Positions 1-64,000 of a stretch of DNA of 64,000 bases are shown piece by piece. This DNA is from Mycolicibacterium helvum (GTDB lineage Bacteria > Actinomycetota > Actinomycetes > Mycobacteriales > Mycobacteriaceae), in assembly GCF_010731895.1 (NCBI RefSeq), contig NZ_AP022596.1, forward strand, positions 5,642,001-5,706,000, given 5' to 3'. The notes under the pieces were generated by a model. That model made no database searches. It saw nothing but the letters and a program-made list of their open reading frames with translations, and was not told the origin of the DNA. The number at the start of each line of letters is the position of its first letter. Within the stretch, counting starts at the first letter, position 1. Made by a program: the position numbers and the translations under genes.

Positions 1-1272
1 GTGGTGATCCTGGTGCTGACGCTGGGCACCTGGGTGTGGGTGGGTGTCACCCACGATCAGTACAGCCAGCTCGACCGGCGGCTCGATTCGGTCAGCAGTC
101 TGGGTGATGTCAGCTCACTGCTGAGCACCGCAGGCCCCAGCGGGGTCGGCACGCCCACTCCCGACGGGAACCTGGTGCGCACCATCCGGGTCGGGGCGAT
201 GGCGATGTCGGTGCCCCCCGATGTGGTGCTGCCTGCCCTGGGCGACGGCTATGCCAACACCACCATCGACGGCGTCGAGTACCGGGTGCGCACCTTCTCG
301 GTCGGTGGGGCGACGATCGCGCTGGGCGCGCCACTGGCCGAGACCCAGCGCCGGATCGCCGAACTGCACCTGCGGGTGCTGTTGATCTGCGCGGGCGTCA
401 TCGCGGGCACCGTGGTGATCGGCTGGCTGATCTCGCTGATCATGATCAACCCGTTCCGGGTGCTGGCCCAGCAAGCCCGCGCCATCAACGCCCAGTCCAA
501 CCCCGACGAGGTGCAGGTGCGCGGGGTCAAGGAGGCGGTCGAGATCGCCGAGGCTGTCGAAGGCATGCTGGCCCGCATCGGCGACGAACAGGCCCGCACC
601 AAGGCCGCCCTGGAGTCCGCCCGCGACTTCGCCGCCGTCGCCTCGCATGAGCTACGGACTCCGCTGACCGCCATGCGCACCAACCTCGAGGTGCTCTCCA
701 CCCTGGATCTGGGGCCCGAACAACGCACCGAAGTGATCGGCGATGTCATCCGCACGCAGAGCCGCATCGAGGCCACGCTGACCGCCCTGGAACGACTCGC
801 CCAGGGCGAGCTGACCACGGCAGACGATTTCGTTCCGTTCGACGTCGCCGAACTGCTCGACCGGGCCGCGCACGACGCCGAGCGGATCTACCGCGACCTC
901 ACCGTCTCGCTGGTGCCCTCGCCCGCAGTGCTGATGGTGGGCCTTCCGGTCGGGCTGCGGCTGGTCATCGACAATGCGCTCGCCAACGCCGTCAAGCACG
1001 GTGCCGCCACTGAAGTGCAGCTGTCGGTATCGAGTTCGGCCGACGGCGTGCAGATCACGATCGACGACAACGGCAGCGGGGTGCCCGAAGAGGAGCGGGC
1101 CGCGGTGTTCGAGCGGTTCTCCCGCGGCTCGACCGCATCGCGGTCCGGGTCAGGTCTTGGCCTTGCCCTGGTTGCCCAGCAGGCCGAATTGCACGGCGGC
1201 ACAGCATCGTTGTGCGCCAGCCCGCTCGGCGGTGCCAGGCTGGTGCTCGACCTCGCCGGTCCTGGCGACTAG
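1..1272 (+). CDS. prrB: PrrB-like sensor histidine kinase (5' end outside window)
   Basis: Membrane sensor kinase of a two-component system; it would autophosphorylate on His and pass phosphate to a PrrA-type response regulator upstream of the window. The visible 423 residues start inside the first membrane segment, so the true N-terminus (about 30 residues by comparison with PrrB) lies outside. Order: end of TM1, extracytoplasmic loop to about residue 120, TM2 about 122-148, HAMP, dimerisation domain with H-box SHELRTPL (His near visible residue 216), then HATPase with N-box NALANAVKHG, DNGSGVP and GSGLGLALV. The kinase core matches my memory of mycobacterial PrrB closely, including the ALERLAQGEL stretch. 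In M. tuberculosis prrAB is not beside urease, so this may be a paralogue or a rearranged locus. Its stop overlaps the ureD stop by 4 nt, tail to tail. Confidence 0.82.
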   Translation: MVILVLTLGTWVWVGVTHDQYSQLDRRLDSVSSLGDVSSLLSTAGPSGVGTPTPDGNLVRTIRVGAMAMSVPPDVVLPALGDGYANTTIDGVEYRVRTFSVGGATIALGAPLAETQRRIAELHLRVLLICAGVIAGTVVIGWLISLIMINPFRVLAQQARAINAQSNPDEVQVRGVKEAVEIAEAVEGMLARIGDEQARTKAALESARDFAAVASHELRTPLTAMRTNLEVLSTLDLGPEQRTEVIGDVIRTQSRIEATLTALERLAQGELTTADDFVPFDVAELLDRAAHDAERIYRDLTVSLVPSPAVLMVGLPVGLRLVIDNALANAVKHGAATEVQLSVSSSADGVQITIDDNGSGVPEEERAAVFERFSRGSTASRSGSGLGLALVAQQAELHGGTASLCASPLGGARLVLDLAGPGD

Positions 1273-1895
1273 AGCCGGGCACCCTGCCAGGTTGAGATGC
1301 TGCCGCCGGCGGCCAGTGCGTACGTGATGCCGGCCGCGTCATCGGCCGGCTCGGGGTAACGCAGTTCGCTGACACAGGCCAGTGGGGAACCCAGCGCATC
1401 GTCGGCCACCGAGGCGGGCCCCAGCTCCACCCGGTGCCGAAGCAGCGGGGCGCCGGCCACGTCGGCGCGCATGGCGCCGCTCCAAAAGCCTTCGCGCTCA
1501 CCGGTTCTGCCGATCTGCACCCGCTCCCGGATGCGCAGCCGCGAGGTGCCGGCCGCCCAGACCGTCAACTCGCTGAGGTGGCGTGCATTGGCAGCGACGA
1601 CAGTCGGCTCGGGATCGAGGTCGAGCTCACCGTCGTTCTCGATGTGCCAGCATGCCCGCGACTGAGTGGTCGCTGCGCCGGGCAGCGCCACCGTGGCCGC
1701 GGCGCTGCGAAGGCGCAGGCGCGCACCGACTTCCACGATCAGCCGGATCGAGATGGTGTCCCCACCCAGTGGCGTTGCCGCCGCCGACACCAGATGCACG
1801 GTGTCGGGCTCGGTGTGCCGCGCCGCCAGTGCACCGCGGCACTCGATGCGGGGCAGCCGTCCGGGCTGGGCGACCACGAGGACATCGGAACGCAT
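1269..1895 (-). CDS. ureD: Urease accessory protein UreD
   Basis: Cytoplasmic urease maturation factor. UreD binds the apo-urease and, with UreF and UreG, delivers nickel to the carbamylated-lysine active site. The protein has 208 residues, which is short for UreD (often 260-280) but usual for mycobacteria as I recall. It has the UreD-type beta-rich pattern with the segment TPLGGDTISIRLIVEVGA (about 41-58) and RERVQIGRTGE in the second half. It is the last gene of ureABCFGD, 4 nt after ureG, and is presumably translated from the same mRNA. The 3' end overlaps the convergent kinase gene by 4 nt. Identification rests mainly on the family pattern plus operon position. Confidence 0.88.
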   Translation of the reverse strand: MRSDVLVVAQPGRLPRIECRGALAARHTEPDTVHLVSAAATPLGGDTISIRLIVEVGARLRLRSAAATVALPGAATTQSRACWHIENDGELDLDPEPTVVAANARHLSELTVWAAGTSRLRIRERVQIGRTGEREGFWSGAMRADVAGAPLLRHRVELGPASVADDALGSPLACVSELRYPEPADDAAGITYALAAGGSISTWQGARL

Positions 1896-1899
1896 TGCG

Positions 1900-2580
1900 T
1901 CAGGTGAGTTGGTCGACGCGCAGCTGCTCGCGCACCCAGGACAGGACCGCCGACGCCGCGGGATCCTCGGTCAGTGAGATCAGCACGGTCGGGCGGCCCT
2001 CGCGCACCTTGGCGGCGTCGCGGCGCATGACCTCAAGGTCGGCTCCGACCAGTGGCGCTAGATCCGTCTTGTTGACCACCAATAGATCTGAGAACGTCAC
2101 CCCAGGGCCGCCCTTGCGTGGCACCTTGTCTCCGCCGGCAACGTCGACGACAAAGATCTGCACGTCGACCAAGCCGGAGGAGAACGTCGCGGTCAGGTTG
2201 TCCCCGCCGGACTCGACCAGAATCAGGTCAAGCTGCGCGTGACCGGCGATCAGGTCGTCGATCGCATCCAGGTTGGCGGTGATGTCGTCGCGGATCGCGG
2301 TGTGCGGGCAGCCGCCCGTTTGCACGGCGGCGATCCGATCGTCGGGCAATACCGCGTGACGCCGCAGGAAATCGGCATCCTCGGTGGTGTAGATGTCGTT
2401 GGTCAGCACCGCCAGGGACAACTCGGTGCGCAGCTGGCGACACAGCGCTGCCACCAGCGCGGTCTTGCCCGAACCGACCGGGCCGCCGATCCCGATGCGC
2501 AGCGGCTCCCCCGGCTGGCGGGCGCGCTTGGGCCGATCGGCATGGGCGTGCGGTTGGCCCTCAATGAAATGTGGAGGCAT
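1900..2580 (-). CDS. ureG: Urease accessory GTPase UreG
   Basis: SIMIBI-class GTPase that couples GTP hydrolysis to nickel insertion into urease. The P-loop GGPVGSGKT is at about residues 32-40, followed by [10 protein letters not shown], the metal-binding Cys-Pro-His in [13 protein letters not shown], the Glu-Ser-Gly-Gly switch (LVESGGDNL), and the guanine-specificity motif VNKTDLAP. The N-terminus contains several His ([12 protein letters not shown]), a typical UreG nickel-storage feature. The start at 2580 (ATG, Met-Pro-Pro-His) is chosen because a longer frame would run back into ureF; it leaves a 10-nt gap to the ureF stop. Length 226 residues, normal for the family. Confidence 0.96.
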
Positions 2581-2590
2581 ACAGACTCTT

Positions 2591-3267
2591 TCAGGAGACG
2601 AATAGGGGACGTTCGCGTTGCGCGTGGCGCTGCGCCAATTCATCGAGCAGCGGGTCGGACAAGTCGGCGAGCGCGGTGGCGGCCAACTCGGCGGTCTGTT
2701 CGCACAGCTGCGCCAAGCTGAAGGTCAGCGCCGCGACATCGGCGGGATCCAGCGCCAGCAGCCGCTGCGCGGCGGTGGCGGTGCCGGTCATAGTGGTGTA
2801 CACGATCGACAACGCGGTCTGCTCGGGCTGCAGTCCGCTGGCTAGGCCGACGCGGCCGGCGGTCACCGCCAAATGCGGACGGGGACCCAACGAATCCCAG
2901 GCCCAGTCCTGCTCCGAGTCCGGCCAGACTCGACGGGCCAGCCGAAGCAGCCCGCGGCCTTGGGCGCGGGAGGCCTGCCGGGCCGCCGGTGCCGGTGTCC
3001 GGGCATCGGTTTCGGCGTCGGCGACGGCCACCGTCAGATCCCCGCGGTGCACGGCGGCCGCAACGGACGCCGTCACCAGACCGCTGGTGCGGATCCGGCG
3101 GCGTAGATAAGCCGCCAATGTGGTGAGGTCGACGACCAGCTGGCTGGCCACCGCCTCCTCGGCCCCGCCGGAGTGCACGTGTCCCCCGGTCGGCAACCGC
3201 GAGTCGGTCAGCGTCAGCAGGGTGCTCAGCGACGAGGGCGAGCGAAGCGACGGGGAATGTGCAGCCA

Positions 3268-3268
<1 letters not shown>
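2591..3268 (-). CDS. ureF: Urease accessory protein UreF
   Basis: All-helical urease maturation protein that bridges UreD-bound urease and UreG, and is thought to gate GTPase activity. About 225 residues from ATG at 3268. Recognisable family segments are [19 protein letters not shown] near the N-terminus (about 15-33) and the alanine-rich C-terminal helices. The open frame extends upstream into ureC, but the start at 3268 gives the usual UreF N-terminus and a 1-nt stop/start overlap with ureC. It is fourth in the urease operon. No anomalies seen. Confidence 0.93.
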
Positions 3269-4985
<1,717 letters not shown>

Positions 4986-4989
<4 letters not shown>

Positions 4990-5300
4990 GCCGGATCCAA
5001 CTTTCCGGGCGGGTTCAGGCTCAGGCCGTGAACTTCACGAAAACCACCCAGCGGCACCAGGCGAACTCGCTGCGCCACACCGGGTTCGAAGCGCACCGCG
5101 GTGCCCGCTGGAATGTCGAACCGATGTCCGTGGGCGGCGACGCGGTCGAAGGACAGCGCGGCGTTGGCCTGCGGTAGGTGCACGTGGCTGCCGACCTGTA
5201 CCGGCCGGTCGCCAGTATTGACGATGTCCAGCTCGATACGCGGGGCGCCGGCGTTGATCTCGATGTCACCGTCACCGAGGAAGACCTCGCCGGGAATCAT
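4986..5300 (-). CDS. ureB: Urease subunit beta
   Basis: Structural beta subunit of the (alpha-beta-gamma)3 urease. 104 residues from ATG at 5300, with the canonical start MIPGEV, then [14 protein letters not shown] and the C-terminal GFREVHGL. A longer open frame exists upstream, but the Met-Ile-Pro-Gly-Glu start and the position 16 nt after ureA decide the start. The ATGA overlap with ureC indicates coupled translation. Confidence 0.97.
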
Positions 5301-5316
5301 GGTGTCTTCTTTCACC

Positions 5317-5619
5317 TCACGGGATGGGGTGGTGGACGGTGACCAATTTGGTGCCGTCCGGGAAGGTGGCCTCAACCTGAACGTCGTGCAGCATCTCGGG
5401 CACGCCCGCCATGACGTCGTCGCGGGAGAGCACCTCGCGTCCGCTGACCATGAGCTCGGCCACGGTGCGGCCGTCGCGCGCGCCCTCCAGGACGTGGTCG
5501 GTGATGAGCGCGACCGTCTCGGGATGGTTGAGCCGCAGCCCGCGCGCCTGCCGGCGGCGCGCGAGCTCGGCGGCATACGAAATCAGCAGCCGGTCGGTTT
5601 CATGCGGTGTGAGTCGCAT
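5317..5619 (-). CDS. ureA: Urease subunit gamma
   Basis: Structural gamma subunit of urease, 100 residues (the family length) from ATG at 5619, start MRLTPHE. Diagnostic segments are [21 protein letters not shown] and [32 protein letters not shown]. It is the first urease subunit gene of the operon, and a perfect 16-bp palindrome lies just upstream of its start (5629-5644). An in-frame ATG at 5637 would add six residues but gives a non-family N-terminus, so the shorter start is preferred. Confidence 0.97.
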
Positions 5620-5628
5620 AGAGCGCGA

Positions 5629-5644
5629 TCCTGCCATGGCAGGA
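5629..5644. promoter_or_regulatory. Perfect 16-bp palindrome upstream of ureA
   Basis: TCCTGCCATGGCAGGA is fully self-complementary without a loop. It sits 10 nt upstream of the ureA start codon, between the thioesterase stop and ureA. A loopless palindrome is more typical of a protein operator than of an RNA hairpin. Its purine-rich half could also serve as the ureA ribosome-binding region. No regulator can be named. Confidence 0.45.
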
Positions 5645-5670
5645 CGTGATCAGCAGGTCGGCGGGCGGGC

Positions 5671-6099
5671 TCACCCCTGCGGCGGCTCGGGCTCCAGGTT
5701 CTGCAGGCGCACCTGACCGCGGGCGACCAGCCGGTCCTTGTCGTCGCGAATGGTCACCAGCCAGAGCTGCTGACGCCGGCCGCGGTGCACCGGCTCGGTG
5801 ACGCCGTAGACGGTGCCCCCGGAGATCGCTCGCAAGAAGTCGGTGTTGTTGTTGACGCCGACGACGTTGCCGCCGCCGTTGGCAGCCAGCCAAACGAAGG
5901 CCGACGTGCTGGCCATCGACTCGATCATCGAGCAGTACACCCCGCCGTGCACGATGCCCATCGGCTGCAGCAGTTTGGGCTGGACTTCCAGCTGCGCCTT
6001 GGCGCCGTCGGGTGACAGTTCGGTGAACACCAGGCCGAGCTCGTTGTCGAACGGGGCGGAGAAAGCGATCTGCTCGATCGGCGACTGCTCTGATTGCAC
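5671..6099 (-). CDS. PaaI-family hotdog-fold thioesterase (Rv1847-like)
   Basis: Single hotdog-domain acyl-CoA thioesterase, 142 residues, predicted cytoplasmic. The PaaI/4-hydroxybenzoyl-CoA thioesterase signature is present: GIVHGGVYCSMIES (HGG at 51-53), followed by the central helix and the strands VVGVNNNTDFLRA and GTVYGVTEPVHRGRRQQLW. The substrate cannot be deduced. An orthologue sits next to ureA in M. tuberculosis (Rv1847), so the linkage is conserved although a role in urea metabolism is not evident. The gene precedes ureA by 51 nt on the same strand and may share its transcript. Confidence 0.85.
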   Translation of the reverse strand: MQSEQSPIEQIAFSAPFDNELGLVFTELSPDGAKAQLEVQPKLLQPMGIVHGGVYCSMIESMASTSAFVWLAANGGGNVVGVNNNTDFLRAISGGTVYGVTEPVHRGRRQQLWLVTIRDDKDRLVARGQVRLQNLEPEPPQG

Positions 6100-6137
6100 G
6101 CATCTGTGTCTACACCAGGCAGGTGGCCGAGATGAGG

Positions 6138-6170
6138 GACGGGCCCCGCGTGTGAAACGCGGGGCCCGTC
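6138..6170 (-). terminator. Strong GC hairpin between FhuF-like gene and thioesterase
   Basis: A perfect 14-bp stem (6138-6151 pairing with 6157-6170) with a 5-nt loop lies downstream of the FhuF-like stop codon and upstream of the thioesterase start. It has no T-tract, as is common for mycobacterial terminators. It may end the iron-regulated transcript, or act in the 5' leader of the thioesterase/urease transcript. Confidence 0.65.
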
Positions 6171-6244
6171 CTCAGCACGGACCGGGGTGTCTCTGCAGCC
6201 CTCAGGACATCCGGCGCGGTCCGTTCGTCTTTGTTGGTGTAACC

Positions 6245-6263
6245 ATAGGCAAGGCTTGCCTAA
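6245..6263. promoter_or_regulatory. IdeR-like iron box
   Basis: ATAGGCAAGGCTTGCCTAA matches the 19-bp mycobacterial IdeR consensus (TTAGGTTAGGCTAACCTAA, from memory) at 14 of 19 positions and is nearly palindromic. It lies just after the FhuF-like stop and about 146 bp upstream of the thioesterase start, so it may control the thioesterase/urease transcript. Confidence 0.55.
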
Positions 6264-6273
6264 GTTACAAGCC

Positions 6274-6993
6274 CTACCCTGCCCGACGCAGTGCGCGCAC
6301 CGGAAGTCCGAAGCCACTCAAGGCGTCGAGCACCGACTGGCCGCGTCGCATGCAGGTGACCTCGCCACTTCCGGTGAGCAACGGGACCTGGGTGGCGGTG
6401 ATGACCACCGCCGAGCCGACCATCTGCCACATCGCCGCCGGCGTGACCGAGCCTCGGCTGAGCTCGTACAAGCACTCGAAGATCGGCTCCAGCGAGCGGT
6501 GGCAACGGTGTGCCGTCCAGGTCGCCAGGGCGAGCTCGTTGGGCAGTCGCACCACGTCGGTGGTCGCCGGGTCGTCGGGCAGCACCCGGAGGGTGGGGTC
6601 CACTACCGCGGCCCAGTCGATCGTTCCCTCCGAGTCGACGTGCATCCAGAGGTTGCCCGGCCCGGTGTCCCACACCCGGCCCTCGAGCACGAACAACGTG
6701 ACCACTCGGCCCAGGACGGCATGGGTGAAGGTTGCCGCCAGTTGCTGGGCGACGGCGCGCCGGTCGCCCAGCTCGTCAACCGCGGTTTCGAACATGTCTG
6801 CCAGTCGGCCCGACGTCGTCACCGAGTCCAGTGCCCACCACCGGCGCCGTGACACATCGGCCATGACCGCCACCCCGTGCACCCGCGGGGAATCCGGGCT
6901 CAGCCTGCGCAATCGGCTGCTGGATTCATGCAGTGGCAGCATGCGGCGAATGGTCATTCCGTCGATCAGTGGATCAACGACGGCTGTGGTCAC
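6274..6993 (-). CDS. FhuF-like iron-regulated protein
   Basis: Predicted 239-residue cytoplasmic protein resembling the FhuF/ferric iron reductase-like family associated with siderophore iron release, or IucA/IucC-type accessory proteins. No signal peptide or membrane segment is seen. The C-terminal Cys-Cys-x10-Cys-x2-Cys [2Fe-2S] motif of true FhuF is absent; Cys occurs only in isolated places (RCHRS, FECLYEL, VTCMRRG). Enzymatic reduction is therefore doubtful, and the family call rests on overall pattern plus regulation. Two IdeR-type boxes lie directly upstream, so expression in low iron is likely. Start taken as GTG 6993, 4 nt after a strong AGGAGG; an in-frame ATG 36 nt later is an alternative. 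Confidence 0.6.
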   Translation of the reverse strand: MTTAVVDPLIDGMTIRRMLPLHESSSRLRRLSPDSPRVHGVAVMADVSRRRWWALDSVTTSGRLADMFETAVDELGDRRAVAQQLAATFTHAVLGRVVTLFVLEGRVWDTGPGNLWMHVDSEGTIDWAAVVDPTLRVLPDDPATTDVVRLPNELALATWTAHRCHRSLEPIFECLYELSRGSVTPAAMWQMVGSAVVITATQVPLLTGSGEVTCMRRGQSVLDALSGFGLPVRALRRAG

Positions 6994-7012
6994 GGCACCT
7001 CCTCAGGTTCAG

Positions 7013-7031
7013 TTAGGCAAGCCTAACCATA
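7013..7031. promoter_or_regulatory. IdeR box upstream of FhuF-like gene
   Basis: TTAGGCAAGCCTAACCATA agrees with the IdeR/DtxR 19-mer at 14 of 19 positions. It lies 20 bp upstream of the start codon, where bound IdeR would block RNA polymerase. IdeR with Fe(II) represses siderophore genes in mycobacteria (family knowledge). Confidence 0.72.
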
Positions 7032-7041
7032 AGAAGTGTGG

Positions 7042-7060
7042 CAAGGTTAGCATTGCCTAA
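7042..7060. promoter_or_regulatory. Second, weaker IdeR box
   Basis: A second imperfect copy (half-sites AAGGTTAG and GCCTAA) matches 13 of 19 consensus positions, 29 bp from the first box. Paired boxes are common at strongly iron-repressed mycobacterial promoters. Confidence 0.55.
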
Positions 7061-7151
7061 TGTGAATGCTGTCACAGCCAACACACAGATTCGGTGCGTT
7101 GTCCTGGGGTTACCGGCCGCTGGACTGCGGCGGGGAACGCATCGGCGGCAG

Positions 7152-7202
7152 CCGGAGTTAAGCCGGAAAGTTAGATACGACGCCCGGTAGTAACCGGGAG
7201 TA
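7152..7202. repeat. Four helically phased CCGG-AGT(T)A repeats
   Basis: CCGGAGTTA (7152), CCGGAAAGTTA (7163), CCGGTAGTA (7184) and CCGGGAGTA (7194) are direct repeats spaced 11, 21 and 10 bp apart, close to whole helical turns. They lie immediately upstream of blaI. They may be an operator array for BlaI or for another regulator; BlaI normally uses dyads, so the owner is uncertain. Confidence 0.45.
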
Positions 7203-7233
7203 CTCTTGTTTCATCGCTACGAAATGAACGGAA

Positions 7234-7650
7234 ATGGCCAAGTTGACTCGTCTCGGCGAACTTGAACGCGCGGTGATGGACCACTTATGGGCCGCTGGCG
7301 AACCGTTGACGGTCCGCCAGGTCCACGAGGCCCTCTGTACCGAGCGCGATCTCGCCTACACCACGGTGATGACGGTTCTGCAGCGCCTCGCGCGCAAGAA
7401 CCTGGTATCCCAGATCCGCGACGACCGCGCCCATCAATACGCGCCGGTGCACGGTCGCGACGAACTGGTCGCCGGCCTGATGGTCGACGCGCTGGATCAG
7501 GCGTCCGACTCCGGCGGTCGGCAGGCCGCGCTGGTGCACTTCGTTGAACGGGTCGGGGTCGACGAGGCGGACGCCTTGCGCCGCGCCCTGGCGGAATTAG
7601 AATCCAGGCACCGTTCAACCTGGCCCGCTGGCGGTGCACCCAGCGTCTGA
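7234..7650 (+). CDS. blaI: BlaI/MecI-family transcriptional repressor
   Basis: Winged-helix repressor, 138 residues, orthologous in context to M. tuberculosis BlaI (Rv1846c). The first 75 residues carry the MecI/BlaI DNA-binding fold (LGELERAVMDHLW, PLTVRQVHEAL, YTTVMTVLQRLARKNLV), and the remainder is the dimerisation region. BlaI-type repressors are cleaved or released when the partner M56 protease senses beta-lactam or cell-wall damage, derepressing beta-lactamase and other genes. The M56 gene follows 14 nt downstream. Start ATG 7234; the upstream region holds phased repeats that could be its operator. Confidence 0.92.
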   Translation: MAKLTRLGELERAVMDHLWAAGEPLTVRQVHEALCTERDLAYTTVMTVLQRLARKNLVSQIRDDRAHQYAPVHGRDELVAGLMVDALDQASDSGGRQAALVHFVERVGVDEADALRRALAELESRHRSTWPAGGAPSV

Positions 7651-7664
7651 GGGACACTGTCAGC

Positions 7665-8591
7665 GTGTCCGCGCTGGCCTTCACCTTCCTCGCCTTGATG
7701 CTGGTTGGTCCTGTGCCTGCATTACTGGCCCGGGCTGATTGGCCGTTGCGTGCGCCGCGGGCGGCAATTGTGCTGTGGCAGTCGATTGCGGTGGCCGCTG
7801 TGCTGTCCGCGTTCAGCGCTGGGCTGGCGATCGCCAGCCGGCTGTTCGTCCCTGGCCCCGACGGGCGCCCGACCGCGACGATCACCAGTGAGATCGCTGC
7901 ACTGGGTTGGCCGTTGTGGCTGGCCTATGTCCTGGTCTTCGCCATCACTCTGGTCATCGGTGCCCGCCTGCTGATCGCCGGCGTCCAGGTCGCGGTGGCC
8001 ACCCGCCGCCGCCGGGCGCACCACCGGATGGTGGTGGACCTATTGGGTGAATGCCGGCACGGCGTGAGTGGGTTGCGGGTGCTGGATGTCGCCGAGCCAC
8101 TGGCCTACTGCTTGCCCGGTGTGCGGAGCCGGGTCGTGCTTAGCGAGGGCACCCTGGCGGCGTTGAGTGACAGCGAACTGGCGGCGATCCTCAGCCATGA
8201 ACGCGCCCACCTGCGCGCGCGCCACGATCTGGTCCTCGAGGCGTTCATCGCCGTGCATACCGCCTTCCCCCGCTTCGTTCGTAGCGGCAGTGCACTGAAT
8301 GCCGTACGGCTGCTCGTGGAGTTACTCGCCGACGATGCGGCGGTGCGGACCGCTGGACCCACTCCCCTGGCCCGCGCCCTGGTGGCCTGTGCGTCCGGAC
8401 GCACGCCAAAGGGCGCGTTGGCCGCTGGCGGTCCCACGACGGTCATCCGGGTGCGCCGGCTGTGCGGACAGCCCAACAGCCTGCTGCTCTCGCTGGCCGC
8501 CTATACCGCCGCCGCGGCGGTCCTCGTGGTACCGACCGTCGCGGTCGCGATGCCGTGGCTGACTGAGCTTCATCGGTTGTTTCTTTCCTGA
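7665..8591 (+). CDS. BlaR1-like M56 family membrane metalloprotease
   Basis: Integral membrane zinc metallopeptidase of 308 residues. Membrane segments are apparent at about 1-22, 33-58, 85-108 and 275-300. The zinc motif HExxH is HERAH at residues 178-182, with a possible third acidic ligand in ELLADDAA (219-226). Unlike staphylococcal BlaR1 it lacks the extracellular penicillin-binding sensor domain, so the inducing signal must be sensed differently. It is paired with blaI 14 nt upstream, as in M. tuberculosis Rv1845c/Rv1846c. Presumably it inactivates BlaI. Start codon GTG. Confidence 0.9.
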   Translation: MSALAFTFLALMLVGPVPALLARADWPLRAPRAAIVLWQSIAVAAVLSAFSAGLAIASRLFVPGPDGRPTATITSEIAALGWPLWLAYVLVFAITLVIGARLLIAGVQVAVATRRRRAHHRMVVDLLGECRHGVSGLRVLDVAEPLAYCLPGVRSRVVLSEGTLAALSDSELAAILSHERAHLRARHDLVLEAFIAVHTAFPRFVRSGSALNAVRLLVELLADDAAVRTAGPTPLARALVACASGRTPKGALAAGGPTTVIRVRRLCGQPNSLLLSLAAYTAAAAVLVVPTVAVAMPWLTELHRLFLS

Positions 8592-8635
8592 AACTGTTCT
8601 TCCACAACAAAATTCACACAATTGAAAGGCGCCAG

Positions 8636-11546
<2,911 letters not shown>

Positions 11547-11613
11547 GCCGGATCCCGGCGCGCAAGGGAGCTAACATAGGGGTTCGTTCTGACCCCATCG
11601 AGGAAGGGATCCC

Positions 11614-11772
11614 GTGCCGCAGGCACCCATCGAGGCCCCCGCGGATCGGGCTGCCTGGGGTGAGGGGCACGCCGACGATTCCCCCGTGGACGATTCCGGG
11701 GCGGAACCTTCCACTAGTCGGCCGGGCACACGGCCCGGCGACATCACGGCAATGAGGGCACGCGTCCGGTGA
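11614..11772 (+). CDS. Small acidic/proline-containing ORF, possible leader peptide
   Basis: A 52-residue ORF starts with GTG at 11614, five nt after a strong purine-rich site (AGGAAGGG). It ends in TGA that overlaps the GTG start of the downstream CNNM-like gene by the GTGA arrangement. Its middle contains alternating acidic and proline residues ([15 protein letters not shown]) and it has no domain I recognise. The perfect start/stop coupling argues that it is translated. It could be a leader peptide controlling the two downstream transport genes, an unrecognised small protein, or a chance ORF in GC-rich DNA. Confidence 0.45.
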
Positions 11773-13124
11773 CCATCGTCTACACCCTGTTGAGCCTGCT
11801 GGCGATCGTCGTGCTGACGTTGGGCACGGCATTGTTCGTGGCCGCCGAGTTCTCGCTGACCGCCCTCGAACGCAGCACCGTCGACGCCAACGCCCGCACC
11901 GGCGACCGTAAGGACCACAACGTCGCGCGCGCCCACCGCACGCTGTCGTTCCAGCTGTCCGGTGCACAACTCGGCATCTCGATCACCACCCTGGCCACCG
12001 GCTACCTCGCCGAACCCGTCCTGGCGCGGCTGTTCGACCCGGTTCTGGACTTCCTGCACGTACCCGACAGTGCCGCGGCCGGGATCGCATTGGTGCTGGC
12101 CATCCTGATCGCCACCTCGCTGTCGATGGTGTTCGGCGAGCTGGTGCCCAAGAATCTGGCGGTGGCCCGCCCGGTCCCGACCGCGCGGGCGACGGCCGGA
12201 TTTCAGCTGATGTTCTCCACCCTGATGACCCCGGCCATCAAAGCCACCAACGGCACCGCCAACTGGATCCTGCGCCGGCTCGGCATCGAACCGGCCGAGG
12301 AGCTGCGTTCGGCGCGCTCCCCGGAGGAACTCGGCGCACTGGTTCGCAGTTCGGCCGCGCACGGTTCACTCGACGAGGCCACCGCAGCGCTGGTCAACCG
12401 GTCGCTGCAGTTCGGCTCGCGGATCGCCGAGGAGTTCATGACGCCGCGCACCGAGATCGAGGCGCTGGCGGCCGACGACACGGTCAGCGATCTGGTGACC
12501 GCCTCGGCCAGCACCGGTTTCTCCCGCTTCCCCGTCGTCAATGGCGATCTGGACGAGACCATCGGCATCGTGCACGTCAAGCAGGTGTTCGGTGTGCAGG
12601 CGGCACAGCGGTCGACCACCAAGCTGTTGACACTGGCGATCCCGGTGCCGACGGTCCCGTCGTCCCTCGACGGTGATGCGTTGATGTCTCAGCTGCGCGC
12701 CCACGGGTTACAGACCGCCATGGTGGTCGACGAATACGGCGGGACCGCAGGGATGGTCACCGTCGAGGATCTGATCGAGGAGATCGTCGGCGACGTCCGG
12801 GACGAGCATGACGACTCCACTCCCGATTTCCAGAAGTCCGGCCTGGGCTGGCGCGTGTCGGGTCTGCTGCGCATCGACGAAGTGGCCGAGGCGACGGGTT
12901 TCCGGGCACCTGAAGGCGAATACGAGACCATCGGCGGGTTGGTGCTGGAGAAGCTCGGTCACATTCCTCAGACCGGCGAATCGGTGGAACTGTCCGCGTT
13001 TGATCCCGACGGCCCGTTCGACGATCCGACCCGCTGGCGCGCCACCGTTGTCGCGATGGACGGCCGGCGCATCGACCAGTTGGTGCTGACCGAGCTGGTT
13101 CGCCCCAGCGACGGGGAGCGCTGA
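11769..13124 (+). CDS. CNNM/CorC-family membrane protein with CBS pair (Rv1842c-like)
   Basis: Hemolysin-C/CNNM family protein of 451 residues. Domain order: DUF21 transmembrane domain (about 1-190, hydrophobic helices near 1-25, 60-85, 95-125), a CBS pair (about 210-340) and a C-terminal CorC/HlyC transporter-associated domain (about 355-440, [13 protein letters not shown] to [14 protein letters not shown]). Family members are implicated in Mg2+ (or Co2+) transport and membrane adaptation; the old hemolysin name is not supported by function. Start GTG 11769 overlaps the small upstream ORF. Its stop overlaps the ATG of the next paralogue by 1 nt, so the pair is coupled. Confidence 0.9.
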
Positions 13125-14179
13125 TGGGCGCCGACTTCCTGGGTGTCCTGCTGACGATCGCGCTGCTGGGCGCCAACGCGTTCTTCGTCGGCTCGGAGTT
13201 CGCGCTGATCTCCGCCCGCCGCGACCGGCTGGAAACCCTTGCCGAACAAGGCAAGCGGAGTGCGGTCACCGTGCTGCGAGCCGGTGAGCAGCTGTCACTG
13301 ATGCTGGCCGGCGCCCAGCTGGGCATCACGGTGTGCTCGATCCTGCTGGGCCGGGTCGGCGAGCCGGCCGTGGCCGGCCTGCTGGAGAAGCCCTTCGACC
13401 TGGTCGGGGTGCCCGACGCCGTGCTGCACACGGTGTCGTTCCTGGTGGCACTGGCCGTTGTGGTGACACTGCACGTCCTGCTCGGCGAAATGGTGCCCAA
13501 GAACATCGCGATCGCCGGCCCGGAGAAGACGGCGATGCTGCTGATGCCGGTCTACTTGGCGTACGTGCGGTTCGTCCGGCCGCTCATCGCCTTCTACAAC
13601 TGGGCGGCCAACACCACGCTGAAGGCCTTCGGTATCGAAGCCAAGGACGAGCTCGACGTCACCGTGTCCACCGTCGAGCTGGCGGAGATGATCGCCGAGT
13701 CCCGCTCCGAGGGCTTGTTGGATCCTGAGGAGCACATGCGGCTGACGCGTGCACTGCAGATCCGCAACCGCGTGGTCAACGATGTCGCGGTTCCGCTCAG
13801 CGAGATCCGCGCGATCCCGGTGGCCCGGCCTGGCTGCGGACCCACCGTCAGCGAGGTCGAGCAGGCGCTGCGCGAGACGGGCTACTCCCGATTCCCGGTC
13901 GTGGGTACCGACGACACGCTGATCGGTTACCTGCACATCAAGGACGTGCTCAGCCAGATCGACGGTCCCGATTCGGTGCTCGACATCTCGGTGGTGCGCC
14001 ACCTGCCCCGGGTGGCCGCCGACATGGCGCTGCCCGATGCCCTGTCGCAGCTGCGCCGCGACAACAGCCACCTGGCACTGGTCACCGGCGCTGACGGGTC
14101 AATCATCGCAATGGTCGCGCTGGAAGACCTGGTCGAGGACCTTGTCGGCACGGTGCGCGACGGGATGCACCGTGCCTGA
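13124..14179 (+). CDS. CNNM/CorC-family membrane protein, short paralogue (Rv1841c-like)
   Basis: Second DUF21/CBS protein, 351 residues: transmembrane DUF21 domain (about 1-185, with VTLHVLLGEMVPKNIAI typical of the family) and a CBS pair (about 205-340, GYLHIKDVL, ALVTGADGSIIAMVALEDLVEDLVG). It lacks the C-terminal CorC/HlyC domain of its upstream neighbour. The two may form a heteromeric transporter, with only one subunit carrying the regulatory tail. Start ATG 13124 overlaps the preceding stop. The 3' end overlaps the next gene by 8 nt. Confidence 0.89.
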   Translation: MGADFLGVLLTIALLGANAFFVGSEFALISARRDRLETLAEQGKRSAVTVLRAGEQLSLMLAGAQLGITVCSILLGRVGEPAVAGLLEKPFDLVGVPDAVLHTVSFLVALAVVVTLHVLLGEMVPKNIAIAGPEKTAMLLMPVYLAYVRFVRPLIAFYNWAANTTLKAFGIEAKDELDVTVSTVELAEMIAESRSEGLLDPEEHMRLTRALQIRNRVVNDVAVPLSEIRAIPVARPGCGPTVSEVEQALRETGYSRFPVVGTDDTLIGYLHIKDVLSQIDGPDSVLDISVVRHLPRVAADMALPDALSQLRRDNSHLALVTGADGSIIAMVALEDLVEDLVGTVRDGMHRA

Positions 14180-15095
14180 TGTGCTCGCCGAGCCCGACTG
14201 GATGGCCAGATCAGCCGCCCACCGGGCCCGGGTCGAGACCTTCGTCGGCCCGCGCGGCCGTCGGGCTGAGCGTGGTGAAGCCCACCCGGTGTGGGATTTC
14301 CTGTTCAGCTACTACAGCCTGCGTCCCCGCCAGCTGCGGGTGTGGCATCCCGGCTACGGCACCGCACTCGCGGGGCCCGCGGCCGACGAGTACCTCGGCC
14401 GTGCCGGCTACACGGCCAGTCCGGACGGCGTCACCATCAGCCCGGATTTTCTGAGCTCGCGACTACCCACTGTCGGATTCGTCGCCGATCTATTACGAGC
14501 CACCGAGGACCGCGCGCCACAATTCGGCTGCTTCGGGATGCACGAGTGGGCGATGGTCTACCGCACCGCCGCCGTTCGCCACGACCGCGTGCCGCTGCGG
14601 CTGGGCGCGGCCGGCACCGATGCGGTGGTCGAATCAATGCCCTTGCGTTGCACCCACTTCGACGCGTTCCGGTTCTTCACCGATGCGGCCGCCCCGCTTA
14701 ACCGCGGTGTGCCGACCCGAGCCGGCCAGCGCGACTGGGAACAGCCGGGCTGCCTGCACGCCAACATGGACCTCTACAAGTGGTGCTACAAGCTCGGCCC
14801 GCTGATCGAGTCGCAGCTGCTGGTGGACTGCCTGGAACTCGCTGCCGAAGCCCGCGAGCTCGATATGCGCGCCAGCCCCTACGATCTGACGCACCTGGGA
14901 TTTGAGCCGATCACCGTCGAGGAACCCGCCGGACGAGCCGAATACGTGCGCCGCCAAGGAGCCATCAGCGAGCGCGCGGCTCCCTTGCGCATGGCACTGC
15001 TGGCGTGGTGCGACCGGCTGCTGGCCTGTGACCGGCGTAACTGCGCCTACGACAGCTTGTCGGAGGGGTTCCTACCTGCGGGTAAGATGAATTGA
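14172..15095 (+). CDS. Conserved actinobacterial protein, often labelled 3-methyladenine DNA glycosylase
   Basis: 307-residue soluble protein from GTG 14172, overlapping the preceding gene by 8 nt. I recall actinobacterial proteins of this type ([22 protein letters not shown] near residues 38-58) being annotated as 3-methyladenine DNA glycosylase. I see none of the AlkA/Tag motifs (no HhH-GPD, no Tag zinc site), so that label is doubtful. Notable conserved-looking blocks are [22 protein letters not shown] and [17 protein letters not shown], rich in His, Cys and Trp. No signal peptide or membrane segment. Function unknown; probably co-transcribed with the CNNM pair. Confidence 0.6.
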
Positions 15096-15115
15096 TTTGT
15101 CGTGAGGGAGGACAG

Positions 15116-17308
15116 ATGACCGAACGCGTGTCCGTCGGCAACCTGCGTGTGGCGCAAGTGTTGTACGACTTCATCACCAACGAGGCGCTACCCGGCACCG
15201 GGATCGACCCCGACAGCTTCTGGTCTGGTGTGGACAAGGTCGTCGCCGACCTGACTCCGCAGAATCAGGACTTGCTCGCTCGCCGCGACGAACTGCAGGC
15301 CCAGATCGACAAGTGGCACCGGCAGCGGATCATCGGCGGTATCGACGCCGGCGAATACCAGCAGTTCCTGCGCGATATCGGGTACTTGCTGCCCGAGCCA
15401 GCGGACTTCACGATCACCACCTCCGGCGTCGATGACGAGATCACCACCACCGCTGGACCACAGCTGGTGGTCCCGATCCTCAACGCCCGCTTCGCGCTGA
15501 ACGCTGCGAACGCCCGCTGGGGCTCGCTGTACGACGCGCTCTACGGCACCGACGTCATCAGCACCGAGGGTGGCGCCGAACCGGGCGGCAGCTACAACAA
15601 AGTTCGCGGTGACAAGGTCATCGCGTACGCCCGCAACTTCCTCGACCAGGCGGTGCCACTGGCGGAAGGCTCCTGGGCCGACGCAACCGGAATCAGCGTC
15701 GCTGACGGCGCACTCGACATCGCCCTGGGCGACGGGAAAACCACCGGTCTGGCCAGCCCGGAGAAGTTCCTCGGTTACACCGGCGAACTCGGCTCCCCGG
15801 CGTGGTCGGTGCTGCTGGTCAACAACGGCCTGCACATCGAGGTCCTGATCGACCCAGAATCGCCGATCGGCAAGACCGATCGGGCCGGCATCAAGGACGT
15901 CGTGTTGGAGTCGGCGATCACCACGATCATGGACTTCGAGGACTCGGTGGCCGCCGTCGACGCCGAGGACAAGGTGCTGGGCTACCGCAACTGGCTCGGT
16001 CTGAACAGGGGCGATCTGGCCGAAGAGGTCAGCAAGGGCGGCAAGACGTTCACCCGGGTGCTCAACGACGACCGGACGTACAAGACTCCGGACGAAGGTG
16101 AAATCACTCTGCCCGGCCGCAGCCTGCTGTTCGTCCGGAATGTCGGGCACCTGATGACCAACGACGCGATTGTCTTCGATAAGGACGGAGCCGACGGCGC
16201 CGAAGTTTTCGAAGGCATCCAGGACGCCCTGTTCACCGGCCTGATCGCCACACACGGTCTCAAGGCGCAGGACGGCAGCCCCCGGCAGAACAGCCGGACC
16301 GGCTCGATCTACATCGTGAAGCCGAAGATGCACGGCCCCGATGAAGTTGCCTTCACTTGCGAACTGTTCAGCCGCGTCGAGGACGTGCTTGGCCTGCCGC
16401 AGAACACCATCAAGGTCGGCATCATGGACGAGGAGCGCCGCACTTCGGCCAACCTCAAGGCCTGCGTCAAGGCCGCCGCCAACCGGGTTGCGTTCATCAA
16501 CACCGGCTTCCTGGACCGCACCGGCGACGAGATCCACACCTCGATGGAAGCCGGCCCGATGATCCGCAAGGGTGCCATGAAGACCCAACCGTGGATCCTG
16601 GCCTACGAAGACCAGAACGTCGACGTCGGGCTGGCGACCGGGTTCTCCGGCCGGGCCCAGATCGGCAAGGGCATGTGGGCCATGACGGATCTGATGGCGC
16701 AGATGGTCGAGCAGAAGATCGGTCAGCCCAGGGCCGGTGCGACCACCGCGTGGGTGCCGTCCCCGACGGCGGCGACACTGCACGCCATGCACTACCACTA
16801 CGTCGACGTCAACGAGGTGCACAAGGAGCTCGCCGGCCAGACCCGCACGACCCTCGACGATCTGCTGACGATCCCGCTCGCACAGGAACTGGCCTGGTCG
16901 CCGGAAGAGATTCACGAAGAGGTCGACAACAACTGCCAGTCGATCCTCGGCTACGTGGTGCGCTGGATCGACGCCGGTGTCGGCTGCTCGAAAGTGCCCG
17001 ACATCCACGACGTTGCGCTGATGGAAGACCGTGCCACCCTGCGGATTTCCAGCCAGCTGCTGGCCAACTGGTTGCGCCACGGCGTCATTACCCCCGACGA
17101 TGTACGGGAGAGCCTGCGCCGGATGGCCGCGGTGGTCGACGAGCAGAACGCTTCCGATCCCGAATTCCGCCCGATGGCACCGGATCCCGAGGGCAGCATC
17201 GCCTTCCAGGCAGCTCAGGAGCTGATCCTGGCCGGCGCCGCGCAGCCCAACGGCTACACCGAGCCGATCCTGCATCGGCGGCGCAGGGAGTACAAGGCCA
17301 GCGCCTGA
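15116..17308 (+). CDS. glcB: Malate synthase G
   Basis: Cytosolic malate synthase (glyoxylate + acetyl-CoA to malate + CoA), completing the glyoxylate bypass and clearing glyoxylate. 730 residues from ATG 15116 with SD GGGAGGA; M. tuberculosis GlcB is similar in length. G-isoform features: [21 protein letters not shown]-terminus, barrel motifs [63 protein letters not shown], and the late [29 protein letters not shown] 24 nt upstream is rejected in favour of the ATG with the better ribosome site. Relevant to growth on fatty acids, acetate or sterols. Confidence 0.97.
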
Positions 17309-17361
17309 GAAGCAAGCCCGCACCGCACGACCGTTGAGACGAAAGAGGATCAAGCACCGCC

Positions 17362-19284
17362 ATGGGCAGGCACAGCAGACCCGGACCCGGGGAGTCTTTC
17401 GGTGAACCGGACGAGCCTGCCGAGGTACCCGAGAGTCCCACCGGCAGATTCGCCCGCCCGAGCGACGATGTCGCCGCCGCCGGTGACGGGGGTGCCGGTG
17501 ACGGCGGCTACGAGCCGTCACCACTGACCGACACCGCCCGTCGGCGAATTGCCGCATTCGAAGGCGGCCACCGTAGCGAGACCGGCCGCCGCGGGGTGAG
17601 CCTCGGTGTGATCGCCGCGTTGGTCACCGTGGTGGTGGTCGTCGGCGCGGTGATCCTCTGGCGGTTCTTCGGCGACGCGCTCTCGCACCGGTCGACCGAT
17701 GCCGCCGCGAAGTGCTTGGCCGGCGCTGTCAACGTCGGCGTGGTCGCCGATCCGTCGATCGCCGCCGACGTCGCCAAGTTCGCCGAGGGTTTCAACGCCG
17801 TCGTCACCCCGATCGGCGATCGCTGCGTGAAGATGGTGGTGACCGCGGCTGATTCAGATCGGGTCGTCGACGGATTCGTCTCCGACTGGCCCGGCGACCT
17901 CGGCGAACGTCCGGCGCTGTGGATACCCGCCAGTTCCATTGCCGAGGCACGGCTGCAGGCCACCGCCGGTAAGCAGGTGGTCAGCGACGCCCGCTCGCTG
18001 GTCAGCTCGCCGGTGGTCCTCGCGGTGCGCCCGCAGCTCAAAGAAGCGTTGGCTCAACAGGGTTGGGCGGCCTTGCCAGGCCTGCAGAACAACCCCGCGG
18101 CGCTGGACTCACTGAACCTGCCTGGCTGGGGTTCACTGCGGCTGGTGCTGCCGACTGTCGGCAATGCCGACGCCACCTACCTTGCCGCCGAGGCCGTCGC
18201 CGCGTCCTCGGCGCCGGCGAACGCGCCGGCCACCGCGGGCCTCGGTGCTGTCAACGCACTGCTGGCCGGTGCGCCCAAGCTGACCGACAACTCCGCCGAT
18301 GCGGCCTGGAAGGCTCTGTTGGGCGCAGGTGACGCAGCCGGCGCGCCGGTGCACGCCGTGGTGACCACCGAGCAGCAGCTGTTCGGCCGAGCGTCGGCAG
18401 CCGACGCCAAGAACAATGTCGCCGAATGGCTGCCCTCGGGCCCGGTCACGATCGCCGACTACCCCACCGTGCTGCTGTCCGGGACGTGGTTGTCCAGCGA
18501 GCAGGTCAGTGCCGCCAGCGAATTCGCCCGGTTCATGCGTAAGCCCGAGCAGCTGACCGCGCTGGCGAAGGCCGGTTTCCGGGCCGAAGGCACCACCCCG
18601 CCGGGCAACGACGTCGTCACCTTCCCCGAACTGGGGGCACCGGTGTCGGTTGGCGACGAATCGGAGCGCGCCACCCTGGCCGCGGCGGTGTCCAACCCGG
18701 CCACCGGATCAGCCACCACGATCATGCTGAACCAGGCGATGGGCGCCGACGAGGGCGGAAAGTCACGGCTGGCCAACGTGGTGGCCGCGCTGAACAACCG
18801 CATCGGCGCGCTGCCGTCGAACGCCGCGGTGGGACTGTGGACGTTCAACGGGGTCGAGGGCAAATCGTCGGTGCCGATGGGACCGCTTACCGATCAGGTC
18901 AACGGGCAGCCGCGCTCGGCGGCATTGACCGGCACGTTGGCCGGACTGGCACCGTCCGGCAGTGGCGCGGTGTCGTTCACCACGCTGCGCCTGGTGTACG
19001 GCGAAGCGCTGACCAACTTCCGTGACGGACAGTCCAATTCGATATTGGTGATCACCCAGGGCCCGCACAGCGACCAGACACTGGACGGTCCGGGTCTGGT
19101 GGCCTACGTCAAGTCGGCGGTCGACCCGGCCAAGCCGGTGGCGATCAACGTCATCGACTTCGGCGACGACTCCGACCGGGCGACGTGGGAGGCCGTAGCG
19201 CAGACGTCGGGCGGTTCGTATCAGAACATCGCCACGTCGGACTCGCCGGATTTGGCGACCGCGGTCACAACGATGCTTTCCTAA
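17362..19284 (+). CDS. Membrane-anchored solute-binding/vWA domain protein (Rv1836c-like)
   Basis: 640-residue protein with a charged, low-complexity cytoplasmic N-terminus (about 1-75), one membrane segment (about 81-103, GVIAALVTVVVVVGAVILW) and a large extracytoplasmic part. The first extracytoplasmic half (about 120-420) looks like a substrate-binding-protein fold. The C-terminal about 200 residues resemble a von Willebrand A domain (TIMLNQAMGADEGGKSRL, VGLWTFNG, SILVITQGPHSD), although the MIDAS DxSxS is not obvious; Met-Leu-Asn-Gln stands where Asp-x-Ser-x-Ser is expected. Follows glcB by 53 nt. Orthologue by context of Rv1836c, of unknown function. Its stop overlaps the lipZ stop by 4 nt. 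Confidence 0.8.
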   Translation: MGRHSRPGPGESFGEPDEPAEVPESPTGRFARPSDDVAAAGDGGAGDGGYEPSPLTDTARRRIAAFEGGHRSETGRRGVSLGVIAALVTVVVVVGAVILWRFFGDALSHRSTDAAAKCLAGAVNVGVVADPSIAADVAKFAEGFNAVVTPIGDRCVKMVVTAADSDRVVDGFVSDWPGDLGERPALWIPASSIAEARLQATAGKQVVSDARSLVSSPVVLAVRPQLKEALAQQGWAALPGLQNNPAALDSLNLPGWGSLRLVLPTVGNADATYLAAEAVAASSAPANAPATAGLGAVNALLAGAPKLTDNSADAAWKALLGAGDAAGAPVHAVVTTEQQLFGRASAADAKNNVAEWLPSGPVTIADYPTVLLSGTWLSSEQVSAASEFARFMRKPEQLTALAKAGFRAEGTTPPGNDVVTFPELGAPVSVGDESERATLAAAVSNPATGSATTIMLNQAMGADEGGKSRLANVVAALNNRIGALPSNAAVGLWTFNGVEGKSSVPMGPLTDQVNGQPRSAALTGTLAGLAPSGSGAVSFTTLRLVYGEALTNFRDGQSNSILVITQGPHSDQTLDGPGLVAYVKSAVDPAKPVAINVIDFGDDSDRATWEAVAQTSGGSYQNIATSDSPDLATAVTTMLS

Positions 19285-20108
19285 TCGAGGTCCAGTAACC
19301 GCTTTGCGCCGGCGGTGAACTCGTCGGGCACCTCGATCTGCGGGTAGTGGCCGATGCCGGGCAGTTCAATCACCTCGGCGGCGGGCCGCAGCTCCCGCAG
19401 GCCGGCCAGCACGTTGGTGGTGGCGACGGGATCGCCGGTGGCCCAGAGGAATCCCAGCGGCTTGTCCCAGTCGCGTACGGCTCCGTGCCAACGTGGCGCG
19501 AAGCGCACCCGCTCGTCGAGGTAGGCGCACAGCAGGTTGAGAATGCGATGGCCGTTGTCGCGAGCCAGCAGTGCCCACTGCGCCTGGGCCTCCCCGTCGG
19601 ACAGCGGGTGCGCGGGGCTGAACAGCTTGGCGAAACCGCGCAGGAAACCGCGTTCGTTGGTCAGCCTGGCGAGAACAGGGCCGAACGGGCCGCGCAGGAT
19701 CTTCTGGCTCGGCCGCAGGCTGGCTCGCTCGATGATGACGCTGCCGTTGGTGAGCACGGCCCGCTGGATCTCGAAGGGCAGCGTGCCTGAGACGTCGCGG
19801 GCCAGCAGTTCGGTGGCCACCGACGTGCCCATGTCGTGGGCGAGCAGCACCACCGGGCCGGGCGCGACGTCGGCGACCGCCTGCTGCACGATGTCAGCTT
19901 GCTCGAGCAGGCTGTAGCGGTGCGGCCGGGGCTTGTCGGACAGTCCGAAGCCCAGAAAGTCCAGGGTCAGCCAGGCCCGGTCACCGAGCCGGTCGACGAC
20001 GCCGCGGAAGTCGTAGGAGCTGGATGGAAAACCATGCAGCAGAAGGACAGCGGGGCCCCTTCCGGGCTGGGATCGCACGAATACCGACCCCGCGCTGGTG
20101 GACAGCAT
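19281..20108 (-). CDS. lipZ: Alpha/beta hydrolase (LipZ-like) with Asp nucleophile
   Basis: Alpha/beta-hydrolase fold protein of 275 residues, cytoplasmic. Oxyanion motif LLHGFPSSS, nucleophile elbow LLAHDMGTS with Asp rather than Ser (about residue 92), acid region FLWATGDPV and catalytic His in LPGIGHYPQ. An Asp nucleophile is the hallmark of epoxide hydrolases and haloalkane dehalogenases, so esterase/lipase activity implied by the gene name is unlikely. ATG 20108 is preferred because GAGGG lies 7 nt upstream; a GTG at 20150 would give 289 residues. It lies downstream of gcvB on the same strand, as lipZ lies near gcvB in M. tuberculosis. Confidence 0.82.
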   Translation of the reverse strand: MLSTSAGSVFVRSQPGRGPAVLLLHGFPSSSYDFRGVVDRLGDRAWLTLDFLGFGLSDKPRPHRYSLLEQADIVQQAVADVAPGPVVLLAHDMGTSVATELLARDVSGTLPFEIQRAVLTNGSVIIERASLRPSQKILRGPFGPVLARLTNERGFLRGFAKLFSPAHPLSDGEAQAQWALLARDNGHRILNLLCAYLDERVRFAPRWHGAVRDWDKPLGFLWATGDPVATTNVLAGLRELRPAAEVIELPGIGHYPQIEVPDEFTAGAKRLLDLD

Positions 20109-20162
20109 CCGCCCACCCTCTTGCCACTGGCGAACACTGGCAGGCAGCACAGGGTGACGCTA

Positions 20163-23009
<2,847 letters not shown>

Positions 23010-23045
23010 GGATGGGCTCCTGACTCGGGCGGACGCAGCCGTCAG

Positions 23046-23252
23046 CGGCGTCCTCTCCCTCTGTCGTCCACCCAAAACCGGGCGCCTGAGAGATTCGGCT
23101 TTGAGAGCCTTTCCCCATGGGCGGGCAACCGCGAGGTCACCGCTTTCCAGAGGCATCGTGGCCACGCGCGGTCCTGGGGCCTGAGAGGTTGACGGAGAGG
23201 TGTTGCTCCTTCGGCGTCCGTGACTGGCGGCCACGAAGCTCTCCCGCGCGAG
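23046..23252 (-). promoter_or_regulatory. Glycine riboswitch (gcvT RNA type), tandem-like
   Basis: The minus-strand leader of gcvB carries the conserved glycine-riboswitch elements in order: GGGAGAG near 23245, GCCGAAGGAGCAA near 23205, CTCTCAGGC near 23180, then a second set with GGGAAAGGCTCTCA near 23110, AATCTCTCAGGC near 23090 and ACAGAGGGAGAGG near 23055. The first set is complete. The second lacks an obvious GCCGAAGGAGCAA core, so the tandem partner appears abbreviated. The distance to the gcvB start is about 37 nt, leaving room for expression control by the 3' helix. Confidence 0.9.
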
Positions 23253-23270
23253 GGCGATACGCCGCTGATT

Positions 23271-23906
23271 CTAGCCGATCTTGCGGTCGCGGCTCTTACG
23301 CCGCGAGGCCAGCTCGTCTTCGGGCGAGGCGATCGATTCGCCGCCGTCGGCACGCTCGCCGGGGAAGTCCGCGATGGCACCGGAGAGTTCCCGCATCGCA
23401 CCACTGACCGCGATGCCGAACACACCCTGCCCACCCTGCAAAAGGTCGACAACTTCTTCGGCGGACGTGCACTCGTAGACCGTTGTGCCGTCCGAGAACA
23501 GCGTGATGTTGGCCAGGTCCTGCACGCCGCGCTGCCGCAGATGATCGACGGCGACCCGGATGTTGTGCAACGAGATGCCGGTGTCGAGTAGACGCTTGAC
23601 GATCTTGAGAACGAGGATGTCTTTGAACGAGTACAGCCGCTGGCTGCCGGACCCGGCCGCGCCGCGGATGGATGGCACCACCAGCGAGGTGCGGGCCCAG
23701 TAGTCCAACTGGCGGTAGGTGATTCCGGCGATCTGGCAGGCACTTGGGCCGCGGTAGCCGACGAGTTCGTCGGGCACCGAATCATCGGGGAACAGGCCTG
23801 GCTGCACTGACTCACCGACCGGTGCGCCGACGGCCGAATCCGCCTTGAAAGAACCAGACGTCGCGCCGGCAAGGTCCAACTGTCCCTGACGTGGCTGCTC
23901 GCCCAC
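23271..23906 (-). CDS. resR: MerR-family regulator ResR (Rv1830-like)
   Basis: MerR-type transcription factor of about 211 residues from GTG 23906 (SD GAGAGGAAG). Disordered N-terminus (about 1-55), then a MerR winged helix (about 60-130: [61 protein letters not shown]), and a C-terminal region with STAND-like [29 protein letters not shown]. Rv1830 in M. tuberculosis has been described as ResR, a regulator linked to cell growth/division and to recovery after antibiotics. Neighbours (Rv1829, Rv1828, garA) are in the conserved order. The gene directly precedes the gcvB riboswitch on the same strand. Confidence 0.9.
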
Positions 23907-24148
23907 GATGCTTCCTCTCGCCGTTCGAACTCTTGCCCCGCTAACCGCTCCACCAACCGCGTAAGCCCAGCGTCCGAGTTCATCGAGCATACGCTTGTCG
24001 ACGGGCAGTCGCGCTCGTCGTCGTGATGAAAGTATGGCTGCCCTTGAGCGCGCTCCCCGGCATCCGTCGCGCGTGTCGAACCGCTACCGGCCAAGTGAGA
24101 CGCATCCGTGATCTTGGCGTTCACCAGCCATGGGGCCCGAATACCCGA

Positions 24149-24643
24149 TCAGGTCGCCTTGAAATCGTCCGGGGACACGCTGTCGAGAAACTCCTTGAAT
24201 TTCTCGACCTCGTCCTCGCGGACGGCACCGGTGGACTCCTCGTCGCTCTCGTCGGGAATCAGCAGCCCGGCCTCGGCCAGCACGGCCTCTTCCACATAGA
24301 TGGGCACCCCCATCCGCAGGGCGATCGCCACCGAGTCCGACGGGCGGGCCGAGACCTTGATATCGCGGTCGAAGATCAAATCGGCGTAGAAGGTACCTTC
24401 CCGTAAATCCACGATGCGCACTTCCTTGAGTGAATGCCCAAGTGCGCCAATGAGATCACGGATCAGGTCATGGGTGAGCGGCCGAGAATGCTCGACGCCC
24501 TGCTGTTCCAGCGCGATCGCGGTGGCTTCGGACTGGCCGATCCAGATGGGCAGGTAGCGGTCGCCGTTGGATTCCCGCAGCAGCAAAACCGGCTGGTTCT
24601 GGGGCTGCTCGACGCGGATGCCGACCACACGAACCTCACCCAT
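24149..24643 (-). CDS. Bifunctional nuclease-domain (DUF151) protein, Rv1829-like
   Basis: 164-residue soluble protein of the bifunctional nuclease/DUF151 family. Family blocks are MGEVRVVGIRVE, PVLLLRESNGDRYLPIWIGQSEATAIA, RPLTHDLIRDLI and DIKVSARPSDSVAIALRMGVPIYVEE, followed by an acidic tail. Plant and thermophile relatives have reported RNase/DNase activity; the role in mycobacteria is not established. It lies in the conserved resR-Rv1829-Rv1828-garA cluster, all on one strand, with 48 nt to the upstream MerR gene. A conserved 242-nt stretch without genes separates it from resR (23907-24148); nothing specific was seen there. Confidence 0.9.
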   Translation of the reverse strand: MGEVRVVGIRVEQPQNQPVLLLRESNGDRYLPIWIGQSEATAIALEQQGVEHSRPLTHDLIRDLIGALGHSLKEVRIVDLREGTFYADLIFDRDIKVSARPSDSVAIALRMGVPIYVEEAVLAEAGLLIPDESDEESTGAVREDEVEKFKEFLDSVSPDDFKAT

Positions 24644-24691
24644 ATGTGTCTGACCTCCGCGCTCCCGTTGCCATCAATCGGAGTCTAGTCC

Positions 24692-25420
24692 TCAGCGGTC
24701 GAGAACGTCTCGTACAGCGGACTTGATCAGCGACGTGTGCAACGTGATTGCCAGGGCCGCGACTTCGCGCGCCAAGTCGTCGGCGCGGTCGCGGGCACCG
24801 GTCTTTGACGCCTTGCCCACCGGGCCGGCGATCTGGGCGATCAGGTCGGATTGGCGGTCGGCTGCCGACCGGAATGCCCGCAGGTGCCGCGGTTCGACGC
24901 CGTACTCCCCCAGTGCCCGCGCGCACTGCGCGATGACCACCGAGTGTTCGTCGAACAACCCGCCCGGGCCGGTGGTGATCACGCCTGCCTTGCACAGTGC
25001 AACCACCAGCTCCTCGTCGACCCCGGATCGCTCCAGCAGGTCTTCTCGGCTCAGGCGAACCTGGGTGCGTGCGGCGTCGTCGTCGTCCGCGGAGTCACCC
25101 GAGACCGTCACCAATCGCGGTACGGCGTAAGGCGATCCGACGTGCGGCAGTTCGCCGTCAGGCAGGGCATCGAGCTGTGCCTTGATGACCTTCAGCGGCA
25201 GGTAATGGTCGCGCTGCGCGGTCAGGATGAACCTCAACCTGGCGCAGTCGTACGCGGTGAACCGCCGATATCCCGATGCGCTGCGCTCCGGCGTGACCAG
25301 ACCTTCGGCTTCCAAGAATCGAATCTTGGAGATCGTCACGTCCGGGAAGTCCGGTCGCAGCAGGTCCAGGACCGCTCCGATAGACATCCCGGCGAGCGCG
25401 GGAGTATCGGGCTGCATCAT
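24692..25420 (-). CDS. MerR-family transcriptional regulator (Rv1828-like)
   Basis: 242-residue MerR-type regulator. N-terminal winged helix (about 10-80: [72 protein letters not shown]), an acidic linker ([11 protein letters not shown]), then a helical C-terminal domain (about 120-242) unlike classic metal-binding MerR tails. No conserved Cys metal site is seen, so the effector is unknown. Start at the tandem ATG 25420, giving the family-like [15 protein letters not shown]; further upstream the frame lacks a good start. Sits 31 nt after garA in the conserved cluster. Confidence 0.91.
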
Positions 25421-25451
25421 CAGCTCTTCGCGCGAGCGCTCTTCGCCGACA

Positions 25452-25937
25452 CTAGCTTCCCGGACCACCTTCGTCGTCGGACGGCTTGGGTCCGGTGAGG
25501 AACACCAGCCGGAACTTGCCGATCTGGACCTCGTCGCCATTGGCAAGCGTGGCCGAATCGACCGGTTCCCGGTTGACGTAGGTGCCGTTGAGGCTGCCGA
25601 CGTCGACGACCTGGAATTCGTTGCCGTCCAACCGGAACTCGGCATGCCGACGGCTGACGGTCACGTCATCGAGGAAGATGTCGGAGTCCGGATGGCGACC
25701 GGCCGACGTCGTCGGCTGGTCCAGGAGGAACCGCGAGCCCGCATTCGGTCCGCGCTTGACAACCAGCAGCGCCGAGCCGACCGGGAGACCCTCCACCCCG
25801 GATACTGCGTTGTCGCCGCTGGCCGCCGCCGGGGCGTCCAGCTCGTTGAGGAAGTCCGCGCGGAAGACGGATGTCGTCTCCACGGTGACTTCCTCAGACG
25901 TCTGGTCCGCCCCAGAGTTCTGGTCCTTGTCCGTCAC
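25452..25937 (-). CDS. garA: FHA-domain regulator GarA
   Basis: Phosphorylation-switched regulator of central metabolism. In mycobacteria GarA inhibits 2-oxoglutarate dehydrogenase and NAD-glutamate dehydrogenase and activates glutamate synthase, and is turned off by PknG/PknB phosphorylation. 161 residues. The N-terminal motif ETTSVF places the two acceptor threonines at Thr21 and Thr22, as in known GarA. The FHA domain (about 70-145) shows [22 protein letters not shown] and [12 protein letters not shown]. All phosphothreonine-binding residues look intact. The 156-nt region upstream (25938-26093) presumably contains its promoter; no clear site seen. Confidence 0.97.
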
Positions 25938-26093
25938 CCGTTGCTCCTCACTAGCTGCCGTGGCGATACTTGGCGGGGTGCCCGCACAAGGCGCCCGTCC
26001 GCCTCCACCATCACTTACGTCGACCGTACCGCGCAGTGGTCGCCGTTGTGCCCACCACCGCCGGATCAGTGGTTGGCAGGCACCCTAACAATT

Positions 26094-26489
26094 TCATTCG
26101 GTCACTGTGCCCCGATAGGCGTCCGCATCAAGCAACGCCGCCAACCCCTGGTCGAGGGTATCGCCGTCGACCTGCAAGTCCAACAACCACCCCTGACCGT
26201 AGGGGTCCGAGTTCACCAGCCCGGGGTTTGCCTCCAGATCGCCGTTGACCGCAATCACTTTGGCGGTGACGGGAGCGTAGAGGTCCGAGACCGACTTCGT
26301 CGACTCGACCTCGCCAAACGACTCACCGGCGGTGACAGCGCTGCCGACGTCGGGTAGCTGCACATACACCACGTCGCCCAGCGAGGACTGGGCGAAGTCG
26401 GTGATGCCGACGCGCACGGTGTCGCCACCGGTGCGCTGCACCCACTCGTGTTCGGCGGTGTAGTGCAGATCGGCTGGGATTTCGCTCAC
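26094..26489 (-). CDS. gcvH: Glycine cleavage system H-protein
   Basis: Lipoyl carrier protein of the glycine cleavage system, shuttling the aminomethyl group between P- and T-proteins. 131 residues. The lipoylated lysine is Lys65 in [12 protein letters not shown], with the preceding [20 protein letters not shown] and the following [31 protein letters not shown]. It is separated from gcvB by the garA/MerR cluster, and lies 22 nt downstream of the DUF881 gene, so it is probably part of the secA2-pgsA2-DUF881 transcript rather than under the glycine riboswitch. Confidence 0.97.
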
Positions 26490-26511
26490 AGTGCTCCTCG
26501 GTGTCGGACGC

Positions 26512-27318
26512 TCATTTGACGGGCTGAGCGTATTGGCGGGCTTTCGGTTGCCGCAAGGTGGTGATGTCCAGCCGGTCGGATTGCGAGACGGTCATTTGCC
26601 CGCCGACTCGCTCGACGCTGTCGACGGCGCCGCCCGGGATGTTCATCGCCGCAGCCAGGGTGGGTGGATCACCAATGGCCAGAACAGAATACGGCGGGCT
26701 CAAAGTTTGCGTGTCGATCTCCAGTGCGCCGGGGCTGCCGACTACCCAGCTGTCCACCCCGATCCGCACCGCCCGCTGCCCGGACCGGATCTCCATGGCT
26801 TCGGCCCCGGCGGCGCGCAGTTCGTTGATGACATCAAGCATGGTTTCCGGCGCAACGCCGGGTCCGGGATCGTCGATGGTGATGCTCACCCCGGGCCCGG
26901 TGGCGCCGACGGTGCCGATCATGATCGATAGCGCGGCCAGCCTGGCCTGGGCGTTCTGGATGGCCGCCTGGTCACTGCTGCCTGCGGTCTGCATCGCGGT
27001 AAGAGTTCGCTGTAGCTCGGCCACCTCGGTGTTGAGCGCCGCCTCACGCTGCTGCAGTGAGCCCAGTAGGACCAGGAGATCGGCCGGGCGCGCGGTGTCC
27101 AGCGCGTCGCCGGACTCGGTTTGCCGGACTTGGGTGGCGATGCCGATGCCAAGCACCAGACACAGCAACACGCCCAGCACGCCGAACACCAGCTGAGTGC
27201 GGCTGCGGGGCCATCGCGCCGGAGGCGGTGTGGGGCCAGGGAGTTCGTGGCGCCCATGCTCGGTCGCCACGTCCTCCCGCGTGTCCTCCCCCGCGTCCTG
27301 CCCGGCGCTGTCGGTCAC
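26512..27318 (-). CDS. DUF881 membrane protein (Rv1825-like)
   Basis: 268-residue protein with one N-terminal membrane segment (about 43-63, [19 protein letters not shown]), a coiled-coil stretch rich in Leu/Gln/Ala (about 85-130) and a DUF881 extracytoplasmic domain ([51 protein letters not shown]). DUF881 proteins in Gram-positives are found with division/sporulation genes; function not known. Start GTG 27318, 1 nt after the stop of the DUF1290 gene, indicating coupling. Paralogue of the protein at 27737-28678. Confidence 0.88.
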
Positions 27319-27319
27319 C

Positions 27320-27652
27320 TCACGCCCCGAACAGCTTGCGCCGCAATGCCGCGGCGTTACCGAAGATGCGGATGCCCAGCACGACGATGATCGCCGTCGA
27401 CAGCTGGGTGCCCACGCCCAGCTGATCGCCCACGTAGACGATCAGCGCGGCGACGAGCACGTTGAACACGAACGAGACGACGAACACCTTGGGGTCGAAG
27501 ATCTTCTCCAGGTAGGCCCGCAAACCGCCGAACACGGCGTCCAGCGCGGCGACGACGGCGATCGGCAGGTAGGGCTGGATGACTTCGGGGACGCTGGGAT
27601 GCAGCACCAGGCCCAGCACGATGCCGACGATGAGTGCGGCGATTCCAATCAT
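27320..27652 (-). CDS. sbp: Small basic protein, DUF1290 (Rv1824-like)
   Basis: 110-residue membrane protein of the Sbp/DUF1290 family, with three hydrophobic segments (about 1-20, 28-45, 55-78). Family pattern: GLVLHPSVPEVIQPYLPIAVVAALDAVFGGLRAYLEKIFDPKVFVVSFVFN. In Gram-positive genomes it accompanies DUF881 proteins and division genes; the molecular role is unknown. The ribosome site GGGAAGG (27658-27664) is partly formed by the edge of the tandem repeat just upstream. Confidence 0.9.
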   Translation of the reverse strand: MIGIAALIVGIVLGLVLHPSVPEVIQPYLPIAVVAALDAVFGGLRAYLEKIFDPKVFVVSFVFNVLVAALIVYVGDQLGVGTQLSTAIIVVLGIRIFGNAAALRRKLFGA

Positions 27653-27660
27653 GTGTGCCT

Positions 27661-27732
27661 TCCCAATACCCGGGTCGCTTCGCTCCTGCCCACCGGTCCC
27701 AATACCCGGGTCGCTTCGCTCCTGCCCACCGG
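27661..27732. repeat. Two perfect 36-bp tandem direct repeats
   Basis: The 36-bp unit at 27661-27696 is repeated exactly at 27697-27732, followed by the first 4 nt of a third copy. Each unit contains the palindrome ACCCGGGT and the GAGCGAAGCGA-type string common in mycobacterial intergenic DNA. It fills nearly all of the 84-bp gap between the Rv1823-like and Rv1824-like genes. Confidence 0.95.
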
Positions 27733-27736
27733 TCCC

Positions 27737-28678
27737 CTATGACCCGATCTGCTTGGCAAATTTAATCTCTCGGACTGCGCCGGCGGGCAACGACAGGCCG
27801 TCACCGCTGGCCACGCTCACCCCGACACCGTAGGACGCCTCCAGCAGTCGCAGCCGCTGCAGGCCGCTGCTGTGGTCGAAGGTATCCCGCATCCCGTTCG
27901 GCGGTCCCACCGCGAGAATCGTGTACGGGCTGCTGATCGGATGATTGTCGACCAGGATGGCGCCACCCGCTTGGCGGATCGTCACGTTGGGCCCCATTCG
28001 CACGCCGCCGACCGAGATCGCTTCGGCCCCACTGGCCCACAGCGAGTTCACCACGAGCTGCAGATCGCGATCAAGGATGACTTGGCGGCTGCCGGGCACC
28101 CGCTGGTTGGCGACATCGGAGAGGCCCCGCCCCATCCCGGGGTCGGTGACCGTGATGGTCAGACCGGGGCCGATGACGGCGGTGGTGGCCGCGGCCAGAC
28201 TCAGCGCATCGAGCCGGCTGAGCAGGTCTCGCCCGGTGGTGTCGTCACGCAACTGGCGGCGCTGAATGTCGTCGGCCTGGGTGGCCAGCTCATCGCGGCG
28301 GTGAGTGAGCCGGTCGGTGGTGCCCTCAGCGGATCGCACGCTGGCGGCGAGTACCTGTTGGGCTGCGTTGACACCGGGAGCGGTGGTCCGCGCCTGCGCC
28401 ACCGCGGCGGCAAACACCGCAGCGATCAGCAGGGCGGCCAGCGCCTGCCACCCGCGGGTGGCGATGGGGCGGCGGGAGCGGCCGGTGCGCTCCCGTTCGG
28501 CGGCCGCCGCGGCATATCCGGGGTCGAGGTGTTCGGTCAGCAGCGACCGCAGTAGCCCCGGCAGCGGGATCAGCGTCGGCACGCGGTCGGCGCCAGCCGG
28601 GTAGGCGTGCAGGCCGTGGCGTTCGCTGCGGCCGGCCAGCGGGTCGTAGCCGCCCAGCGCGCTGTTAGGCGCGGGCAT
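27737..28678 (-). CDS. DUF881 membrane protein (Rv1823-like)
   Basis: 313-residue DUF881 paralogue with a longer cytoplasmic N-terminus (about 1-72), one membrane segment (about 75-95, [19 protein letters not shown]), a coiled-coil region (about 105-160) and the DUF881 domain ([48 protein letters not shown]). First of the DUF881-DUF1290-DUF881-gcvH series. Its start overlaps the 3' end of pgsA2 by 14 nt, so it is probably translated by reinitiation. The true start might lie slightly downstream of GTG/ATG 28678. Confidence 0.87.
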
Positions 28679-29267
28679 CGCTGACGCCTGCCCTGGGCAA
28701 CGTGGTCACCACCAGGCGTACCTGCAGCAGATAGAGGACCGCAGACCACAGGTACATGCCGACGCCCCAGATCAGGAATCCCCAGCCGCAGGCGCCGATC
28801 ACCCGGCTCCACAGGGCATCCCACTGCCCCAGCAGCACCAGGGGGAAGCCCGACATCAGCGCGAACGTCGCTGCCTTACCGATGTAGGTGACCGGAAGCG
28901 CGGTCAGCCCGCGGCTGCGCACTATTGGCAGCGTTGCGGCCAGCACGAGGTCACGGCCGATCAGCGTGATCACCAGCCACCACGGCACGACGCCCGCCGC
29001 GCCGAGGCCCAGGGGAACGGTGATCATGTAGATCCGGTCGACCAGCGGGTCGAGCAACTCCCCCAGCCGTGACGACTGGTTGGCCACCAGCCGCGCGATC
29101 TTGCCATCGGCCCAGTCGGAGAATCCGCTGAACATGAGGATCGCCACCGCGAGTGCGTAAGCGTGGGTGACCAGCAGCAGGTACAGGAATACCGGCACCA
29201 GGACGAGCCGGATGACCGACAGGACGTTCGGGATCGTCAGCACCCGATCGCGGCCGTGGCGCGTCAT
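28665..29267 (-). CDS. pgsA2: CDP-alcohol phosphatidyltransferase PgsA2
   Basis: Integral membrane phospholipid synthase, 200 residues. The full family signature D-x2-D-G-x2-A-R-x8-G-x3-D-x3-D is visible starting at Asp51 (DWADGKIAR, then GELLDPLVD with Asp73 and Asp77). These residues bind metal and CDP-diacylglycerol. About six membrane helices are apparent. The acceptor alcohol is uncertain: glycerol phosphate or another polyol phosphate is plausible, as PgsA2 is distinct from the essential PgsA3 and PIS enzymes. 9 nt downstream of secA2, so co-transcribed. Confidence 0.9.
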
Positions 29268-29276
29268 GAGGAGAAC

Positions 29277-31622
29277 CTAACGGAAAACCCCGGGCAGGCT
29301 CAGCGCAGACAACGTGTCGTCGTTGAGTGGGTTGTCGTGGACCATGTAGGTCCACGTCGAGGTCGGGCGGGCCAGTTTCGACAGGTCCAGTCCCTGCTCC
29401 TCCTCGAGGATGTTGGCGGTCTCGAACGTCTGCTGCGACGCCTCGATCGCGTCGGCGGCCAGATTCGCGAACGCGTCCACGGCCATCCGGTGGAACTCGT
29501 CGAGCGGGTTCTGCCGGCCAAGGGCCCGCAGGTGGATACTCTCCCGGATATCGGACAGGTAAGCCAGGTGATCGGCCCAGCCGCGGTCGAGGTGGAACAG
29601 CATGATCTGGCGGCAGATCGTCTCCAGCTGCTCCTCGCTGGATTTCTCGGACAGCTCCTCGTAGCGGTCCGGGGACAGGTCCTTGAGCTCGTTGCGGGCC
29701 GCCGCCGTGCTCAGCAGGGTGTTGCGGCGCTCGACGATGATCGCGCGCTGCTGGGCGATGAGCTGGTTGTAGCGCCAGGTGTTGGCGTGCACGTCGAGCA
29801 GCCTGCCCTCAGCCACCCGCTGGGCGTGGTCGAGCAGGCTGCCGGCCTTGGCGCTGATGATCTTCCCGGCGTCGTCGGCGTCGGTGGGCAGCTTGCCTGA
29901 GTCCAGATGCGCGAGGACGACGTCGTCCTCCCAGCTGGCGAAGAACACCGACGAACCGGGGTCGCCTTGGCGCCCGGCCCGGCCACGCAGCTGGTTGTCC
30001 AGCCGTTCGGTGAGATGCCGCCCGGTGCCGATGACGTGCAGGCCACCGAGCTCGGCCACCTTCTCTTTTTCGGCGGAATGGTCGGATTCCTCAGATCCAC
30101 CCAGCCGGATGTCGGTGCCGCGACCGGCCATCTGCGTGGAAACGGTGACCGTGCCGAGCTTGCCGGCCTCCGCGATCACGGTGGCTTCTTCCTCGTCGTT
30201 CTTGGCGTTGAGCACGACGGCCGGAACGCCGCGGCGGATCAGCCGCTCGTGCAGTTCCTCGGATTCGGCGACGTCATGGGTGCCCACCAGAATCGGCTGC
30301 CCGGTGGCGTGCACCTCGATGATGTGCTCCATGATCGCCTCGATCTTGGCCGCCGCGGTGATGTAGACCCGGTCGGCGGCGTCCTCGCGGACGTTGGGCG
30401 CATTCGACGGGATCGGCGAGACGCCCAGCTTGTAGAACTGGCGCAGCTGCTCGCCGGCGGCCAGCGCCGTACCCGTCATCCCGCACACCGTCGGGTAGCG
30501 GTTGATCAGCGCCTGCACGGTGATGGTGTCCAGGACCTCGCCGGTCTCGGTGGTCTCGATGCCTTCCTTGGCTTCGACGGCCGCCTGCAGGCCGTCGGGC
30601 CAGCGCTGCAGCTGGGCGATCCGGCCGCGTGAGGAGTTGATGAGCTGCACGGCGCCGTCGCGGACGATGTAGTGCACATCGCGCTGCAACAGCACATGCG
30701 CGTGCAGGGCCACATTCACCTCGGTCAGCGTGGTGGTGACGTGGTCCTCGGAATACAGGTCGATGCCGCCGAGTGCGGCCTCGAGTTTCTTCGCGCCGTC
30801 TTCGGTGAGGTGAACGTTGCGGCTGTCGGCGTCGGTGTCGTAGTCGATACCGGCCGTCAATTCGCCCACCAGACGGACGATTTCGACCTTGGGCGTTTCG
30901 CGGTGTGTGGTGCCGGCCAGCACCAGCGGCACCAGCGCCTCATCAACGAGCACCGAGTCGGCCTCGTCGATCAACGCGACGTCGGGGTTGGGTGACACCA
31001 GGTCGGCCTCGTCGGTGACCAGCTGGTCGCGCAGTACGTCGAACCCGATCTCGTTGACCGACGCGTAGGTGACGTCGCACTGATAGGCGGCGCGGCGCTC
31101 GGCTGCCGTCGACTCGGAGGTAATCCAGCCGACCGTCAGACCCATCGCCTCGATGAGCGGACCCATCCATTCGGCGTCGCGGCGGGCCAGATAGTCGTTG
31201 ATGGTGACGACGTGGACGTTGCGTCCAGCCAGTGCGTAGCCGGCCGCGGCGATGGCACCCGAAAGGGTCTTGCCCTCGCCGGTGGCCATCTCGACGACAT
31301 CGCCGGCGAGCATACGCAGAGCTCCGAGTAGCTGTACGTCAAAAGGACGCAGCGAGGTCGTTCGCTCGGCCGCCTCGCGAGCGATGGCCAAGAACTGCGG
31401 AACGTCGGCAGAGGCGGCGAGGTCGCCGAGTTCGAGCAGTTTGGCCGCCTTGAGCAGCTGCTCGTCGTCCAGGCCCTTGGCCTTGTCGTCGAACTCCGCC
31501 GACGCCGTCACCTCGGCCATCGACTCGGCTTTGGTCTTCTCGGTGCTGGCACCGAGGAGACGCCAGAAGCCCCGGCTGATGCGGCCGGATCCGGCAGCGC
31601 TGTTCTTGCGATCTTTCGCCAC
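29277..31622 (-). CDS. secA2: Accessory preprotein translocase ATPase SecA2
   Basis: ATPase of the accessory Sec2 export pathway of mycobacteria, which works with SecYEG to export a subset of proteins, many without classical signals. 781 residues, shorter than housekeeping SecA1 because it lacks part of the helical wing and the zinc-binding C-terminus. Walker [11 protein letters not shown] (about 113-122), DEAD-type Walker [15 protein letters not shown], motif III-like CGMTGTA, and AGRGTDIRL with [10 protein letters not shown] in NBD2. Start GTG 31622. First gene of the run towards pgsA2 and the DUF881 genes. M. tuberculosis has ilvG next to it; here ilvG is absent. Confidence 0.97.
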
Positions 31623-31935
31623 GGGTCAACGGTACCGTCGGCGCAATAACGGATGTCGACGTGCTCGTCGCCGGTGCCGGCTCATCGGCCCGGAAGCGGA
31701 TCCGCGCCACTGCGGGACCGGTCCGCGCGCGGTGTTCGTAATCTCGCCGAACGGTATGTTTGCTTAGCCGCTCGTGACTGGCCCGCGCAGGCGGATCTGA
31801 AGACGGCGCTGAAGCTCACATTTCGCTAGCCATCTGGTCCGGACTCGCGCCTGCACAGAGTTCCAAGGGTAGGTTCGCCGGGAAGCCACACGGATCGGTT
31901 GTCATGCGCGACGCCGCCGCAGGAGGAGAAACGCG
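31623..31935. other. 313-bp intergenic region between secA2 and BacA-like gene
   Basis: Divergent promoter region for secA2 (minus) and the BacA-like transporter (plus). No complete gene was found. Positions about 31650-31700 read on the plus strand as VDVLVAGAGSSAR, resembling the dinucleotide-binding start of a flavoprotein, but there is no start codon and the frame stops at about 31742. This may be a decayed gene remnant or chance. M. tuberculosis carries ilvG at this position. Confidence 0.5.
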
Positions 31936-33849
31936 TTGGAGAAGTTCAAGCCGTCGATGGACTGGGGACACGAGCTCGTCCCGTCCTTGATCTGGATTTC
32001 CAAAGCGTGGACGATCAGCGCCGTCCTGAGCCTCGTTGTGTTGTTCCTGCTGGCGCGCTACACCGTCTGGGGGCGGCAGTACTGGCGGATCACCGGTGAC
32101 TACTTCAAGGGCCGGCAGAGCGTCCGGGTCTGGATCTGGCTAGCCGTGCTGTTGCTGTCGACCATCATCTCGGTTCGCCTCGACGTGTTGCTCAGCTACT
32201 ACAGCAACGACCTCTTCACATCGCTGCAGGTGGCCTTCCAGGGTGCGGGCGGTGGCAACGACGAAGTTCGCCAATCCGGTATCCACGGCTTCTGGGCGGC
32301 ACTGATCCTGTTCGGCATCTTGGCGACCATCTACATCAGCCGCGTGATGCTGGACATCTACCTGATGCAGCGGTTCATCATCCGCTGGCGGGTATGGCTC
32401 ACCGACCGGCTCACCTGCGACTGGCTCGACGACCACGCTTACTACCGCACCCGCTTCACCGACAGCGATATCGACAACCCCGACCAGCGCATCCAGTACG
32501 ACATCGATATCTTCACCGCCGGGGTGGGCTCATCCCCGAACCAGCCGATGATCGGCAGTTCCAGCACGCTGCTGTTCGGGGCGATCAACTCGCTGGTGAC
32601 GGTGGTTTCGTTCACCGTGATCCTGTGGAACCTGTCCGGCCCCCTGACGTTGTTTGGGTTCACCCTGGGCCACGCGCTGTTCTGGGTGGTGCTGATTTAC
32701 GTGACGTTCGCGACGATCATCGCGTTCTGGATCGGCCACCCGCTGATCAAGCTGAGTTTCCGCAACGAGCTGACCAACGCCGTGTTCCGCTATGCCCTGG
32801 TTCGGCTGCGTGACGCCGCCGAGGCCGTTGGCTTCTACCGCGGTGAAGACGTGGAGCGGAGCCTGCTGCGCACCAAGTTTGCCGCGATCATCGCGAACTA
32901 CCGCAGGTATGTGAACCGTACGATCGCGTTGACCGGCTGGAACCTCTCGATGAGCCAGATCATCAACCCGCTTCCCTTGGTGATCCAGGCGCCGCGGTTG
33001 TTCTCCGGCGCGATCGACCTGGGTGACGTCACCCAGTCCTCCAGCGCTTTCGGATCCATCCACGACTCGTTGTCGTTCTTCCGTAACGCCTACGACTCGT
33101 TCGCCTCCTACCGTGCGGCGATCATTCGTCTGCACGGGCTGGTCGAGACCAACTCCGAGGCCCGCGAGCTACCCAAGCTGAACACTCTTCCCAGCCACGA
33201 CGGTTCGGTGGAGCTCCGGCGCGTGGAGGTCCGCACGCCCAGCGGCAAGCAGCTGGTCGACCCGATCGACCTGCGGCTGGAGCCGGGCGAGACGCTGGTG
33301 ATCACCGGCGCGTCGGGTGCCGGCAAGACGACGCTGCTACGCAGCCTGGCCCAGCTGTGGCCCTACACCTCGGGCACGCTGTGCCGCCCGGACGATCACG
33401 ACACGATGTTCTTATCGCAGATGCCCTATGTGCCGCTGGGTGATCTGCGCACGGTGGTGTCCTACCCAGCGGCCTCCGGAGATATCAGCGACGACCAGTT
33501 GCAGCGGGTGCTGACCAAGGTCGCGTTGTCCCACTTGGCCATCCGGCTCAACGAAGTCCAGGACTGGGCGAAGGTGCTCTCGCCTGGTGAGCAGCAGCGC
33601 ATCGCGTTCGCCCGAGTGCTGCTGACCCGACCCAAGGCGGTCTTCCTCGATGAGGCCACCTCGGCGCTGGACGAGGGTCTGGAGTTCGCCCTCTACGACC
33701 TGGTCCGCGGTGAACTGTCGAACACCATTCTGGTCAGCGTCAGCCACCGCAGCACCGTCGAGCAGCACCACGTCAGGCAACTGGAACTGCTCGGCGATGG
33801 GGAATGGCGGCTGAGCCGCATCGAGGGAACCGAGCCCGCGAAGGTGTGA
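31936..33849 (+). CDS. bacA: SbmA/BacA-like ABC transporter (Rv1819c-like)
   Basis: Fused permease-ATPase half-transporter, 637 residues. N-terminal SbmA/BacA-type membrane domain (about 1-400, with helices near 25-45, 75-95, 120-145, 215-240, 250-270), then an ATP-binding domain with Walker [13 protein letters not shown], signature [14 protein letters not shown] and Walker [14 protein letters not shown]. Rv1819c imports hydrophilic compounds such as vitamin B12 and bleomycin, with a large internal cavity (family knowledge). Start TTG 31936 is supported by the excellent AGGAGGAG seven nt upstream. The downstream CadD-like gene overlaps by 4 nt. Confidence 0.92.
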
Positions 33850-34430
33850 CCGCGCAAGCGGCAGTGTTGTTCGCACTGACCAATATCGACGACCTGGTAG
33901 TGCTGGCGGTGTTCTTCGGCCGGGCGGGCCGGCATCGGGTGGATCAGCTGCGCGTAGTCGCGGGTCAGTATCTCGGCTTCTGCGCGATCCTCGTTGTATC
34001 GGTAGTGGGCGCGCTGGGAGTAAGCCTGCTGCCACGCAACGTCATTCCCTACCTTGGCCTGCTGCCGCTATTCCTCGGTATCCGGGCCGGGTGGCAGGCG
34101 TGGCAGGCGCGAGGGGCCGACGGCGCCGACGGCGAACCGCCCCGGCGCGGTCCGCGCGTTCTGGAGGTCGCAACAGTGACCTTCGCCAACGGTGGCGACA
34201 ACGTCGGGGCTTACGTTCCGGTGTTCGCCGTCGCCGGCGTCGGCAGCATGGCCGGCTATATCGGCACATTCCTCGTCGGCGTGGCGATCTGGTGCGCTGC
34301 GGGACAGTACTTCGCCAGCCGCCCGCCCGTCGCCAGGTTGCTATCCCGTTGGGGCCACGTCATTTTGCCCGTGGTCCTCGTCGCGATAGGCCTGGCGATC
34401 CTGATCGAAGGCGGAGCTTTCGGTCGTTAG
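33846..34430 (+). CDS. CadD-family cadmium/small-solute transporter
   Basis: 194-residue membrane protein with about six hydrophobic segments, from GTG 33846 in a GTGA overlap with the BacA-like gene. Family features are the N-terminal [16 protein letters not shown] (Asn-x-Asp-Asp in the first helix) and the later [16 protein letters not shown] (Asn-Gly-Gly-Asp-Asn), typical of the CadD/LysE-like cadmium resistance proteins. The substrate is inferred only; heavy-metal export or another cation is possible. Its stop overlaps that of the convergent flavoprotein by 4 nt. Confidence 0.8.
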
Positions 34431-35899
34431 CCGTTCACTGTTGCGGCGGCATGGGTCCCGGCGCGCCGGCCGAAGAAGGAGCCCTCCCCGAGCTGGGTGC
34501 CGCTCGCGTAGCCCTTGCCGTCCTGGGCGATGTTGGACGCGCAGGCCCCCGCCGCGTATAGGCCACGGATCACGCTGCCGTCGGCCCGCAATACCTCGCC
34601 GTTGACGTCGGTGGCCAGCCCGCCGACGGTGAACCCGGAATACATCGCCTTACCCAGCGTCAAGTCGAAGGCACCCCACGGCCCCTTATCTTGCGGCGCA
34701 AGGAATTCCGGCTGCTTGTGGAATTCGGGGTCCTCACCCTTGGCGGCGTGTTCGTTGTAGTTGTTCAGTGTCTCGACGAGGTTGCCCGTCGGGATGCCCA
34801 GTGCCGCCTCCATCTCTTCGACCGTCTCCCAGCCGTCGATGAAGGTGATCAGCGGGATCTCCGGGCGCTGCATGTGGGCTTCGTCGACGATCAGATATGC
34901 CGCACTGTCGGGCTGGTCCATCACGAAACCCGAAGTGCGCGAATGGTAGCCGTCCTCGGTGACGAACCGCTTGCCGAACTTGTTGACGATGATGCCGGTC
35001 AGCAGGATCGACGGCGGGTAGACGGGCGCGGTGATGAACACCTGGTCCATATGCTTGGTGGCCCCGCCGACCGACTCGCCGAGCCGGATGCCCAGGCCGT
35101 CGTCGTAGGTGTTGCCGAGCACGAACGGCTTCTCGGCCAGCTTGGGAGTGAATTCGGCGACCATGTCGGGATTCATCACGAACCCGCCCGCGGCGATCAC
35201 CACGGATTTGGCCCGGATCGACCCCGTCTCGCTGAAGCGTTTCCACGACACCCCGACAACGGCCGAGTCGGCCGAGTGGCCGTCCACGACGAGGTTCGTC
35301 GCGCCGGTCTCGTACCGGATCTGCACACCCAGCTCGGCGGCCCGTTTCAACAGCAGGTCGATCACCATTGCCGCGCCCTGGGTGTCCCCTGGCACCGGGA
35401 CCTTGTGTCCGCGCGGGGCCGGTACCGCCATGTTCTTGTACGGCCACACTTTCTCGTTGCCGGTGAACATCAAGCCTTCGGTATTCGGCTGGATGACAGC
35501 CTTTTCCGGGTAGTAGGTGCGCTCGAAGACGACGCCGAGCTCCTCCAGCCAATTGAAGTGCTCGACGCTGCCCTCGCAGTAGGCGCGGATCTTGTCGAAC
35601 TCGGGTTCACGCGACACCGCGACGAGGTACTTGTACATTTCCTCGACGCTGTCGCTGTGACCGGTCGCCTGCTGCACGGCGGTACCACCGCCGAGGTAGA
35701 AGTGCCCGCCCGCCATCGAGGTGGTGCCGCCGGCGACGGCAGCCTTTTCGAGCACCAGAACCCTGGCACCGGCGGCCGCCGCACTCACCGCCGCACACCC
35801 GCCGCCGATGCCGAAACCGATCACCACGACATCGACGTCGTCGGACCACTCGGTCACGTCGGCGGCGTCGACGGTCGTGGGGATGTCCAGGCCACTCAT
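34427..35899 (-). CDS. KstD/fumarate-reductase-like FAD dehydrogenase (Rv1817-like)
   Basis: Flavoprotein of 490 residues in the 3-ketosteroid-delta-1-dehydrogenase / succinate dehydrogenase-flavoprotein family. N-terminal FAD fold VVVIGFGIGGGCAAVSAAAAGA with ribose Glu (VLEKA, then GGTTSMAGG); substrate-domain segments GFVMNPDM and GGLATDVNGEVL; C-terminal FAD-binding GLYAAGACAS...GKGYASGTQLGEG. A delta-1 or related dehydrogenation of a steroid-like or enoate substrate is plausible. Start ATG 35899 after CAGGAG. It overlaps the upstream VOC gene by 4 nt, and a KstR-type operator precedes the pair, supporting a steroid link. Confidence 0.82.
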   Translation of the reverse strand: MSGLDIPTTVDAADVTEWSDDVDVVVIGFGIGGGCAAVSAAAAGARVLVLEKAAVAGGTTSMAGGHFYLGGGTAVQQATGHSDSVEEMYKYLVAVSREPEFDKIRAYCEGSVEHFNWLEELGVVFERTYYPEKAVIQPNTEGLMFTGNEKVWPYKNMAVPAPRGHKVPVPGDTQGAAMVIDLLLKRAAELGVQIRYETGATNLVVDGHSADSAVVGVSWKRFSETGSIRAKSVVIAAGGFVMNPDMVAEFTPKLAEKPFVLGNTYDDGLGIRLGESVGGATKHMDQVFITAPVYPPSILLTGIIVNKFGKRFVTEDGYHSRTSGFVMDQPDSAAYLIVDEAHMQRPEIPLITFIDGWETVEEMEAALGIPTGNLVETLNNYNEHAAKGEDPEFHKQPEFLAPQDKGPWGAFDLTLGKAMYSGFTVGGLATDVNGEVLRADGSVIRGLYAAGACASNIAQDGKGYASGTQLGEGSFFGRRAGTHAAATVNG

Positions 35900-36387
35900 T
35901 GTTGCTCCTGTTTCACATAGTCGAAAAACGTGCGGATCTCGTCGGGGATATAGGCGATCTCGAGGTAGGGCACCCCAGCCGCGGGAGCGGCCAGGTAGGC
36001 GAACTGCATGCCACCAGGCATCTCGCCGCGGGCAACGACCGGAGCCGTCGCCGCGGCTTCGGACAGCGCGGCTTCGAAGGCACCGGCGTCGGCGGCTTCC
36101 ACGCAGATGTGGTGCAGGCCGGGGCCGTTTTCGTTGAGGAACTCGGTGTAGATGCTCTCGCCGCGGGTCGGCGCGATGAGCTCCAGCTGGGTGTCGCCGG
36201 CGTAGCTCAGCGAGATATCGGCGTGGTAGTCGGCGGGCGCACCGCGATGCACGCAGGTGTCGGGACCGAAATGCACATCGGGCATTCGGATCCATTTCCT
36301 GGCCCCGAGCAGCGTCGTCAAGGCCGCTTCGGTGGCTTCCAGATCGCGGGTTACCCAGGCGATCTGGACAGGTGTCTGGCTGGTCAT
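35896..36387 (-). CDS. VOC-superfamily (glyoxalase/dioxygenase fold) protein
   Basis: 163-residue protein with the vicinal-oxygen-chelate fold: two beta-alpha-beta-beta-beta repeats, the first from VQIAWVTRDLEATEAALTTLLGARKWIRM, the second from GPGLHHICVEAADAGAFEAAL. Potential metal ligands are His in VHFGPD or HADISLSY, Glu in QLELIAP, His in LHHICVE and Glu in PYLEIAYIP. Related proteins act as epimerases, dioxygenases or isomerases, including in steroid side-chain and ring degradation. It lies between the KstR-like site and the flavoprotein, overlapping the latter (ATGA). Exact reaction unknown. Confidence 0.8.
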   Translation of the reverse strand: MTSQTPVQIAWVTRDLEATEAALTTLLGARKWIRMPDVHFGPDTCVHRGAPADYHADISLSYAGDTQLELIAPTRGESIYTEFLNENGPGLHHICVEAADAGAFEAALSEAAATAPVVARGEMPGGMQFAYLAAPAAGVPYLEIAYIPDEIRTFFDYVKQEQQ

Positions 36388-36420
36388 CGGTTCGAGGATA
36401 TCCCCGGCCCGTCAGCCTGG

Positions 36421-36436
36421 CTAGAACGTGTTCTAG
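36421..36436. promoter_or_regulatory. KstR-type operator
   Basis: CTAGAACGTGTTCTAG is a perfect palindrome (7-bp arms, 2-nt centre) containing TAGAACGTGTTCTA, which matches the KstR consensus TNNAACNNGTTNNA at every fixed position. It is 34 bp upstream of the VOC start and overlaps the stop codon of the TetR gene. KstR represses cholesterol-catabolic genes in mycobacteria. Confidence 0.78.
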
Positions 36437-37125
36437 TTCTGTGGCCCAGCGGTCAACAGGTCGATGGCAAGACGGATCTGTTCGTCGAACAACACACCCG
36501 CATCGGTGAAGGTGTCCGCGCCGTACTGGCCGAAGACCTCCAGGCTGGTGGCGCCGATGATCAGTGCCCAGACCGCAGTGCAGCGGATCACCAGCGCGTC
36601 ATCGCCGGGAAAGCCGAACTCATCGCGCACGCGAGCCAGGTCGGCTGACATCGGTTGTGCGACATGATGTTCGGTGAGCGCGATATCTCCGGTGATGACC
36701 CCCGAGGCCACCGCGTCGAACAGCATCCCGATCACCCGGGTGCCCGGTCCGGTGGTCAGTTCGGCGGGGGCTCGATAGCCCGGTACTGGAGTGCCGTACA
36801 GCAGCGCCCAGTCGGCAGGCTGGTCGATCGCCCACTGCCGCATTGCGTGGGCGATCGTTGCGACATCGGCTCGCCATCCACTGTCGGCGCCCGTCCGAGC
36901 CTGCCCGACAGCGTCGGCCAGGTCGGAGTACACGTCGATCAGCAGCAGGGTCAGCAGGGCGTCGCGGCTGGCGACGTAGCGGTAGACCGCAGAGGAGACC
37001 ATGCCCAGTTCGCGGGCGATCGCGCGCACCGACAGCCCGGCCGCGCCTACGGTGGCCAGTTGCCGACGGCCCAGCTCGATGATCTGCGCCTCGATGCGTT
37101 GCCGCGCCTCCTCGCGTTTGCCCAT
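36433..37125 (-). CDS. TetR-family transcriptional regulator (Rv1816-like)
   Basis: 230-residue TetR repressor. N-terminal helix-turn-helix (about 8-55: ARQRIEAQIIELGRRQLATVGAAGLSVRAIARELGMVSSAVYRYVASRDALL) and a ligand-binding C-terminal domain of the type found in Rv1816. ATG 37125 is chosen because it lies before the HTH and fits the family; an upstream ATG at 37143 would add six residues. It is divergent from the deazaflavin-type oxidoreductase, and a 15-bp palindrome in the shared promoter is the likely operator. Autoregulation and control of the neighbour are inferred. Confidence 0.9.
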   Translation of the reverse strand: MGKREEARQRIEAQIIELGRRQLATVGAAGLSVRAIARELGMVSSAVYRYVASRDALLTLLLIDVYSDLADAVGQARTGADSGWRADVATIAHAMRQWAIDQPADWALLYGTPVPGYRAPAELTTGPGTRVIGMLFDAVASGVITGDIALTEHHVAQPMSADLARVRDEFGFPGDDALVIRCTAVWALIIGATSLEVFGQYGADTFTDAGVLFDEQIRLAIDLLTAGPQN

Positions 37126-37193
37126 GCGGCGAGTGTCGCACATTCGAGATCACTGCTCTTGCTTTTGCGGCGCTCGACTGGCATCCTCAAAAC

Positions 37194-37208
37194 GAGAGCA
37201 TTGCTCTC
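37194..37208. promoter_or_regulatory. Inverted repeat, probable TetR operator
   Basis: GAGAGCATTGCTCTC has perfect 7-bp arms around one central base. It lies 29 bp upstream of the oxidoreductase start, in the 111-bp divergent region with the TetR gene. A related half-site TGCTCTT occurs at 37154-37160, nearer the tetR start. Confidence 0.65.
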
Positions 37209-37236
37209 TCAACCTTCGATTGACGGGACGCCACCG

Positions 37237-37677
37237 ATGAACCAGCACTACGACCGGCCGAACGCCACCGCACGCGCCTTCAATGCCGTCATTCGCCGGC
37301 TCGCCGAGGCGGGTATCAGCATCGCCGGCACCCGCGCACTGCGGGTGCGTGGCCGCAAGTCCGGCGCCTTGCACAGCGTCGTCGTCAACGTGCTGCGCAT
37401 CGACGGGACCGACTACCTGGTGTCCCCCCGCGGAAACACCCAGTGGACGCGAAACGCTCGGGCAGCCGGCGCCGTGGAGCTCGGGCCGCGTTGGCGGCAC
37501 ACCCCGGTTGCGCTCACCGAGGTCGCCGACGACGACAAGCCCGCCGTGCTCGAGCGCTATCTAGATCGGTGGTATTGGGAGGTCAAAGGGCACATCGCCG
37601 GTCTTACGCCGGAGTCGAGTGCCGACCAGCTGCGCGCGGCCGCCCCGCTGATCCCGGTGTTCGCGCTGGCGCGTTAG
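37237..37677 (+). CDS. Nitroreductase/deazaflavin (F420)-dependent oxidoreductase family protein
   Basis: 146-residue split-barrel protein of the deazaflavin-dependent nitroreductase (Ddn-like) family. Segments: LRVRGRKSGALHSVVVNVLRIDGTDYLVSPRGNTQWTRNARAAGAVEL, typical of the F420-binding barrel (Arg-Gly-Arg-Lys-Ser-Gly and Trp-x-x-Asn). Likely uses reduced F420 to reduce an unknown substrate such as a quinone or enone. Start ATG 37237; the longer open frame overlapping tetR is rejected. Divergent from tetR with a shared operator. Its stop overlaps the stop of the convergent protease gene by 4 nt. Confidence 0.85.
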   Translation: MNQHYDRPNATARAFNAVIRRLAEAGISIAGTRALRVRGRKSGALHSVVVNVLRIDGTDYLVSPRGNTQWTRNARAAGAVELGPRWRHTPVALTEVADDDKPAVLERYLDRWYWEVKGHIAGLTPESSADQLRAAAPLIPVFALAR

Positions 37678-38369
37678 TTTGCGCTGACTTCTTGGGCTGC
37701 GGCCACGTTGACCACACCAATGCCTTCGCGGACCTGCTGGCTGGTGGCCACCCAGGACACCGCCGCCGGATAGGTGCCCCACGTGCTGTTGAACAGCCCA
37801 ATGATCACGGCCTTGTTGTTGTCGATCGGCACGTACACCGGTCCGCCGGAGTCACCCTTCTGGCTCACCACGCCGTTCTCCATGGTGAACCAGCCGTTGT
37901 TGACCCGCTCGATCGAGCCACAGCTTTCGCCGGTGACGACCCCGAAGTGGCAGACCGGCTGGCCGGCGGCCATCGCCGGAGCGGCTTCGGCGACCAGCTG
38001 GCGGCCGCCGGGCAGGATGTTGTTGACCACGACGTCGGCGGCCAGCGTGATCGTCTCGTAATCGGAGATCACCTCGTCGGTGCGCACCACGGCGCCGTCG
38101 GGGGTGTTGTCCTGGGACATCGAGACGGTGCCGATGAAACGGCCGTCGCGGTCGGTGACGGGCCCATCAGCCCGGCAATGCCCGGCCGAATAGGCGATCC
38201 GCGCCACTGGGTCGACGTAACCGAGCGTGCAGACGTTACTGGCCTGACGGATTTCCATCCCCGGTGACACCACCGCGCCAGGAGTGGCCTGGGCCGCAGG
38301 CGTCAAAGTCGCGGACACGGCCAGAACGGCCGCAACGGCAAAGACAACTCTCTGAGGAAAACGCGCCAC
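37674..38369 (-). CDS. Secreted trypsin-like serine protease-fold protein (Rv1815-like)
   Basis: 231-residue chymotrypsin-fold protein with a Sec signal peptide (about 1-28, cleavage after AQA). Triad residues: His in YSAGHCRAD (about 62), a possible Asp in DNTPDGAVVRTDEV, Ser in QKGDSGGPVY. Four Cys could form disulfides (CTLGYVDP with GHC; PVCHFGVVTGESC). It is thus probably an active exported protease, though the Asp is not certain. The gene order Rv1815-Rv1816-Rv1817 is conserved, although here an oxidoreductase gene is inserted. Start GTG 38369. Confidence 0.87.
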   Translation of the reverse strand: MARFPQRVVFAVAAVLAVSATLTPAAQATPGAVVSPGMEIRQASNVCTLGYVDPVARIAYSAGHCRADGPVTDRDGRFIGTVSMSQDNTPDGAVVRTDEVISDYETITLAADVVVNNILPGGRQLVAEAAPAMAAGQPVCHFGVVTGESCGSIERVNNGWFTMENGVVSQKGDSGGPVYVPIDNNKAVIIGLFNSTWGTYPAAVSWVATSQQVREGIGVVNVAAAQEVSAN

Positions 38370-38506
38370 GGTACACCCCGATCGGTCGGCAACACGTCAA
38401 GAACGCGCCGCGAAAGTATCTCGACTGTGTATCGGCATCGATCTCAAATCGTTACCAACAAAGTATGAGATACCGGCGTGTCGCCGCAGGAATCCCGTCA
38501 GAGGCG

Positions 38507-38528
38507 GATAAAAGCCCGTCAGAGACGG
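38507..38528 (-). terminator. Intrinsic terminator after the LysM-lectin gene
   Basis: Reading the minus strand directly after the TAA stop: CCGTC-TCT-GACGG followed by GCTTTTAT. This is a short hairpin with a T-run, unusually conventional for a mycobacterium. A related CCCGTCAGAG string is repeated 21 nt further on. Confidence 0.75.
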
Positions 38529-39125
38529 TTAAGGGATGGTGACTACCTGCCCGGGCTGGATGAGATCGGGGTTGGCGATGCCGCTGGCGTTCGCGATCTC
38601 CGGGTACCGGTTGCCGTCGCCGTAGAAGCGTTCAGCGATCGCCCACAGGGTGTCGCCGGAGACCACGGTGTAGGTCCGGGGTGCGGGCGGAGCCGGTTCC
38701 TCGGCGACCACCGGTGCAGCCTCGACCTCCTCTGGTGCCGCCACGGCGACGTCCGCCACGGCCTCCTCGACCGCAGCGGCCGGCGGCGGGGCATCGGTCT
38801 CGGTGTGCGACGACCACGCCGGCCCGTCGGCGGCATAGAGGACCAGGTTGCGATCGTCCTGCAGAACCAGCTTGACGTTCGTCTTGCCCTTGGTGTCGGT
38901 GTGCCAGACCGGTTTGTCCGAGGTGTACAGCACGAAGTTGCCATCCGTCTGCACTTCGGCGCGGACAACATCCTGACCGTTGGTGCCGGTTGCCCACACC
39001 GATTCACCCCGGGCGGCGAGGACGAGATTGCCGTCGTCTTGCAGCGTCAGCGTGTAGGCGCCGTTGTTGGAGGTGAGGGTTTCGCCCCTTCCGAGCTTCT
39101 GTCCTTCAGCGAGAGTGTCTCCCAT
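38529..39125 (-). CDS. Bulb-type (mannose-binding) lectin domain + LysM protein
   Basis: 198-residue two-domain protein. The N-terminal B-lectin domain (about 1-110) has three copies of the QxDxNxVxY type motif: LQDDGNLVLAA (first copy imperfect, Ala for Tyr), VQTDGNFVLYT and LQDDRNLVLYA. A Pro/Ala/Glu-rich linker (about 112-145) leads to a C-terminal LysM domain (about 148-198, YTVVSGDTLWAIAERFYGDGNRY). It would bind mannose-containing glycans and peptidoglycan. No signal peptide is visible, so export would need another route. I recall a similar lectin in M. smegmatis in this genomic area. Followed by its own terminator. Confidence 0.9.
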   Translation of the reverse strand: MGDTLAEGQKLGRGETLTSNNGAYTLTLQDDGNLVLAARGESVWATGTNGQDVVRAEVQTDGNFVLYTSDKPVWHTDTKGKTNVKLVLQDDRNLVLYAADGPAWSSHTETDAPPPAAAVEEAVADVAVAAPEEVEAAPVVAEEPAPPAPRTYTVVSGDTLWAIAERFYGDGNRYPEIANASGIANPDLIQPGQVVTIP

Positions 39126-39265
39126 GGCTTTTCCTCCTGTTCGACGTCCTCATTCAGGGCGTGTGAGGCCGAGCCTACTGACGGCGAACAGCGCCGTGGG
39201 GAGTTGCGCACAATCGGTGAAAGGGCTTTTCAGCGAACCCGATCCCACCGACCGAGCAGGGCAAT

Positions 39266-40672
39266 CTAGGAGTCGAACCCCAGGCCCAGCCGGTCGAGGG
39301 TGCGCAGGAAGATGTTGCGCTTGCCGGCGTGGTGATCGGCCTGGTTGAGGGACCATCGGGTGGCCTGAATACCGATGCTGGCCGCCGGTTCGGGCGGGAA
39401 CGGCAGCGGTTTACGGTTGACCATTTCCAGCTCGGTGCGCTCGGTGGGATGCCCGTCGAGCAGGTCAAGGCAGACGTCGGCGGCGAACCGGGCCGCACCG
39501 ACGCCCAGGCCGGTGAATCCGTTGACATAGGCGATCCGCCCGCGTCCGGCCAGCCCCCAATGCGCACAGAACCGGGTGTTGGTATCAATGGCCCCCGCCC
39601 AGCGGTGGCCGAACCGGACATCTTCGAGTTGGGGGAAGGTGATGAAGAAGTGGGCGGCCAACCTGCGGTAGGTCTCCGGCCGGTCCTCGTACGTCGGGTT
39701 GACGCGACGGCCGAAGTAGTAGACCGCGTCGTAGCCGCCCCAGACGATCCGGTTGTCCGCGGAGAGGCGGTAGTAGTGGAACTGATTGGCGCTGTCGCCG
39801 ATCCCCTGCCTGGACCGCCATCCGATGCGGTCCAGCTGCTCCGGGGTCAGCGGTTCGGTGGCCAGCACGTAGTCGTACACCGGAATGGTGTGCAGCCGGT
39901 TGCGCTTGAGCAGGCTGGGAAAGACGTTGGTCGCCAGCACAACCTGATCAGCCTCGATCACACCTGTGCGGGTGCTCACCGCAACGCCGCTGCGCTCACG
40001 GTCCACCGACAGCGCCGAGGTGTGCTCGAAGATCTGCACACCGGCGTCCGTGCAGGCGCGGGCGAGCTCGAACACCAGCCGTGCGGGATGGACAATCGCA
40101 CAGGTCTCTGCCGCGAACAGGCCGGCCTGATACGTCGGCGAGTCGACCTCGGCGCGAACCGCCGCCTGGTCCAGAAACCGTCCGTCGCCGTCGTCGGCCC
40201 CCTCACGCAACCACTGGACCTGATGCGGTTCGGTCGCCACGGTCAGCATCCCGGAGCGCTCCCAGTCGACCGCCATGGCGTACTTCTCGATATCGGCTTG
40301 CATGCCGTCGAGGTTGGCCAGGCCGAGCTTCTCCAACTGGTCGAACTCGCTGGGCCAGCGGGATTTACCGTTCTCCGCGCCGTGGGTGATGCTGGCCTCG
40401 ACGAAGCCGCCGTTGCGTCCCGATGCCGCCCAGCCAACCCGCTCGGCCTCGATCAGCACGACCCGCGCGCCGGGGTTGCGTTCGGTGGCGTGCAGCGCAG
40501 TCCACAGGCCGGCATAGCCGCCGCCGACCACCAGCAGGTCACAGCTCAGGCCGCCGGTCAGCCTCGGATACTCGGGCCGGGGGATGTCGAGCCACATCGA
40601 TCCGAAGGACGCGGACGCCAGCGCCCGGGAGATCAGGTCGGGGTCGACGCGGCGATCGAATACGGTCTGCAC
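39266..40672 (-). CDS. FAD-dependent amino-acid/amine oxidase (DAO family, PuuB-like)
   Basis: 468-residue soluble flavoprotein of the D-amino-acid-oxidase superfamily, resembling gamma-glutamylputrescine oxidase/glycine oxidase types. N-terminal FAD fold LLVVGGGYAGLWTALHATER (about 46-65) with LIEAERVGWAASGRNGGF, and C-terminal FAD region GYVNGF-like NGFTGLGVGAARFAAD. Likely oxidises an amine or amino acid, releasing H2O2 and ammonia. No adjacent pathway gene identifies the substrate. The gene stands alone: 140 nt to the lectin gene and 27 nt to the antiporter gene upstream. Confidence 0.8.
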   Translation of the reverse strand: MQTVFDRRVDPDLISRALASASFGSMWLDIPRPEYPRLTGGLSCDLLVVGGGYAGLWTALHATERNPGARVVLIEAERVGWAASGRNGGFVEASITHGAENGKSRWPSEFDQLEKLGLANLDGMQADIEKYAMAVDWERSGMLTVATEPHQVQWLREGADDGDGRFLDQAAVRAEVDSPTYQAGLFAAETCAIVHPARLVFELARACTDAGVQIFEHTSALSVDRERSGVAVSTRTGVIEADQVVLATNVFPSLLKRNRLHTIPVYDYVLATEPLTPEQLDRIGWRSRQGIGDSANQFHYYRLSADNRIVWGGYDAVYYFGRRVNPTYEDRPETYRRLAAHFFITFPQLEDVRFGHRWAGAIDTNTRFCAHWGLAGRGRIAYVNGFTGLGVGAARFAADVCLDLLDGHPTERTELEMVNRKPLPFPPEPAASIGIQATRWSLNQADHHAGKRNIFLRTLDRLGLGFDS

Positions 40673-40699
40673 CTCAGCATGGTGCCATGGCCTGGCGCG

Positions 40700-41824
40700 C
40701 TACTTGGCGAATCGCGCCAGCAGGGGCCCGACGGTGGCCAACACGAATACGTATGGCGTGGCGATGGATCCGATCGCGGCGACCGACGTGCCGGCCAGCC
40801 CGATGATCACCAGGGAGAACTCACCGCGGGCGATCAGCGCCGTCCCGGCGCGCAGCTGGCCAGGCCGGCCGACACCGTCGCGTCGGGCGGCGTACACCCC
40901 GGTGGCCACTTTGGTCACCGCCGTGACGGCTGCGAGCAGCGCGGCCACTGGCAGCATCGGCACCAGATCTTTGGGATCGACCGACAACCCGATAGCCAGA
41001 AAGAACACCGCGGCGAATAGGTCGCGCAGCGGGGTCAACACGGCGCGGGCCCGTTCGGCGGTCTCCCCCGTCAGCGTCAGCCCGACCAGGAACGCCCCCA
41101 CCGCCGCCGAGGCGTGCAGATGTTCGGCGGCGGCTGCCACCAGCAGCGTCAGCCCCAGTATGCGCAACAGCATCTGCTCGTCGTCCGGGTGGGCGATCAG
41201 CCGGCCGACGTGATGGCCCCAGCGATACGACGCCGCGAACACCGCCACCAGCGCGATCATTGCGGCGCCCATCCACAGCAGCGCCTCCCACCAGGTGCCA
41301 CCCGCTGCCAGCACCGCGAGCAGCGGCAGGTAGGCCGCCATCCCGAAATCCTCGAGCACCAAAATCGACAACACGGCCGGGGTTTCGCGGTTGCCCAATC
41401 GGCGCAGGTCGTTGAGCAGCCGGGCAATCACGCCGGACGAGGAGATGAAGGTGATACCGGCCATCGCCAGGATGCCGACAAAGTTCAGGCCGAGCAGCCA
41501 GCCGGCGATGGCGCCCGGGGTGGCGTTGAGGACGAGGTCGACGCCCGCCGACGGCAGGTGCCGCCGCATACTGGCGGCGAACTCGCCAATGGAGAACTCC
41601 AGGCCCAAGGTCAATAGCAGCAGGACCACGCCGATCGTTGCGCCGGTGGACACGAACTCCCCCGCCGCCGGGATCGGCGCGATACCGCCGTTGCCGAGCG
41701 CCAGGCCAGCGACCAGATACAGCGGAATCGGCGACAGCGCGAACCGGCGGGCCAGCGTTCCCAGGATTGTCAGGACCGTGAAGATGACGCCAAGTTCGAG
41801 GAGGAGCGCCGCCGACACAGCCAC
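40700..41824 (-). CDS. KefB/CPA2-type cation:proton antiporter
   Basis: 374-residue membrane protein with about 11-12 helices, of the CPA2 monovalent cation/proton antiporter family. Characteristic segments: GATIGVVLLLLTLGLEFSIGEF, ISSSGVIARLLNDL, LVLEDFGMAAYLPLL (Glu-Asp in the ion-binding helix), ASAAVGAFLVGLTL and TALIARGEFSLVIIGL. It lacks a C-terminal RCK domain; the separate TrkA-C-type protein encoded 5 nt upstream supplies this. The pair resembles KhtTU and the Rv3236c/Rv3237c pair; K+ export is a plausible function. Confidence 0.87.
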   Translation of the reverse strand: MAVSAALLLELGVIFTVLTILGTLARRFALSPIPLYLVAGLALGNGGIAPIPAAGEFVSTGATIGVVLLLLTLGLEFSIGEFAASMRRHLPSAGVDLVLNATPGAIAGWLLGLNFVGILAMAGITFISSSGVIARLLNDLRRLGNRETPAVLSILVLEDFGMAAYLPLLAVLAAGGTWWEALLWMGAAMIALVAVFAASYRWGHHVGRLIAHPDDEQMLLRILGLTLLVAAAAEHLHASAAVGAFLVGLTLTGETAERARAVLTPLRDLFAAVFFLAIGLSVDPKDLVPMLPVAALLAAVTAVTKVATGVYAARRDGVGRPGQLRAGTALIARGEFSLVIIGLAGTSVAAIGSIATPYVFVLATVGPLLARFAK

Positions 41825-41829
41825 CAGCG

Positions 41830-42312
41830 TCAGCCTTGGTCGACGATGCGCCGGACGCCTGCGATGCCGTTTTCGGTGCCGATGACCACCAGGACGTCCT
41901 CGGCGTGCAGCACCTGCGCGGGTCCCGGCGAGGCCAGTACTTCCTCGTCCCGCACGATCGCCACGATGGACGCGCCGGTGCGGGTTCGGGCTTTGGTGTC
42001 GCCCAGCGGACGGTCGACGAACGGCGAGCTCGCCACGATCTCCACCTGACCGGCGTCCAGGCCCGGCACCTCCTTGGTGAGGTCGGCGAAACGTTCCACC
42101 AACCGCGGGGCGCCCAGGATCTGAGCCAGCGCCTCGGCCTCCTCGTCGGTCAGCCGGAATACCGGGCGGGCCTGATCGGGGTCGGCAGCGCCGTAGAGGA
42201 CGACTTCGAAATCTCCGCTGCGGCGGGCGATCACGCCGATGCGGTTACCGTCGGCGTTGTCGAATTCGTAGCGCAGCCCGACGCCGGGCAGCAGGACTTC
42301 TTTGACCTCCAT
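41830..42312 (-). CDS. TrkA-C (RCK_C) regulatory subunit of cation antiporter
   Basis: 160-residue cytosolic protein with an N-terminal region (about 1-75, LLPGVGLRYEFDNADGNRIGVIARRSGDFEV) and a TrkA-C/RCK_C domain (about 90-158, VEIVASSPFVDRPLGDTKARTRTGASIVAIVRDEEVL, HAEDVLVVIG). This is the layout of KhtT, the regulator of the KhtU K+/H+ antiporter. Start chosen at ATG 42312 (MEVKEVLLPG, the family-like N-terminus); ATG 42321 and GTG 42336 are alternatives. Directly upstream of the antiporter gene, so subunits are co-translated. Confidence 0.86.
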   Translation of the reverse strand: MEVKEVLLPGVGLRYEFDNADGNRIGVIARRSGDFEVVLYGAADPDQARPVFRLTDEEAEALAQILGAPRLVERFADLTKEVPGLDAGQVEIVASSPFVDRPLGDTKARTRTGASIVAIVRDEEVLASPGPAQVLHAEDVLVVIGTENGIAGVRRIVDQG

Positions 42313-42345
42313 GGGCTCCATCCTCGATGACGGCACCGCTGTTGA

Positions 42346-43269
42346 CTATGCGTTAGCAACCGTAGTGGATTGCGGCGCGACAGTGGGCGTCCAGCCGGGC
42401 GGGCCGAAGACGTATCCCAGACGATCGCGCCACCGGGTGGCTGCGCGCACGTCGTGGGCGATCGCCACGTATTCGCGGGTCTGCAGCTTCCAGATGTTGA
42501 ACGTGTTGACCGGCTTGGTCAGCCCGTAGTGCGGGCGGAACAGTTCAGGTGCAAAGGTGCCGAACAGCCGGTCCCAGAGAATGAAGATGCCGCCGTAGTT
42601 CTTGTCCAGATACTCGGGATCCATCCCGTGGTGCACCCGGTGGTGCGACGGTGTGTTGAAGACGAATTCGTATGCCCGGGGCAGCTTGTCGATGTGCTCG
42701 GTGTGCACCCAGAACTGGTAGATCAGGCTGATCGAGAAACCGGTGAACACCATCCACGGCGGAACACCCAAGAGTGGCAACGGAATCCAGATGATGATCT
42801 CGCCGCTGTTGTTCCATTTCTGGCGTAGCGCGGTCGCGAAGTTGAAATAGCGGCTGGAGTGGTGTGCCTGATGGGTGGCCCAGATCAGCCGCACCCGGTG
42901 AGCGATGCGGTGGTAGGCGTAGAACAGGATGTCTACCCCGACGATCGCTATCACCCACGTGTACCACTGCCGCGGCGACAGATGCCAGGGCGCGACGTAG
43001 GTGTACAGCGCCGCGTAACCCAGCAGGGCCAAGAACTTCCAGGCGCCCATCGTCGCGATCGACACCAGCCCCATGGAGATCGAGTTCCAGGAGTCGCGGG
43101 TGAGGTAGGCGCCCGATGCGGGACGGTCCGACTCGTCGGTCAACCGCTCGAGCTTGCGGGCGGCGGTCCATTCGATGATCAACAGCAGCAGGAAGAACGG
43201 GATCGCGAACAGCACCGGGTCCCGCATCGGCTGCGGGAGAACGGACAACCTTTCTCCGATTCGATCCAT
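42346..43269 (-). CDS. Sterol desaturase/fatty acid hydroxylase-family membrane protein
   Basis: 307-residue di-iron membrane oxygenase. The conserved His clusters are all visible: AYHRIAHRVRL, THQAHHSS, HTEHIDK and HRVHHGMD. Four to five hydrophobic segments (about 18-38, 62-90, 98-120, 175-200) fit the ERG3/FA2H topology. It would use O2 to desaturate or hydroxylate a lipid at the membrane. Substrate unknown; candidates are fatty acids, carotenoids or sterol-like lipids. The gene lies 33 nt upstream of the antiporter subunit gene. Confidence 0.88.
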   Translation of the reverse strand: MDRIGERLSVLPQPMRDPVLFAIPFFLLLLIIEWTAARKLERLTDESDRPASGAYLTRDSWNSISMGLVSIATMGAWKFLALLGYAALYTYVAPWHLSPRQWYTWVIAIVGVDILFYAYHRIAHRVRLIWATHQAHHSSRYFNFATALRQKWNNSGEIIIWIPLPLLGVPPWMVFTGFSISLIYQFWVHTEHIDKLPRAYEFVFNTPSHHRVHHGMDPEYLDKNYGGIFILWDRLFGTFAPELFRPHYGLTKPVNTFNIWKLQTREYVAIAHDVRAATRWRDRLGYVFGPPGWTPTVAPQSTTVANA

Positions 43270-43315
43270 GCCTGCTTCCTCCGATGTCGCCGGCCCAGCG
43301 GCCTCCCAGCCGGGA

Positions 43316-43345
43316 GTCTAACGCGATCTGTCCGCGTTGTTAGAC
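43316..43345. promoter_or_regulatory. Imperfect inverted repeat downstream of carboxylesterase and upstream of desaturase gene
   Basis: GTCTAACGCG (43316-43325) pairs with CGCGTT-GT-TAGAC (43333-43345), 10-bp arms with a 2-nt bulge. It lies between the carboxylesterase stop and the desaturase start on the same strand. It could be the esterase terminator or an operator of the desaturase promoter. Confidence 0.4.
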
Positions 43346-43364
43346 ACGTTGTCAGGAAGCCGCA

Positions 43365-44909
43365 TCAGCGGAAGCTGAGCACCTCATCGCCCCAGGCCAG
43401 CCGGATCTGGCGGTCCAGGTCGTCGACGACGCGGTCGTCCCGATCGATGACCAGGGTGGCGCGATCGTCGCTGCGGTAGGGCGCCCACTGCGGTTGCCCC
43501 ATCGGCACGTTGGGATCGCCGGTCGCCGCGAACGTGGTCCACCGGGTACGCATGCGTTCCGACAGTGCCTCGCCGGTTTTCAGGCCGCCGAGTTTGAAGG
43601 TGACGTCGCGAGCCCCGGAGACCAGGTTGCCCCACACGTAGATCAGCTCGGTGGCGTGCGCGGCACCGAGCCGGATCGCCTTGAAAATCGGTGTTGCCCA
43701 GTCGAATCGGTATAGATACACCGGGGCGGTGGCCCCATGCCCCTCGGCGAACCACACCGTGGGCATCCGGAAGCCCATGTCGCTGGCCACCCCGAGGCTG
43801 CGGGCGCGGGCCCGCCGGGCCGGGTAGGCCATACCGATCTGCTCGGCGGTGGGCAGCTGCAGACCCGGCTGGTCGTCGGCGATCTCGTTGAACATCGTGC
43901 GAATTGCTTTGGGCGCGATAGGCATCAACGGTGAGCGCATGAACCGGAACAGCGCGGCCTCGTCCTTGTTGGTGCCGATCAACAACGGCACCGGGTGCGT
44001 TTTCCCGGCGCGGGCCAGCGTCACCGGATAATCCGGAACGAGGTCCCCGTCGACGGTCGGGGCGAACGCCAGCCGTCCCGGCGTGGCGGTCGGGACGTGG
44101 TCGAACACCTCCATGGAGGCGTCGACCAGGGCCTGTACTGGCGCCCGGTGTGCCTCGGCGGCGGTCATTCCGAGCCGGTCCAGCAGCAGCTGCGCCACCG
44201 CGTCGGCCCGGCTGCTGTCATAGATCGACGTGGCCGGCGAACTCTGGGCGATGGCCCGGGAGAACAGCCCCGCAGCCTGCGGCACGGCCAGCAGGGTGGT
44301 GACGATCCCGGCGCCTGCGGATTCGCCGAACAGCGTCACCCGGTCCGGATCGCCGCCGAAGCCGGCGATGTTGTCCTGCACCCAGCGCAGCGCGGCGAGC
44401 ACGTCGCGCAGTGCGATATTGCTGTCGAAACCGGCCGATGAGAGGTCGATGAAGCCCAGCGCGCCGAGCCGGTAGTTGATGGTCACGACGACGACATCGG
44501 AGCCGTCGGCCAGCACTGTGCCGTCGTAGAGCGGCTGGCTGCCGGAGCCGAAGATGTAGGCCCCGCCGTGCACCCACACCATCACCGGCTTGGGATCAGC
44601 GGAATCGATCCCTGATGGCGCCCACACGTTGAGGAACAGGCAGTCCTCGTCGGCGCGGGTGCCAAGGCCCATCGGGATGGGACTGCGCGGCTGAGGGCTC
44701 ACCGGCCCGAATTCCGTCGCATCCATGACCTCGGCCGACGGCTGTGGGGGCACCGGCGCACGCCAGCGCAGTTCCCCGACGGGCGCGGCGGCGTAACGGA
44801 TGCCCTTCCACGTCGTGACCCGCCCGTCGTCGGTGCCGCGGACCGGGCCGTAGCTGGTCGCGACGACCGGCCGGTCGACGACCCGCCGGATGTTGGCTTC
44901 CGTTGTCAT
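43365..44909 (-). CDS. Type-B carboxylesterase
   Basis: 514-residue carboxylesterase/lipase of the acetylcholinesterase-like family, from ATG 44909. Visible features: substrate entry GPVRGTDDGRVTTWKGIRYAAAP, EDCLFLNVWAP, oxyanion-hole GGAYIFGSGS, nucleophile Ser in FGESAGAGIV, acidic NKDEAALF, and catalytic His in AAHATELIYV. No signal peptide, so intracellular. It may hydrolyse short esters, carbamates or lipid-linked esters. The upstream start of the open frame is replaced by ATG 44909, giving MTTEANIRRVV. A GTTACC/GGTAAC palindrome lies just upstream. Confidence 0.9.
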   Translation of the reverse strand: MTTEANIRRVVDRPVVATSYGPVRGTDDGRVTTWKGIRYAAAPVGELRWRAPVPPQPSAEVMDATEFGPVSPQPRSPIPMGLGTRADEDCLFLNVWAPSGIDSADPKPVMVWVHGGAYIFGSGSQPLYDGTVLADGSDVVVVTINYRLGALGFIDLSSAGFDSNIALRDVLAALRWVQDNIAGFGGDPDRVTLFGESAGAGIVTTLLAVPQAAGLFSRAIAQSSPATSIYDSSRADAVAQLLLDRLGMTAAEAHRAPVQALVDASMEVFDHVPTATPGRLAFAPTVDGDLVPDYPVTLARAGKTHPVPLLIGTNKDEAALFRFMRSPLMPIAPKAIRTMFNEIADDQPGLQLPTAEQIGMAYPARRARARSLGVASDMGFRMPTVWFAEGHGATAPVYLYRFDWATPIFKAIRLGAAHATELIYVWGNLVSGARDVTFKLGGLKTGEALSERMRTRWTTFAATGDPNVPMGQPQWAPYRSDDRATLVIDRDDRVVDDLDRQIRLAWGDEVLSFR

Positions 44910-44918
44910 CCCGCCCAC

Positions 44919-44934
44919 GTTACCGACGGGTAAC
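44919..44934. promoter_or_regulatory. GTTACC-N4-GGTAAC palindrome upstream of carboxylesterase
   Basis: GTTACCGACGGGTAAC has perfect 6-bp arms, 9 bp upstream of the esterase start codon. A similar TTAC/GTAA palindrome occurs at 46872-46885 in front of the MFS gene, suggesting a shared regulator or coincidence. Confidence 0.4.
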
Positions 44935-45041
44935 GGTCGCTGCCCCGTCGCCCTGCTCACCGCGGGCACCGCGTATGGCGGCGACCACAATCCCCCGCCC
45001 GGCTATCCTGACCAGGCTGCTAGCCGATGGAGGTGCCGAGC

Positions 45042-45377
45042 GTGCGGAAGTGGGCGCTGCTCCTGGCCGCCATCTGCGTCGAGGTCACCGGGACGTTGTC
45101 GCTGCGTGCATCCCAGGACCAGCGCGCCTGGCTGGTGGTCGTGGTGGTCGGCTATCTCGCCTCGTTCTACTTCCTCGCGCTGGTGCTGCGGGCCGGCATG
45201 CCGGTCGGCGTGGCCTACGGCGTCTGGGGTGCGGTGGGAACCGCGGCGACGGCGGCGCTGGCCGCCGTGATCTTCGGTGACCCGTTCACCACCCCGATCA
45301 TCGCGGGTATCGGGCTGATCATCGCCGGGGTGCTCTTGGTGGAGCTCGGTTCGCGGCACCAGGAGACGCCGCCGTGA
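45042..45377 (+). CDS. SMR-family multidrug efflux protein, subunit 1
   Basis: 111-residue four-helix small multidrug resistance protein. The essential membrane-embedded Glu is in helix 1 (LLLAAICVEVTGTLSLRAS). Helix 4 is IIAGIGLIIAGVLLVELG. Start GTG 45042 is chosen because GGAGG lies exactly 8 nt upstream; ATG 45027 would leave no SD. The next gene encodes a second SMR protein, overlapping. Paired SMR proteins usually form obligate heterodimers that export cationic drugs or guanidinium-type compounds. Confidence 0.9.
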   Translation: MRKWALLLAAICVEVTGTLSLRASQDQRAWLVVVVVGYLASFYFLALVLRAGMPVGVAYGVWGAVGTAATAALAAVIFGDPFTTPIIAGIGLIIAGVLLVELGSRHQETPP

Positions 45378-45700
45378 TGTGGCTGACGCTGGCGGGGGCC
45401 ATCCTTATCGAGGTGTGCGCGACCCTGTCGTTGCGCGCTTCGGACGGCTTCCGCAAGAAGATCTGGATCGCGCCGATGGCGATCGGCTATCTGGTGTCGT
45501 TCACGTTGCTGTCGGTCACGCTGTCGCTGGGCATGCCGGTCGGCGTCGCCTACGGGGTGTGGTCGGCGGCCGGTGTGGCGCTGATCGCTGTGATCGCGCG
45601 GGCGCTGTTCAACGAGCCGCTGACCCCGCTGATGGTGGCGGGCATCGGGCTGATCATCGCCGGAGTGCTCACGATTGAGCTGACGGGTTCCGTGGGCTGA
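45377..45700 (+). CDS. SMR-family multidrug efflux protein, subunit 2
   Basis: Second four-helix SMR protein, 107 residues from ATG 45377 (TGATG overlap with the partner; GTG 45374 is also possible). The active Glu lies in helix 1 (GAILIEVCATLSLRAS), with GMPVGVAYGVWSAAGVALIAVIA in helix 3. It is clearly paralogous to subunit 1 and likely heterodimerises with opposite topology. The 3' end overlaps the convergent MFS gene by 32 nt. Confidence 0.9.
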   Translation: MWLTLAGAILIEVCATLSLRASDGFRKKIWIAPMAIGYLVSFTLLSVTLSLGMPVGVAYGVWSAAGVALIAVIARALFNEPLTPLMVAGIGLIIAGVLTIELTGSVG

Positions 45701-46862
45701 GTGCCCAGCCCAGCGCCACCGCCGCCAGCCCGGCCGCGACAACGCTGAGCAGCCCCACCCGCAGTGACACCGCATCGGCGATCGCGCCAACGACGATCGG
45801 TGAGCCAAGGAACCCGACCCGCATGAGCCAGGTCAGCACCGTCAATCCGGTGCCGGAGCGCAGACCCGGCAGCTCGTCTGCGGCGTGCATCGCGCCAGGC
45901 ACCAGTGTGGCTGAACCGAATCCGGCGGCGGCGAAGCCGGCGATGGTGCCGGGCACGCTCGGGAATGCCAGCGCGGCCGCCATGCCCAGCGCGACGATCA
46001 CGCCGCCGGCCCGGGCCACCGCTGCCTGCCCCCACCGGTCGACCATCCGATCACCGAACGTCCGGCCGATGAGCTGGCAGCCGACCATGGCAACGTATCC
46101 GAGCGCGGCGATCGCGGCCGGCGCCGACAGCGAGTCGTGCAGGTACAGCGTGGCCCACGAGCTACCCCCGTCCTCGACGACGGCGCCGGCGATCGCGATG
46201 GTCACCAGGGCGGCCAGCACGAGGTAAATGGGGCGGCCCGACCGGGCGGTCGCCTGGGCCTGGTGCTGGTGAGCAGGCTCGTCATGGTCGGGACCGGGCA
46301 GCAGGAAGCGGTAGCTGATCAGGCAGACCGCGCAGAGCAGCAGACCGGACGCGGACAGCTGTACCGCCCGGGGAACGCCGAGATAGATTGTGCCCGCGCC
46401 GATCAGGCCGCCCAGGACTGCGCCCGACGACCAGACCGCGTGCAGTGAGTTGATGATCGACCGCCCGTAGCCGCGTTGAAGCCGCAACCCGTGCATGTTC
46501 TGGGCGACATCGGTCACCGAATCGGCGGCGCCGGCGCAGAACAACGCCGCGGCCAGCATCGCGCCGCTGGGCGCCAACCCGGCAGCGAAGACGAACACCG
46601 CGATCAGCACGCTCCCGACGACCGCCACGACCGCGGAGCGGTAGCGACGGATCAGTGCGGCCGCGGTGGGACCGGTCAGCAGCGCACCCGCCGAGAACGC
46701 GGCCACCGACAGACCGAAAGCCGTATTGGACAACCCGAGGTCCGCCTTGATCTCGGGATAACGCGGCAGCAGATTGGCGAACAGCGCGCCGTTGGTCAAG
46801 AACAGCGCCGCCGTCGCGACCCGGGCTCGGCGGTTGCGCACGTCGAGTTCGGGGGTGCCCAC
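45669..46862 (-). CDS. MFS transporter
   Basis: About 397-residue major facilitator protein with 12 predicted helices. First helix ATAALFLTNGALFANLLPRYPEIKADLGLS; the MFS loop 2-3 is GPTAAALIRRYRSAVV; middle loop is His-rich (DHDEPAHQHQ). The overall pattern resembles the YbjJ/YfcJ-like sugar-or-drug efflux clade, substrate not identified. GTG 46862 gives MGTPELDVRNRR; an upstream longer frame overlaps malQ and is less likely. Divergent from malQ with only 30 bp between starts, which hold a perfect palindrome. Confidence 0.82.
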   Translation of the reverse strand: MGTPELDVRNRRARVATAALFLTNGALFANLLPRYPEIKADLGLSNTAFGLSVAAFSAGALLTGPTAAALIRRYRSAVVAVVGSVLIAVFVFAAGLAPSGAMLAAALFCAGAADSVTDVAQNMHGLRLQRGYGRSIINSLHAVWSSGAVLGGLIGAGTIYLGVPRAVQLSASGLLLCAVCLISYRFLLPGPDHDEPAHQHQAQATARSGRPIYLVLAALVTIAIAGAVVEDGGSSWATLYLHDSLSAPAAIAALGYVAMVGCQLIGRTFGDRMVDRWGQAAVARAGGVIVALGMAAALAFPSVPGTIAGFAAAGFGSATLVPGAMHAADELPGLRSGTGLTVLTWLMRVGFLGSPIVVGAIADAVSLRVGLLSVVAAGLAAVALGWALSPRNPSAQS

Positions 46863-46871
46863 GTGAGGCGA

Positions 46872-46885
46872 GGTTACGGGTAACC
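46872..46885. promoter_or_regulatory. GGTTAC-GG-GTAACC palindrome between MFS gene and malQ
   Basis: Perfect 6-bp inverted repeat with 2-nt centre, within the 30-bp divergent region. It is well placed to overlap both starts and may be an operator coordinating them. Confidence 0.5.
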
Positions 46886-46892
46886 AAGCAAG

Positions 46893-49034
46893 ATGGCAGC
46901 CATGACTGATTCGTCGCTGTCCGAACTGGCCCACCGGTTCGGCGTGGCCACCGAATATCACGACTGGACGGGACGGCTCGAGACGGTCGACGAGGCCACC
47001 CTGGTGGCGGTGCTGGCCGCGCTCGGCGTCGAAGCCGGAACCGAAGAGTGCCGTGCAGCGGCACTTTCGGCCGAGAACAACCGGTACTGGTCGCGGTCAC
47101 TGCCGCCGACGATCATTGGCCGTGCGGCCAGCGAGACGTCATTCTGGGTTCATGTCAGCCACGGCGATCCGGCGCACGTCTGGGTTCGCCTCGAGGACGG
47201 CACGGTCCGTACCGGGGTGCGCCAGGCTGACAACTGGACGCCGCCGTTCGATCTGAACGGCAGGCTGGTGGGCGAGGCGACGTTCGTGTTGCCGGCGGAT
47301 CTGCCGCTGGGCTATCACCGGGTCCACCTGCGCTCCGGCGGTCAGGAGTCGAGCACGCCGCTGATCATCACCCCAGCCTGGCTGGGGCTGCCGACGCGGC
47401 TCGGAGCACGCCGCACCTGGGGGCTGGCCACCCAGCTCTACAGTGTGCGCTCGAAGAACTCATGGGGTGTCGGGGATCTCGGCGATCTCGCCGATCTGGC
47501 GGTGTGGGCCGGGGCGCGCCACGGCGCCGGGTACGTCCTTGTCAACCCGTTGCAGGCGTCGGCGCCCACCGAACCGATGGAGCCCTCCCCCTACCTGCCG
47601 TCGTCGCGGCGATTCACCAACGCGCTGTACCTGCGGGTTGAGAACGTCCCCGAATTCGCCTTTCTGCCCAAACGCGGCCGGGTATGGAAACTGCGCGCCG
47701 CGATCCAGGGACGCGCTCGCAAAGTCGACACCATCGACCGCGACGCCGCATGGGCAGCCAAACGCGTTGCGCTGAAGGCGATTTACCGGGTTCCCCGGTC
47801 GGCGGGCCGCCAGCTGGCGTTCGAAGCGTTCAAGGAGCGGGAAGGACGCGCCCTCGACGACTTCGCCACCTGGTCGGCGCTGGCCGAGAAGTACGGCAGC
47901 AACTGGCATGAGTGGCCGAAATCGCTGCGGCACCCTGCTGGCCCCGAGGTGCTCGCGTTCGCCGAGCGGCACAGCGCGAGCGTCGATTTCCACCGGTGGC
48001 TGCAGTGGCAGCTCGATGATCAACTCGCCGTCACCCAGTCCCAGGCGGTCCGCACCGGGATGGCGTTGGGCATTATGCACGATCTGGCCGTCGGTGTGCA
48101 TCCCGACGGCGCCGATGCCTGGGCACTTCAAGACGTACTGGCGCTGGGGGTGGCCGCGGGTGCGCCGCCCGACGAGTTCAATCAGCTGGGCCAGAACTGG
48201 TCACAACCGCCCTGGCGCCCCGATCAGCTCGAAGAGCTTGGCTACCAACCATTCCGGGCATTGATCCAGACGATCCTGCGGCACGCGGGCGGGGTGCGCA
48301 TCGACCACATCATCGGGCTGTTCCGGCTGTGGTGGATTCCCGCGGGTGCAGCGCCGACCAAGGGCACCTACGTCCGCTACAACCACGACGCGATGATCGG
48401 CATCGTCGCGTTGGAGGCCTACCGGGCCGGTGCTGTCGTCGTCGGCGAGGACCTTGGCACGGTGGAGCCGTGGGTGCGTGACTATCTACGCGCGCGCGGG
48501 ATCTTGGGCACGTCGATCCTGTGGTTCGAACGGGACAACGATGGTGACCGTGGTCCGCTGCGAGCCGAGCGGTGGCGCGAACTGTGTCTGTCCTCGGTGA
48601 CCACCCACGACTTGCCGCCGACGCCCGGCTATCTGGCCGGCGAACATGTGCGGTTGCGCGACGAGCTGGGCCTGCTCACCCGGCCCGCCGAGGACGAACT
48701 GGCCGACGACCGGACCGAGCAGGCGGCGTGGATGGCCGAACTGCGCCGGGTCGGTCTGCTCGGCTCCGATCCCGACGAGGAGCAGGTGATCCTGGCCCTC
48801 CACCGGTATCTGGCCCGCACCCCGTCCCGGCTGTTGGCGCTGGCACTGACCGACGCCGTCGGCGACCGGCGCACCCAGAACCAGCCGGGCACCACCAACG
48901 AGTACCCGAATTGGCGAGTCCCGCTGACCGGGCCGGACGGCGCACCGATGCTGCTGGAGGATGTGCTGACCGACCCGCGGGCACAGACACTGGCTGCCGC
49001 GCTGCACGCTGCCACCCTCGCGCGCCAGGAATAG
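46893..49034 (+). CDS. malQ: 4-alpha-glucanotransferase (amylomaltase)
   Basis: GH77 enzyme that transfers glucan segments between maltodextrins, feeding glycogen and trehalose metabolism. 713 residues, close to the M. tuberculosis MalQ length. An N-terminal mycobacterial extension (about 1-170) precedes the barrel. Catalytic residues: nucleophile Asp in GGVRIDHIIGLFRLWWIP, acid/base Glu in VVGEDLGTV, stabilising Asp in TTHDLPPTPGYL. The 250s-like loop PLQASAPTEPMEPSPYLPSSRRFTN is typical. Start ATG 46893 or ATG 46902; neither has a good SD. Followed by a Nudix gene after 2 nt. Confidence 0.95.
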   Translation: MAAMTDSSLSELAHRFGVATEYHDWTGRLETVDEATLVAVLAALGVEAGTEECRAAALSAENNRYWSRSLPPTIIGRAASETSFWVHVSHGDPAHVWVRLEDGTVRTGVRQADNWTPPFDLNGRLVGEATFVLPADLPLGYHRVHLRSGGQESSTPLIITPAWLGLPTRLGARRTWGLATQLYSVRSKNSWGVGDLGDLADLAVWAGARHGAGYVLVNPLQASAPTEPMEPSPYLPSSRRFTNALYLRVENVPEFAFLPKRGRVWKLRAAIQGRARKVDTIDRDAAWAAKRVALKAIYRVPRSAGRQLAFEAFKEREGRALDDFATWSALAEKYGSNWHEWPKSLRHPAGPEVLAFAERHSASVDFHRWLQWQLDDQLAVTQSQAVRTGMALGIMHDLAVGVHPDGADAWALQDVLALGVAAGAPPDEFNQLGQNWSQPPWRPDQLEELGYQPFRALIQTILRHAGGVRIDHIIGLFRLWWIPAGAAPTKGTYVRYNHDAMIGIVALEAYRAGAVVVGEDLGTVEPWVRDYLRARGILGTSILWFERDNDGDRGPLRAERWRELCLSSVTTHDLPPTPGYLAGEHVRLRDELGLLTRPAEDELADDRTEQAAWMAELRRVGLLGSDPDEEQVILALHRYLARTPSRLLALALTDAVGDRRTQNQPGTTNEYPNWRVPLTGPDGAPMLLEDVLTDPRAQTLAAALHAATLARQE

Positions 49035-49036
49035 CG

Positions 49037-49531
49037 ATGCCGAAATTCAGTGCGGGCGTGCTGTTGCACCGGGTAACCGATGGGGTCGCTGAGGTACTGA
49101 TCGGTCACCCGGGCGGACCATTCTGGGCGCGCAAGGACGACGGCGCGTGGTCGATCCCGAAGGGCGAGCACGAGCCCGACGAGGACCCGTGGGCGGCCGC
49201 GCAACGCGAGTTCGCCGAAGAACTGGGTTGCGCTGTCCCCGAAGGTCCCCGGATCGCGTTCGATGCGGTCAAGCAGCCGAGCGGCAAGGTGCTGACGGTG
49301 TTCGCCGTCAACGCCGACCTGGACGTGGCCGATGCGCACAGCAACACCTTCACGCTGGAATGGCCGAAGGGGTCGGGACGGCTGCAGGAGTTTCCCGAGC
49401 TGGATCGGGTGGCGTGGTTCGCGGTGGCGCAGGCACGGCGGAAGCTGCTCAAAGGACACGTGGTGTTCCTGGATCTGTTGATGGCTCATCAGTCGGGACT
49501 CGGTGAAGGCGATCCGGGCCCGGAGGGTTAG
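49037..49531 (+). CDS. Nudix hydrolase
   Basis: 164-residue Nudix-fold pyrophosphohydrolase from ATG 49037, just after malQ (gap 2 nt). The Nudix box is complete: GEHEPDEDPWAAAQREFAEELG (G-x5-E-x7-REUxEExG). N-terminal SAGVLLHRVTDGVAEVLIGHPGGPFW suggests a dinucleoside polyphosphate or sanitising (NTP/capping) type. The substrate cannot be inferred from sequence. A longer frame in another phase overlapping malQ is spurious. Confidence 0.9.
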   Translation: MPKFSAGVLLHRVTDGVAEVLIGHPGGPFWARKDDGAWSIPKGEHEPDEDPWAAAQREFAEELGCAVPEGPRIAFDAVKQPSGKVLTVFAVNADLDVADAHSNTFTLEWPKGSGRLQEFPELDRVAWFAVAQARRKLLKGHVVFLDLLMAHQSGLGEGDPGPEG

Positions 49532-49540
49532 CCTCACGCA

Positions 49541-50422
49541 ATGATGATCGGTGTCGTCGCTCCCATCGCGGCCGGGGTCACCGCCGATCCCGTCTGGATG
49601 GGTGAATTCGCCCGCCACCTCGAGGCCTGCGGCTTCGAGTCGATCATCATGGCCGAGCACACCGTGCTGGTGACGCAGTACGCCAGCGTGTATCCCTACG
49701 ATCCGTCCGGCCGGGTCGAGGTGGCCCCGGAGTGTCCGGTGCCCGATCCGCTGGAGCTGTTGGCATTTCTGGCCGGCCAGACCACGACGTTGGGGCTGGC
49801 CACCGGTGTCCTCGTGTTGCCCAACCACCATCCGGTGATGCTGGCCAAACGGGCCGCCACCGTCGACGTGCTCTCCGGCGGCCGGCTGCGGTTGTGTGTC
49901 GGGGTGGGGTGGCTGCAGGAGGAGATCGAAGCCTGCGGAGCCGATTTCGATACCCGGGGCCGGCGCGCCGACGAGCAGATTCAGGTGCTGCGGGCGCTCT
50001 GGGCCGACCATCCCGATGGGGTCAGCCATCACGGCGAGTTCTACGATTTCGCCAACGCGATGTCGTACCCCAAACCGGTTGCCAGTCAAGGTGTTCCGAT
50101 TCATATCGGCGGGCATAGCCGGCTGGCGGCGCGCCGGGCAGGACGGTTGGGTGACGGATTCCAGCCGCTCGGGGTCGCCGGCGGCGAGCTGACGACGTTG
50201 GTCGAGGTCATGCGGGTGGCGGCCGAGGACGCTGGACGCGATCCGGATTCGCTCGAGCTGTCGTTGGGCCATCTCGTCACCAAGGTCGACGCCGACCGCG
50301 CTGGACGGCTGGCCGAGGTGGGGGCTGACCGGCTGGTGCTGGGGATGCCGCCGGTCACCGATATCAACGAGGCCAAGGACATCGCGTCAGCGTGCGCGCA
50401 GCGGCTCGGCATGCGGCCGTGA
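49541..50422 (+). CDS. LLM-class F420-dependent oxidoreductase
   Basis: 293-residue TIM-barrel luciferase-like monooxygenase-family protein. Features: FARHLEACGFESIIMAEHTVL, GQTTTLGLATGVLVLPNHHPVMLAKRAATVDVLSGGRLRLCVGVGW, and IPIHIGGHSRLAARRAGRLGDGFQP. Mycobacteria carry many such enzymes using coenzyme F420, often in polyketide/sterol or lipid chemistry. Substrate unknown. The downstream SnoaL-like gene overlaps in GTGA, so the two act together. Confidence 0.86.
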   Translation: MMIGVVAPIAAGVTADPVWMGEFARHLEACGFESIIMAEHTVLVTQYASVYPYDPSGRVEVAPECPVPDPLELLAFLAGQTTTLGLATGVLVLPNHHPVMLAKRAATVDVLSGGRLRLCVGVGWLQEEIEACGADFDTRGRRADEQIQVLRALWADHPDGVSHHGEFYDFANAMSYPKPVASQGVPIHIGGHSRLAARRAGRLGDGFQPLGVAGGELTTLVEVMRVAAEDAGRDPDSLELSLGHLVTKVDADRAGRLAEVGADRLVLGMPPVTDINEAKDIASACAQRLGMRP

Positions 50423-50874
50423 GTCTTTCGGTGGCGGATCGGTTGGCGCTGTCAGAGCTGGTGCATCGCTATGCCGCTGCCGTCGACGATCAGGATGTCG
50501 AGACGGTGCTCGGATTGTTCCGCGGTGACGGGGAATTGGTCCTGCCCGATCCGCCGGACGTGCTGACACCGGTGCGCCGCCATCATGGTCCGGACACTAT
50601 CGGGGCCGCGTTGGCCGCGGCGACCAACGTCGGGCGTACGCATCACGCCATCGATTCCGAGGTCTATACCGTGGACTCGAATCCCGATCTGGCACTTGGG
50701 CGTATCGCGGCGACCGCGCATCATTGGAGCCGCCGTGACGAGGGCATCGTCGACCTGGTCTGGTATCTGCGCTACGACGACGAGTACGCGCGGGGCGAGT
50801 CGGGTTGGCTTGTGGCGCGGCGCGCCCTGACGATCAACGCGATCGAGACGCGGCCGACCCGCCGCCTGCGCTGA
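50419..50874 (+). CDS. SnoaL-like (NTF2-fold) protein
   Basis: 151-residue NTF2-fold protein from GTG 50419, overlapping the previous stop. Typical features are the N-terminal helix LALSELVHRYAAAVDDQDVETVLGLFRGDGELVL and the SnoaL His/Arg strand pattern. Relatives are cyclases, hydratases or hydroxylase partners in polyketide/steroid chemistry. Probably co-functions with the LLM oxidoreductase. No active-site assignment possible. It faces the MscS-CNB gene tail to tail with a 3-nt gap. Confidence 0.82.
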   Translation: MSLSVADRLALSELVHRYAAAVDDQDVETVLGLFRGDGELVLPDPPDVLTPVRRHHGPDTIGAALAAATNVGRTHHAIDSEVYTVDSNPDLALGRIAATAHHWSRRDEGIVDLVWYLRYDDEYARGESGWLVARRALTINAIETRPTRRLR

Positions 50875-50877
50875 TTC

Positions 50878-52293
50878 CTATCGCACCCCGGCGGCGGCTT
50901 CGGCAAGCGCGTCGGTTGCGGCCTTGCGGCGCATTTCGATGACGTCTCCGATCTGGCGCGCCAGCCGGGCATTGTTCTGCACCACAGAATTCATCGCGGC
51001 GCGGGGTACGGACACGATCGTGGCGTCGGTGAGTGCGACGACACCGGTGATCATCCGTTGGCGGGTCAGCGATGTTCCCCCGACGTACTCCCCCACACCC
51101 AGGGTGCCCAGCGACAACTCGCGGCCGTCTTCGGCGTAGACGACCATCCCGACCGATCCGGCGGTGATGAAGCAGACCGCTTCCGGGATGGTGTTGACCG
51201 GTTGGATGATCTCGCCTTCGGCGTAGAGCAGCTGGCGGCCCTGCGCCGACATCGCGGCCGCCGCCTCCTGCCCAAGCCCCAGCCCGGCCGCGATCCGCTG
51301 CAGCGCACCGTCCACGTAGGCCTTGGCGGCCTCGGGGTCAGGACTCGCCTCGTCCAGGTGCAGTCCGGCCCGCTGCGCGGCGTACCACGCGCGGTGCAAC
51401 AACAGCGCCTTGGTGCGCGATTCGTCGGCCGGTGAGGCGATCGGCACCGACACCTTGTACTTCGCTTCCCCGAGCGCCACCACTTTGGCCGGCATAGTGG
51501 CCAGCCGCGCCGGCAATCCGGTGGCCACCGCCATCAGCGCCGCCGCCACCGCGCCCGGTGGATCGTCGGGGCCGAACGTCAGCGTGGCTGCCGCCTGATA
51601 GGCCGCACCCTGCACCCGGCTGAGGTTGGTGAACGAACCGGTCGCCAGCATCGCGTTCGGCACGATCTGGATGCCATTGCCGGTGTCGATGTGTGCGGCA
51701 CGCCAGTTCACTTCGACCACGCGGCCTTTGGCCGGCGCGGCGTCCAGCCAGTCGCCGATGCGGAACGGTTGCTCGAATAACAGCAGCAGCCCGGCGATGA
51801 CCGGGCCGACCGCGGTCTGCACCGCCAGGCCGATCACGATCGACGTCACGCCGACTGCGGCGATCAGCCCGCCGATATTGGCTCCCCAGACCCAGGACAG
51901 CAGCAGCCCGACGCCCAGGATGATGAGCACCAGCCGGCCCAGGTCGATAAAGATGCCTGGCAGGCGTTCGCGCCAGCTCCCGGCCCGCGCTGTGCCGAAC
52001 AACGCGGCATTGGCGCCGGACAACAGCAGTAGCATGATCAGGAAGCCGAAGGCTGTCGCGGCGATCTTGGACCAGGTGGCGTCGACGTCTGCCTGCTCCA
52101 GCTGTGCGATCAGCAGGTAGACCGCACATGCCGGCAGCACCCAGTTCCGCAGCAGGGCAACTGGTTTGGCGTAGGAACTGTTCCGGCGAGTCAGGACTCC
52201 GTGAAGTTCGTTGAGCAGCAGCAGGGCTAGCGGCAGGCCGATGATGACACCGAACGCCGGCCAGAACCAGGGTTGCGAGGTCAGTCCGCTCAT
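50878..52293 (-). CDS. MscS-family mechanosensitive channel with cyclic nucleotide-binding domain
   Basis: 471-residue membrane protein. N-terminal hydrophobic region with about five helices (about 5-185), an MscS pore helix and beta domain (about 155-300: GGLIAAVGVTSIVIGLAVQTAVGPVIAG, FEQPFRIGDWL, RVVEVNWRAAHIDTGNGIQIVPNAML), and a C-terminal cNMP-binding domain (about 330-455: GRQLLYAEGEIIQPVNTIPEAVCFITAGSVGMVVYAED, LGVGEYVGGTSL). It is encoded directly after, and overlaps by ATGA, a membrane cyclase-like gene. M. tuberculosis has the same pair (Rv2434c/Rv2435c). A cNMP- or nucleotide-gated osmotic valve is inferred. Confidence 0.9.
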   Translation of the reverse strand: MSGLTSQPWFWPAFGVIIGLPLALLLLNELHGVLTRRNSSYAKPVALLRNWVLPACAVYLLIAQLEQADVDATWSKIAATAFGFLIMLLLLSGANAALFGTARAGSWRERLPGIFIDLGRLVLIILGVGLLLSWVWGANIGGLIAAVGVTSIVIGLAVQTAVGPVIAGLLLLFEQPFRIGDWLDAAPAKGRVVEVNWRAAHIDTGNGIQIVPNAMLATGSFTNLSRVQGAAYQAAATLTFGPDDPPGAVAAALMAVATGLPARLATMPAKVVALGEAKYKVSVPIASPADESRTKALLLHRAWYAAQRAGLHLDEASPDPEAAKAYVDGALQRIAAGLGLGQEAAAAMSAQGRQLLYAEGEIIQPVNTIPEAVCFITAGSVGMVVYAEDGRELSLGTLGVGEYVGGTSLTRQRMITGVVALTDATIVSVPRAAMNSVVQNNARLARQIGDVIEMRRKAATDALAEAAAGVR

Positions 52294-54500
52294 GCCGACT
52301 GCCGCGTTCCGACGTCCAACCGCCACACCGGTTCGTTGCCCGCTGAGCCGCTGATGGTGCCGGCGTCGGAGAACGAATAGATACCGACCACCGCCTCATG
52401 CACCCGGTCGCTGACGAACACCCCAGGTGTCTTGGTCGCCGCGTGCACCCTGTTCGCCAGGTCGACGGCCTCTCCCCACAGTGCGTAGATCTTCGACCGC
52501 TGCCCCACCAGGCCGCTCGTCACCGGGCCGCTGTCAATGCCCGCCCGGATGGCCAGTCGCGCGTCGTGCTGGTCGTTGAAACGCTGCACGATGTCGGTGA
52601 GCTCGTTGGCGAAGGCGATCGTCCGGCTGGCGTGGTCGACGCGCGGCACCACCAGACCGCAGGTGGCCAGTAGCCCGTTGTCCTGCATGCTGCGAACCTG
52701 CTCGACGCCGTGTCGTTCGGCCGCCCCGTCGAAGGCCTCGGCCAGCGAATTGAGCATGGCGACCGATTCTCCAGAGGGCATCGAGCGGGAGAATTCGTCG
52801 AACCCGAGCAACTGGGCGTAGATCACCGAGACGTCGCGGTAATGGGTGCTGATGTTCTCCTCGCCGTCGCGGTAACGCCGCGCCACTGATTCGGGCATCA
52901 GGCTCGCCAGCAGTTCGTCGTTCTCGCGCCGCTGCTCGTCGATGAGCTGTTGTTTGGTTTGCAGGCTGGCGCTCATATCGTTGAAAGCCGAAGCCAATTC
53001 CCCGATTTCGTCTCGGGCCGTGACGGGGACGCTTACCCCGAGCTCACCGCCGGCGACGCGACGTACCGCGGTACCCAGTATTTTGATCGGCCGGGTGAGA
53101 ATTCGGCTGAACAACAACGCAAGTAGCGACACCACCAGGACAATCGCCGCCGTCGACAGCGCGATGTTGCGGGCGAACGTGGTAACCGGAGCCAGTGCCT
53201 CCGATCTGTCGATCTTGGCCACCAGCACCCAGTCGAGGCCCGGTATATCCAGCGGCGCGTAAGCGACCAGCGACTCCGGCCCGATGTAGTCGCGTGCAGT
53301 GGTAACCCCGGTCGCCCCGGTCAGCGCGCGGTTGACCGCCAGCTTGTCCACCGGCTGCAGGAGCACACTGCCCTTGACGGCCACTTGGCGCTCGGCGATC
53401 TCGTCGGGGGTGCCGTCGGCGATCACCTCTTCGGCGTAGTGCTTGGGATCGGTGAGCAATTCCCGGGATACCGATCGCATCAGCTTGTCCGGCCCGGCCA
53501 GGTACGTCTCACCCGACTGCCCGAGGCCGTCTTGGACCCAGCGTCCCTGCCCCGTCATCACATCGTTGACCGCATCGAGGGACAGCTGCAATGCCAGCAC
53601 CCCGGAGATGGCACCGTCTCGGCCGATCGGCGACAGCACCCATTGAGTGGGCTTGCCGTACGCCGGCGCGTACCTCTCGAAGTCACTGATGAAGGTCTGA
53701 TCCACCGATGTCGCCTGCAGAGCTTTGCGATAGGTCTGCGCGAGGACGGTTGTGCTGTATGGGCCGTTGGTCACGTTCGTGCCGAGATCGGCGCCCTTGT
53801 ACGCGGTGTAGATGACATTGCCCTGGGTGTCGAGGATCGCCGCGTCCTCGAAATTGAACCGCTGGGTCAGGTCAGCGAAGAACGGCTGATAACGCGCATT
53901 GACCGCTGACCAGGCGCTGGGATCCCCCGCGGTGTTCACCTTGATCGACGCCTCGAAATCGCCCTGGGCCGGAACGGTGTAGTGGTACTGCAGATACGTT
54001 GCCGCATTGCTGGTGGGCTGGAACAGCGAGGCGTCGACGGGTTGACCGGTGCGCTCGGCCAGGGTGGGACCGAACACGGTCGAGTAGTACTTGGCCACCG
54101 CCTGTTCGGCGCCCGGCGGCAGTGGCGTCGTCTGAAGTTCGTTGAACGCCTTGCTGAATTCGTTGGCCGCCGCGATCGTCTGAGTCCCATGTGTGACGAT
54201 CGACGCCGCGTCGGTGACTTTGGTATAGAACGAGGTGATCTCACGCGCCCGAGACTCCCGCAACTGGGTCAGCCGCTGGAATTCGGCATTTCGCAGTGAG
54301 GTGGTGCCGGAGATGTATCCGATGGCACCGGCGATCACGACCGAGACAATGCTGACCGCGAGCAACATGATCAGCAGCTTCGACTGGAATCCCAGAGATC
54401 GCAGCCGACCACCTCGCGACAGCGCACCCGATAGTCGGACCACGTAGGACCCCCGCTCACTGTCACGCCCACCCAGCTCTGCCCACCCGAAGTCCGGCAT
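52290..54500 (-). CDS. Membrane adenylate/guanylate cyclase-like protein (Cache-HAMP-cyclase)
   Basis: 736-residue sensor protein: cytoplasmic N-terminus, TM1 (about 42-63), extracytoplasmic Cache-type domain (about 70-440), TM2 (about 445-467), HAMP (about 468-522) and class III cyclase domain (about 555-715). Core catalytic positions look altered: the first metal Asp is Gln (IYAQLLGF, near 52.8 kb), the Lys-Thr-Ile-Gly-Asp segment reads RSMQD, and the VNxAxR motif reads VDLANR (Asn to Asp, Arg kept). The second metal Asp is kept. Cyclase activity is therefore uncertain; it could be a degenerate nucleotide sensor. Coupled to the MscS-CNB gene. Confidence 0.88.
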   Translation of the reverse strand: MPDFGWAELGGRDSERGSYVVRLSGALSRGGRLRSLGFQSKLLIMLLAVSIVSVVIAGAIGYISGTTSLRNAEFQRLTQLRESRAREITSFYTKVTDAASIVTHGTQTIAAANEFSKAFNELQTTPLPPGAEQAVAKYYSTVFGPTLAERTGQPVDASLFQPTSNAATYLQYHYTVPAQGDFEASIKVNTAGDPSAWSAVNARYQPFFADLTQRFNFEDAAILDTQGNVIYTAYKGADLGTNVTNGPYSTTVLAQTYRKALQATSVDQTFISDFERYAPAYGKPTQWVLSPIGRDGAISGVLALQLSLDAVNDVMTGQGRWVQDGLGQSGETYLAGPDKLMRSVSRELLTDPKHYAEEVIADGTPDEIAERQVAVKGSVLLQPVDKLAVNRALTGATGVTTARDYIGPESLVAYAPLDIPGLDWVLVAKIDRSEALAPVTTFARNIALSTAAIVLVVSLLALLFSRILTRPIKILGTAVRRVAGGELGVSVPVTARDEIGELASAFNDMSASLQTKQQLIDEQRRENDELLASLMPESVARRYRDGEENISTHYRDVSVIYAQLLGFDEFSRSMPSGESVAMLNSLAEAFDGAAERHGVEQVRSMQDNGLLATCGLVVPRVDHASRTIAFANELTDIVQRFNDQHDARLAIRAGIDSGPVTSGLVGQRSKIYALWGEAVDLANRVHAATKTPGVFVSDRVHEAVVGIYSFSDAGTISGSAGNEPVWRLDVGTRQSA

Positions 54501-54547
54501 TGCCGCTGATCGAGCGGATGTTAGCGCACCTACTCCGCACCGAGGGG

Positions 54548-55573
54548 TCAGTTACGCGATTGCAGCGCCTGCTGCCCGAACGTGCCGGTCCGCACCGAGC
54601 CTTCCGGCAGCATCAGGTCACCGCTGTCCAACCGGGACCTCAGGTAGGCGAATGTCTGTGCGGTCTGGGCGAACAGATGCTCCCCGGCGACCAGTGCCGG
54701 CCGGGTGGGCCCGTCGGCGAACTGTGGCAGCGGCTGTACGACGGTGTGGTAGTCCACGTTGAAGAACAACGGGAACGAGTAACGCTCCTCGGAGACCTTG
54801 CGCACCCGATGCGAGGTGGCGACGAACGCGCCGTTGGTCCACAGCTCGAGCAGGTCACCGACGTTGACGACGAAAGTGCCCGGTATCGGTGGGACGTCGA
54901 TCCACTCGCCTGCGCCGTTGAGTATTTCCAGTCCCGGTGCGGTCGGTTTGAGCAGCGTGAAGCACTCGTAGTCGGTATGCGCGCCGATGCCCTGGGCGTC
55001 TTGCGCCTGCGGGTTGTACGGGTAGTAGATGAGCCGCAGCTGACTCGGCGTCTTGGTGGCATGCCGGGTGAACGTGTCGGGATCTTCTCCAAGCGCTACC
55101 GCGAAGGCCCACAACAATTCCTGGCCGACGCCCAGCACCGCCTGGTAGTACTCGGTGACTGTCTCGGCGAAACCAGGAACATCGGGCCACACATTGGGCC
55201 CGAGCATCGGGTTGCCGGCCAGGTGATCGGGGTCCTCGGCGGGCAGATCCAGTGCGGTGTCGAAAGCCTCCTTGAGGTCCGGTTTGTCGCCGTAGAGGCC
55301 CTCTTCGCCCACCGGCACGTAGCCGCGATGGCAGGTCGACAGGCCAATGTAGGACGCCATCTTCTGATCCATCGGCAGGGCGAAGAACTGTTTGGTCGCC
55401 GTCAGCAGCTTGTCGAACAATTCGTCGCTGACCGACGTGCCGGAAATGTAGAAGAACCCGACCTCTCGGGCGGCTGCACCGAGTTCAGCTGCCACGCGCT
55501 CCCGCTCGGTGCGATCTGCCGACCGCAACCCGCTGATATCGACGACCGGTACCGACTGGAATGCCCCACTCAC
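54548..55573 (-). CDS. 2-oxoglutarate/Fe(II) oxygenase, IPNS-like
   Basis: 341-residue isopenicillin-N-synthase-family oxygenase. Full two-histidine-one-carboxylate triad: His-x-Asp in IGAHTDYECFT, distal His in VATSHRVRKV, and the cosubstrate Arg-x-Ser motif RYSFPLFF. N-terminal VPVVDISGLRSADRTER is typical of the family, and IPNS-like relatives in bacteria hydroxylate purines, amino acids or siderophore intermediates. It is the last gene of the ureide operon (GTGA overlap with the unknown 196-residue gene). The substrate is therefore probably a purine- or ureide-derived compound, by inference. Confidence 0.88.
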   Translation of the reverse strand: MSGAFQSVPVVDISGLRSADRTERERVAAELGAAAREVGFFYISGTSVSDELFDKLLTATKQFFALPMDQKMASYIGLSTCHRGYVPVGEEGLYGDKPDLKEAFDTALDLPAEDPDHLAGNPMLGPNVWPDVPGFAETVTEYYQAVLGVGQELLWAFAVALGEDPDTFTRHATKTPSQLRLIYYPYNPQAQDAQGIGAHTDYECFTLLKPTAPGLEILNGAGEWIDVPPIPGTFVVNVGDLLELWTNGAFVATSHRVRKVSEERYSFPLFFNVDYHTVVQPLPQFADGPTRPALVAGEHLFAQTAQTFAYLRSRLDSGDLMLPEGSVRTGTFGQQALQSRN

Positions 55574-56160
55574 AATGTCACGCTTCCTTCAGTTTCCTTG
55601 ATCTCCCATGCGATGTCCTCGTCGACTCGTAGCTGTCCTGATGCGAATCGGGGACTGATTGTCATTCCCACGCGGGATGCGTCAGCGGACACAGTTATGC
55701 GCCAATTCATTTCGGTGATCTCACCCAGCGAGACGTTCGTCGCGCCGGGCCGCCGGTACGCCCAACCGAAGCGCTCCCCCACCCGTAGCAACACCCCGGC
55801 CGCGTCGTCGGGCGCCGCAACACGCAGGCCCCAGCACGGTTCCGCCGGTCCTGGCTCACGCTGCCAATGTTCGGTGTAATCGGCGTGCACCCCGATCTCC
55901 ACGAGAGTGTCCTCGGCCCAGCTCATCCGTCCGGCGTCAGGCAGTCCGGGCGGCTGTAGATCGACCAGCCTGGTCCACTCGAAGACATCGAGTCGTTGAT
56001 CAAGCTGGCCGGCGAACCCCTCGCCCGGTCCGCGCACGTCGACGAACAGTGAAAGTCCCTGCAGCCAGACGACATTCGCGCCCGTGTCGCGGGAGCCGTC
56101 GGCCTCGATCAACAGCGTCCGCCGCCACAGGCCGGCACACTCGGCGATCGCAGGTGTCAC
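55570..56160 (-). CDS. Unknown 196-residue protein in ureide operon
   Basis: Soluble, no signal peptide or membrane segment, no known catalytic motif. Conserved-looking blocks are WRRTLLIEADGSRDTG, VVWLQGLSLFVDVRGP, DLQPPGLPDAGRMSW, HADYTEHW, and a beta-rich C-terminus. It looks like a small barrel protein with a Trp/His-rich pocket; I recall similar WLQ-DxR proteins in bacterial genomes but cannot name a family with confidence. Start GTG 56160, in GTGA overlap with allantoicase; stop overlaps the oxygenase gene. The position argues for a role in the ureide pathway. Confidence 0.75.
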   Translation of the reverse strand: MTPAIAECAGLWRRTLLIEADGSRDTGANVVWLQGLSLFVDVRGPGEGFAGQLDQRLDVFEWTRLVDLQPPGLPDAGRMSWAEDTLVEIGVHADYTEHWQREPGPAEPCWGLRVAAPDDAAGVLLRVGERFGWAYRRPGATNVSLGEITEMNWRITVSADASRVGMTISPRFASGQLRVDEDIAWEIKETEGSVTL

Positions 56161-57182
56161 AATGCAGCCTCCCAGCCGTCGTGGAGCGCAGCCAGCCCAG
56201 CCTGGGTGGGCCGCCCTAGCGCCCGCACCCGGGCGATGCCGCCGTCGGGGTAGGCCTGCACCCGGATCGCGGTGATCGCGGCGGCGTCCACCACGAAGAC
56301 CTGGCGAGCATCCGCGAGCAGCCTGCTGCGGGGCACCACGATCTCGTCGAAGGACAGTGCCCACCAGGGCCGCCCGGCGCTCGGCCGGTCTCGGGTGCCG
56401 CGCACACAGACCTCGCGGGAGGCGTTGAAGACGAAGTAGGAGGTGTCGATCTCGACGCGATCGAGATCGGTCGCGGTCAGGAAAGAGATCGTCACCGCGT
56501 CGTGGGTGTCGGGTCCGATGTCACGCCGACGCCGGGCCTCCCAGCCCGCCCCCATATTGTGCGGCCGGTCGGCCGAGATCAGTGCGCGCGCATCGGAGTA
56601 GAACGTGTCGCTGCAGTGTTCGAGGCGCCCGCCCTGCTCGGCCCCCGAGACCTCGACAGTGACGCCCGACCATAGTGCCGGGTCGGGGACGGGGTCCCCA
56701 TAGGCCCGTAGCCTGGCGACCCCGCCGTCGGAGGCGATCACCAACTTGAGATGGGTGTAGCGGCGCGGGTCGGCGACCGCGATCGGATTGTGCGCGTCGG
56801 CATTGAGCGGTGCGGGTGGCGCCAGCAGGCGCCAATCCACAGCTGCACTGCACGCGTCGTCCGATGCCGCCAGCGTGGCGCCGAAGAGCGTGCAGCCCGT
56901 CGGATGGTTGCCGGTGAAGAAGCGGGTGTCGACATCGATGGTGCGCAGCCTGCCCGGGACGCCGAGCCGGACGATGGCCCAGTCCCCCTGCGGTGCATGC
57001 CGACGCGTCTCCCAGCCGTCGACCACCTCCCCACGAAGGTCAAACGTCCCTGGGACGAAATCCGGTTCGGCCGGGTCGATCAGCCGTTCCTTGAATCCGA
57101 ACGACTCGTCACTGGCGGCGATGACACTGCCGCCGACCGCGCGACAAGCCAGATCCAGACCGCAGTCCCGCTCGATCGTCAT
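56157..57182 (-). CDS. alc: Allantoicase
   Basis: Allantoate amidinohydrolase: allantoate to ureidoglycolate + urea. 341 residues with two homologous jelly-roll repeats (about 10-165 and 175-335). Family motifs: SDESFGFKERLIDP, VDGWETRRH, HAPQGDWAIVRLG, DVDTRFFTGNHPTGC in repeat 1; LEHCSDTFYSDARALISADRPHNMGAGWEARRRRD and IDTSYFVFNASREV in repeat 2. Urea produced could be handled by the urease encoded at the other end of the window. ATGA overlap with the racemase gene. Confidence 0.94.
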   Translation of the reverse strand: MTIERDCGLDLACRAVGGSVIAASDESFGFKERLIDPAEPDFVPGTFDLRGEVVDGWETRRHAPQGDWAIVRLGVPGRLRTIDVDTRFFTGNHPTGCTLFGATLAASDDACSAAVDWRLLAPPAPLNADAHNPIAVADPRRYTHLKLVIASDGGVARLRAYGDPVPDPALWSGVTVEVSGAEQGGRLEHCSDTFYSDARALISADRPHNMGAGWEARRRRDIGPDTHDAVTISFLTATDLDRVEIDTSYFVFNASREVCVRGTRDRPSAGRPWWALSFDEIVVPRSRLLADARQVFVVDAAAITAIRVQAYPDGGIARVRALGRPTQAGLAALHDGWEAAL

Positions 57183-57925
57183 AGACCCAACGCCTTCGAT
57201 AGTGGCCAGTAGGTGCGCACGTTGTCCGGTCCCGGTGCGTACGCGCCGGCCTTGCTGGTCGACAGGTCCAGCCCGACCAGCATCTGGGCCAAGCCGACCG
57301 CGGCGGCCACCCCGTCGACGGCGGGCACACCGAGCGCGTCGGTGATCGCCCCTGTCACCCCGGCCATGCCCGCGCAGCCCAGGCAGATCACGTCGGCGCC
57401 GTCCTGCATCACCGCACGTTCGGCTTCGGCAACGATCGCTTTGACCGCACCGGCTGGATCCGCGTCGAGTTCCGCGGTCCCCAACCCGCAGGCCCGCACC
57501 GACGCGCAGTGTGCTGCCAGCCCGGCCAGCAGCAACCGGTCCTCGATCGGGGCGATCGAACGCGCCAGCGTGGTCACCACGGAGAATCGCCGGCCGATCA
57601 GCTGGGCGACGTGGGCGGCGGATTCAGTGATGTCGAGCACCGGCACCTCGAGCATCTCCTGCAGCGCGTCTTTGCCGTGTTCGCCAAAGCCCGCCAACAC
57701 CACCGCGTCGGCATCGAAAGTCCCGCTCGCCAATTGGGCGGCGACGATGTCCATCACCCCGACCGCGGACAGGTAACTCTCGGCGGCCGAGTCGATGGCA
57801 ACCGACCCGAAATTCGGCTGGGTGGTGAGGATTTCGGTCCCCGGTCCGGCGGCGGCCCGGGCCGCGGCGTCGATTTCGGCGCTCATCGTCGCCGACGTGT
57901 TGGGGTTGAGCACCAGGATCTTCAC
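57179..57925 (-). CDS. Asp/Glu/hydantoin racemase-family protein (atypical active site)
   Basis: 248-residue racemase-fold protein. Two homologous half-domains; NPNTSATMSAEID at the N-terminus, and second catalytic Cys184 in CLGCAGMAG. The first catalytic Cys position (Cys79 in allantoin racemase HpxA, from memory) is Gly79 here (LAGFGEHGKDAL). Single-Cys relatives include arylmalonate-type decarboxylases. Between allantoinase and allantoicase, a role in handling allantoin enantiomers is expected, but a conventional two-base Cys racemisation would not work. GTGA overlap with allantoinase; start GTG 57925. Confidence 0.85.
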   Translation of the reverse strand: MKILVLNPNTSATMSAEIDAAARAAAGPGTEILTTQPNFGSVAIDSAAESYLSAVGVMDIVAAQLASGTFDADAVVLAGFGEHGKDALQEMLEVPVLDITESAAHVAQLIGRRFSVVTTLARSIAPIEDRLLLAGLAAHCASVRACGLGTAELDADPAGAVKAIVAEAERAVMQDGADVICLGCAGMAGVTGAITDALGVPAVDGVAAAVGLAQMLVGLDLSTSKAGAYAPGPDNVRTYWPLSKALGL

Positions 57926-59268
57926 ACCGGCTCCCGTACTCCTGCCCAAAGCAGCTCGCCGCACGTGTTCTCGTCCGCCAACCGGCCGCCACGCCACATC
58001 TGACGCACCGCGCCGGTCAGCGGGGCTCCCTCGTATGGAGTGAGCGAATGGCGGTGGTGTAGTTCGGCACCGCGCACCACCCACGCCGCGTCGGGGTCGA
58101 ACACACAGAAGTCGGCCCGTGTGCCGGGTGCGATCACGCCGCGGTCGGTCAGGCCGGCCAGCCCGGCGGGTGCCTGTGCCATCCACCGGCATACATCCGG
58201 CAACTCGAACCCAGCGCGCGCCGCGTGGGTCCACAGCGCGGGCAGCGCGATCTGCAGTGAACTGATCCCGCCGAACGCGCGGCCGAAATCGCCGCCGTGC
58301 AGATCCTTGTGCTGCGGCGCACACGGGGAGTGGTCGGAAACCACCATGTCCAGGGTGCCCTCGGCCAGCGCCGCCCACAACAGGGCCCGGTTGCCTTCAC
58401 CGCGGATGGGCGGGCAGGCCGCGAACACCGTGCCACCCTCGGGAATGCTCTCGGCCGTGAAAGTCAGGTAATGCGGGCAGGTTTCGGCGGTGACGGGCAG
58501 CCCGGCCCGTTTGGCATCGGCGATCAGTGGCAGCACGGCTGCGCTGGAGACGTGCACGATGTGCGCCCGCGCGCCGGTCTCGGCAACGGCATCGAGCACG
58601 ATCTGCACCGCGTCCTGCTCGGCGGCGTCGGGTCGCGACCGCAGGAAGTCGCCATAGTCGCGGCCCGCCGGTGGCGGGCAACCGGCCAGCACCCTGGCGC
58701 TCTCGGCGTGCACCAGCAGCACCGAATCCAGTTCGGCGACTCTGGCCATCGCGGCACGGAACTCGGCCACGTCTAGCGGCGGGAAGTTCGGGTTGCCCGA
58801 CTCGGACAGAAAGCACTTGAATCCGAGCACCCCGGCATCGGTGAGTTCGCCAAAGGAACCAAGGTTGTCCGGCACGATGCCGCCCCAGAACCCGGTGTCC
58901 ACGCGGCACACCCCGGCGGCCGCTGAGCGTTTGATGTCCAGCGCGGCCACCGTCGTCGTCGCCGGATCGCTGTCCAGCGGCATGTCCACGACGGTGGTGA
59001 TGCCGCCGGCGAGCGCCGCCGCGGTCGCGGTGGCGAAGCCCTCCCAGTCCGTACCCGGATCGTTGATGTGCACGTGGGTGTCCACCAAACCGGGCAGCAG
59101 TACCACGTCGGGATCCAGGATGGTCTGCTCGGCGCAGCCCAGATCGGCGTCGACCTCGCAAACTACCCGGATCATGCCGTCCGCCAAACCGATTGCAGCG
59201 GGCCGGACGACACCGCCGACCACCGCGCGCGGGGCGCGAAGGACGTGCTCGACGGCGGGCCCGCTCAC
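57922..59268 (-). CDS. allB: Allantoinase
   Basis: Dihydroorotase-like amidohydrolase: allantoin to allantoate. 448 residues with the expected binuclear metal site: LPGLVDTHVHINDPG (His-x-His), carboxylated Lys in VLGFKCFLSESG, His in LLVHAES, His in HIVHVSSA, Asp in VSDHSPCAP. GTG 59268. Sits upstream of the racemase and allantoicase in the same operon. A dihydropyrimidinase role is possible but the allantoicase partner strongly favours allantoin. Confidence 0.93.
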   Translation of the reverse strand: MSGPAVEHVLRAPRAVVGGVVRPAAIGLADGMIRVVCEVDADLGCAEQTILDPDVVLLPGLVDTHVHINDPGTDWEGFATATAAALAGGITTVVDMPLDSDPATTTVAALDIKRSAAAGVCRVDTGFWGGIVPDNLGSFGELTDAGVLGFKCFLSESGNPNFPPLDVAEFRAAMARVAELDSVLLVHAESARVLAGCPPPAGRDYGDFLRSRPDAAEQDAVQIVLDAVAETGARAHIVHVSSAAVLPLIADAKRAGLPVTAETCPHYLTFTAESIPEGGTVFAACPPIRGEGNRALLWAALAEGTLDMVVSDHSPCAPQHKDLHGGDFGRAFGGISSLQIALPALWTHAARAGFELPDVCRWMAQAPAGLAGLTDRGVIAPGTRADFCVFDPDAAWVVRGAELHHRHSLTPYEGAPLTGAVRQMWRGGRLADENTCGELLWAGVREPV

Positions 59269-60098
59269 CGCGGCCGCACCGGGCCGAACCGCTCCTCGAG
59301 CCGCGCTGTCAGTTCCGGCCAGACGTGCGGGTCGTGGCCGGGAACCAGCTCATACCCCTTCGCACTGGCCAGCTTCTTCAGCCGCCGGATCGGCTCCACC
59401 GTCTCGGCCGGGTCGACGTCGATGAACCCGCCGATCGGCAGCTCGTGCTCGATGTTCTCGGTCAGATCAGCGGCGTCGAACGCGAACACGAAACCGCCGC
59501 CGCCGACGCTCGGATCGAGCTCCACGACGAAGCTCTGATGCCCCGGCGTGTGCCCGTAGGTCGGTACCGCGGTGATACCTGGCGCGATCTCGGCTTCACC
59601 GTCGGCCAGCACCCAGTCGATGCGCGGATCGTCGAAGTCCACTCGGACGATCGCATTCCGTTCGGGCTCAGGGTGATTCGACAGACCGTACTCCAGCTCG
59701 CGGCGCTGCGCGTGCACCGGGACCTTGCCCGCGAACAGCTTCACACCGCCGGCATGGTCGTGGTGCAGATGCGACAGCGCCACGAGGTGGATGTCGTCAA
59801 CGTCGATGCCGATGTCGTGCAACGACTCCTCGATCGGCTCACCAGGCCCTGGGAGCACCGGGATGTACTCGACGGTCGGGAAGAACCGCCGGTACAACGC
59901 CGGATCCCGGATCAGCGCGGTGTTGAACCCGGTGTCGAGCAACACCCAGCCGCCGTCTGTCTGCAACAGCACACCCGGCACCGGTTCGCGCATCCGCAGC
60001 TCCGGTGGTGATCCGTAGACCGACACCGACTTCGGCAGCTCCTCCCACCCCAGCGTCAGCAGGACGATCCGGCGAACTTTGCCCTTTCCCAACGCCAT
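59265..60098 (-). CDS. Metallo-beta-lactamase-fold hydrolase (AHL-lactonase-like)
   Basis: 277-residue MBL-fold enzyme with the metal motif HLHHDHAGG, downstream His in YGHTPGHQS, Asp in FAFDAADL, and C-terminal His in VPGHDPHVW. It resembles N-acyl-homoserine lactonase/cyclic amide hydrolase types. In this operon a hydrolase of a ring (lactone, lactam or imide) or a thioester is plausible. No signal peptide; cytoplasmic. GTGA overlap with allantoinase; 4 nt after the binding protein gene. Confidence 0.88.
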   Translation of the reverse strand: MALGKGKVRRIVLLTLGWEELPKSVSVYGSPPELRMREPVPGVLLQTDGGWVLLDTGFNTALIRDPALYRRFFPTVEYIPVLPGPGEPIEESLHDIGIDVDDIHLVALSHLHHDHAGGVKLFAGKVPVHAQRRELEYGLSNHPEPERNAIVRVDFDDPRIDWVLADGEAEIAPGITAVPTYGHTPGHQSFVVELDPSVGGGGFVFAFDAADLTENIEHELPIGGFIDVDPAETVEPIRRLKKLASAKGYELVPGHDPHVWPELTARLEERFGPVRPR

Positions 60099-60102
60099 CG
60101 GC

Positions 60103-61683
60103 TTATCCGACCGACAGCGCGGCCAGCCGCAGCGTGTTCGGGTCGGTCACCACGTGCGCCTGCTCGACACCCTTGAGCCACGGCTGCGCCACCATGAAAT
60201 CGTTGACATCGGCGACGTTGAGCCAGCAACCGGTCTTGACCGCTTCCTCCCCGGCTGTCGAGAAGTCCGCGTCCGAACCGGTCGGCAGCCCCTTGGTCAG
60301 TGCGTCGGTGACCGCCGGCGCCGAGCACCCGAAGAAGTTCAGCCCCCCGTCGGCATCCCAGGAGATGTGGCCCCAGGTGTAGGGCGAGGGCGCGTCCGGC
60401 CACCCGAGATAGGTCATGATATCCGGTGCGGACTGCCCGTCGCCGCCAACCCATCCGTAGATCTCAGAGGTTGGATAGGCCTGGACTTTGGCGTTCAATC
60501 CGGCCGCGGCCAGCTGAGTCTGAATCAGGTTGCTGATCAGCTGGTTGTCGGGATTGCTGGAGTCATAGCCAATGGTGACGGTCTTCTGGTCGGCCGGCAG
60601 CCCCCCAGCGATTCCACTCAGCACCGATGGATCGTGCGGCACCGTCTGCTTGCCAAACTCGGCGGCCATCATGTTCGGCGGGTAGATCTGCTCGGCCTTC
60701 TTGCCGCGGCCGAAGTAGGTCTGCTTGACCAATTCGTCGACGTCGATGGCCTGCATCACGGCGTTGCGGTTCTTGGCGTCGGTCATCATTCCTTTACGCG
60801 GATTGATGTACACGTAGTTCGACATCATGGTCGGCAGCGAGTAATTGGCGAAAGACTTGTTGTCCAAGTAGGACTGCACGGCCGAGGACGGCAGGTCATG
60901 CAGGATCGCCGCGATCTGACCGTTGTTGAATTGCAGCTGCTGGGCCGAGACATCCGTGATCACCGGAAGCTCCACCTTCTCGAAATAGGGCTTGTTGCCC
61001 CAGTAATCTCCGAAGGCGGTCAGTTCGTATTTCGAGCCGACCTCGGCGGCGGTCAGCGTGTAGGGACCGGTGCCCAGATCGTGGTTGGTGAGATATCCCT
61101 GGGCGTTGTCGGTGCCCGCGTTTTTCTTCAGGCCTTCTGGGCTGAGCATGCGGGGCCCGTACGGGCAGGCCAGGTAGTCCAGGAACGCCGAGTTGGGCGC
61201 CTTCAGGGTGATAGTGACACCGTAATCACCCTGTGTGGTGACCGAATCGACGTCGGTGACCATGTACGCCGGTCCTTGGTTCACCGCGGCCCTCCTGTCG
61301 AAGGATGCCTTGACGGCGGCCGACGTGAACGGGGTGCCGTCGTGGAACTTGACGCCTTCGCGCAGCTTGAAGGTGAAGACCTTGTTGTCAGGCGAGGCGT
61401 TCCATTCGGTGGCGAGCAGCGGCTCGAGCACAGGCTTGTCGGTGGCGCCCTTGTACTGGAGCAGGCCTTCATAGGTGTTCGTGGTCAGCAGCAGACCCTG
61501 CCCGGCGTAGTAGATGTCGGGGTCCGGCGGTTGGCCCGGATCCTGCAGGAATGACAGATGCAGGACCTTGTCCGTCGGGGCCGCGTTGGGAGTGCTGCTG
61601 CCGCCGGAATTGGATCCGCCGCAGGCGGTTACGGTGAGCACAGCTGTCGCGCCGATCGCGAGGATCGTACGGAGTTTCTTCAT
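60103..61683 (-). CDS. ABC transporter substrate-binding lipoprotein (SBP family 5)
   Basis: 526-residue family-5 extracellular binding protein (DppA/OppA type). N-terminal signal with lipobox LTVTAC (Cys21 lipidated), then a low-complexity linker, then the SBP5 fold with LATEWNASPDNKVFTFKLREGVKFHDGTPFTSAAVKAS and GTGPYTL. It delivers a substrate to the DppB/DppC permeases encoded upstream. SBP5 proteins bind peptides, nickel, glutathione, amino acids or small heterocycles, so a ureide or a peptide-linked ureide is possible. ATGA overlap with the isochorismatase gene. Confidence 0.93.
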   Translation of the reverse strand: MKKLRTILAIGATAVLTVTACGGSNSGGSSTPNAAPTDKVLHLSFLQDPGQPPDPDIYYAGQGLLLTTNTYEGLLQYKGATDKPVLEPLLATEWNASPDNKVFTFKLREGVKFHDGTPFTSAAVKASFDRRAAVNQGPAYMVTDVDSVTTQGDYGVTITLKAPNSAFLDYLACPYGPRMLSPEGLKKNAGTDNAQGYLTNHDLGTGPYTLTAAEVGSKYELTAFGDYWGNKPYFEKVELPVITDVSAQQLQFNNGQIAAILHDLPSSAVQSYLDNKSFANYSLPTMMSNYVYINPRKGMMTDAKNRNAVMQAIDVDELVKQTYFGRGKKAEQIYPPNMMAAEFGKQTVPHDPSVLSGIAGGLPADQKTVTIGYDSSNPDNQLISNLIQTQLAAAGLNAKVQAYPTSEIYGWVGGDGQSAPDIMTYLGWPDAPSPYTWGHISWDADGGLNFFGCSAPAVTDALTKGLPTGSDADFSTAGEEAVKTGCWLNVADVNDFMVAQPWLKGVEQAHVVTDPNTLRLAALSVG

Positions 61684-62351
61684 CGGGCGGCTCCTTCAAG
61701 TACCGGGGTGGTCAAAGAGGTGCCGGAGCCGCCTGGGCGGTCACATTCGGCAAAGGCGGCGAGGATCTCATCGCTGGTGCGTACCGCGCCGGACTGCAGG
61801 TACTCCATGGCGTCCAGAGCCGCCAGGTGTGCGTCCACCGATGAGCCGCCCACGCAGTCTGAGACGACCCGAACGTAGAAGTCCCGCTGGTGGGCATCGG
61901 CGAAGGTGTAGTGCACGCAGACATTGGTCAGCCCGCCGACGAGGATCAGCGTCGACGCCTTCAGTCCGGACAACACGATCTCGAATTCCGTTCCGATGAA
62001 ACCGGAATAGCGCCGTTTGACGATGTGGAATTCCTGGTTGGGACCGTCGAGGTCGGGTAACAGCCGAGGATGCAGCGCGGTGCCGGGCCTCCCGTCGACG
62101 CAGTGCACACCTTCGGTGCCGTCGAGTTCGCGGCCGAAGTCCACGCCGTTGGGCCGGTGCACCTCCTGGAAGAACACGATGGGGATCCCCGCGCTGCGGG
62201 CGGTGGCAATCAACCGCTCGGCAACCTCGATCCGGTCGTCGTAGCCCGACATGTGGGCGATGCCCATCTCCTCGGCGGGCATTCCGCCGCTCTCCTGCAT
62301 GTCGACCACGACCAGAACCGGATTGCCCACGATCAGTGGCTGTTTCGGCAC
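61680..62351 (-). CDS. Isochorismatase-family cysteine amidohydrolase
   Basis: 223-residue cysteine hydrolase of the isochorismatase superfamily. Catalytic triad Asp17 (VLVVVDMQ), Lys112 (HIVKRRYSG) and Cys145 (LTNVCVHYTF). Members include ureidoacrylate amidohydrolase RutB, N-carbamoylsarcosine amidase and biuret hydrolase, all acting on carbamoyl or amide bonds. In this operon a ureido or oxamate-like product is likely. Start GTG 62351 with AGGAGG nine nt upstream. Confidence 0.9.
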   Translation of the reverse strand: MPKQPLIVGNPVLVVVDMQESGGMPAEEMGIAHMSGYDDRIEVAERLIATARSAGIPIVFFQEVHRPNGVDFGRELDGTEGVHCVDGRPGTALHPRLLPDLDGPNQEFHIVKRRYSGFIGTEFEIVLSGLKASTLILVGGLTNVCVHYTFADAHQRDFYVRVVSDCVGGSSVDAHLAALDAMEYLQSGAVRTSDEILAAFAECDRPGGSGTSLTTPVLEGAAR

Positions 62352-62356
62352 CTAAC

Positions 62357-63361
62357 TTATCCTCCTGTGACTGCGATACGGGGGTCTGCGGCGGCCTGGA
62401 GCAGGTCCACGGCCGTATTGATGAAGACGTAGAGGGCGCCGAGCATCAGCGTCACGCCGGCGATCGCCGGAAAGTCGGCGACCGGGATACTTTGCGCGAT
62501 GTACTGACCGATGCCCGGCCAGCCGAATACCTGCTCGACCACCAGCACACCGGAGAACATCAGGCCCACCTGCAGGCCGGTCATCGACAGGGCTGAGCCG
62601 ACGCAGTTGCGCAGCACGTGCCGGGCAACAATCCGGCTCTCCGACAGCCCTTTCGCCCGTGCGGTGCGCGCGTAATCGCTGTTCATATCGGCCAGCAGGC
62701 TTGACCGCAGCACCCTGCCGATTGCCACCGCCGGGCCCAGTGCGATCACCAGTGCCGGCAGGATCAGGTGGTGCAGGGCGTCGGTGACGACGTCGAAACG
62801 ACCGCTGAGCAGACCATCGACCGTCAACAACCCGGTGGGTCCGGTTGGCGGGTTGCTGATTCCGGTGCGGCCGTTGGCCGGGACCCAACCCAGCTTCTGG
62901 TAGAACACGATCAGGCCGAGGATGCCGAGCAGGAACATCGGGGCCGAGGCGCCGGTGAACAGGATCGCCCGCAGTGCCGCGGATCCGCGCCACTTCAATG
63001 TGGTGCTGAACGCCAGCAATACGGCGAGTAGCAATGCGATTCCCATCCCGTACAGCGCCAGTTCCAGGGTCGCCGGAAAGAAGCTGCCGAGATCCGACGC
63101 GACGGGGTGCCGGGTCCGGTAGGACGTCCCGAGATCACCGCGCACGGCGGCGGTGAGGTAGTTCCAGAACTGGGTGGACATCGGGTCGTTGAGGCCGAGC
63201 GCTTCGCGGCGCGCGGCGACCGCCGACGCGGAGGCCTGTGCCCCCATCTGAGCCTTGACTGGATCCAGCGGCGAAATGCGTTGCAGGACAAACATCACCG
63301 CGGTCAGCGCGACCAGGATCGCCGCGGTGGCTGCCAGCCGGGAGACGATGAAGGTTCTCAT
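62357..63361 (-). CDS. ABC transporter permease (DppB/OppB type)
   Basis: 334-residue permease with six helices. N-terminal helix about 8-28 (VSRLAATAAILVALTAVMFVLQ), conserved DPVKAQMGAQAS, coupling loop RVLRSSLLADMNSDYARTARAKGLSESRIVARHVLRN (EAA-like). Forms the channel with the next gene and the lipoprotein. ATPase genes are not in view and may lie beyond the window. Precedes the isochorismatase gene by 5 nt. Confidence 0.93.
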   Translation of the reverse strand: MRTFIVSRLAATAAILVALTAVMFVLQRISPLDPVKAQMGAQASASAVAARREALGLNDPMSTQFWNYLTAAVRGDLGTSYRTRHPVASDLGSFFPATLELALYGMGIALLLAVLLAFSTTLKWRGSAALRAILFTGASAPMFLLGILGLIVFYQKLGWVPANGRTGISNPPTGPTGLLTVDGLLSGRFDVVTDALHHLILPALVIALGPAVAIGRVLRSSLLADMNSDYARTARAKGLSESRIVARHVLRNCVGSALSMTGLQVGLMFSGVLVVEQVFGWPGIGQYIAQSIPVADFPAIAGVTLMLGALYVFINTAVDLLQAAADPRIAVTGG

Positions 63362-63374
63362 CTGCTGTGTCCTC

Positions 63375-64000
63375 CTAGCTCGTCTTCATCAGGTTGCGCA
63401 GGCTGTCGCCGGCGATGTTGCCGATCAGCGCCAGCACCAGCACCCCGAGGCCGGGCATCACCGGAACCCACCATTGCTGCAGGAAATAACTGAGATTGCG
63501 TGCGGCATCAGCGCCCAGTTCGGGTGCTGGGGCCGACTGGCCGAGCCCCAGGAACGACAGTGCGGCCAGGGTGAGAATCAGCGTCCCGAGGTCCAGGCTC
63601 GCGGCCACCAACGCGTTGGGCACGGCGCCGGGCAACAGGTGCCGTAGGGCGAGCCGCAGCCGACCAACCCCGGCCAGCCGGGCGGCCTCGACGTGTGGTC
63701 GGGCGGCGAGCCGGGCGATCTCGCCGCGAATCAGCCTGGCGTAGAACGGCCACCACACGATCGACACCGCGATCAGGGTGTGGATGAACCCCGGTCCCAG
63801 CGCGGCGACGACGGCGATCGCGAGAACCGGTGCGGGCAGTGACAGGAACCCGTCGGTGATGCGCATCAGGGTGGCGTCCACCCAGCCGCCGGTGGCCCCG
63901 GCAATCAGCCCGATCACGCCGCCGATCAACAGCCCGACCGCGACCACCACCAGCGCCGCGAACCAGCTGGACCGGATACCGAAGAGCACCCGACTCAGGA
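63375..64000 (-). CDS. ABC transporter permease (DppC/OppC type), 5' end outside window
   Basis: Visible about 208 residues of a second permease with five helices, running off the window end. The first residues in view read LSRVLFGIRSSW, matching the typical DVLSRVLFGAR segment, so the apparent GTG at 63989 is internal. EAA-type loop ARLAGVGRLRLALRHLLPGAVPNALV. C-terminal GLGVLVLALIGNIAGDSLRNLMK is normal. Upstream genes (likely ATPases) are not visible. Confidence 0.92.
   Translation of the reverse strand, partial: LSRVLFGIRSSWFAALVVVAVGLLIGGVIGLIAGATGGWVDATLMRITDGFLSLPAPVLAIAVVAALGPGFIHTLIAVSIVWWPFYARLIRGEIARLAARPHVEAARLAGVGRLRLALRHLLPGAVPNALVAASLDLGTLILTLAALSFLGLGQSAPAPELGADAARNLSYFLQQWWVPVMPGLGVLVLALIGNIAGDSLRNLMKTS

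Follow-up and report, generated by a model that had tools for sequence, protein, structure and literature searches.

In Vreelandella boliviensis, MgdH and MgdL turn methylguanidine into guanidine and formaldehyde, according to excerpts of PMC12508155. In these excerpts, MgdH is a methylguanidine hydroxylase that, among the guanidine derivatives tested, reacts only with methyl- and dimethylguanidine, and MgdL is a lyase with the dyad D49-x-R51 and a modelled beta-barrel. The two proteins carry the UniProt accessions A0A265DXP8 and A0A265DXW6 there. The mgdH and mgdL genes sit in a guanidine carboxylase operon with an ABC importer, and methylguanidine is said to form abiotically from creatinine. 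Guanidine carboxylase operons (gca, cgdAB, and atzF) are also described in excerpts of PMC12186494.

Here we analyse an operon of Mycolicibacterium helvum in a window of 64 kb, the whole stretch of DNA examined. In the literature joining mycobacteria with allantoicase or guanidine carboxylase, titles and abstract openings point to no paper on this operon.

Operon anatomy

The operon comprises eleven genes on the minus strand (Table 1), one more than the ten first listed. The order and single strand given for those ten by the initial annotation are borne out, and the tight coupling by overlaps that it described holds for most junctions: six of nine are 4-nt overlaps, and the remaining junctions leave 13, 5, and 4 nt between genes. 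Its claim of a dedicated ABC importer stands for the two permeases and the binding protein, but the DppC gene is cut by the window end and the eleventh member, the ATPase gene, lies beyond it. The starts of the unknown protein (56160) and the racemase (57925) are internal to the longer open reading frames first listed. Nine of the ten genes have Pfam matches; the exception encodes the unknown protein, termed the DxR protein below for its Asp-x-Arg dyad. Urease genes are present elsewhere in the window.

Table 1 Genes of the operon and the divergent regulator gene
Feature	Coordinates	Strand	Basis
DppC-like permease, 289 aa	63375..64000, cut by window end; full gene to 64244	-	Pfam PF00528; full ORF in locus L009 11375-12244
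DppB-like permease, 334 aa	62357..63361	-	Pfam PF00528 + PF19300
Isochorismatase-family hydrolase, 223 aa	61680..62351	-	Pfam PF00857
Family-5 solute-binding protein, 526 aa	60103..61683	-	Pfam PF00496
AiiA/AttM-like metallo-beta-lactamase-fold (MBL) hydrolase, 277 aa	59265..60098	-	Pfam PF00753
Allantoinase AllB, 448 aa, cassette	57922..59268	-	TIGR03178 467 bits
Allantoin racemase, 248 aa, cassette	57179..57925	-	best PDB 5lfd 232.6 bits
Allantoicase, 341 aa, cassette	56157..57182	-	PF03561 221 bits
Unknown (DxR) protein, 196 aa, MgdL-like candidate hemiaminal lyase	55570..56160	-	no Pfam match; D41-x-R43
Fe(II)/2-oxoglutarate dioxygenase, 341 aa, MgdH-like candidate	54548..55573	-	PF14226, PF03171
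Two-domain ABC ATPase	64244 to about 66200, outside window
TetR gene	66444-67166, outside window	divergent from operon

The allantoinase clears the curated cut-off of 358 bits. The allantoicase scores 262.5 bits with TIGR02961, slightly below the cut-off of 277.9, and matches PF03561. The best PDB match of the racemase is entitled 'Allantoin racemase'; of 40 cassette racemases, 39 carry an AGFGE motif and one has no letters at that place. Judged by these matches, the three genes are a canonical ureide cassette. A search of the whole genome for an AllA-type ureidoglycolate lyase (PF04115) gave no match, while the E. coli positive control matched.

The allantoin cassette is an insert in a constant core

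Relatives were sampled with the MBL hydrolase as query (best 80 of 276 matches), so that the constancy of this gene is by construction. Core loci were defined by an oxygenase gene within 7 kb downstream of the MBL gene. Sixty of these 80 loci qualify, 55 of them from Mycobacteriaceae; the arrangement is therefore not a matter of chance. The DxR gene is present in 57 of the 60 and the oxygenase occurs without it in three; presence was scored from a profile match at any position of the locus, and contig edges cut some loci short. The constant core is importer-MBL-DxR-oxygenase, with the isochorismatase-family hydrolase also counted in.

Of the same 60 core loci, 34 have the whole allantoin trio, five have part of it, and 21 have none of it. 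Therefore, the trio is an exchangeable insert between the MBL and DxR genes, outside the constant core. Its absence from 21 loci rules out a single conserved pathway of all ten genes, and the co-conservation of the ten that had been set beforehand as a condition for the ureide reading fails for the trio. At least seven changes of cassette state are needed on the oxygenase tree. In the M. peregrinum pair L072/L074, a deletion scar leaves the start of allB fused with the last part of the allantoicase gene; thus, cassette absence is partly loss. Of the 19 named loci without the trio for which the spacing was measured, 17 have MBL and DxR genes that abut or overlap; the exceptions are L059 (44-nt gap) and L074 (the scar). 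Allantoin genes appear again alongside the core, the importer, or the MBL gene in distant loci (L100, L102, L105, and L111), and the association may therefore be more than incidental.

The DxR gene is retained in 20 of the 21 trio-free core loci (exception L070; from the best 80 of 276 MBL matches). Conversely, profile searches find allantoicase without it in core loci L057 and L077 and in loci L102, L105, and L111, the allantoicase of L102 being a fragment at the locus edge. The case for ureidoglycolate lyase as the main role of the DxR protein is weaker, because it persists without allantoin genes and allantoicase occurs without it. The DxR gene occurs in 5 of 396 genomes in a phylum-wide survey (M. 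helvum included) and in 14 of 249 in an order-level survey.

Guanidine riboswitches, a putative operator, and carboxylase operons

Guanidine-I riboswitches gave 14 matches, 13 of them at or above the Rfam gathering score, in 10 of the 99 sources searched, some of which overlap. They precede the oxygenase-DxR genes in L034, L037, L038, and L039, the importer in L034, L106, and L119, the MBL gene in L113, and the binding protein-MBL genes in L121. In L036, L119, and L121, they precede DUF1989 (CgdA/B-type) genes or CgdA/B and carboxylase genes. At the M. helvum operon, Rfam at E <= 1 returned only a single sub-threshold miRNA model, and our own guanidine-I model had no match in the window or in the extended locus L009; together, these searches rule out a hidden riboswitch there.

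Of 69 regions upstream of the importer, 55 contain a putative TetR operator, CTGTC-N4-GACAG; with five regions that were sampled twice merged, the count is 52 of 64 distinct regions. This count omits L046, although L046 has sites, and the sequences of L069, L080, and L086 start with the ATPase gene, which leaves the importer upstream region out of view. Locus L039 combines the operator at the importer with a riboswitch at the oxygenase-DxR genes.

In eight of eight mycobacterial regions, chosen for a CgdB homologue about 13 kb from the MBL gene, a cgdA-cgdB-carboxylase-allophanate hydrolase set adjoins the TetR gene and the core, and the operator precedes cgdA. Five of the eight lie on the contigs already sampled as L069, L073, L080, L083, and L090; the domains and full length of the carboxylase operon were checked for region L153. 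Outside the importer upstream regions, the loci scanned for the operator hold 15 sites in 1.33 Mb: 12 before cgdA, one before an adjoining permease gene, and two directly before the MBL genes of L105 and L111. Twenty further stretches of the M. helvum genome hold none. We assign the core to guanidine metabolism because of the riboswitches in relatives and the carboxylase operons with a common putative operator.

Among the 27 surveyed genomes that have both an MBL gene and a CgdB homologue, a distance of about 13 kb between them was found in only eight. In a genus survey of 148 genomes, a CgdB homologue or a ureohydrolase is present in 32 of 32 MBL-positive genomes versus 44 of 116 MBL-negative ones, in counts that are uncorrected for kinship and probably include more than one type of CgdB homologue. 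In M. helvum, CgdA and CgdB are encoded with only the carboxyltransferase part of the carboxylase at another chromosomal site; searches of its genome found neither a single carboxylase of full length nor a full-length match for allophanate hydrolase. Its ureohydrolase scores highest with guanidinobutyrase (191 bits), and two 'agmatinase 2' entries score 180 and 179. Neither the CgdA/CgdB locus nor the ureohydrolase locus carries the operator.

The oxygenase and the DxR protein

The residues H199xD201...H255 and R264xS266 of the dioxygenase are invariant in nine aligned sequences, and its best PDB match is 9ovh (227 bits). The D41-x-R43 dyad of the DxR protein is present in 50 of 50 aligned sequences. 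An AF2 model predicts a beta-rich fold (pLDDT 95.8). Foldseek with this model gives no PDB match at E <= 0.001; the best match, 3rby, has a TM-score of 0.64, normalised to the query, at E 1.5e-3. Compared by published description, the two proteins resemble MgdH and MgdL in their pairing, predicted beta-rich fold, and Asp-x-Arg motif, and D41 and R43 probably correspond to D49 and R51 of MgdL.

Distant relatives of the DxR protein have no oxygenase partner in L146 and L148, and in L120 the neighbour is a Rieske oxygenase. Of three plasmid searches, one gave no match and two gave one weak match each, one of these being a gene of Novosphingobium that neighbours an oxygenase homologue.

Proposed pathway

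We propose, with a probability of about 0.7, that the core is a guanidino-compound utilisation operon that imports methylguanidine or a similar methylated guanidino compound and demethylates it oxidatively, and that a canonical allantoin cassette has been added to it. What the enzymes do, what the substrate is, whether TetR binds the operator, and which roles fall to the MBL and isochorismatase hydrolases are inferred rather than observed. The importer would take in methylguanidine or a similar compound with an N-methylated guanidino group, and the dioxygenase would hydroxylate the N-methyl group. The DxR protein would split the resulting hemiaminal, giving guanidine and formaldehyde in parallel with MgdH and MgdL of Vreelandella. 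From guanidine, the carboxylase route or a ureohydrolase would then release ammonia. TetR and the putative operator would stand where other actinobacteria have guanidine-I riboswitches, and the cassette would place ureide degradation under the same control. Urea from the guanidine and ureide branches could feed urease.

The label 'ureide operon' was right about the cassette, but it names the exchangeable part, and the constant core has guanidine signatures. Import and degradation of a nitrogen-rich compound to urea remains reasonable given the ureide cassette and the urease in the window.

A bolder scheme, rather unlikely in our estimate, makes guanidine and ureide catabolism one unit, in which the MgdL-like protein would cleave both N-(hydroxymethyl)guanidine and ureidoglycolate, replacing the missing AllA wherever the cassette directly precedes it, and the MBL and isochorismatase proteins would be two further undescribed guanidine-pathway hydrolases. 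Both compounds are hemiaminals (X-NH-CH(OH)-R).

Alternative readings

The importer could instead take in allantoin or an N-methylated ureide, which the dioxygenase would demethylate and the MBL, isochorismatase, and allantoin enzymes would degrade to urea. The trio, complete in 34 and partial in five of the 60 core loci (from the best 80 of 276 MBL matches), the allantoin genes beside the importer or MBL gene in L100, L102, L105, and L111, and the urease in the window are consistent with this reading. It is nevertheless unlikely: 21 of those 60 loci lack all three genes, the cassette state changes repeatedly on the oxygenase tree (at least seven times), and the core is marked by guanidine riboswitches and carboxylase operons.

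The best PDB match of the MBL hydrolase is AiiA (96 bits), and AHL-lactonase models score far below their cut-offs. Lactonases akin to it open five-membered rings. The isochorismatase-family hydrolase has D17, K112, and C145, presumably the catalytic triad. The RutB (55 of 378 bits) and BiuH (59 of 370 bits) models fall far below cut-off, which rules out a RutB or biuret role, and the neighbourhoods of its relatives give no lead on its role.

With a ring-opening MBL hydrolase, creatinine or another cyclic guanidine might be the imported substrate, opened by this enzyme or a creatininase, after which the dioxygenase and DxR protein would release methylguanidine or guanidine by C-N cleavage. Creatinine is the abiotic methylguanidine source named in the excerpts of PMC12508155, but MgdH acts there only on methyl- and dimethylguanidine among the derivatives tested. 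Creatininase-family genes follow a guanidine-I riboswitch in L119 and the DxR-oxygenase genes in L034; however, the L034 protein reaches 123 of 235 bits on the creatininase model and scores higher with MftE, also below cut-off. Pfam finds no creatininase in the window operon, and we judge this substrate quite improbable.

The binding protein has, by eye, a lipobox-like stretch at its N-terminus. A nickel importer for urease or a nickel ureohydrolase is very improbable: nickel-type NCBIfam models are the best for both permeases and the binding protein, but all are below cut-off (NikA, 157 versus 393 bits), which rules out nickel import as the sole role, and L119 pairs the importer with genes of the carboxylase route, for whose enzymes we know of no nickel requirement.

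Comparison with known systems

Under the proposed pathway, mycobacteria and other actinobacteria would have a candidate methylguanidine-demethylation system; in mycobacteria, a putative TetR operator seems to substitute for the guanidine riboswitch. The pathway also pinpoints two conserved hydrolases, MBL and isochorismatase, inside a guanidine regulon, and cautions that the most recognisable insert can mislead the reading of an operon.

In common with the allantoin pathway (AllB, AllR, and allantoicase), the operon has the same three enzymes, coupled; in contrast, M. helvum has no AllA-type (PF04115) match genome-wide, and the trio is embedded in another operon and absent from 21 of 60 core loci (from the best 80 of 276 MBL matches). 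The guanidine carboxylase set excerpted in PMC12186494 adjoins the core in eight mycobacterial regions with a common putative operator, whereas M. helvum has CgdA, CgdB, and the carboxyltransferase part only, at another site of its chromosome. Set against the excerpted mgdH/mgdL system of Vreelandella, the operon likewise has a 2-oxoglutarate dioxygenase beside a small protein with a D-x-R dyad, modelled as a beta-barrel there and predicted beta-rich here, together with an ABC importer; the riboswitches and carboxylase genes for guanidine in that system have counterparts in relatives of the operon only. It differs in its Opp/Dpp-type importer, its added MBL and isochorismatase hydrolases, its putative TetR operator in place of a riboswitch in mycobacteria, and its inserted allantoin cassette.

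Organization of the operon

The ten genes lie on the minus strand in the order first reported, and all are free of internal stops. Nine give Pfam matches; the 196-aa protein gives none in a Pfam search. The genome is a single contig of 6.40 Mb, of which the window covers bases 5642001-5706000. The region around the operon and past the window end was fetched as L009 (window coordinate = L009 coordinate + 52000); beyond the ten genes, a dual ABC ATPase gene extends the operon and a TetR gene faces it. The overlap coupling proposed in the initial annotation holds for six junctions, each with a 4-nt overlap, but the remaining junctions are gaps of 13, 5, and 4 nt. The neighboring cyclase and MscS genes possibly form a cyclic-nucleotide-gated channel unit, and a similar pair follows the oxygenase in L044.

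Coordinates of features in the window and in fetched loci
Feature	Location	Strand	Remarks
Urease alpha, CobW/HypB/UreG-family, and UreD genes	window 1269-4989		~50 kb from operon
547-aa ORF	window 48629-50272	-	no match in Pfam search
MscS channel	window 50878-52326		cyclic-nucleotide-binding domain
Adenylate/guanylate cyclase	window 52290-54500		HAMP, Cache (weak)
Guanidine-I-like element, M. helvum	L140:6745-6849 (genome 3118745-3118849)		weak, 50.1 bits (cut-off 63); upstream of TauE-family gene
Luciferase-like monooxygenase gene	L038:10064-11377; L039:3175-4464		after 196-aa protein gene, in riboswitch-led oxygenase-196-aa protein unit
Xylose-isomerase-like TIM-barrel gene	L121:6087-6977		directly upstream of oxygenase relative, in guanidine-carboxylase cluster

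The allantoin cassette is separable from the core

The ten genes had been expected to be conserved together, and they are not. In a first, order-level survey, the 196-aa protein occurs in 14/249 genomes, and several fetched loci (L031, L032, and L039) combine the importer, isochorismatase, MBL hydrolase, 196-aa protein, and oxygenase without allantoin genes. Named genomes were searched with an MBL alignment, and the best 80 of 276 relatives were taken as loci; the constancy of MBL holds by construction, because MBL was the query. The oxygenase lies ≤7 kb after an MBL gene in 60 of these 80 loci. Among the 60, with a match at any place in the locus scored and some loci ended by contig edges, SBP is present in 60, the 196-aa protein in 57, DppB in 57, the ATPase in 56, and isochorismatase in 53, and the allantoin trio is complete in 34, partial in 5, and absent in 21. 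On a tree of 64 oxygenases (the 60 loci plus L009, L030, L031, and L032, with L104 omitted), cassette presence changes at least seven times, and well-supported branches require at least two of these changes. A deletion that left a scar distinguishes two M. peregrinum loci. In L069, L080, L081, L082, and L086, the oxygenase is directly followed by a second SBP-MBL pair.

The allantoinase scores above the curated cut-off, and the allantoicase meets the Pfam threshold and falls slightly under the TIGR02961 cut-off. The solved structure nearest to the racemase is an allantoin racemase, 5lfd. The Klebsiella allantoin racemase is 3qvj, according to PMC12661438. At the cysteine position of 3qvj, both the racemase and 5lfd have glycine, with a glutamate three residues further on. 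Cendron et al. 2016 reportedly found that this glutamate takes over the catalytic role of the cysteine. A search of the M. helvum genome gives no AllA match.

Guanidine riboswitches and the carboxylase route

Rfam places guanidine-I riboswitches in relatives of the operon. Our own model, built from six of these and run on 99 sources, gives 14 matches in 10 of the 99 (some sources overlap), 13 of them at or above the Rfam gathering score. The exception, in L118 (46.4 of 63 bits), precedes a ureohydrolase-family gene and the importer. Downstream of the riboswitches lie oxygenase-196-aa protein genes, the importer, MBL, a creatininase-family gene, or CgdA/CgdB-type and carboxylase genes. Searches of the M. 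helvum operon and of the 59 loci L041-L099 give no guanidine-I riboswitch. Outside actinobacteria, a Paraburkholderia plasmid encodes an oxygenase relative (56.5%). The same plasmid has a binding-protein gene paired with an MBL gene downstream of a guanidine-I riboswitch, as well as genes for UAAP1, UAAP2, carboxylase, and allophanate hydrolase with additional guanidine riboswitches. The oxygenase family by itself is not diagnostic, because relatives on Klebsiella, Sulfitobacter, and Thioclava plasmids have no guanidine genes in the stretch viewed. The L121 guanidine-carboxylase cluster has no gene annotated like the 196-aa protein.

Of 148 genomes surveyed in the genus, 32 encode MBL (E ≤ 1e-80); a CgdB homologue (E ≤ 1e-50) and the ureohydrolase (E ≤ 1e-100) each occur in 52. 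Uncorrected for kinship, MBL-positive genomes carry the CgdB homologue in 27/32, the ureohydrolase in 27/32, and either in 32/32; the MBL-negative values are 25/116, 25/116, and 44/116. MBL and the CgdB homologue are ~13 kb apart in 8 of the 27 genomes carrying both, and in all eight stretches a cgdA-cgdB-carboxylase-allophanate hydrolase set is followed by the TetR gene and, next, by the importer with its partners (domains confirmed for L153).

The inverted repeat CTGTCN4GACAG occurs twice between the M. helvum TetR and ATPase genes, outside the window, and nowhere within the window. It is present in 55/69 importer upstream regions (52/64 distinct) and upstream of cgdA in 8/8 stretches. Fifteen other sites in 1.33 Mb lie before cgdA (12), before an adjoining permease gene (1), and just before MBL (2; L105 and L111). 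L039 has the repeat at the importer and a guanidine-I riboswitch at the oxygenase. We infer that TetR binds this putative operator.

Away from the operon, M. helvum encodes CgdA, CgdB, and a carboxyltransferase part together, the last 68% to that of L153; its genome gives no match to a single full-length carboxylase or a full-length allophanate hydrolase. Its ureohydrolase scores highest against guanidinobutyrase. Neither locus has CTGTCN4GACAG. Conversion of guanidine to urea via ureohydrolase, with urease, is possible in M. helvum.

Candidate function and comparison with MgdH/MgdL

The operon is a candidate for utilization of methylguanidine or a related guanidino compound, with the allantoin cassette inserted. 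No paper on it appears among the matches listed, judged by title and start of abstract, which is no proof of absence.

The best PDB match of the oxygenase is 9ovh, named ethylene-forming enzyme; the only paper with this code among the matches listed, PMC12329707, concerns ancestral reconstruction of ethylene-forming enzyme. The 196-aa protein has 13 invariant residues in 50 sequences (W32, L33, Q34, D41, R43, F49, G51, W62, D75, E88, G90, E97, and W99) and a confident, beta-rich AlphaFold2 model (pLDDT 95.8). Foldseek finds no PDB match at E ≤ 0.001; the top hit is 3rby (yeast YLR301w; E 1.5e-3, TM 0.64), and the fourth is the lipocalin-like 4qrl. Distant relatives of the 196-aa protein in L146 and L148 have no adjoining oxygenase.

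According to Sinn et al. (PMC12508155), MgdH hydroxylates methylguanidine, and MgdL, modelled as a beta-barrel with catalytic D49-x-R51, splits N-(hydroxymethyl)guanidine; words beginning mycobact, actino, or allantoin are absent from the main text of that paper. Compared by description, the oxygenase and the 196-aa protein appear to resemble MgdH and MgdL in their pairing, in the Asp-x-Arg dyad, in predicted fold class, and in their association with guanidine genes or riboswitches.
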